This document shows, piece after piece, positions 1 to 27,840 of a stretch of DNA of 27,840 nucleotides (within the stretch, counting starts at the first letter, position 1; every line of letters starts with the position of its first letter). Source of the stretch: a virus; the IMG/VR virus record IMGVR_UViG_3300027896_000175, positions 1 through 27,840 of that record; one strand, 5' to 3'. The notes below the pieces were generated by a model. It did no database searches and was not told the origin of the DNA. It saw only the letters and a program-made list of their open reading frames with translations. Position numbers and translations under genes: made by a program.

Positions 1-3000
1 ATGATAACCAATTGAACGAACTAGGGCTGTTTACGGCATATCAATATCTTGGTATAGCCAGCACTGCTTTCATTCTGCGAGCTAACATAGATCTAGCCCA
101 ACTGATACCAAGCACCACAGAACCAACTGGCTCACCGAACGTTGGCCAATACTGGCTTGACACCAGTTCAACCACCTGGGGCATCTTCCAGAGCAACGGC
201 AATGTAAATCCAAATCTAGCATGGACTAACAAGACCCCCACAGTGTTGGATGATGGCACCTATCTCACAGCTGTGGCACAGGGCAGCACCAGTGTTGGCC
301 CAAGCGGCAGCGCTGCGATCGTTACAGTCAATGCCAATCTGGTTATCAATGGATTCCCGATAGCGTGCACGATTGGACAGAGTCTTGCTGATGTCATCAG
401 CTCTGTAAACAACAGTGTCAACTTGCAAGGTATAGGTATCAGCGCAATCGCGTTTGCTCGTACCGAGAAACCAGATGTGACGGTCACTGCTATATCTGAT
501 CAGTATTACATGCGAATCATCTGCAGCAATCCAGACACCACGATTGACCTAGTGGGCAGCAATACCTATCTGCTTGGTGATCTCGGATTTGCATCAACGA
601 CTCCTGTCAATACCGTTGTCCCGGCGCAGGCCTATGGGCTTGACGGTGCATACGCCATTGATGCCTATAGCATGGCCAGTGGCATGATGGAAAACTACAT
701 CTGGCAGAAAATTCCAGTTGAAACTCTAGACGGCAACAGCACGTCTTGGTGGTTCTTGGTAGGAAGCACTGACACGCAATTCCCGGGTTGGGGATGGCGC
801 GAAGCAACACCAAATGTGGTGACGGGAACTGTCAGCAATCCAACTTTCACAAACGGCACGCAATGCACCTACAGTCCAGCCGAGGCTGCGCCGATAACCA
901 TAACGGTCAGCGGCACCACGATAGATGCATTCATCGCTAGCTGCAATGCTGCATTTGATGCTAATAGCTTCAACACCATAGCAACCAAGAAGACAGTTGG
1001 CAGCAATAATTACGTAGTCATAACAAACTATGACGGCACTGACATGGGATTCCATGACATCAGCACGCAGTCTTACACCACTCATCCTTGGAAGAACGCT
1101 GGCATATCAACTAGCCAAACCTATTATGGATCAGTGACAGGCACTACAGTCAATCCAACTTACACAGCTGCTACTCGCGATGTGGGCAGTGCTGTGGTTG
1201 TTGCCAAGGGAACTGGCTATGCAGTAGGTGATACACTCACTGTTCTAGGCGGAACGGCAACTGTGCAAGGTCAATTGAGTGTGACATCTATCGGAGCTGT
1301 AACGGCAAGCATCAGTGCTGCTGGTACTGGCTATGCCGTGAATGATACGATAACCATTAGCGGTGTCAACTACACCAGTCCTGTGGTATTGCAAGTTACT
1401 TCGATCGGTGGTGGCGGTTCTGTGACAGGACTCAGCGTCATCGCAAGTGGCCAATATACCAGCACCACACCATCTAACCCAGTTACGCCGACCAGCACCA
1501 GCGGCGGCGGGACAGGTGCTACGGTCATCTTGGCCTGGGGTGTCGCGACAGTTAGCGTTGCAACACCAGGTAATTACACCCAAGATCCCACGAACCCTGT
1601 GTCTGTGAGCGGTGGTAGCGGTTCGGGTGCGACATTTAATGTCACGATGGCCTATCTGACCAGTGATGCATTCACCGTAGATCCGGGCACTGGTACGGCA
1701 GTTACTGTGCATGTTCCGGCTGCACCAAACAACACCGTATCTGGTGTTGCTGCAGCGATCACAGCTGCATTCCCTAGCGGGCCTATCGTCGGCAGCGTGA
1801 ATGGCAACAGGTTGGTCATCACAAACACCAACAACGTGCAATTCACTGTCAATGATATAAGCGGCACACCACTAGCTGATTCTGGTATCACTGTTGGTGT
1901 CCAAGCGGGGCGTCAACTGGTTTATCAAGGTTTCTATCCTGCACAAGTGGTACCAAACAACGTGCTACAACTTGGCGTTGGCACGGTATGGATCAATACC
2001 ACTAGCCAGGATCGCGGTGCTAACATCGTCGTGAAACGTTACAGTGGCACGGCATGGGTGACGCAGAATGTGTTCCCTAACACTGGCACAGTGCCTATGT
2101 ACAGCAGCTTTGCAGTCGCCAATGCAGCATTTGGCGGTGGCAAGGGAATTGGTACTATATTTGCTTACTATAATGCAGATGGAGACAGCCCGGCTACAGG
2201 CAAGATAGTGCTCTATGTCTGGGACGGGTCAGCTTGGGTGCCATTGGATTACACTCCGAGCAACAATGCGCCCGCTGGTTCGCCAGCAAATGGCACCTAT
2301 TGGTACAATACCTATCTACAGGTTGATATCATGGTCGGCAACGGTCAGTATTGGCAGGGCTATAAGAATGCCTATCCAGCAACTGATCCAAACGGTCCGA
2401 TCATCGACGGTTCGCAACCACTGGTACAGAGCGACGACACACCTTTGGTAGACAACGACATTTGGATCGACAGCAGCGCAACACCGTATCCTGTCATCTA
2501 TCGCTACGATGCTACCAATGCACAATGGAATCTCGTGGACAACACCAACCACAGCAGCCCATCTGGCATCATATTTGCAGATGCACGCTGGAACGCAAAT
2601 GGTTATGTGGACGGATCGCAGGCTCCAAGTGCCATGGTGCTGAGCAACTATGTTGACAGTGATGCACCAAATGCTGAGCTATATCCGGCAGGCATGCTGC
2701 TGTTCAACACACGTTACAGCACCTACAATGTCAAGCAGTACATGGTCAATTACTTCCCCAACCTCAGTGCGCCATATGACACCAATGCTTGGGTCACAGC
2801 GAGCGGCAATCGCACAGACGGCACGCCGTACATGGGACCAGATGCACAACGTGTCATGGTAGTTGAAGCACTCAATTCTGAGTTGGTCAGCAACCAAGAG
2901 ATACGTGCAGAAGCAGTCAACTATAACCTCATAGCAGTTCCAGGTTACATTGAGTGCTTGGCTGACATGGTTGAGTTGAACACCGATCGCAAGGAGACTG

Positions 3001-3794
3001 CGTTCATCATCGCTGATCCTCCGGGTCAGCTACCTGCAGATGGCACGAGCATCCAGGCATGGGCCACTGACACAAACAATGTAGCAGCAGATGGTCCAGA
3101 TGGATTGATTACCCACAGTCCATACGCTGCGCTCTATTATCCGTGGGCACTAGCAACCAATCTCAATGGCACGGAAGTATTCGTACCACCTAGCGAGATG
3201 GCGCTGCGCACATACGCTTACAATGACCAAGTGGCATACCCATGGTTTGCTCCCGCAGGATTCAACCGCGGTTTGGTCACTGGTGTGCAGAGCGTTGGTT
3301 ATCTCAAGTCTGACGGAACCTATCAGCCGGTGACATTGAACCAAGGTCAGCGCGATGTGCTCTACCTAAATGACATCAATCCAATAACCTACATACCAGG
3401 ACGCGGATTGGTTGTCTACGGACAGAAGACGCTGAATCCAGTAGCAACAGCGTTGGATCGTGTCAATGTGGCACGACTGATCGTTTACATGAAGTATCAG
3501 TTGAACAATCTCGCTCAACCGTTCCTGTTTGAACCAAATGACCAACAGACACGCCAGAGTGTCACCAATACGTTCAACAGCTTCATGGGTAATCTAGTTG
3601 GATTGCGTGCATTGTACGACTTCGCAGTAGTCTGCGATGACACGAACAACACCCCGGCTAGGATCGATGCCAACGAACTTTGGATTGATATTGCTATCAA
3701 GCCAGAAAAGGCTATCGAGTTCATCTACATCCCGATTGTGATATTGAACACTGGTGATCCTATGCCAGGCGGTAATAGGAATCCAACTGCGTAA
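1..3794 (+). CDS. 18: Tail sheath protein, gp18-like (5' end cut by window)
   Basis: Contractile tail sheath subunit; the sheath shortens around the tube during infection. The frame is open to the left edge (codons from base 3), so the TTG at 12 is probably internal and the true start lies upstream. The first visible residues (LGLFTAYQYLGIASTAFILRA) and the last ~350 residues (QRVMVVEALNSELVSNQEIR, RKETAFIIADPP, YPWALATN, IPGRGLVVYGQKTL, VNVARLIVYMKYQL) match the conserved sheath core. About 800 residues of beta-type repeats separate these parts: four or five short units of the form 'YW.dt....I...dG..W', two GTGYAV.DT units and Gly/Ser/Thr-rich stretches. T4 gp18 is 659 residues; this fragment alone is about 1,260. 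The insert is probably exposed on the sheath surface (inference). In T4 gene 19 follows directly; here a hairpin and a cargo cassette follow. Confidence 0.93.
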   Translation, partial: DNQLNELGLFTAYQYLGIASTAFILRANIDLAQLIPSTTEPTGSPNVGQYWLDTSSTTWGIFQSNGNVNPNLAWTNKTPTVLDDGTYLTAVAQGSTSVGPSGSAAIVTVNANLVINGFPIACTIGQSLADVISSVNNSVNLQGIGISAIAFARTEKPDVTVTAISDQYYMRIICSNPDTTIDLVGSNTYLLGDLGFASTTPVNTVVPAQAYGLDGAYAIDAYSMASGMMENYIWQKIPVETLDGNSTSWWFLVGSTDTQFPGWGWREATPNVVTGTVSNPTFTNGTQCTYSPAEAAPITITVSGTTIDAFIASCNAAFDANSFNTIATKKTVGSNNYVVITNYDGTDMGFHDISTQSYTTHPWKNAGISTSQTYYGSVTGTTVNPTYTAATRDVGSAVVVAKGTGYAVGDTLTVLGGTATVQGQLSVTSIGAVTASISAAGTGYAVNDTITISGVNYTSPVVLQVTSIGGGGSVTGLSVIASGQYTSTTPSNPVTPTSTSGGGTGATVILAWGVATVSVATPGNYTQDPTNPVSVSGGSGSGATFNVTMAYLTSDAFTVDPGTGTAVTVHVPAAPNNTVSGVAAAITAAFPSGPIVGSVNGNRLVITNTNNVQFTVNDISGTPLADSGITVGVQAGRQLVYQGFYPAQVVPNNVLQLGVGTVWINTTSQDRGANIVVKRYSGTAWVTQNVFPNTGTVPMYSSFAVANAAFGGGKGIGTIFAYYNADGDSPATGKIVLYVWDGSAWVPLDYTPSNNAPAGSPANGTYWYNTYLQVDIMVGNGQYWQGYKNAYPATDPNGPIIDGSQPLVQSDDTPLVDNDIWIDSSATPYPVIYRYDATNAQWNLVDNTNHSSPSGIIFADARWNANGYVDGSQAPSAMVLSNYVDSDAPNAELYPAGMLLFNTRYSTYNVKQYMVNYFPNLSAPYDTNAWVTASGNRTDGTPYMGPDAQRVMVVEALNSELVSNQEIRAEAVNYNLIAVPGYIECLADMVELNTDRKETAFIIADPPGQLPADGTSIQAWATDTNNVAADGPDGLITHSPYAALYYPWALATNLNGTEVFVPPSEMALRTYAYNDQVAYPWFAPAGFNRGLVTGVQSVGYLKSDGTYQPVTLNQGQRDVLYLNDINPITYIPGRGLVVYGQKTLNPVATALDRVNVARLIVYMKYQLNNLAQPFLFEPNDQQTRQSVTNTFNSFMGNLVGLRALYDFAVVCDDTNNTPARIDANELWIDIAIKPEKAIEFIYIPIVILNTGDPMPGGNRNPTA

Positions 3795-3797
3795 TAA

Positions 3798-3824
3798 AGA
3801 AACCGGGCGAAATGCCCGGTTTCT
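3798..3824 (+). terminator. Hairpin terminator after the sheath gene
   Basis: A perfect 11-bp stem (3798-3808 with 3814-3824, GC-rich core CCGGGC/GCCCGG) closes a 5-nt loop GAAAT and starts 4 nt after the sheath stop codon. The 3' arm ends in TTTCT, so the U tract is short and partly inside the stem. The A-rich 5' arm means it could also work on the opposite strand. It isolates late tail transcription from the cassette. Confidence 0.8.
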
Positions 3825-3848
3825 ATTGTGTATCATACATTCGATGGG

Positions 3849-3854
3849 TATACT
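3849..3854 (+). promoter_or_regulatory. Candidate -10 box TATACT, 5 nt before ATG
   Basis: TATACT lies directly upstream of the ATG at 3860 with 5 nt between (AAGAC). No clear -35 box and no Shine-Dalgarno are visible. If used, transcription would start at or next to the ATG, giving a leaderless mRNA. The hexamer alone is weak evidence; the repeated spacing at other genes raises interest. Confidence 0.4.
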
Positions 3855-3859
3855 AAGAC

Positions 3860-4159
3860 ATGGAAACGGATCACGATCAATCAATATACACCAATGAACT
3901 CAAGCAGTTTCTCAGCGCAAAGCTGTATCAGAATCTAGCTGAGATACATTCGCATATTGAGAATCAGTCAAGCACTGCTGTGGCCACTGATATCCTGCTC
4001 ACCGCTCTTGGCGTGAATATTGGTCATATAGTGGGTCAGTTGCCACCGGAGAAACAGAAGAAGTGCTTGCGTGCTCTGAGAAAGATAATAGACGAGCAGA
4101 TAGCGTCTTTCAGCAAGATAGAAGCACTGTTCACTCATGGTCAAATCGGCCACGCTTGA
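3860..4159 (+). CDS. Small uncharacterised protein (99 aa)
   Basis: First gene after the sheath terminator and 37 nt ahead of the first radical SAM gene, so probably co-transcribed with it. I do not recognise a family. The protein is mostly predicted helix, with a hydrophobic middle (about residues 35-56, AVATDILLTALGVNIGHIVG) followed by a charged segment with many Lys, Arg and Glu. It has a single Cys (in KKCLRAL), no signal peptide and no clear double-glycine leader, so a RiPP precursor role is not supported by composition, though its position makes the idea testable. A small regulatory or partner protein is equally possible. ATG start without a Shine-Dalgarno; see the -10 box at 3849. Confidence 0.6.
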   Translation: METDHDQSIYTNELKQFLSAKLYQNLAEIHSHIENQSSTAVATDILLTALGVNIGHIVGQLPPEKQKKCLRALRKIIDEQIASFSKIEALFTHGQIGHA

Positions 4160-4185
4160 TTTCTGCATCAGTTGATCAGATATCG

Positions 4186-4191
4186 CATACT
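4186..4191 (+). promoter_or_regulatory. Candidate -10-like box CATACT, 5 nt before ATG
   Basis: CATACT ends 5 nt before the ATG at 4197 (GAATC between), the same spacing and nearly the same hexamer as at 3849. No -35 box and no Shine-Dalgarno are seen. It is weak alone and is listed because of the repeated geometry. Confidence 0.25.
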
Positions 4192-4196
4192 GAATC

Positions 4197-5507
4197 ATGA
4201 CTGATACGTGGTGCCCCATACCTTGGAACTTCCAGGCTGTGCGCAGCAATGGTGACTTGCGAGTCTGTTGCCAGGCCAACGGCACCAGAGACAAGGGCGT
4301 GCTACGTCGATCAGACGGGACACCATATAATGCTGCCAAAGATGACCTAACCACAGCTCGAAACAGCGATCTCATGCGCATCATGAGACGCAACATGCTA
4401 GATGGCATATGGAGCGAGGAATGCAGTAGATGCCAATCCGAAGAGCAAGCAGGATTGATCAGCAGGCGCAGCTACGAACAAGATACCTGGGCTATCAGAC
4501 CAGACGATGTGCGAGCTCACACGCTGGCAGATGGTACCATAGACACCGATGCGTTGCCTGTAGTCTATTACGATCTAAGATTTGGTAATCTCTGCAACCT
4601 CGCATGCAGGATGTGCGGACCGCAGGATAGCACTGGATGGTACGACGACTATCATAAGCTAGAAGGCAAGGACTGGTTCACGGATACTCACGGTCGTGAG
4701 CAGATGACCTTACAAAACGGCAGATGGCGAAGCCACAGCTATGATTGGCATGATAGTGATAGCTTCTGGCATCAGATCGAATCTAATGCCAAGAACATCC
4801 AACATGTCTACATGGCAGGTGGGGAACCTTTGCTCATAGACAGGCACTATCAGTTCCTCGAACGCTGCATATCACTTGGTGCAGCTGATAATATGACGAT
4901 TGAATACAACACCAATATGACCAGCATATCAAGTAGAGTATTAAAGCTATGGTCACAGTTCAAGCAGATACAGGTTGGAGCGAGCATAGACGGTTACGGA
5001 TCTGTTTTTGAATATCAGAGACATCCTGCCAACTGGGACAAGGTGTGGCACAATATACAGAAATTAGATGCTGCAGATGGCAATATCAGTGCGTGGTTTG
5101 CTTACACCGTGACGGCATATAATGTCTTGCACATGCCTGATTTCATGCGATGGAAACTAGAATCAAGTAGCCTGAACAAGTTCAACAGCACAACACGCAG
5201 GCCTATCATAACACACCATGTTGCCCACAATCCAAGACATCTAAACATCCGCGTGTTACCCGCTGCAATCAAACACATGGTTGTGGAAAGATTCAATAGA
5301 TTGCACCAGTGGATAGTTTCATCTGGCTATCCAGAACATGTAGTGGCTCACAGTTTGAAGATAAGCAGCAGCGTCACAGACTACATGCTAGCCGAGGATT
5401 ATCACGCAGCACACTGGCACAGATTCCTAGAATACACACGCAAGCTTGATGATATCAGAGGACAGAATGTCCTAGATGTGATACCAGAGCTGGACAGTCA
5501 TCTCTGA
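4197..5507 (+). CDS. Twitch-domain radical SAM protein, copy 1
   Basis: Radical SAM enzyme expected to bind one [4Fe-4S] cluster for SAM cleavage and probably an auxiliary cluster. The radical SAM motif is C133-x3-C137-x2-C140 (CNLACRMC), with the SAM-binding GGEP at 208-211. An N-terminal Cys-rich module precedes it (WCP at 5-7, VCC at 23-25, CSRC at 76-79), as in radical SAM proteins with an N-terminal twitch domain. It is a clear paralogue of the protein at 6406: shared blocks include CP(I/L)PW, NGDLR.C, CRRC/CSRCQSE, DLR.GN.CNL.C.MC and GGEPLLI. Substrate unknown; SPASM/twitch relatives often act on peptides, but some act on sugars or small molecules. Its 3' end overlaps the oppositely oriented PLP gene by 10 nt. 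Confidence 0.88.
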   Translation: MTDTWCPIPWNFQAVRSNGDLRVCCQANGTRDKGVLRRSDGTPYNAAKDDLTTARNSDLMRIMRRNMLDGIWSEECSRCQSEEQAGLISRRSYEQDTWAIRPDDVRAHTLADGTIDTDALPVVYYDLRFGNLCNLACRMCGPQDSTGWYDDYHKLEGKDWFTDTHGREQMTLQNGRWRSHSYDWHDSDSFWHQIESNAKNIQHVYMAGGEPLLIDRHYQFLERCISLGAADNMTIEYNTNMTSISSRVLKLWSQFKQIQVGASIDGYGSVFEYQRHPANWDKVWHNIQKLDAADGNISAWFAYTVTAYNVLHMPDFMRWKLESSSLNKFNSTTRRPIITHHVAHNPRHLNIRVLPAAIKHMVVERFNRLHQWIVSSGYPEHVVAHSLKISSSVTDYMLAEDYHAAHWHRFLEYTRKLDDIRGQNVLDVIPELDSHL

Positions 5508-6361
5508 TCGCCTGGACCTATGTATCGCAGCAACGGTCTGATGCCAACTGGTGCACCGTCTCGAGTCCTCGCGAGATGTATGCTCTTGGTTGGCGACAGA
5601 TCAAAATCGTCGCATACCTTGTGATAGGCTGCGGTGTATCGACGCCAGAAATATTCCGGACCAAGCTCTCTCATGAATTTGGTGCCAAGCTTCATCAGCG
5701 CATGCGGATTCATGTTATAATCGTTCATGATCGTGATAGCACCTGGTGGTTCCCCTCTGGCAAACCTCAGTCCTATTCGGTTGCTTCCTATTCCACCTTT
5801 GCTAAGGCTGATGCAGAACGTGCTAATAGCCGGATGATCGAAATCAAAACTGATACCCCTAGAGCAGCTTATCCATGCACCGTCGATGTGCACAGGTATG
5901 CCTAGATCCTCGCAGCGATCCAAGATCTGCTGCATCTCGGGGTGCACATCTCCGATCGAAGGGAATGGCATGGATATCAGCAGTTCCTTGCCAGGGACCA
6001 AGCTAGCCAAAGTTGTATATACGATGTCGTTGTTCAATCGCCAATGATACTTGTAGTCACCTTCAAATATCATCACATTGCTCGAACCACATCGCTGATA
6101 GATATCGTCGATATATTGCGTGCATCCGTGAGAGACATCGAGGCGCGCGAAATTCCGGTATCCTTTGAGATCGCTGGCAGAGTGTCCGTCTAACCAATCC
6201 AAGAAGGTTCGTTTGAATTCACCTTCGAGGTCCACATTGAAATCCACTGGCTCGGCATAGAATCTATCGTATAGCTGTGTGATGGTCTTGTCATACATGG
6301 GTTGCGGACGATCATATTGCAACCAAGCGATGTCATATTGCCTGTTTTCGCTATCTCTCAT
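5498..6361 (-). CDS. PLP-dependent fold type I enzyme (aminotransferase-like), copy 1
   Basis: Pyridoxal-phosphate enzyme of the aspartate aminotransferase fold. Visible landmarks in order: SHGCT at 77-81 (phosphate-binding turn), FEGDYKYH at 99-106, D160 in HIDGAW (contact to the pyridine nitrogen) and K188 in SLSKGGIGSNRIG (Schiff-base lysine with a following Arg for phosphate). At 287 residues it is shorter than usual aminotransferases (about 350-400). The protein at 9400 is its paralogue with the same landmarks. It is the only gene on this strand within the radical SAM stretch: convergent with 4197 and divergent from 6406 across 44 bp. Probably cytoplasmic. Amino donor, acceptor, or a lyase instead of transaminase reaction cannot be told from sequence. 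Confidence 0.82.
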   Translation of the reverse strand: MRDSENRQYDIAWLQYDRPQPMYDKTITQLYDRFYAEPVDFNVDLEGEFKRTFLDWLDGHSASDLKGYRNFARLDVSHGCTQYIDDIYQRCGSSNVMIFEGDYKYHWRLNNDIVYTTLASLVPGKELLISMPFPSIGDVHPEMQQILDRCEDLGIPVHIDGAWISCSRGISFDFDHPAISTFCISLSKGGIGSNRIGLRFARGEPPGAITIMNDYNMNPHALMKLGTKFMRELGPEYFWRRYTAAYHKVCDDFDLSPTKSIHLARTRDGAPVGIRPLLRYIGPGDQR

Positions 6362-6387
6362 GATATGTAGTTTATTGGAAGACGCGC

Positions 6388-6393
6388 TATAAT
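6388..6393 (+). promoter_or_regulatory. TATAAT -10 box in the divergent 44-bp gap
   Basis: A perfect TATAAT stands 12 nt before the ATG at 6406, inside the short divergent spacer 6362-6405 between the minus-strand PLP gene and the second radical SAM gene. No good -35 at 16-18 bp and no Shine-Dalgarno are visible, so an activator or a phage-modified polymerase may be needed. The minus-strand promoter of the PLP gene must lie in or near the same spacer. Confidence 0.5.
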
Positions 6394-6405
6394 GCTAATC
6401 GCCTT

Positions 6406-7713
6406 ATGACGGAGATCGCAGAACAGATGATCTGGTGCCCGCTGCCGTGGACTCATATCGGAGTCAAGAACAACGGTGATCTGAGGATGTGTAGCCACAG
6501 CCAAAGTGCTGGCACTGGCAACACTCTCTTGATCAAAGATGGCCGGGTTCTGACCATCGACGATGTGGGATCCGTTGATATCTTGAACTGCGACACCCTG
6601 AAAGAAGTTAGAAAGGAGATGTTGCAGGGCAAATGGCCCTCTCAGTGCCGTCGCTGTCAATCAGAATATGAGGTGGGTGCTAATAGCCGCAATCTCTGGG
6701 AAAGTGATCGGTATGGCAAACATTTCAACCGGGACATATCGCACGCAATGACTAACCAAGATGGCAAAATCACAGATGGTAGATTCCGAGACTTTGATCT
6801 GAGAATTGGTAATCAGTGTAACCTTCGCTGTGTCATGTGTTTCCCAGGAGAAGCACACAAGTGGTATGATATCTATGAGGAGGTCACTGGCAACGATAGT
6901 TTTGTGGTCGATAATACCACGTATAGCCTGGGATCTGATATTGATCACTTTGGATGGTCAAAGCACAAGAAGAACATTGATTCACTGGTCTCAGTTTCTG
7001 ACGATCTAACCAAAATCACGTTTGGCGGCGGCGAACCTTTGCTGATCAAGCATCACCGACATCTGCTTGAGAGCCTCATAGAACGCGGCATAGCCGGGAA
7101 CATCGATCTCGAATACAGCAGCAACATCACGGTCTTTCCGAGTGGGCTGTTTGAACTGTGGAAGTCCTTCAAGCATGTGAAGATCTGTGCCAGCGTAGAT
7201 GCGTTTGGTATGGCCAATGAGGCCATACGGTATCCTAGCAAATGGGAAACAGTGTCGCGTAATCTCCGCATGTTAGACGACACGCCAGATAACATTTCTG
7301 TGTTCGTGTCCACCACTATTAGTAACATATCACTTGAGCATTTTGGATATCTATTGAGATGGATAAAAGACCAACAATATGCGAAAATCTCTTTACATGT
7401 CAGCCACTTAGTTTACAATCCTCGTCACTTCAACATAGGGCTCTTGCAGCAGGAACACATGGATCGTATAGTGGAGCGATGCTACCGAGATATTGGCGAC
7501 GACAAGAGACTACGCAGCAAGATAGATCATTATCGAGATCTCTATCGCAAGGTGGCCTTCGTTGATCCTGTGGATCTAGAGCAGAGTCGCGGACATATGG
7601 TCAGGATATTCCGTAAGTTAGAAAGAAACCAACAGCAAAACTGGGATGATATATTCCCTATCGCATCCAGTATAGTGAATGAATTCCAAACCTTGTATGG
7701 GATAGAGGTCTGA
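6406..7713 (+). CDS. Twitch-domain radical SAM protein, copy 2
   Basis: Paralogue of the protein at 4197 with the same architecture and length (435 against 436 residues). N-terminal Cys module: C11 (WCPLPW), C29 (DLRMC), C81 and C84 (CRRC). Radical SAM motif C138-x3-C142-x2-C145 (CNLRCVMC); GGEP at 208-211. The N-terminal cysteine positions correspond to copy 1 except that copy 1 has CC where this has CS. It begins a tight plus-strand run to 11476: the next gene starts 1 nt after its stop. The ATG at 6406 has no Shine-Dalgarno; no better in-frame start is apparent. Having two copies around a PLP gene suggests either duplication with new substrate use or a heteromeric pair. Substrate unknown. 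Confidence 0.88.
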   Translation: MTEIAEQMIWCPLPWTHIGVKNNGDLRMCSHSQSAGTGNTLLIKDGRVLTIDDVGSVDILNCDTLKEVRKEMLQGKWPSQCRRCQSEYEVGANSRNLWESDRYGKHFNRDISHAMTNQDGKITDGRFRDFDLRIGNQCNLRCVMCFPGEAHKWYDIYEEVTGNDSFVVDNTTYSLGSDIDHFGWSKHKKNIDSLVSVSDDLTKITFGGGEPLLIKHHRHLLESLIERGIAGNIDLEYSSNITVFPSGLFELWKSFKHVKICASVDAFGMANEAIRYPSKWETVSRNLRMLDDTPDNISVFVSTTISNISLEHFGYLLRWIKDQQYAKISLHVSHLVYNPRHFNIGLLQQEHMDRIVERCYRDIGDDKRLRSKIDHYRDLYRKVAFVDPVDLEQSRGHMVRIFRKLERNQQQNWDDIFPIASSIVNEFQTLYGIEV

Positions 7714-7714
7714 A

Positions 7715-8275
7715 GTGAGAGCACTAATAACAGGTAATGGTCAGCAAGGTTTATCCGCTGCGATAGGTAAACAGCTGCCAGATGTCACCTATGTCAGTCG
7801 TAGCAGTGGATTTGACCTGACAAACCATCAAGACCAGTTGAGATGCGCTGAGCTAGCTCTTGAACATGATGTATTCATAAATTGTGCGGCTTTGTGGCGA
7901 TTCAATCAGACTGTGCTGATGGATGCAGTGTACAAAGCCTGCACAGCCGCAGGCCACCGAATACATCTTATAGCCATAGGCAGCACCACAGATAGGGTCA
8001 AGAACGGCAAGGCTTGGCTATACAACGCAGAGAAGAAAGCACTGCGAGATTGGTGCAACACTCTGGCAATCGGCGGTGTCTGGAGCAATGGTCCAAAAAT
8101 ATCATATGTGAGCCTGGGAACGCTGAGCAATAACCAAGACAAGCATCCAGATAGGCGTTGCTTGGACATAGACCAAGCAGCCAGCTATGTGATATGGTTA
8201 TTGAACCAACCTCGAGGCATAAACATCAATGAGATAAGCATCGACCCGATGCAGGATGCGCATTGGCATGAATGA
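7715..8275 (+). CDS. Short-chain dehydrogenase/reductase (SDR family)
   Basis: NAD(P)-dependent oxidoreductase with a Rossmann fold. Visible: TGNGQQGLS at 6-14 (glycine-rich nucleotide loop), NCAA at 56-59 (the NAG-type motif), S90 in IAIGS, and Y103-x3-K107 (YNAEK), together the Ser-Tyr-Lys catalytic set. Length 186 residues is short for the family (about 250), with a reduced C-terminal substrate lid. The GTG start is supported by AGAGG at 7704-7708, 6 nt upstream. It lies between two radical SAM genes in the same run and so probably oxidises or reduces a hydroxyl or keto group on the common intermediate, for example making the ketone that a PLP enzyme would aminate (inference). Confidence 0.82.
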   Translation: MRALITGNGQQGLSAAIGKQLPDVTYVSRSSGFDLTNHQDQLRCAELALEHDVFINCAALWRFNQTVLMDAVYKACTAAGHRIHLIAIGSTTDRVKNGKAWLYNAEKKALRDWCNTLAIGGVWSNGPKISYVSLGTLSNNQDKHPDRRCLDIDQAASYVIWLLNQPRGININEISIDPMQDAHWHE

Positions 8276-9410
8276 AGATCACAAGACTAGCAGCTACGAT
8301 TTCACCAAGATACCATTTGACGATATCGTGAAGTTTGGTCAGCGCACCTTGTTATATCGTGATATCTTCTGTGTTAGCTGGTTGCTGGGAAGATATTGCA
8401 ACTATAACTGCAGCTATTGCTGGCCTTATGCACGCAGCAACACCAAAGACTATCGTCCCATTGCTCTTAACCTCATGACCATGGACGAGATCAAACGCCA
8501 GAGCAGGGAACGAGGTTTCAACAGTTTCCATTTCAGTTTCAGCGGCGGTGAACCCACGGTTTATCCAGACTATCTAAGATTACTGGAACATTACAGCAAT
8601 GATACTGCGAACTGCAATTACCAAAGCGTGCACATGACCAGCAACATATCACAGGGTATTCGTTGGTTTGAGAGATACGTGGCAGCCACAAAAGAATTGC
8701 ACAGAGTCAGCGTCACGGCAAGCTGGCATAGAGAACAAGGCATCAAGCAAGGTAATCTCAAAGGTCACACGGAAAAATTCGCAGACAAATTGGTATTCCT
8801 GCAGGAGAATGACATACAGGTCACGGTCAATACCGTGATGGTGCCCCAATGGTTTGATATGCTGTACGCCGAAGCAGAGTACTTCCTGAGTCGCGGTATC
8901 AATGTCACACTAAAACCGCAGAGCGATCCTTCTGCTAGCAAAGTGGTGGACGGCTACACCGATCAACAGCGAGCCATCCTGCATAATGGCATGCCACAGC
9001 GCGATTTCACTGGCGTCAAATCCAAGACAACGAGACCCAAGCCAGCGGTGAGCATGCACAGGATGTCAATTGACAACGGCGACACTGATGCTGTTCCTCA
9101 GATAATGCAGGTGGAATTTGAAGACAGCAAAGGTGCCAAATGGTACATGGACCAAGCAGAACGCTTCAACGCGTTTGGTTTCAACAGCTTCAAGGGCTGG
9201 GAGTGTGAGAGCGGGTATCGTAGCATCATAATACGAGAACCTGATGGCTCGATCAAACGCAGCTACAGCTGCAGTGATAAACCTCTTGGTTACATCGAGA
9301 CTGGTTTCAAGTTGTTTGATAGGCCAATGCCTTGCATCAGTGATGCATGTGTCAGCAGTGCTGACAGCAAGATACCAAAGATGCGCAGGATCAACGGAAA
9401 TGCTGGATAA
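8256..9410 (+). CDS. Radical SAM protein with SPASM/twitch-like C-terminus
   Basis: Third radical SAM enzyme, of different architecture from the other two. The cluster motif C48-x3-C52-x2-C55 (CNYNCSYC) is near the N-terminus, followed by SFSGGEP at 94-100. The C-terminal part (about 315-376) has C317, C339, C360 and C365 arranged as C..G...I.I..DG.I..SYSC, then LGYI..G, PCISDAC and IPK, the layout of a SPASM/twitch auxiliary-cluster domain. It overlaps the SDR gene by 20 nt if the ATG at 8256 is used, or 8 nt with the ATG at 8268; neither start has a clear Shine-Dalgarno. The paired radical SAM and auxiliary domain are typical of enzymes that modify peptides or alcohols and carbohydrates; the actual substrate is unknown. 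Confidence 0.88.
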   Translation: MRIGMNEDHKTSSYDFTKIPFDDIVKFGQRTLLYRDIFCVSWLLGRYCNYNCSYCWPYARSNTKDYRPIALNLMTMDEIKRQSRERGFNSFHFSFSGGEPTVYPDYLRLLEHYSNDTANCNYQSVHMTSNISQGIRWFERYVAATKELHRVSVTASWHREQGIKQGNLKGHTEKFADKLVFLQENDIQVTVNTVMVPQWFDMLYAEAEYFLSRGINVTLKPQSDPSASKVVDGYTDQQRAILHNGMPQRDFTGVKSKTTRPKPAVSMHRMSIDNGDTDAVPQIMQVEFEDSKGAKWYMDQAERFNAFGFNSFKGWECESGYRSIIIREPDGSIKRSYSCSDKPLGYIETGFKLFDRPMPCISDACVSSADSKIPKMRRINGNAG

Positions 9411-10173
9411 GATAACCAAAGGCGCCATTAGTCCTAGGCATGCAACAGCCGATATGGCAGCCTATCGGGCATTCCAAACTGAATTCGATCAATGGATACA
9501 CAGCTCCAAGCAGAAAGTCTCTGGATTGCCGGAGACCCGAGTCTTGGTTTCTGGTATCACAGATGCACTCAATCAAACCTATGCATTGTATCAGCAGATA
9601 GGCGTGTTTGACGGCGAATATGGATATCACAGTCTAGTGTTGGGCAACAGGGTAACCAAGATGTTGTCAGCGGCAGATGCCATAGTGGTGAGCCATCCGT
9701 TCAGCGCTGATGGTATGAGCTCGCATGATAAACTCAAACAAGCTGATTGTTTTGGTAAACCTATATTCGTTGACTGCGCATTCTTTGGAATCTGTGCCAA
9801 TGTTGATTTTGACTTCGCGTCTTACAACAACATCCACAGCGTGTGCTTTAGCCTAAGCAAGACCTTTGGCACAGGTCATCGCAGGATTGGCATGCTGTAT
9901 ACTCGAGATCGATACGCAGCATCGGTATATGACGAATGGTCGTATCCTCTGATAGCCAGCGCGGAGCATCACTATCGACTGCTTAAAACCATCGGACCGG
10001 ACGATACCTTTGAGCGTCTCAGGAGTGCACAGGAATCTATCTGTGTCCAATTGAACGTGGAACCAAGTGACACGGTGATCTTTGGCATAGATAGAAGCAA
10101 TCTCTATCCTGAGTACAAGCGTGGTCAAGTTGGCAGACTCTGCATCAGTCAGCTTTTGCAAGATGGTCAGTGA
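9400..10173 (+). CDS. PLP-dependent fold type I enzyme (aminotransferase-like), copy 2
   Basis: Paralogue of the minus-strand protein at 5498. Matching landmarks: SGITD at 51-55 (against SHGCT), FDGEYGYH at 70-77 (against FEGDYKYH), D125 in FVDCAFFG (against HIDGAW), and K154 in SLSKTFGTGHRRIG (against SLSKGGIGSNRIG). At 257 residues it is still shorter and lacks part of the usual C-terminal small domain. I chose the ATG at 9400, which overlaps the end of the radical SAM gene by 11 nt and has GCAGGA about 9 nt upstream; the longer reading frame from 9244 would overlap that gene by over 150 nt. It probably works with the adjacent radical SAM and SDR enzymes. Retention of Lys and Asp argues for a working cofactor site. 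Confidence 0.78.
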   Translation: MLDKITKGAISPRHATADMAAYRAFQTEFDQWIHSSKQKVSGLPETRVLVSGITDALNQTYALYQQIGVFDGEYGYHSLVLGNRVTKMLSAADAIVVSHPFSADGMSSHDKLKQADCFGKPIFVDCAFFGICANVDFDFASYNNIHSVCFSLSKTFGTGHRRIGMLYTRDRYAASVYDEWSYPLIASAEHHYRLLKTIGPDDTFERLRSAQESICVQLNVEPSDTVIFGIDRSNLYPEYKRGQVGRLCISQLLQDGQ

Positions 10174-10910
10174 TGAGATATCCATTCTTAGAGCACAATA
10201 GATTGGTTTTGGTTGACTACTTGCCTGGTTCTTCCGGACAGCTTTTGCTGCGTCTGTGGTCAGAACTAGATTCGAGGCTGATGTACGACAATGCTACGAT
10301 TCTCAGCGAGCTCTCGATCACACCACATCTGGGTTCTCGCGAGATAGATTACGATATACTGATACCAAAACGCATCACCAACTGGTTCCTTGACAGATGC
10401 CAACCTCAGGCAGTGGATGATTACCTGCAATTCTTTGAGTTTCTAGGTACCACCATCGTTGCACTCCAGCAGAAATGGGTCAAAGGTCAGTTTGGTCAGA
10501 AATTCTATGATGACGATGATTATAAGCTAGAAGGTCGCAGAGTGCTGTACGGCATACACACCTGGGGCAAGCTGGTGCCATGGGCAGAGATGCGCGCCAG
10601 AGGTTATGAAATAACAGTCATCAAGATAGTACCTAATTCAACATTGGGTTTGAAGTATCAGCATGATAGATGCCAGGCATGCTATCCATTTGCCGAGGGA
10701 GTTTGGCCTGATGCAATAGAGAGATTCAACTCCAAGACCGATGCTGCTGTAGCTTTTGATTTCTGCACGCTACTGGCTACTAAAGACACCGCCGGCATCA
10801 TCGGATGGATAGCAGAGTGCCTTGGGCCAGATCTGCGACAAGATAAGTTATCAAGGGTCTCAGAGATACTAGAGACATATTATTCAAACATAGTAGACAT
10901 GATCCTATGA
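10173..10910 (+). CDS. Uncharacterised protein with P-loop-like N-terminus
   Basis: I cannot assign a family with confidence. The N-terminus reads as a beta strand (RLVLVDY) followed by LPGSSGQLLLRL at 17-28, resembling the phosphate-binding loop of sulfotransferases and some kinases, where a hydrophobic strand runs into a Gly/Ser turn and helix. The canonical Walker A lysine is absent. The rest is a 245-residue alpha/beta-type soluble protein with an RVLYGIHTW segment mid-way that could hold a conserved His. Start: GTG at 10170 or ATG at 10173, overlapping the previous stop; the next gene overlaps by 4 nt, so translation is probably coupled. A transferase decorating the cassette product (sulfate or phosphate) is a guess only. 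Confidence 0.6.
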   Translation: MRYPFLEHNRLVLVDYLPGSSGQLLLRLWSELDSRLMYDNATILSELSITPHLGSREIDYDILIPKRITNWFLDRCQPQAVDDYLQFFEFLGTTIVALQQKWVKGQFGQKFYDDDDYKLEGRRVLYGIHTWGKLVPWAEMRARGYEITVIKIVPNSTLGLKYQHDRCQACYPFAEGVWPDAIERFNSKTDAAVAFDFCTLLATKDTAGIIGWIAECLGPDLRQDKLSRVSEILETYYSNIVDMIL

Positions 10911-11476
10911 CATTTGAGCGCTATCACACCATGACTGGATCTCGAGGATCTCTTGCCGAGGTCTGGATCGATCGTGATGCCAAGCTGGTCAAGAAGTTAT
11001 ATAAACCAGATGGTATCACCATACGGAATAGACCACCTTTGCACACGGATCTTGACCAGATAAGAGCTCTCTACGAAAACGAATTGCATTGGAGCAAGGT
11101 GTTGAAATCTGATCTCATCCTCGAGATCTACGAACACGGAGAGCTAGCAGATGGCGCTGGGTTCTACATCATGCAGGAATACGTTGGACCAGATCTATTG
11201 CATTATTTCAACTCGAGTGATCGCCTAGACAACATCGTGCCAGATGCCGCTGAGCAGATAGTGGAGATGTTTGAGTTCTTCCGCGACCATTCTATCTACA
11301 AGCTCAACAACGCCATGTGCAATCTAACCTTAGCAGACGGCCGCATCAAGGCCTTTGATTTCAAGTATGCTATACCAAGGGATCCATTGAAGAGGCATCT
11401 GGAGATGCACAGCATAGAACAATGGATCGCCAAGATAGATCCCAGATTACCAGGCATGCTTGCAGACTATGTCTAG
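10907..11476 (+). CDS. Small kinase-fold protein, catalytic Asp replaced
   Basis: Resembles the protein kinase / aminoglycoside phosphotransferase fold. Seen in order: K29-K30 in LVKKLYKP (beta-3 lysine), E59 in YENEL (helix C glutamate), a hinge-like IMQEYVG at 88-94, KLNNAMCN at 132-139 where kinases have HRDxKxxN, and FDFKYA at 150-155 in the DFG position. The catalytic-loop Asp aligns to N134, while the metal-binding N139 and D151 are kept, suggesting a pseudokinase or an unusual nucleotide binder. There is no glycine-rich loop of standard form. At 189 residues it is far below the usual 260. Start ATG overlaps the previous stop (ATGA); the gene ends 2 nt before the convergent oxygenase gene. 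Confidence 0.65.
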   Translation: MTFERYHTMTGSRGSLAEVWIDRDAKLVKKLYKPDGITIRNRPPLHTDLDQIRALYENELHWSKVLKSDLILEIYEHGELADGAGFYIMQEYVGPDLLHYFNSSDRLDNIVPDAAEQIVEMFEFFRDHSIYKLNNAMCNLTLADGRIKAFDFKYAIPRDPLKRHLEMHSIEQWIAKIDPRLPGMLADYV

Positions 11477-11478
11477 GG

Positions 11479-12045
11479 TTACTCTAGGACGCTTGCGACT
11501 AGATGTATGCGTTCCTCTAAACCTGAATTGAATGCCGTGTGAGACAGTGTTGTGTCGGTTAGATAACAACTTCCGTCTGCTGGCAAATGCTGTACGGTAT
11601 CTTCGATAACCATCATGGCCCCTGGATTGGTGATGATGGGGATGTGAAGCCTTTTTTCTGCGTCTTTATGCCAACTCATGCAGCTCTTTGGTTTGATTCG
11701 CATCAATCTGACACGGCCGACGCTGTAGTGCGATGTGATACGCGCATAGACATCTTTGAACACTGTGTCATTGAATTCTTTGACGAAATTACGGAAATCT
11801 GCCTCGGTTTTGACCACTGATCGTTTAGATAGCTCACCATTGGCGTCATAGGCATCCTCTCCCCATGCGTACCAGAGACTTCCCGTGGCATCGTGCCAGC
11901 TAGCTGCTGCATCCCTGTCGAGGCTGTGAGTTAGTCCTATCTGGTTATGATGCGGATGCCACTCGCAGATTCCAAGCACCTGTTCAAGGCCTACCTTGAG
12001 CGTGTCTATATCAAACCGCAGATCTAGGAATTTGACGTGTTTCAT
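11479..12045 (-). CDS. 2OG-Fe(II) oxygenase, Asp/Asn beta-hydroxylase-like
   Basis: Double-stranded beta-helix dioxygenase using 2-oxoglutarate and Fe(II). Visible: H126-x-D128 in SWHKDAE, R132-L-H134 followed by IPIITNPG, GSCYLTD at 158-164, H169 in LSHTAFN and R179 in ERIHLV, which matches the H...R.HIP..TN...H..N....R.HL pattern of the aspartyl/asparaginyl hydroxylase group; H126, D128 and H169 are the likely iron ligands and R179 the 2OG contact. The open frame reaches 12426, but that would overlap the tail tube gene. I chose the ATG at 12045 (188 aa, begins MKHVKFLDL); ATGs at 12075 and 12093 are alternatives. No strong Shine-Dalgarno. It is divergent from the tube gene and convergent with the kinase-like gene, closing the cassette. 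Confidence 0.8.
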   Translation of the reverse strand: MKHVKFLDLRFDIDTLKVGLEQVLGICEWHPHHNQIGLTHSLDRDAAASWHDATGSLWYAWGEDAYDANGELSKRSVVKTEADFRNFVKEFNDTVFKDVYARITSHYSVGRVRLMRIKPKSCMSWHKDAEKRLHIPIITNPGAMMVIEDTVQHLPADGSCYLTDTTLSHTAFNSGLEERIHLVASVLE

Positions 12046-12145
12046 CTTGGCTGTCTCGCTTGATAACCTACGCATAGTATATAGCCTTTGCATCGCAGTC
12101 TGCAGCTTGACGTTGTCTGTGCGCGATTTGAGAGAGACCGTGATG

Positions 12146-12155
12146 GATAAATACC
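12146..12155 (+). promoter_or_regulatory. Late promoter GATAAATACC for the tail tube gene
   Basis: ATAAATA at 12147-12153 matches the T4 late promoter consensus TATAAATA at 7 of 8 positions. Start of transcription would be near 12159, giving a leader of about 19 nt with a GGAG ribosome site at 12168-12171 before the ATG at 12178. It lies in the 132-nt divergent gap after the oxygenase gene. Confidence 0.72.
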
Positions 12156-12177
12156 TTTGCAAAGATCGGAGAATACC

Positions 12178-12774
12178 ATGGCTTTCCAACCTACACTCAG
12201 CAAGTTTGGCGTTCCTATAGTGCCGGGCACGAGCGGCCTCGGCATACTCATGCCCAAACTGAAGTATCGTTTCAGGGTCAGCATGCAGAGTTTTGGACCA
12301 GCTGGCGCTGCGATTGAGCTGACGAGGCAAGTTTCCAGCGCTGGTAGGCCAACCATACAGCAGGAATCCATTGCTATACACAGCTATAACAACATCATGT
12401 ATGTGCCCCAGAAGCCAGTGTGGCAAACCATAGAAATCAAGGTCAGGGACGACGTCAATAACAGCGTATCGCGCCTAGTAGCCACACAGCTACAGAAGCA
12501 GATGAATCACTTTGATCAGACATCGGAACTCGCAGGCATCAACTACAAGTTCACCACACAGATCGAAACACTGGACGGCGGCAACACAGGCGTCCTTGAA
12601 AATTGGTATCTGGAAGGTTGCTACCTGCAGCAAGTGCAATATGACCAATTTGATTACAGCAGCAGCGAACAGATGATGATCAGCATGACCATCCGTTACG
12701 ATAACGCTACGCAGGATAACACCATCATGCCGCAGACAGCTGCAGCCACCGGAATAGGATCGTTGGTCGGCTAA
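12178..12774 (+). CDS. 19: Tail tube protein, gp19-like
   Basis: Major subunit of the inner tail tube through which DNA is ejected. The 198-residue length is close to T4 gp19 (163). Family features: KYRFRVSM near the N-terminus, ELTRQVSSAGRP, a beta-rich middle (TIEIKVRDDV), the helix SRLVATQLQKQMNHFDQ, and the C-terminal strand set ENWYLEGCYLQQVQYDQFDYSS ending in MISMTIRYDNA. The ATG at 12178 is preferred over the in-frame TTG at 12157 because it has GGAG at 12168-12171, 6 nt upstream, and because the late promoter would start transcription inside the longer reading. It is followed by a strong terminator, so it can be expressed as a single-gene unit, as suits an abundant protein. Confidence 0.88.
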   Translation: MAFQPTLSKFGVPIVPGTSGLGILMPKLKYRFRVSMQSFGPAGAAIELTRQVSSAGRPTIQQESIAIHSYNNIMYVPQKPVWQTIEIKVRDDVNNSVSRLVATQLQKQMNHFDQTSELAGINYKFTTQIETLDGGNTGVLENWYLEGCYLQQVQYDQFDYSSSEQMMISMTIRYDNATQDNTIMPQTAAATGIGSLVG

Positions 12775-12800
12775 GTTGCACTGATGAAACTGTGACCTCA

Positions 12801-12828
12801 AGAGCCGCCATTTTTGGCGGCTTTTTTG
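12801..12828 (+). terminator. Rho-independent terminator after the tail tube gene
   Basis: Stem AGCCGCC (12803-12809) pairs with GGCGGCT (12816-12822) across a 6-nt loop, extended by a G-U and an A-U pair, and runs into six T (12822-12827). It begins 26 nt after the stop codon and is the most canonical terminator in the window. Confidence 0.92.
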
Positions 12829-12832
12829 TTGG

Positions 12833-12841
12833 CTAAATATC
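12833..12841 (+). promoter_or_regulatory. Late promoter CTAAATATC, 5 nt before ATG
   Basis: CTAAATA at 12833-12839 immediately follows the terminator and ends 5 nt before the ATG at 12845. In T4 the late box covers about -13 to -6, so transcription would begin on the ATG itself. No Shine-Dalgarno is present between. Confidence 0.65.
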
Positions 12842-12844
12842 TGC

Positions 12845-14089
12845 ATGGCGCTAACTCTCTCAGATATAACAGCAGCTGCGGCAGTGCTAGGCGGTCCGGG
12901 ATATTTCACACCCGAGATCCTAGCTACAAAGCAATATGCTGCATGGTACTTTGGGGCACAGAGTCCCGGACAGTACATGTATGCGGTACCCCGCTACAAG
13001 TTCATGTACTATGCCAATTGGGTGGTCAATAGCCAAGCAGCCACGCTTTATCCATGGCTACGACAGCTTGGCAGCATCGAAGGGCTTAGCTTCAAGATAC
13101 GCACGGTAGACAAGCCAAACATCTCGCTGACAGCTCAGAAGCTGAATGAATATAATCGCACCAAGATAGTCTATACAAAGACCGATTATCGACCCATAAC
13201 CATGACCATCTGGGACACGGTTGATAACAAGACCTATGATTTCTGGCGTCAGTATTTCACTTATTATTTCGGCGATGCTCGCCAGAAGAGTCCAATCGTT
13301 ATGAACAGCAGCCCGGTAGACCCTACCTTCGCTGACGGTACTGGTTGGGGCTTGCGTCCTCTCGGCGAACAGCCAAATTTCTTCTCGAGTTTGGACATAT
13401 ATGCGATGTTTGGCGGATACTACATCCGCACAAGCTATCTCAATCCCAAGATAACAGATGTCAATTGGGGATCCTATGATGCGGCAGATTCGGCAAGCTT
13501 GGCAGATGCTAGATTCACCATTGAATACGAGACCGTGAATTATGATCCAAATCAACCCATCACTCCAGAACTAGCAAGCCAATTTGGATTTGACGTTGGA
13601 CCTCCTGTTCCAGAGCCAAACACCAACTCTGGTGCAGCTATATTGCAGAGTGTAGCCGGCATAGCAGACAGCATGCTCGCCCAGCGTAACGCCAATGTCA
13701 ACAGTCCTCAGTCTGTGATTTCGCAGGGTCTGAGTGCTCTAGCAGCATTTGGGATGGCTGGTGTTAGCTATAGTGCATACACTGGGACCGGAGGCGATGC
13801 CCTATTCACAGGTGAGGCTACTCCGGGTTCGATACAGTATGTCAGTGCCACGAGCGCATTTGACAATGTCTACAGCACGGTACCAGCTGGTGCAGATTAC
13901 AGCAATAAACCATCTAGCCACAACGGCGGACTGTTAGGCCTTCCTTTTGGTCAACTACCATTCCTCACACAGAACATCACACAACCATTCGTGACTAGCT
14001 TTGCTACGGCTGCGTCTCCGACATCTAGCACACTTGGATCGTTTGGTGACTTCAACTTTGGTTCTGGTGGTCTGCAGGTGTCACCGTAA
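12845..14089 (+). CDS. Tube-like baseplate protein candidate (gp54/gp48 type)
   Basis: The first ~235 residues look like a tail-tube fold: PRYKFMYYANWVV, KIVYTKTDYRPITMTIWDTV, a helix YDFWRQYFTYYF, and a final strand ARFTIEYETVNYD. In T4, gp48 (364 aa) and gp54 (320 aa) share the gp19 fold and form the platform from which the tube grows; position next to the tube gene and length of 414 fit that role. The remaining ~175 residues are low-complexity and rich in Ala, Ser, Gly and Pro, which is not typical of the T4 proteins. A second tube-like virion protein of other function is the alternative. The ATG at 12845 has no Shine-Dalgarno and lies 5 nt after a late promoter box. Confidence 0.62.
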   Translation: MALTLSDITAAAAVLGGPGYFTPEILATKQYAAWYFGAQSPGQYMYAVPRYKFMYYANWVVNSQAATLYPWLRQLGSIEGLSFKIRTVDKPNISLTAQKLNEYNRTKIVYTKTDYRPITMTIWDTVDNKTYDFWRQYFTYYFGDARQKSPIVMNSSPVDPTFADGTGWGLRPLGEQPNFFSSLDIYAMFGGYYIRTSYLNPKITDVNWGSYDAADSASLADARFTIEYETVNYDPNQPITPELASQFGFDVGPPVPEPNTNSGAAILQSVAGIADSMLAQRNANVNSPQSVISQGLSALAAFGMAGVSYSAYTGTGGDALFTGEATPGSIQYVSATSAFDNVYSTVPAGADYSNKPSSHNGGLLGLPFGQLPFLTQNITQPFVTSFATAASPTSSTLGSFGDFNFGSGGLQVSP

Positions 14090-14102
14090 GAGGAGAGATG
14101 GC

Positions 14103-14513
14103 ATGGCAACTTTACCTCCTAGCACAGATCCGGCATTCAGCACTGCACTGCCCGTGCAAGTTCCTGGACAACAGTATGGCAGCGTGGCGCGATTGCCTCG
14201 ATCAGTTGGTGGTTTCGTACAGAGCGATGTAGTTGACGCTGCTCGCAAGCAGGTGCAACAGTCGGGATCGTACATACCTGGACCAGTGCAGAATCCAATC
14301 TACACAAACAATGGCACTGGCAACAGTTACCAAGAAGCCAATCTATTGCCAAATGGTCGGCCCATACCCGGACCAGTCAATGCTAGCAGCACCAACAGAG
14401 CACCGTCGCAGGGGTTTCATTTCGCTGCATTGACCAACCCATCTGTCTACAATGGCAGTGTCAGCGATAACACACCACCGCCTTCGGGCACTACATACAT
14501 CACGAGCAGGTGA
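14103..14513 (+). CDS. Uncharacterised Pro/Ser/Asn-rich protein, probable virion part
   Basis: 136-residue protein with low-complexity composition rich in Pro, Gly, Ser, Asn and Thr, two similar short motifs (YIPGPVQNP and PIPGPVNAS), no Cys, no membrane segment and no signal peptide. I do not recognise a family. The ATG at 14103 is chosen because AGGAG at 14091-14095 is 7 nt upstream; the longer reading frame from 14001 would overlap the previous gene, and an ATG at 14098 is out of frame. Placed 13 nt after the tube-like gene and 4 nt before the next, it is part of the late structural operon; an extended linker or tail accessory protein is a fair inference. Confidence 0.7.
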   Translation: MATLPPSTDPAFSTALPVQVPGQQYGSVARLPRSVGGFVQSDVVDAARKQVQQSGSYIPGPVQNPIYTNNGTGNSYQEANLLPNGRPIPGPVNASSTNRAPSQGFHFAALTNPSVYNGSVSDNTPPPSGTTYITSR

Positions 14514-14517
14514 CTAG

Positions 14518-14994
14518 ATGGCTGTCAACAAAGATCTAATTTTATCCAACATACGAAAGCAACTAGCCCTGAATAGTGGGCAGCTGCAAGTATCTAATCG
14601 TGGCGGTGCTTGGCAGTTCGCAGACGGAGCAGGTGTGCCGCTGTCTGGTTCGACAGACATGACCAATTATGGTTCTAGCCAAGCAGCAGGCCGATACATC
14701 ACTAGCATGGCAGCTACCACGTTCAGTCTAGCTAAGGGCTTGTTTGGTGGGCCAAACGTGCCAGATGATTTAATTCAAGTGCTGGCTAATCTCGCCACTT
14801 ATTATGCAACGCAAACTGGTCAACCGGTGCAGAATCTATTCAAACAGGGTATATTGCTGAATGATTTCCTAGCCACCATCAATAGCATCAGAGACCCAAG
14901 CAGCCAACTTGGTTATGTTGGTATCAATCCAACGCCAAATTGGGCACGTAATCCCAGCCTCAGTGCAACTATAGCAAATGCACTAGGTGTTTGA
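14518..14994 (+). CDS. Uncharacterised structural-operon protein (158 aa)
   Basis: Soluble protein without Cys, signal peptide or membrane segment. N-terminus is a short helix (DLILSNIRKQLALNS), then a Gly-rich stretch, a predicted helix around VPDDLIQVLANLATYYATQ, and a second around GILLNDFLATINSIR. I do not recognise the family. GCAGG at 14506-14510 sits 7 nt before the ATG. It is 4 nt downstream of the Pro-rich gene and its stop is 2 nt before the gp4 start, so it is co-translated with head and tail completion genes. A small neck, head-completion or baseplate protein is likely by context only. Confidence 0.72.
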   Translation: MAVNKDLILSNIRKQLALNSGQLQVSNRGGAWQFADGAGVPLSGSTDMTNYGSSQAAGRYITSMAATTFSLAKGLFGGPNVPDDLIQVLANLATYYATQTGQPVQNLFKQGILLNDFLATINSIRDPSSQLGYVGINPTPNWARNPSLSATIANALGV

Positions 14995-14996
14995 CC

Positions 14997-15434
14997 ATGA
15001 GCAAGTATAGCCAAGGTAGGTTCACGCCAAGGAACCCTAGCAAACTGGTTGGTAAGCAGGAAGTTGTGTTTCGTAGCAGCTGGGAATTGACCGTGATGAA
15101 CTTCCTCGACAGTCATCCCAGCGTCATACAATGGGCCAGCGAGAGCATACGAATACCTTATGTAAATCCCCTCACTGGCAAGCATAGCCAATACGTGCCA
15201 GACTTCATGGTGCTATATCAAGACAAGAACGGCAATCGCAGGGCGGAAGTGGTAGAAGTCAAACCCAGCAAGGAAGCATTGGCTGAAAATGCCAGGAGCA
15301 AACGCGACAAGGCCTTCATACTGGTGAATACTGCCAAATGGGCAGCTGCATTGTCTTGGTGCAAGAAAAACGGCATGACGTTCCGTGTCTTGACCGAAAA
15401 CGACATCTATGTCACGAAACCCAAGAAGAAGTGA
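14997..15434 (+). CDS. 4: Head completion protein, gp4-like TnsA-type nuclease
   Basis: Matches the T4 gp4 family, which is required to finish DNA-filled heads before tail joining and carries a TnsA N-terminal, PD-(D/E)xK nuclease-like fold. Seen: RSSWELTVMNFLD near residues 27-39 (helix with conserved Glu), then VPDF with D69, and VVEVKP with E87-x-K89, giving a complete nuclease-type active site. Length 145 is close to T4 gp4 (150). I chose the ATG at 14997 over the TTG at 14991, which overlaps the upstream stop. It closes an operon and is followed by a late promoter for the terminase gene. The C-terminal end is very basic (TKPKKK). Confidence 0.85.
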   Translation: MSKYSQGRFTPRNPSKLVGKQEVVFRSSWELTVMNFLDSHPSVIQWASESIRIPYVNPLTGKHSQYVPDFMVLYQDKNGNRRAEVVEVKPSKEALAENARSKRDKAFILVNTAKWAAALSWCKKNGMTFRVLTENDIYVTKPKKK

Positions 15435-15444
15435 CTCATTGGTC

Positions 15445-15454
15445 CATAAATACC
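15445..15454 (+). promoter_or_regulatory. Late promoter CATAAATACC for the small terminase gene
   Basis: ATAAATA at 15446-15452 matches the T4-type late box at 7 of 8 positions. Predicted start near 15458 leaves a 22-nt leader before the ATG at 15480. No clear Shine-Dalgarno is visible in that leader; a TATGAT lies at 15471-15476 but is too near the ATG to read as its promoter. Confidence 0.7.
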
Positions 15455-15479
15455 GCCATAGAAGCCCCGGTATGATACG

Positions 15480-15959
15480 ATGAGCAAGAAATTCAAACAG
15501 CTAGAGACTGTGTTCGATCTAGAGCCAGGAGACGTCAATGACGAATCGGAGCTTGACCTGACAACTCTGCAAGAAGACCTACGAGAGGTTACTGCGCTGT
15601 CGGACCAGATTGACCTGCAGCTGTCAAACAAGCGTGATGTCCATGACGATGAGATGGACGAGCTCGCACAGATGGCCATACAGGCTCACAAGGATCTACA
15701 GGATCTAGGCATGAACGTTGAGATCCGACATGCCGGGGAGATTTTCACCAGCAGCAGCCAAATGCTCAAGATAGCCGTAGACGCCAAGAATTCCAAGGTG
15801 GACAAGAAACTCAAGATGCTGAAGTTGCAACTGGACAAGCTCAAGCTTGATCGATCAACCAAGCAAGAAGGCCAGGCTGCCCTAGAAGGCACAGCGACCT
15901 TACTTGATAGGAACGAGCTGTTGAAACAGCTGAATGAGATAGACTCAGACGCTAAATAA
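15480..15959 (+). CDS. 16: Small terminase subunit, gp16-like
   Basis: Terminase small subunit: recognises concatemeric phage DNA and stimulates the gp17 motor. The length (159) is close to T4 gp16 (164). The pattern fits: acidic N-terminus (DLEPGDVNDESELDL), a long helical middle with DDEMDELAQMAIQAHKDLQD and AGEIFTSSSQMLKIAVDAKN, then a Lys-rich helix KKLKMLKLQLDKLKLDR, and a short C-terminal element EGTATLLDRNELLKQL, corresponding to the conserved VGSTAELQKLL tail of the family. No HTH or nuclease motif is obvious. Its usual partner gp17 starts 4.9 kb downstream instead of directly after it. The stop codon overlaps the next late promoter box. Confidence 0.72.
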   Translation: MSKKFKQLETVFDLEPGDVNDESELDLTTLQEDLREVTALSDQIDLQLSNKRDVHDDEMDELAQMAIQAHKDLQDLGMNVEIRHAGEIFTSSSQMLKIAVDAKNSKVDKKLKMLKLQLDKLKLDRSTKQEGQAALEGTATLLDRNELLKQLNEIDSDAK

Positions 15960-15961
15960 TC
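15952..15961 (+). promoter_or_regulatory. Late promoter CTAAATAATC overlapping the gp16 stop
   Basis: CTAAATA at 15952-15958 matches the late box; the last bases are also the TAA stop of the small terminase gene. Predicted start near 15964 gives a 21-nt leader with CGGAG at 15969-15973 before the ATG at 15985. Confidence 0.6.
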
Positions 15962-15984
15962 CAAGTATCGGAGCTTCTGGTCAC

Positions 15985-16803
15985 ATGAAATCTTTTAAGG
16001 AATACCTCGCAGAGAGCGCTAGGACGTATGGCTACGTCATTAAGTTGGCAATAGAGCCCACGCCAGAACAGTGTGCAGCGATGGAAAGCTATCTATCGCA
16101 GTTTGGTTTGGTTGAGATGACACCTCCTGAACTGGAACGCGGTGATAACATGGAGTTCGTTGATATACAAAACCTCAAGGTATGGCAGATCAATTTCCTA
16201 ACCAAACAACCCTTGAGCAGCTATATCACCATGGAAGGCCTGCGCGATGTCCTGAACATTGCCGAGAAGCTGATCGTAGTTCGCACAGTGGTAGAACCTG
16301 TGGAGCTAAACGCGGATCGCCACATGACAGAGCTTGGATTTGGCAAGATTGCCACAGAAGATGATCTGAAGCCAGCTCCGAGACTTAGCACTGATAGGCT
16401 CTATCTAGATGTTGAACAACCAGTAACCACAGACATATATGGCGATGCTTACAACAAGCGTTTCCTTGATTATCTAGCAGGCGTCAAGGCCACGAGGCCA
16501 AGCGATGAATACCATCCACCTTCGCCACTATTCAGCTGGTTAGAGATGGACAAGGTCGCGCCTAGAGAGCCTGTGCAGGACATGGCAGATTTCAATGCTC
16601 GCTATGATACTCCTAAGCCGGTGTACAAACCAAGCAGCCAAAATGTAGCGGATCCTACTCCGCGCAGTGGTCTAGGACCAGAAGGCAATTTCGACGACGG
16701 CGCTGCCAATCTCTACGCCTTGATGCAGGATAAAACAGGTAAGCGCGTCAACCTCTCGGCTCCGAGAGCTCCAAACAAAATTAGCATGATGAAGAAAGGC
16801 TGA
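15985..16803 (+). CDS. Probable internal head protein with capsid targeting sequence
   Basis: The N-terminus MKSFKEYLAES closely resembles the T4 capsid targeting sequence of internal proteins (IPIII begins MKTYQEFIAEA). T4 prohead protease gp21 cuts after Glu in L/I-x-E, removing 10 residues; here L8-A9-E10 gives the same site at the same distance. This predicts delivery into the prohead and cleavage after E10. Residues 15-135 form a compact alpha/beta-looking domain (YGYVIKLAIEPTPEQ, LIVVRTVVEP), followed by a Pro/Asp-rich tail with a second basic end (NKISMMKKG). I do not recognise that domain. It lies between the terminase subunits with a late promoter, consistent with head assembly. It could instead be a core or scaffold component. 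Confidence 0.68.
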   Translation: MKSFKEYLAESARTYGYVIKLAIEPTPEQCAAMESYLSQFGLVEMTPPELERGDNMEFVDIQNLKVWQINFLTKQPLSSYITMEGLRDVLNIAEKLIVVRTVVEPVELNADRHMTELGFGKIATEDDLKPAPRLSTDRLYLDVEQPVTTDIYGDAYNKRFLDYLAGVKATRPSDEYHPPSPLFSWLEMDKVAPREPVQDMADFNARYDTPKPVYKPSSQNVADPTPRSGLGPEGNFDDGAANLYALMQDKTGKRVNLSAPRAPNKISMMKKG

Positions 16804-16810
16804 GACGAAC

Positions 16811-19267
16811 ATGGATTTCCACAGCATGATAGGTAAGCTGCGTGCCATAGAGACACTTGGTACACGCGGCAAGTTCGTGGCTGAGGATGCCACTTGCAAC
16901 ATGACCGCCGAAGGCGAGTTTTGCCCGGTGCACGGCATGATGGAATGCGGTATGTACGAAACAGATGGCGCTGCCTGCAATATGACAGCAGAAGGCCAGA
17001 GCTGCCCTGTGCACGGTTTGATGGAGTGTCCGGAATACGGCATGCGTGAGATGGAGATAGATCCTCGCACGCTAACCGTTGACGAGCGAGACCAAGATGT
17101 ATTCGCTGAAACATTGGATGCATGGCGCAGGATGGAAGGCCAGGAACTAGCCGAGGCCGCGGATTACACCAAGATGAGCGATGATGACCTGATCGCTGCA
17201 CTGTTGAAGTTTTGGCCAGACAACGATCCAAAGAAACCAAGTGCGCAAGCTTATAAAGATGCGATCAAAGCCAATCCTTCCTATCGCAAATCAATGGAAG
17301 ATTATCTCGCCAAAGCTGATGCTGCCAAGCCAGTTAGCAGTGCAGCAACTACTGATGACAAGAAGTCAACTGATGCTAAAGCGTCTGGCGACACGGCTAA
17401 GGCAACTGATACAGCAGCTTCAAAAGATAACGCTAAGACCGATGACAAGACGCCTGCATGGGCCAAACCTGGTTATGATCCTGAGAAAGCAGCTGCGCCA
17501 GCTAAGTCATCAGATGCACCAGCTCTTATCACAGTGCCGGATGCAACTGCAACCGCTGCACCTGCGAGTAAGCAAGTACCTGCACCGTCTCCACCTAGCG
17601 GAGTTGGTCCAGGCTCGGGTGTCATGACCGAACCTACCTCATCTGGTGATTCATTTGACAGCATGAGCTTCAATGATGCGTTCAAAGCTGCACGTAAAGC
17701 AGCCGGAGGTGCAGGCGGAGTGTTCATGTGGAAAGGCAAGCCCTATCAAACCAATGTCAAGGGGGAACCAGCCAAGCGTTGGAACGACAAGAGCCTCAAA
17801 CAGGTAGGCAGCGGTTGGGATAGCGCTGCAGGCAAGCAGTATATCAAGAGCTTAAAGGAAGGAAATCTGATGTCTGATCGAGATAGCGATCTCAGAGCCA
17901 TACTAGATATTGTCCAAGAGTGGAACGTCAAGAATCGGCTAGTCAGCGAAGATTATGATGCCATGGGAAATTATTTCCCCGGCAATGATGATATCCAAGG
18001 CGACACTGTGGCACCAGCAGCAGCACCGGCTGCAGCACCAGCAGCAGCACCAGCAGCAGCACCAGCTGCAGCAGTTGCAGCACCTGCGGCGGCCAGCACA
18101 CAGAAGCAGATGGTTGATCCAAAGATGGCAATGCCTGCAGGCCAGGATAAGAGCAATGATACTGGCGGGGTCATGACTGGTAAAAAGACATTCAAACCAA
18201 AACCAGGCAGCCCCTTATTTGATCCCAACGATCCTGATGCTGAATACGAGATGATACCCAATCAAGCCAATCAAGCTGGGATGTCTGACCTGATGCAAAG
18301 GTATCGCAAAGTTCCCAAGGCTGGCGGGACAAAAACCTATCAACCAGTGCAAAATCCCAACGATGCTTACACTGCTCCTCCTGAACAGCCAGCTGCACCA
18401 GCCGCGAGCACACCGCCCGCTGGTGGTGCCAGTAGCGGAAGCTTCAAAGACGCGTTTGCGAAAGCACGCAAGGCAGCTGGTGGCGGCCAGGGTGTCTTCA
18501 CATGGAATGGCAAGCAATACCAGACCAACATCAAGGGCGAGCCATACATGCCGATAAGCAAACTGAAACCAGTTAGCATCAGCGAAGAAGATGCCGTAGA
18601 AGAAGATGCACCGTTGAATCCACCACCATTCACAGGACTTGGTGCCACTAATAATGGACCAGAGGAATGGGGCATGGTTGTGACAGGAGGTACTCCGGTG
18701 AATTATTTTGAAGAGAACGAAGAAGAACTCGCGGAAGGCTTGACCATCAACACCACGCGCGACATGCGCGATGGCAAGGTGACTAAGACCCTGAACATCA
18801 ATGCTACCGATGAGGATGCCGAATCGCTAGCATCACTACTGCGCAATGCAGGCATGGGATTTGAGGTTGCAGCACAACAGTCTGCTGTGCAGGTTCCTAT
18901 AATAGCAACGATGGAAAATGCCGATCACGATCACGGGCATGATGAGAAGTCGGAGGCCGGTGAACCGTTAGACGTCCACGATTACGTGTGGGATGGCCCT
19001 CATATCAACCAACGCTTCGGTAAGATCGGTGACAACACATTGATGGCAGAACAGCGTGCAGGTGAACTGTTCAAATCGCTGAGCGAGGATTACGCCAATT
19101 ATCTAACAGAAGCTGAGCTTGAACCAAGCAATGCTGGATTTGACAGTCCATTGACGGCGAATAACCGCGATGCTTTTGACAAGGACCCTTTCGTGGACGA
19201 GACGCCTGTCGATGACGGTAGCCGCAGCCCACTGAGCACAGTCAAGCGTCAAGATGTGATGAACTGA
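16811..19267 (+). CDS. Large repeat-rich probable head or scaffold protein (818 aa)
   Basis: Unrecognised as a whole, but clearly modular. Residues 29-46 and 56-73 are tandem copies of C-x8-C-x2-H-x4-C (CNMTAEG..CPVHG.MEC), a possible metal site. Residues 286-320 and 544-578 are two copies of a 35-residue module ending FxWxGKxYQTN(V/I)KGEP. Residues 401-428 are Ala/Pro repeats, and 175-280 and 505-545 are Ala/Pro/Asp-rich linkers. A further module at 643-680 reads GLTINTTRD...KTLNINATDEDAE. Several L/I-x-E sites (ELAE at 112-115, ELAE at 639-642, YLTE at 764-767) could be cut by a gp21-type prohead protease. Acidic, no membrane segment or signal peptide. Starts 7 nt after the capsid-targeted protein gene. 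Scaffold, internal or decoration protein are all possible. Confidence 0.8.
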   Translation: MDFHSMIGKLRAIETLGTRGKFVAEDATCNMTAEGEFCPVHGMMECGMYETDGAACNMTAEGQSCPVHGLMECPEYGMREMEIDPRTLTVDERDQDVFAETLDAWRRMEGQELAEAADYTKMSDDDLIAALLKFWPDNDPKKPSAQAYKDAIKANPSYRKSMEDYLAKADAAKPVSSAATTDDKKSTDAKASGDTAKATDTAASKDNAKTDDKTPAWAKPGYDPEKAAAPAKSSDAPALITVPDATATAAPASKQVPAPSPPSGVGPGSGVMTEPTSSGDSFDSMSFNDAFKAARKAAGGAGGVFMWKGKPYQTNVKGEPAKRWNDKSLKQVGSGWDSAAGKQYIKSLKEGNLMSDRDSDLRAILDIVQEWNVKNRLVSEDYDAMGNYFPGNDDIQGDTVAPAAAPAAAPAAAPAAAPAAAVAAPAAASTQKQMVDPKMAMPAGQDKSNDTGGVMTGKKTFKPKPGSPLFDPNDPDAEYEMIPNQANQAGMSDLMQRYRKVPKAGGTKTYQPVQNPNDAYTAPPEQPAAPAASTPPAGGASSGSFKDAFAKARKAAGGGQGVFTWNGKQYQTNIKGEPYMPISKLKPVSISEEDAVEEDAPLNPPPFTGLGATNNGPEEWGMVVTGGTPVNYFEENEEELAEGLTINTTRDMRDGKVTKTLNINATDEDAESLASLLRNAGMGFEVAAQQSAVQVPIIATMENADHDHGHDEKSEAGEPLDVHDYVWDGPHINQRFGKIGDNTLMAEQRAGELFKSLSEDYANYLTEAELEPSNAGFDSPLTANNRDAFDKDPFVDETPVDDGSRSPLSTVKRQDVMN
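16895..17029 (+). repeat. Tandem Cys/His repeat in the 818-aa protein
   Basis: Two copies (16895-16948 and 16976-17029) encode C-x8-C-x2-H-x4-C units, 27 residues apart. At protein level 14 of 18 positions are the same. The DNA copies differ at many third positions, so the duplication is old and the protein sequence is under selection. Confidence 0.85.
17666..17770 (+). repeat. FxWxGKxYxT module, copy 1
   Basis: Encodes residues 286-320 of the 818-aa protein (SFNDAFKAARKAAGG...FMWKGKPYQTNVKGEP). The second copy is at 18440-18544; 24 or more of 35 residues are the same while codons differ. Similar AF..AR...G...F.W.GK.Y.T segments recur in proteins of unrelated phages; their role is not established to my knowledge. 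Confidence 0.85.
18011..18094 (+). repeat. Ala/Pro low-complexity repeat
   Basis: GCA/CCA/GCT-rich repeat encoding an AP-AAA unit about six times (residues 401-428). It acts as a flexible or extended linker and is prone to length change by slippage. Confidence 0.85.
18440..18544 (+). repeat. FxWxGKxYxT module, copy 2
   Basis: Encodes residues 544-578 of the 818-aa protein (SFKDAFAKARKAAGG...FTWNGKQYQTNIKGEP), paired with the copy at 17666-17770. Confidence 0.85.
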
Positions 19268-19288
19268 TCACCGACATCGGAGAATGGC

Positions 19289-20311
19289 ATGTATACCAAA
19301 GATCAATGGAATGATCTCAGAGATCTTTGGTTGCAAGCACTCGATCGCACTAACACAGATGCATGGTTCCGAGATAATGTGTGGCCTGTGATCCAACAGG
19401 GTTATTATGCTGGTACTCTCACAAGAGAGTTGCTGCAGAAGGCACTGGCGATCGGCACGCAATCTCAAAATTCATCGCCTAGCCAACTCGACGATTTGCC
19501 TCCGTTACCGCCGTTGCCTGGCAGCCAACCCGCAGGGGCCGGGTCATCACGTCCAGATGACATGCTATCCAAGCTAGGTGATGCTCCGCAGCCAAGTCCA
19601 GGATATAAATCACCAGGTGAGAGGGGAGAAGATCCGTCCACATGGAAGATTAAATTAGATGATTGGTCATATGATCCGCAGAAGGTATACAATAAGGTGA
19701 AATCTGACCTATTCAACGGTGACTTACCAGACATCCCAGTATCTTTTGGGACGAGCACAGGATACGCAGATACCAGTTTTCGGATGCAGTGTCCCGAAAA
19801 TGTGAAATCTGATTCTGATTGCAAAGCTATCTTAGATACTTTGCATATCACCATGACGGATATCTCGGAATTAGAGCACGATACGAAATGGCATGCTAAT
19901 CTCTTGTCTTCGATAGTCCACGAAGCCTGCCACGTGTGGATGATCTCGCATGGTTTCCCACTGGAAGGACATGGTCCGAATTTCCGTAAATTGCTCTACA
20001 GCATCGCGCAGAAGACTGGCATGGACTACAACATCATGCTAGGCGATTATCAACCAGACATGCAGGAGAATGCAATGGACATGCGAGGATTGATCGGCAT
20101 CGTTGAACAACTGACTCAACGCATGAACGAAGACGACGAACAAAATGATACCGGCGCAGTACCGCAAAAGAACAACGCTGCATCAACGGCAAAAGATGAT
20201 CCGCTGGCCGATCTGCGCGGCGAAGACGGTCTCATAACCGTGCACACGCATGAATTTCCCACAGGCGAAGACATCGCAAAACGCATCGCCGCAGCGACTC
20301 CGGTGGCATGA
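19289..20311 (+). CDS. SprT-like zinc metallopeptidase, copy 1 (340 aa)
   Basis: Zinc peptidase of the SprT/Spartan type, judged from H211-E212-x2-H215 (IVHEACHVW) with a third ligand H228 in LEGHGPNFRKLL, the HExxH...H..xF layout of that family. The upstream strand FNGDLPDIPVSFG at 142-154 corresponds to the F...LP...V.. start of SprT domains. The first ~60 residues are a separate helical region, then a Pro/Gly-rich linker (70-120), the catalytic domain (about 125-255), and a charged C-terminal tail. The ATG at 19289 has CGGAGA at 19278-19283; an ATG at 19284 is out of frame. It stands next to a second SprT-like gene between the terminase genes, so proteolysis during head maturation or packaging is possible, but unproven. 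Confidence 0.8.
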   Translation: MYTKDQWNDLRDLWLQALDRTNTDAWFRDNVWPVIQQGYYAGTLTRELLQKALAIGTQSQNSSPSQLDDLPPLPPLPGSQPAGAGSSRPDDMLSKLGDAPQPSPGYKSPGERGEDPSTWKIKLDDWSYDPQKVYNKVKSDLFNGDLPDIPVSFGTSTGYADTSFRMQCPENVKSDSDCKAILDTLHITMTDISELEHDTKWHANLLSSIVHEACHVWMISHGFPLEGHGPNFRKLLYSIAQKTGMDYNIMLGDYQPDMQENAMDMRGLIGIVEQLTQRMNEDDEQNDTGAVPQKNNAASTAKDDPLADLRGEDGLITVHTHEFPTGEDIAKRIAAATPVA

Positions 20312-20823
20312 TCATGGAACATGATTTTGGGCCATCCTTGGTGACACTCCGGGAAGATGACATAGCGCATCCAGACAAGCCTGTTCAGGTATCTGATATA
20401 AAGCAACGATATCAACAGTTCAACGCCAAGTATTTCAACAATAGACTCCCTGAGGTGCTGATCAATTTTGCCGCGTTGCCAGGCGAAGTTGGTGCAATGA
20501 CACATTATCAGGCCACCAAACAAGGCAATCAAGGTCACGTGGATCCTCGTTCGATTCGTATAGATATCAATAACATGTTCAAGAGCCCACGAGTGCATTA
20601 TGGCACAAAGGGCAGCGTTTGGAGCATACTCTTGCATGAGATGACCCACATCCTCATGGGAGTTAGTGGCTTAGTAGACGAGCATCACGGACCTCGTTTC
20701 AAGTCAGAACTACAGAGACTCAGTCCGTTGACTGGTTACAGTTATGATGACCTCATGGGCAAGATACAGGCTCGAGAATCTGAGGTAATCAGTCGAATGC
20801 GAACACTGGCCGGCATAGGATAG
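20308..20823 (+). CDS. SprT-like zinc metallopeptidase, copy 2 (171 aa)
   Basis: Compact SprT-like domain: YQQFNAKYFNNRLPEVLINF at 35-54 is the typical N-terminal helix and strand (F...YF...LP...), followed by H110-E111-x2-H114 (LLHEMTHILM) and the third zinc ligand in DEHHGPRFKSEL (H126 or H127). It resembles the 340-residue neighbour in the catalytic region but lacks its N-terminal and C-terminal extensions. The start codon overlaps the upstream stop by 4 nt (ATGA), so the two are translationally coupled; a second in-frame ATG at 20314 is possible. SprT/Spartan relatives degrade DNA-bound or crosslinked proteins, which would suit clearing DNA ahead of packaging (inference). Confidence 0.82.
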   Translation: MIMEHDFGPSLVTLREDDIAHPDKPVQVSDIKQRYQQFNAKYFNNRLPEVLINFAALPGEVGAMTHYQATKQGNQGHVDPRSIRIDINNMFKSPRVHYGTKGSVWSILLHEMTHILMGVSGLVDEHHGPRFKSELQRLSPLTGYSYDDLMGKIQARESEVISRMRTLAGIG

Positions 20824-20824
20824 G

Positions 20825-20841
20825 CTAAGTACCGCTGGGAG
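20825..20841 (+). promoter_or_regulatory. Weak late-type box CTAAGTA and ribosome site before gp17
   Basis: CTAAGTA at 20825-20831 differs from the other late boxes by one base and is followed by GGGAG at 20837-20841, 10 nt before the ATG at 20852. A separate start for the large terminase gene is plausible but less sure than the other boxes. Confidence 0.35.
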
Positions 20842-20851
20842 ATATCCAGTA

Positions 20852-22435
20852 ATGGCCAAGAACGATGTCGATTTCAAACTAGTTAAAGCCGCTGGCGAAC
20901 GTGTGTCATACACACCGCACCAGATACGCGAGATAGCCAGATGCTCCAAAGATCCACTGTATTTCATGGAGAATTACATGAAGATACAGCATCCGGTCCG
21001 CGGACGCATGCCATTCGAAGCATATGAATACCAGAAGAGATTGGTGCATGCCTATTGGAAGAATAATAGTATCATAGCACTGCTACCAAGGCAGAGTGGC
21101 AAGACAACCACGGCCGCAGGTTATCTGCTTTGGTATACCATGTTCAACCTCGACGTCACGGTTTTGATAGCTGCTAATAAATTCCGTGCTGCCAACGAGA
21201 TCATGGATAGGATCAAATTCGCCTATGAGGAACTTCCTGATTTCATACGAGCAGGTGTCAGCACCTATAACGTCCAGGATGTGAAATTCGATAACGGTTC
21301 GCGTATCAAGGCTACAACTACGACTCCAGACAGTGGACGCGGCATGAGTATCTCACTGCTGTATCTAGACGAGTTCGCGTTCGTTAAACCGAGGATAGCA
21401 GAAGAGTTCTGGACTGCCATGGCGCCGACTCTGGCCACGGGCGGCAAGTGCATCATCACAAGCACTCCAAACAGCGATGAGGACAAGTTCGCTGAGATTT
21501 GGAATGGTGCCAATAGGATAACTGACGATTACGGCAATGAGCATCCAGATGGCATCGGCGTCAATGGCTTCAAAGCTTTCAGCGCACACTACAGTGAAGT
21601 GCCTGGCCGAGATGAAGCTTGGGCGATCAGAGAAAGCGCCAAGATCGGCGCTGATCGATTCAGACGAGAATATGGTTGCGAATTCATCACGGCTGATGAG
21701 ACACTGATCAATGCCGCGACACTGATAACGCTTGAGGGAGTTGATCCGGTTTTCAAGACAGGTCAGATCAGATGGTATGAGGAGATCAAGCCCAATAAAA
21801 CCTATCTCGTGGCGTTGGATCCCAGTGCTGGTGTAGGCCAGGACTACAGCGCTATACAAGTCTTTGCCATGCCAGACATGTGCCAGGTAGCAGAATGGAC
21901 ACACAATCGCACGCCTATAGCACAGCAGGTCAGGGTGCTGCAAGGCATCCTCAAACATCTGCATGATGAGATGCGCAAATCGCCTAGTCAACGCGGCGAA
22001 CCTGATATCTATTTCACCTTAGAAAACAACAGCTGGGGAGAAGCAGCACTGGTTTCCATAGATGAGATCGGCGAGGAGAATTTCCAAGGCCAGTTCTTGC
22101 ATGAACCAAGGGTCAGAGGGATGCCGCGCCCACGCAAAGGCATGAACACCAACATGCGAACCAAGGCACTGGCATGCATGAAACTCAAGAGCCTCGTGGA
22201 ATCGCGGAAGATAAAACTATCAAGCCGCAATCTAGTGAGGCAAATCAAGTTTTTCGTGGCCAAAGGCAACAGTTTCGCAGCTAAGCCCGGAGAGAACGAC
22301 GACTGCGTGATGGCAACCATCCTGATAGTGCGAATGATGCAAGTCGCGGCTACCTGGGATGAGGCATACAGTGACCTCATGAAAGATGTACACGACCACG
22401 ATGTTGAGCCGTTGCCTATTAGCTTTGGATTCTGA
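20852..22435 (+). CDS. 17: Large terminase subunit, gp17-like
   Basis: ATP-driven DNA packaging motor with headful nuclease. All key motifs are visible: adenine-binding YEYQKRLV near 58-65, Walker A PRQSGKTT at 79-86, Walker B LLYLDEF at 169-175 with catalytic E174, coupling motif TSTPN at 203-207, and nuclease residues D323 (VALDPSAG), E391 (TLENNSWGEA) and D483-D484 (GENDDCVMA). Length 527 is shorter than T4 gp17 (610) but within family range. It docks on the portal during packaging. Initiates 28 nt after the SprT-like gene, with GGGAG upstream. A late box for the next gene overlaps its stop codon. The small subunit gene is 4.9 kb upstream, an unusual separation for T4-like phages. Confidence 0.96.
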   Translation: MAKNDVDFKLVKAAGERVSYTPHQIREIARCSKDPLYFMENYMKIQHPVRGRMPFEAYEYQKRLVHAYWKNNSIIALLPRQSGKTTTAAGYLLWYTMFNLDVTVLIAANKFRAANEIMDRIKFAYEELPDFIRAGVSTYNVQDVKFDNGSRIKATTTTPDSGRGMSISLLYLDEFAFVKPRIAEEFWTAMAPTLATGGKCIITSTPNSDEDKFAEIWNGANRITDDYGNEHPDGIGVNGFKAFSAHYSEVPGRDEAWAIRESAKIGADRFRREYGCEFITADETLINAATLITLEGVDPVFKTGQIRWYEEIKPNKTYLVALDPSAGVGQDYSAIQVFAMPDMCQVAEWTHNRTPIAQQVRVLQGILKHLHDEMRKSPSQRGEPDIYFTLENNSWGEAALVSIDEIGEENFQGQFLHEPRVRGMPRPRKGMNTNMRTKALACMKLKSLVESRKIKLSSRNLVRQIKFFVAKGNSFAAKPGENDDCVMATILIVRMMQVAATWDEAYSDLMKDVHDHDVEPLPISFGF

Positions 22436-22443
22436 TAAATATC
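22434..22443 (+). promoter_or_regulatory. Late promoter GATAAATATC, 5 nt before ATG
   Basis: ATAAATA at 22435-22441 overlaps the end of the gp17 gene and ends 5 nt before the ATG at 22447 (TCAAC between). As at 12833, transcription would start on the ATG, and no Shine-Dalgarno is present. Confidence 0.65.
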
Positions 22444-22446
22444 AAC

Positions 22447-23478
22447 ATGTCGCACAACTGGAACAGCATCACAGACAAGCTTTTTGGCATCCTAAAGGGG
22501 CGAGGTTATCGCTTACAGATGTATACCAAATCAGGCGCCAAGACCTTGGATCCGCATGAGGCAACTAGATTCTTTGCCACTGTGCCTAGCAAGAGTGACG
22601 ATCTGGATACTTTCAACATACTGGTGAGCCTCCACAACGAGGATAGCAGCAGCCATGTTGATATCAAGACTCCGACATTGCCGGATGACCGCGATTTCCA
22701 GCAGGTGGTAGATCTCAAGAACAGCATACAACGCAATCTCGGGGACCTGGAAGGACTCAGTGTCGATTGGTACAAGTTTGATCATGACATAGATCTCAGG
22801 GATGATGTGGTCAATAACATCAGCGAGAGCAAGGACATAAGCAAACCATATGGCAGCACCAAGAGCAGCTATCAGAACATTGGATCAAGCAAGCTGATCA
22901 TACGCCACACTGATCCAGTCAATGAAGACAAGCAAGGCAGTCGTTGGAGACACATCCGCAACATCTTCATTGAAACCAAATTGGGCGAGCGCTTCAACTA
23001 TCCATATCCACACATCGCAGGGGCTCGTGCCATGGCAAGGCATTTGGCCAATGCTGGTCGATTCTCCGATCCGACTGCGCGGGCGATAATCAAGATGAGT
23101 GAGGATTACATCAAGCTCAAACAAGCCAACCGCGTGATGAGGAATACACCAGACTCTGATCATGCGCATATAGTAAAGCAGGCGCTGCACCGGCTCGGCA
23201 AGGACAGCAAGAGATTGGCTGGTAGCCGAGGATATGCCAAGGGAATCAAACAACTAGCCAACATGACATCCGATCTAGATGTCAACAAAGTGCTTGAGCT
23301 GCGTGATAGCCTAGCTGAAGGTTGTGGATGTGATAAAAGCGATCAGGACACTATGCAAGCGCTGAACACGGCTGCAAAATACATCTTAGTGTTGAAACCA
23401 CAGGATGTCGAAGTATCGCACGATGACGATTTGGATCTATCGCGCCTCGAAGAGTTGGCTGGAATCACAGCTCTCTAA
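22447..23478 (+). CDS. Uncharacterised phage protein (343 aa)
   Basis: I do not recognise a named family, though the central block IRNIFIETKLGERFNYPY followed by HIAGARAMARHLANAG (about residues 175-210) looks like a motif kept under selection and is of a type seen in other T4-like phages. The N-terminal ~110 residues look alpha/beta (YRLQMYTKSG, FNILVSLHNED), the C-terminal third is helical with AALNTAAKYILVL-type segments and a CGCD motif. It ends in ELAGI(T), a short tail also seen at the end of the 171-residue SprT-like protein (TLAGIG). No signal peptide or membrane segment. It follows the large terminase and has its own late-type promoter, so it is probably a late, virion or packaging-related protein. 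Translation may begin on a leaderless mRNA. Confidence 0.72.
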   Translation: MSHNWNSITDKLFGILKGRGYRLQMYTKSGAKTLDPHEATRFFATVPSKSDDLDTFNILVSLHNEDSSSHVDIKTPTLPDDRDFQQVVDLKNSIQRNLGDLEGLSVDWYKFDHDIDLRDDVVNNISESKDISKPYGSTKSSYQNIGSSKLIIRHTDPVNEDKQGSRWRHIRNIFIETKLGERFNYPYPHIAGARAMARHLANAGRFSDPTARAIIKMSEDYIKLKQANRVMRNTPDSDHAHIVKQALHRLGKDSKRLAGSRGYAKGIKQLANMTSDLDVNKVLELRDSLAEGCGCDKSDQDTMQALNTAAKYILVLKPQDVEVSHDDDLDLSRLEELAGITAL

Positions 23479-23479
23479 C

Positions 23480-23510
23480 TTGACCATTGACAAATTCTGT
23501 GGCATAAATA
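23480..23510 (+). promoter_or_regulatory. Composite promoter for the gp32 gene
   Basis: CATAAATA at 23503-23510 matches the late box. TTGACC at 23480-23485 lies 17 bp upstream of CATAAA, so the same region can also be read as a sigma70-type promoter. A gene needed both early and late would benefit from such a double signal. Predicted start is near 23516. Confidence 0.55.
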
Positions 23511-23516
23511 CACTGT

Positions 23517-23550
23517 CAGTCAGCACTGCTGGCTGTCTAAATCCGTTAGA
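23517..23550 (+). promoter_or_regulatory. Structured leader of the gp32 mRNA, possible autoregulatory operator
   Basis: Two adjacent hairpins sit at the very start of the predicted transcript: 23517-23524 with 23528-23535 (8 bp including one G-U, 3-nt loop ACT), and 23536-23540 with 23546-23550 (TCTAA/TTAGA). They cover -70 to -37 relative to the ATG and are followed by an unpaired A-rich stretch leading to AGGAGG. T4 gene 32 has a pseudoknot in nearly the same place where gp32 nucleates to repress its own translation. The analogy is inference. Confidence 0.5.
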
Positions 23551-23586
23551 TAGGCACATGAAAGCACACATAGGAGGCACATTATC

Positions 23587-24630
23587 ATGGGACTTACTCT
23601 TAAAGAAATCCAAGCCAAGCTGTTAGAACAGCAGGCACGCAAAGACCGCGCAAGAGGCGGCAGTTTTACCGGCGACAACAACATATATCCATTTTGGAAC
23701 AATCCGGAGGGGTCGACTGCGACCTTGCGATTTCTCCCCGATGGAGATGACAGCAACGACTTCTTCTGGGTTGAACGGCTTATCATCAAGCTGCCTTTCC
23801 CTGGAGTCAAGGGACAGAATGACGCCCGTCCAGTTGAAGTACAAGTACCATGCATGGACATGTGGAAGCCAGGCAGCTGCCCGATCGCAGCTGAGACCCG
23901 TCCGTGGTGGAAAGACCCAACGCTCGAAGATCTCGCCCGCAAATACTGGCGCAAGAAGAGCTACCTCTTCCAGGGTTTCGTCACACAGAATCCAAACAAG
24001 GATGACAATCCACCAGAGAATCCAATCAGGCGGTTCATCATCAACCCAAGCGTTTTTGACGTGGTCAAGGGTATCCTCATGCGTCAAGACCTTGAGAATA
24101 GTCCTACTGATTATGCAAATGGTCGCGACTTTTATCTCTCAAAGACAAGCAAGGGAGGCTATGCAAACTATGCTTCATCTAGCTGGTCTATGAAAGAACG
24201 TCCGTTGTCGGATGATGAGCTTGCGGCTATCGAGAAGTTTGGCTTATATAATCTCAGCCAGTTCATGCCCAAGAAGCCAGATGATGCAGGATTGAACGCA
24301 ATCATGGAGATGTTCCATGCGAGCGTGCAAGAGGAACTGTATGATCTCGATCGTTGGGGGCAGTATTATCGTCCAAATGGCATGCGAGCAGACAATGCTG
24401 GCAGCAGCGAGAGCGATACTGACACCACAGCAACTGCGGCTCCGATGGCCAAGCCAGTCACTGCAGCCAGCATCATGGAGCGTGCTGCTCCAAAAGCAGC
24501 TCCTGTGCAAGATGATCCTCCATTTGATACGACTCCAAAGGCAGCGGCACCTGTCAGCGACAAGCCAAAGTCTCAGAGTCCAGATGAGATCCTTGCTGCG
24601 ATCCGCGCACGCAAGCTCGGTCAGCAATAA
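23587..24630 (+). CDS. 32: Single-stranded DNA-binding protein, gp32-like
   Basis: Coats single-stranded DNA in replication and recombination and interacts with UvsX and UvsY. The core matches the gp32 family: TATLRFLPDGD, FPGVKG, WKPGSCPI, RKYWRKKSYLFQGFV, NPIRRFIINPSVFDVVKGIL and YANGRDFYLSKTSKGGYANY. The basic N-terminus (residues 1-24, KLLEQQARKDRAR) corresponds to the cooperativity domain, and the C-terminal ~80 residues are an acidic Ala/Pro-rich tail ending in a helical SPDEILAAIRARKLGQQ, as expected for protein binding. In T4 the core zinc is held by H64, C77, C87 and C90; here only C89 and C98 are seen in that region, so the zinc site may be changed. AGGAGG at 23572-23577 gives strong initiation. 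UvsX is next downstream. Confidence 0.88.
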   Translation: MGLTLKEIQAKLLEQQARKDRARGGSFTGDNNIYPFWNNPEGSTATLRFLPDGDDSNDFFWVERLIIKLPFPGVKGQNDARPVEVQVPCMDMWKPGSCPIAAETRPWWKDPTLEDLARKYWRKKSYLFQGFVTQNPNKDDNPPENPIRRFIINPSVFDVVKGILMRQDLENSPTDYANGRDFYLSKTSKGGYANYASSSWSMKERPLSDDELAAIEKFGLYNLSQFMPKKPDDAGLNAIMEMFHASVQEELYDLDRWGQYYRPNGMRADNAGSSESDTDTTATAAPMAKPVTAASIMERAAPKAAPVQDDPPFDTTPKAAAPVSDKPKSQSPDEILAAIRARKLGQQ

Positions 24631-24647
24631 TCAGACAAATCGGTGTG

Positions 24648-24670
24648 GCGGGCTAGTGATGCTAGCCCGC
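24648..24670 (+). terminator. Hairpin between gp32 and uvsX genes
   Basis: A perfect 9-bp stem (GCGGGCTAG with CTAGCCCGC) around the loop TGATG, 17 nt after the gp32 stop. There is no T-run after it, so it is likely a partial terminator or an mRNA 3'-end stabiliser that lets gp32 be made in excess over UvsX. Confidence 0.6.
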
Positions 24671-24704
24671 GCACTCTTGACACATATGAAAAGGAATCAT
24701 GACA

Positions 24705-25790
24705 ATGCGTCCGTTTGACATCTCGAAGTTTAGAAAAGACATCACCAAGAGCATTCCAAGCCTTAGCATAGGCTTCCACGATCCCAGCACTTGGATCCAT
24801 AGCGGCAATTACGCACTCAATTATGCGATCAGCGGTGATTTTAAGCGCGGCATCCCGCTGGGCAAGGTCACGATGTTCGCTGGGCAGTCGGGCTCGGGCA
24901 AGAGCTACATCTGCTCAGGTAACATCATCCGTAATGCACAGAAAGCTGGCGTGTTTCCAATCTTGATTGATACTGAAAACGCATTGGATGAGAAATGGCT
25001 CCAGCCGCTTGGTGTTGATACCAGCGAGGACAAGCTGCTCAAGTGTAACATGGCTATGATCGACGACGTCGCTCGATTGGTCAGCGACTTCATGAAGGAC
25101 TACAAGGATCGTTTCGAAAAGACTGATCCGGCAGATCGTCCCAAGATCCTATTCGTACTGGATTCTCTGGGCATGATGCTGACTCCAACCGATGTCAACC
25201 AGTTTGAAGCCGGTGAGATGAAGGGCGACATGGGTCGCAAGCCCAAGGCCCTAGCAGCATTGGTGCGTAACTGCGTGAACATGTTTGGCGAATATGATGT
25301 TGGATTGGTGGTCACCAATCACACATATGCATCACAGGACATGTTTGATCCAGATGACAAGATCTCCGGTGGTCAGGGATTCATCTACGCCAGTTCTATC
25401 GTGGTAGCCATGCGCAAGCTCAAGCTCAAGGAAGACGAGGACGGCAAGAAGACCACAGACGTCCGAGGAATACGTGCAGCTTGCAAGATCATGAAGACGC
25501 GCTATAACAAGCCATTTGAGAGCGTTGAGATCAAGATTCCCTGGGACACAGGGATGGATGAATACAGCGGACTGCTCGATCTCTTCGAGAAGAAAGGTGT
25601 GCTGATCAAGGACGGCAACAAGCTCAAATACACTGACAAGAAGGGCCAGGAACATAAGTACTTCCGGTCTGGCATCACCAACGAACTGCTCGATCTTATC
25701 ATGACCGAATGGGACGAATCCAAACTAGCGGTCACGGATGCGATCGAACCAGAAGATGCCAGCGAGGACTATCAAACCGGAGAGGAATGA
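24705..25790 (+). CDS. uvsX: RecA-like recombinase UvsX
   Basis: Strand-exchange ATPase for recombination-dependent replication and repair. Walker A AGQSGSGKS at 59-67, catalytic Glu E92 in IDTENALDE, Walker B ILFVLDSLG at 148-156 and the following NQFEAGEMKGDMG loop and VTNHTYASQD segment match UvsX/RecA. Length 361 is close to T4 UvsX (391). Two starts are possible, ATG at 24699 and ATG at 24705; AAGGA at 24691-24695 favours the second (9 nt spacing against 3). The C-terminus is acidic (EPEDASEDYQTGEE), a usual regulatory tail. It overlaps or abuts a small acidic gene, and UvsY-like protein follows, so the mediator and recombinase are expected from one mRNA. Confidence 0.95.
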   Translation: MRPFDISKFRKDITKSIPSLSIGFHDPSTWIHSGNYALNYAISGDFKRGIPLGKVTMFAGQSGSGKSYICSGNIIRNAQKAGVFPILIDTENALDEKWLQPLGVDTSEDKLLKCNMAMIDDVARLVSDFMKDYKDRFEKTDPADRPKILFVLDSLGMMLTPTDVNQFEAGEMKGDMGRKPKALAALVRNCVNMFGEYDVGLVVTNHTYASQDMFDPDDKISGGQGFIYASSIVVAMRKLKLKEDEDGKKTTDVRGIRAACKIMKTRYNKPFESVEIKIPWDTGMDEYSGLLDLFEKKGVLIKDGNKLKYTDKKGQEHKYFRSGITNELLDLIMTEWDESKLAVTDAIEPEDASEDYQTGEE

Positions 25791-26038
25791 TGAACACAAG
25801 CGCAGCATTGCTCTTGGACGTATGGGAAGCGGTCAGCGAATCGCTTCCTAACTCCAAACGCGAAGACATGGCCCGTAAGCTGATCCATATCTTCGCGGAC
25901 AAGGGCATGGACGAAGATGACTTTGAAAGCATCAAGGGTGAGGATCACTACCTTGACAGTGCTATCGAAGCACAATACACTGGTGAGCATGATGATCCAG
26001 AGACTGATTATGACAGCATGGATTACGACGACGAGTGA
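25790..26038 (+). CDS. Small acidic protein (82 aa), unknown
   Basis: Overlaps the UvsX stop codon. GGAGAGG at 25779-25785 gives a good ribosome site for the ATG at 25790 (an ATG at 25787 is also in frame). The protein is a predicted helix pair (LLLDVWEAVSESLPNSKRED, MARKLIHIFADKGM) with a very acidic C-terminal third (DDPETDYDSMDYDDE). I recognise no domain. Its position between uvsX and a UvsY-like gene suggests a recombination accessory protein or a DNA-mimic-like acidic regulator, but this rests on context alone. Confidence 0.72.
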   Translation: MNTSAALLLDVWEAVSESLPNSKREDMARKLIHIFADKGMDEDDFESIKGEDHYLDSAIEAQYTGEHDDPETDYDSMDYDDE

Positions 26039-26061
26039 TCTAAACGAATGATAGGTGCAGC

Positions 26062-26526
26062 TTGTGGTATAACAAGGTCGTTGACAACCTTGGCGTCTTA
26101 CCGGACGCTGTGGATTACTATCAAAAGCAGCTAGAGACCGCATGGAGTGAGGCCAAGATAGTGGGTAGCGTGGAGAAGAACGCGCAAGAGCTATCTGGCA
26201 TCACTGCCTATCGATTCGGACAGCTGCAAGAAATTGAAGCCATACTCAAGTTCCTCAACATACGCTATGACAAGATACGCAGCGATCACTATCGCCGCTA
26301 TCTGGAACGCTATCAGCGGGAGCTCACTGATCGCAGCATCGAGAAATACATCGATGGCGAGGAGGATGTGATCACCATGGCGACGCTGATCAACGAGGTC
26401 GCGCTGGTGCGCAACAAGTATCTGGCACTGATGAAGGGCCTTGAATCCAAAAACTTCATGATCAGCAACATCGTCAAGCTGCGCATACAGGGCATGGAGG
26501 ACGCGCATCTGGACACTCGTGGGTGA
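26062..26526 (+). CDS. uvsY: UvsY-like recombination mediator
   Basis: Likely the mediator that loads UvsX on gp32-coated single-stranded DNA. The evidence is a helix-rich 154-residue protein of about T4 UvsY size (137), with RYDKIRSDHYRRYLERYQRELTDRSIE-type basic helices, a VALVRNKYLALMKGLESKNF segment and a final IVKLRIQGMED, a C-terminal pattern (KGL..K.F.I.NI.K.R) similar to UvsY proteins of phages distant from T4, and by position after uvsX. TTG at 26062 is the only usable start: a stop lies in frame at 26041, and AGGTG at 26053-26057 is about 4 nt upstream. The alternative is an unrelated small helical DNA-binding protein. Confidence 0.55.
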   Translation: MWYNKVVDNLGVLPDAVDYYQKQLETAWSEAKIVGSVEKNAQELSGITAYRFGQLQEIEAILKFLNIRYDKIRSDHYRRYLERYQRELTDRSIEKYIDGEEDVITMATLINEVALVRNKYLALMKGLESKNFMISNIVKLRIQGMEDAHLDTRG

Positions 26527-26611
26527 TTTACACCCTATTTTAGACTGATTTTGTCTGTTTTCCAGCTATTTTTGCCAATGATTTCAACGGGATATATTTG
26601 GAAAATTCAGG

Positions 26612-26639
26612 TTGACAGCCCGTGCATCCGTGCTATTGT
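26612..26639 (+). promoter_or_regulatory. Strong sigma70-type promoter before the AAA+ gene
   Basis: Consensus TTGACA at 26612-26617, 16-bp spacer, extended -10 TGCTATTGT (TG at 26631-26632, TATTGT at 26634-26639). Predicted start near 26646, giving a 24-nt leader with GGAG at 26658-26661 before the ATG at 26670. It is the only near-consensus host-type promoter I see, and the preceding 85 bp are AT-rich, so it probably serves early transcription. Confidence 0.82.
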
Positions 26640-26669
26640 GCATTATTAGATCAGCACGGAGTCATATTC

Positions 26670-27692
26670 ATGGATCAATTTGTTCATATTAGTGCGGGCT
26701 GGACTCGCGGTGGCGCAACTATCAAGGATCGCACGTTCCTTTTGCTGGACAATCCCAAGCGGGACAAGGATGGCATGTACATCACAGTTGACAGCGACGG
26801 CGGTGCTGATCTGCGATCCGGGCGCAACCGCGTGTACATGGAAGGCATCCACTGCTATCAGCCAACTACCAAAGGTGCTGCTCTCCCTGCTGCTTCGCCA
26901 GTCGAGGCGCGCACGGATGATGAGATCGCACGCGACCTCGGTGAGACATTTGAGATCCTCGGTGAGATGGCCAAGGCTGTCGCCAGCGGTACTGTCAAGG
27001 GGTTGGTAGTGAGTGGCCCGGCTGGCATCGGCAAGAGCCATACCATCGAGACCACGCTGCATGACACGCTGGGCTTGCTTGGTAAGATGAATGGTATGGG
27101 ACCCATGTACGAGGTCATCAGCGGCGGCATCAGCGCCAGCTGTCTCTATGAGAAACTCTGGGAATATCGTGAGGATGGCAAGGTATTGGTGTTTGACGAC
27201 TGCGACGGTGTGCTCTACGACGAGGATAGCTTGAACATCCTCAAGGCAGCCCTGGACAGCAAGAAGACTCGACGGATCAGCTGGAACACGCGCAGCCTGC
27301 ACCTTGAGCGCAAGGACATCCCCAATAGCTTCAATTATGCAGGTGGCATCATCTTCATCACCAACGTGAAGTTTGATCAGATCAAGAGCGCACGCATTGG
27401 CAATCATCTGGAAGCCATCGTCAGCCGTTGCCATTACATGGATATCGGTATTGACAGTGCTCGCGAGAAACTGATCCACATCCGTAACGTGGTTGAACGC
27501 AGCGACATGCTGCGCGATTATCAATTCGATGATCACGAGAAACTCGAGGTCATGGAATATATCCAGCGGCACAATCGCCAGTTGCGCGAGCTCAGCCTCC
27601 GCATGGTGCTGAAGATCGCTGATCTGCGCAAGGCCATGCCTGCTAACTGGCAGCGTTATGTGGAGAAGAACTGCCATCGCAAGGTGGCTTGA
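26670..27692 (+). CDS. AAA+ ATPase
   Basis: ATPase with Walker A SGPAGIGKS at 115-123, Walker B KVLVFDDCD at 171-179, sensor-1 type FITN at 229-232 and an arginine-rich region in LKAALDSKKTRR; the C-terminal third is helical (lid domain). The N-terminal ~80 residues form a separate small domain (GWTRGGATIKDRTFLLLDN) of unknown role. Proteins of this build occur in many phages; their function is not settled, and candidate roles are helicase loading, chaperone-like remodelling or transcription control. The ATG at 26670 has GGAG 8 nt upstream; the longer open frame from 26622 starts before the predicted transcription start. It is transcribed from the near-consensus promoter above, so it is probably an early gene. 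The region after it is noncoding. Confidence 0.82.
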   Translation: MDQFVHISAGWTRGGATIKDRTFLLLDNPKRDKDGMYITVDSDGGADLRSGRNRVYMEGIHCYQPTTKGAALPAASPVEARTDDEIARDLGETFEILGEMAKAVASGTVKGLVVSGPAGIGKSHTIETTLHDTLGLLGKMNGMGPMYEVISGGISASCLYEKLWEYREDGKVLVFDDCDGVLYDEDSLNILKAALDSKKTRRISWNTRSLHLERKDIPNSFNYAGGIIFITNVKFDQIKSARIGNHLEAIVSRCHYMDIGIDSAREKLIHIRNVVERSDMLRDYQFDDHEKLEVMEYIQRHNRQLRELSLRMVLKIADLRKAMPANWQRYVEKNCHRKVA

Positions 27693-27697
27693 AATAC

Positions 27698-27788
27698 CAG
27701 CCGGTAGGCTGCATAGTGTTACATGCGGTGCATGTCCTAGGAATGCATCGCTCTCTAGGATGCGCATCGTGCATTGGCAACGCACGAT
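27698..27788. other. Structured noncoding end region
   Basis: In the 148 nt after the AAA+ gene I see no gene but four inverted repeats in a row: CAGCC-GGTA-GGCTG (27698-27711), ACATGC-GGT-GCATGT (27721-27735), TCCTAG with CTAGGA (27735-27740, 27755-27760), and ATCGTGC with GCACGAT (27766-27772, 27782-27788). None has a T-run, so they are not plain terminators. They could be an RNA structure, a protein-binding site or an origin-like element. Confidence 0.4.
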
Positions 27789-27840
27789 CTATCGGATTCA
27801 GTGATCACGCATCCCGTCAAGCTCGCAACGCAAGGCTGAA

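Follow-up and report, generated by a model that had tools for sequence, protein, structure and literature searches.

Between the tail sheath and tail tube genes of a T4-supergroup jumbo-type phage lies a cassette of ten open reading frames (positions 3860-12045), which is a composite of a core and a separately mobile module. The core combines twitch radical SAM genes with genes for a PLP enzyme and an SDR, plus a further radical SAM gene, R3; the module consists of a second PLP enzyme, a P-loop protein, a kinase-fold protein and a 2OG-Fe(II) oxygenase. We tentatively read the cassette as two mobile enzyme sets at a sheath-tube cargo hot spot that would tailor an amino-acid-, nucleoside- or amino-sugar-like small molecule during infection, and give this reading a probability of about 0.42. 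The window (the whole stretch of DNA analyzed) is 27,840 nucleotides long and contains the following features.

12-3794, plus strand: tail sheath gene, left border; 1260 aa with an extended N-terminal part (phrog_10581 tail sheath, 3.8e-209; PF17482, 6.4e-14)
3798-3824, plus strand: terminator-like hairpin in the gap between sheath and cassette; 12-pair stem with 7 G-C pairs, by consensus match only
3860-4159, plus strand: g99, small helical-looking protein adjoining the sheath gene
4197-5507, plus strand: rSAM1, radical SAM protein with an N-terminal twitch domain
5498-6361, minus strand: PLPa, short fold-type-I PLP enzyme
6406-7713, plus strand: rSAM2, radical SAM protein with an N-terminal twitch domain
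7715-8275, plus strand: SDR, minimal, 186 aa
8256-9410, plus strand: rSAM3 (R3), radical SAM protein (PF04055, 3e-13)
9400-10173, plus strand: PLPb, second short fold-type-I PLP enzyme, module gene 1
10170-10910, plus strand: g246, P-loop protein with a sulfotransferase-like predicted fold, module gene 2
10907-11476, plus strand: kin, kinase-fold protein, module gene 3
11479-12045, minus strand: 2OG-Fe(II) oxygenase of the Asp_Arg_Hydrox family, module gene 4
12178-12774, plus strand: tail tube gene, right border (phrog_4542, 1.2e-51; 54% to the Phosso tube)

The open reading frames and the family searches agree with the enzyme classes that the first-pass annotation had placed between sheath and tube (three radical SAM enzymes, two PLP enzymes, an SDR, and P-loop-like, kinase-like and 2OG proteins). 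Single-sequence family searches are nearly blind to PLPa, PLPb, the SDR, g246 and kin, for which family profiles were required. The start of PLPb is the ATG at 9400, the longer open reading frame start at 9244 being merely mechanical. The plus-strand block from 6406 to 11476 is tightly packed, as had been noted, with frame overlaps at four gene junctions (8256/8275, 9400/9410, 10170/10173, and 10907/10910). This packing favors the earlier suggestion that the genes act together, but PLPa and the 2OG gene are on the minus strand, so that a single transcript for the whole cassette is impossible. In the nine enzyme-like genes, pN (0.09-0.35) is far below the near-saturated pS (0.77-1.02), indicating purifying selection on all of them. 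This selection, together with the homologues of every gene in other virus contigs, indicates that the cassette is not a chance assembly.

Sheath and tube genes had been expected to stand side by side. They are 8.4 kb apart here, but the interval also holds cargo in cultured relatives, a homing endonuclease in PA5oct and a Ro-like protein in Phosso, which marks this position as a cargo hot spot in the lineage. Sister viruses keep the core at this site in the order sheath, rSAM/PLP/rSAM, SDR, R3, and tube, without the PLPb/g246/kin/2OG module; the tube gene is immediately 3' of R3 in ten such loci. Homologues of g99 are directly 3' of the sheath gene in those sister loci that have g99. The PLP/P-loop/kin/2OG module is seen again elsewhere among viruses, sometimes together with R3 and sometimes apart from it. 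Within 8 kb, the 63 distinct R3 loci contain a mean of 4.4 radical SAM genes besides R3, and an SDR gene is located on the same strand within two genes of R3 in 21 of them (directly upstream in 26 of 82 R3 genes, counted before duplicate removal). Within 2.5 kb of kin, a PLP gene is found in 21, a P-loop gene in 17 and a 2OG gene in 16 of 30 distinct loci, compared with baselines of 18%, 8%, and 24%, respectively, among other genes of R3 loci. Conserved co-occurrence in other viruses, proposed beforehand as a check, is therefore found, and the homologues are not scattered singly. The idea of a biosynthetic or modification pathway is supported to this extent, though what recurs is a core and a separately mobile module rather than one fixed gene set.

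In the radical SAM proteins, rSAM1 and rSAM2 score 379 and 300 bits, respectively, against NF033640 (N-twitch radical SAM; cut-off, 170 bits). Their cysteine residues, C133, C137, and C140 (CxxxCxxC) and the N-terminal C6, C24, C76, and C79, are invariant in 11 proteins. In R3, C48, C52, and C55 (CxxxCxxC) and the C-terminal C317, C339, C360, and C365 are invariant in 18 proteins, and the four C-terminal residues fit one predicted auxiliary cluster. R3 is the most conserved gene of the cassette (77% mean column identity among 18 diverse viral proteins). The mean pLDDT of its predicted model is only 75, and its structural neighbors BlsE, EpeE, and viperin, with equal Z scores, act on very different substrates. 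R3 also matches viperin in NCBIfam (38.7 bits, core only) and PADLOC (1.8e-11), and viperin is among the top Foldseek matches. However, the score falls well short of the 180 bits required for viperin, and identity with viperin was rejected; viperin is also not known to have the four extra conserved cysteine residues of R3. A role in antiphage defense was also rejected, the PADLOC matches (viperin, PD-T4-6, and a type II methyltransferase) all being weak.

The PLP enzymes and the SDR retain their active-site residues. The Schiff-base lysine and the pyridine-binding aspartate, assigned by family motif, are invariant in the families of PLPa (K188 and D160, with R279 also invariant) and PLPb (K154 and D125). 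The profile of PLPa matches valine-pyruvate aminotransferase (1e-4), and that of PLPb matches class I aminotransferases (3e-4); neither enzyme is of the DegT type. S90, Y103, and K107 of the SDR (Ser and Tyr-x3-Lys) are invariant in 17 aligned proteins. The single SDR sequence gives no SDR-family match in Pfam at E <= 1, but its profile matches solved SDRs, farnesol dehydrogenase (9e-9) and others including 4-hydroxyisoleucine dehydrogenases, and the class is thus called from fold-level homology and the triad. Pairs of PLP genes beside recombination genes in other viruses (L239-L264) apparently belong to a different system.

The predicted model of g246 (pLDDT 87) is closest to tyrosylprotein sulfotransferases (Z 10.3, rmsd 3.3, 180 aligned residues). 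Its top eight structural matches are all sulfotransferases (Z 9.0-10.3), followed by nucleotide kinases (Z 8-9). By eye, the G-x-S-G-Q of the PAPS motifs is kept, with no obvious conserved Lys or Arg in either motif. The kinase fold of kin, which had been described as a small kinase-like protein in a pathway perhaps including phosphoryl or sulfuryl transfer, is supported by a protein-kinase profile (2e-5). A K-x-N-x4-N ... D-F-K pattern is present in all 31 homologues aligned, and the metal-binding DFG aspartate is kept as D151-F152-K153. However, the position of the HRD catalytic aspartate, set by its spacing to the next asparagine and the DFG aspartate, is occupied by asparagine in 31/31, making ordinary phosphoryl transfer doubtful. 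The 2OG enzyme scores 40.3 bits (3.8e-10) against PF05118 (cut-off, 22.6), and H126-x-D128, H169, and R179 (HxD...H...R) are invariant in its family. Among solved structures it is closest to Cpz10 (4.5e-35 for the profile of the family and 4.8e-18 for the single sequence), a beta-hydroxylase in the biosynthesis of the nucleoside antibiotic caprazamycin (PMC9814697), and proline hydroxylase is next. Since PF05118 has few solved structures, this closeness is weak evidence for the substrate. Caprazamycin-type clusters also contain kinase-like proteins, a comparison that extends to homology of the 2OG enzyme only; nucleoside-specific enzymes are not seen in the window.

We infer from these features a common pathway, its substrate class and an order of steps. 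The radical SAM enzymes of the core would remove hydrogen from unactivated carbons in a small substrate, and the SDR would interconvert the alcohol and ketone that arise from this step. PLPa may catalyze transamination or elimination at an alpha-amino-acid-like center. In the module, the 2OG enzyme would hydroxylate an amino-acid-like carbon, PLPb would act on the hydroxylated amino acid, and g246 and kin may transfer or guide a further group. The active-site residues retained in the SDR, PLPa, PLPb, 2OG, and radical SAM proteins support this reading. The matches to Cpz10/proline hydroxylase, class I aminotransferases, and 4-hydroxyisoleucine dehydrogenases suggest an amino-acid-like substrate, and the pathway is best read as acting on an amino-acid-like part of a small molecule. 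The occurrence of the same enzyme sets in many uncultured viruses and some bacterial chromosomes makes small-molecule tailoring pathways probable. Contrarily, the cassette contains no adenylation or carrier-protein genes, which counts against tailoring, and core and module are found apart, so that a common pathway is not required. The window offers two compact gene sets, each encoding four to five enzymes, a size suited to expression and testing, and a defined product would reveal how viruses benefit from building complex small molecules.

Alternatively, a modified amino sugar or glycan substituent may be attached to the host surface polysaccharide or the virion, which we consider unlikely although it survives best among the alternatives. 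Glycosyltransferases flanking related loci favor it indirectly. A gene for a weakly GT2-like DGDN protein accompanies R3 in 11 of 16 contigs of Bdellovibrionota (predatory-type bacteria), and some of these loci have GT2 genes in the vicinity, as well as a gene that by eye resembles UDP-galactopyranose mutase. Like the present phage, the cultured large Vibrio phages K566/K567 have an array with several N-twitch radical SAM genes; in K566, however, four twitch radical SAM genes are interspersed with glycosyltransferase genes (two of GT8, one GT4-like), close to pagP, and the 17 kb searched with R3, PLP, and kin profiles gave no match. The cassette of the cultured Pelagibacter phage Mosig EXVC030M adjoins tail fibers and shares a PLPb-related PLP enzyme, two Asp_Arg_Hydrox genes and Rc4-type radical SAM genes. 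Nitroreductases are also present. A DegT sugar aminotransferase (confirmed) and a carbamoyltransferase (by annotation) set this cassette apart, an epimerase is annotated as well, and the R3, kin, g246, and SDR profiles found no match in the 30 kb searched. These related cassettes in cultured Mosig and K566 make the question open to infection work. The putative sulfotransferase fold of g246 would also suit a glycan. In R3 viruses, however, no glycosyltransferase is among the 25 commonest Pfam families of 88 array gene clusters, GT2 genes occur in five of nine records yet far from the arrays, and DegT is found in only two of the nine. Because such genes are rare in and distant from the R3 arrays, a glycan pathway was rejected as the lead reading; the amino-sugar or envelope component guessed at in the first-pass annotation has indirect support only.

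Peptides are frequent targets of Twitch/SPASM radical SAM enzymes, and the cassette enzymes may instead alter residues in a peptide, or in a protein of the virion, for example sheath or tube. We regard this as quite unlikely. Among solved structures, the N-twitch profile matches the sactipeptide maturase SkfB best (1.4e-6), EpeE is one of several proteins that R3 resembles, and g246 resembles tyrosylprotein sulfotransferase; the position between tail genes also points this way. However, the only small open reading frame (among those of at least 60 aa) is g99, which is evenly conserved lengthwise, without a variable core, and missing from most R3 loci, so it was rejected as a RiPP precursor. 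Arrays in other viruses adjoin thyA/DHFR and other non-tail genes, and tail modification deduced from position was therefore also rejected. PLP aminotransferase and SDR chemistry is, in addition, a poor fit to internal residues.

Improbable in our view is the accumulation of unrelated auxiliary genes at the hot spot, each acting singly on host metabolism. The unrelated cargo of PA5oct and Phosso and the gene order and content differing among relatives of the cassette are consistent with it. Yet SDR-R3 and PLP-P-loop-kin-2OG adjacency recurs across distant viruses, frames overlap in the window, and neutral piling up would not hold such sets together. A pathway for a modified nucleotide or DNA base, such as a hypermodified thymidine or a viperin-like nucleotide, is very improbable: the R3 core resembles viperin and BlsE, QueC-like genes occur in other arrays and thymidine hypermodification systems are known to include PLP and radical SAM enzymes, but R3 departs from viperin as above and HMUDK/ADDT domains are found in 0/12 records (weak evidence, as the control genome is silent too).

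Returning to small-molecule tailoring, at least 193 relatives of R3 are found in IMG/VR, and none of R3, kin, or g246 in INPHARED. R3-bearing records contain up to 23 radical SAM genes, and other genes of the arrays encode enzymes of tailoring types, namely QueC-like PP-loop proteins, B12 radical SAM enzymes, nitroreductase, TauD, methyltransferases, AMP-ligase, and carbamoyltransferase. Such arrays are strikingly enzyme-rich cargo of aquatic viruses, and R3 provides a single well-conserved marker for them. The gene set had not been recognized as a described system. Radical SAM-rich variable cargo regions of T4-like viruses like the present phage are already described, with up to 12 radical SAM genes in one environmental genome (Nishimura et al. 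2017, PMC5332604; Zaragoza-Solas et al. 2020, PMC7029224, in the pelagimyophage host recognition cluster), but neither paper gives the arrays a function, and their excerpted text defines neither R3 nor its pairing with the SDR nor the module of PLP, P-loop, kin, and 2OG genes. It is conceivable, though rather doubtful, that R3 is the marker of a modular natural-product system that is adapted to viruses and common to uncultured T4-like and jumbo-type members. If so, this system would correspond in viruses to the biosynthetic clusters of bacteria, making specialized metabolites from interchangeable enzyme modules during infection. Chromosomal R3 homologues with about 58-65% identity are present in only 17 of 291 Bdellovibrionota genomes. 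Unlike the phage cassette, their loci usually have no SDR, PLP, or kin module; two more radical SAM genes are alongside, of N-twitch and Rc4 types in 13 of 16 contigs. In the midpoint-rooted R3 tree, most Bdellovibrionota sequences are placed outside a viral group with support of 93/93.

The window record is linear and 27.8 kb long. Its TerL is approximately 52% identical to those of the cultured relatives Sinorhizobium phage Phosso and Pseudomonas phage PA5oct, 73–78% identical to those of virus records of 64, 216, and 519 kb, and 66–78% identical, in two pieces, to that of a 155 kb record, indicating that the window comes from a T4-supergroup, jumbo-type myophage. Ten ORFs lie between the sheath gene (end, 3794) and the tube gene (start, 12178). 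This interval is a cargo hot spot, since Phosso and PA5oct also hold genes there: six in the former and one, a homing-endonuclease gene, in the latter. The following features of the window are based on gene calls that are mechanical throughout.

3860–12045: the cassette, with the ORFs g99, rSAM1, PLPa (minus strand), rSAM2, SDR, R3, PLPb, g246, kin, and 2OG (minus strand), in this order
16811–19267: an 818-aa protein with two similar SFxDAFxxARKAAGG-type segments and a low-complexity Pro/Ala stretch, without a Pfam match
19289–20311 and 20308–20823: two neighbouring SprT-like zinc metallopeptidase-type genes, immediately before the terminase gene

Three radical SAM proteins are encoded in the cassette: rSAM1 and rSAM2, which are of the N-twitch type and score well over the curated cut-off, and R3. 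The 2OG protein belongs to the Asp_Arg_Hydrox family. SDR, PLPa, PLPb, and kin, which are nearly invisible to single-sequence searches, were identified via family alignments. The P-loop gene product g246 is also nearly invisible to such searches, and the nearest fold matches of its predicted structure (pLDDT 87) are sulfotransferases. The catalytic residues are kept in the family alignments of SDR, PLPa, PLPb, 2OG, and all three radical SAM proteins, and comparison with relatives indicates strong purifying selection on the nine enzyme-like genes (g99 is outside this set). In catalytic design, the kinase-fold protein kin departs from this pattern. At a position inferred from spacing, Asn replaces the kinase catalytic Asp in 31 of 31 homologues and the DFG-type Asp is retained, suggesting that kin binds nucleotides or is a non-classical transferase. 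In L152–L157, a kin homologue lies directly 3′ of an 887-aa gene with no assigned function, and the neighbours include neither PLP nor 2OG genes.

One scan confirmed 193 viral R3 loci, of which the best 80 were read; neighbourhood counts, taken from the best 80 matches per scan, are biased toward relatives of the window, and the virus records used are almost all uncultured and mostly fragments. The closest R3 relatives show the recurring order sheath, radical SAM/PLP, radical SAM, SDR, R3, and tube, with the tube gene directly after R3 in ten loci. In the window and L003, PLPb, g246, and kin lie 3′ of R3, followed by a minus-strand 2OG gene; in L002 and L015, g246 and kin are found there without PLPb. 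In searches with kin, g246, and PLPb, the set of PLP, P-loop, kin, and 2OG genes recurs in many orders, adjoining R3 in some viruses and occurring without R3 in others. Relative to other genes of R3 loci, PLP, P-loop, and 2OG genes are enriched near kin approximately fourfold, sevenfold, and twofold, respectively, as rough factors whose baseline is from a different set of loci. Judging from the occurrence of this set with or without R3, the cassette is a core (rSAM1, PLPa, rSAM2, SDR, and R3) plus a mobile module (PLPb, g246, kin, and 2OG). The sister viruses L005 (10375–12600), L006 (12024–13186), L011, and L012 have one or two extra N-twitch radical SAM genes elsewhere, flanked by the w158 gene and the TnsA-like nuclease gene; the window has no such gene at this second site.

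R3-bearing records contain 1 to 23 radical SAM genes, often in clusters (23 in 180 kb, 22 in 519 kb, and 15 in 203 kb), and the remaining array genes are tailoring enzymes. In the 519 kb record, whose terminase is 73% identical to that of the window, the 22 genes form about four clusters. Many of the virus contigs L239–L264 share a gene of ~159 aa with a PLP gene on either side, next to recombination genes of the phosphoesterase and SMC/Rad50-like types (by eye, gp46/gp47-like); these PLP pairs are possibly a different PLP system. Nishimura et al. 2017 (PMC5332604) described an environmental T4-like virus carrying 12 radical SAM genes, and Zaragoza-Solas et al. 2020 (PMC7029224) described radical SAM cassettes within the host recognition cluster of pelagimyophages. 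Neither paper appears to propose a pathway, and searches of an open-access library found no functional study; the phenomenon is thus already known in outline. No earlier description could be found of the conserved core, the mobile module, the altered kinase-fold family, or the link to Bdellovibrionota.

Evidence for an amino-acid-like centre in the substrate comes from three enzyme families. The nearest solved members of the 2OG family are a proline hydroxylase and Cpz10, the enzyme of caprazamycin biosynthesis that β-hydroxylates a side chain derived from an amino acid (PMC9814697). The matches of PLPa and PLPb are class I amino-acid aminotransferases; those of the SDR include hydroxy-amino-acid dehydrogenases. 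The structural neighbours of the predicted R3 structure (BlsE, EpeE, viperin, and SkfB) are tied and give no choice among small molecule, peptide, and nucleotide. With this tie, the three families lead us to favor a small-molecule tailoring pathway, at a probability of roughly 0.4. Glycan decoration is a less probable reading: glycosyltransferases close to related loci in Bdellovibrionota and Vibrio phage K566 give it real but indirect support, as does a sugar aminotransferase in the Pelagibacter phage Mosig, but genes of both kinds are scarce around R3 arrays. Modification of a peptide or protein is unlikely, and carriage of the genes as unrelated cargo slightly more so. Nucleotide modification is very improbable.

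Bacterial R3 is nearly restricted to Bdellovibrionota MAGs, in which it is patchy (17/291 genomes). The contigs are chromosome-sized with housekeeping neighbours, in L091 for instance a gene that by eye looks seryl-tRNA synthetase-like. R3 is accompanied by N-twitch and Rc4 radical SAM genes in 13 of 16 contigs and by a DGDN protein in 11, though two of the 16 are one split genome and L088 is classed only as bacterium. In a tree of uncertain root, most Bdellovibrionota sequences fall outside a viral group, and four R3 sequences from other MAGs (L097 and L106–L108), which may be viral contigs, group among viral ones. The DGDN family is weakly GT2-like (Glyco_tranf_2_2, 0.0026) and is a recurrent neighbour of radical SAM genes, both in Bdellovibrionota and in a small number of viruses (L088–L110, L143, and L229).
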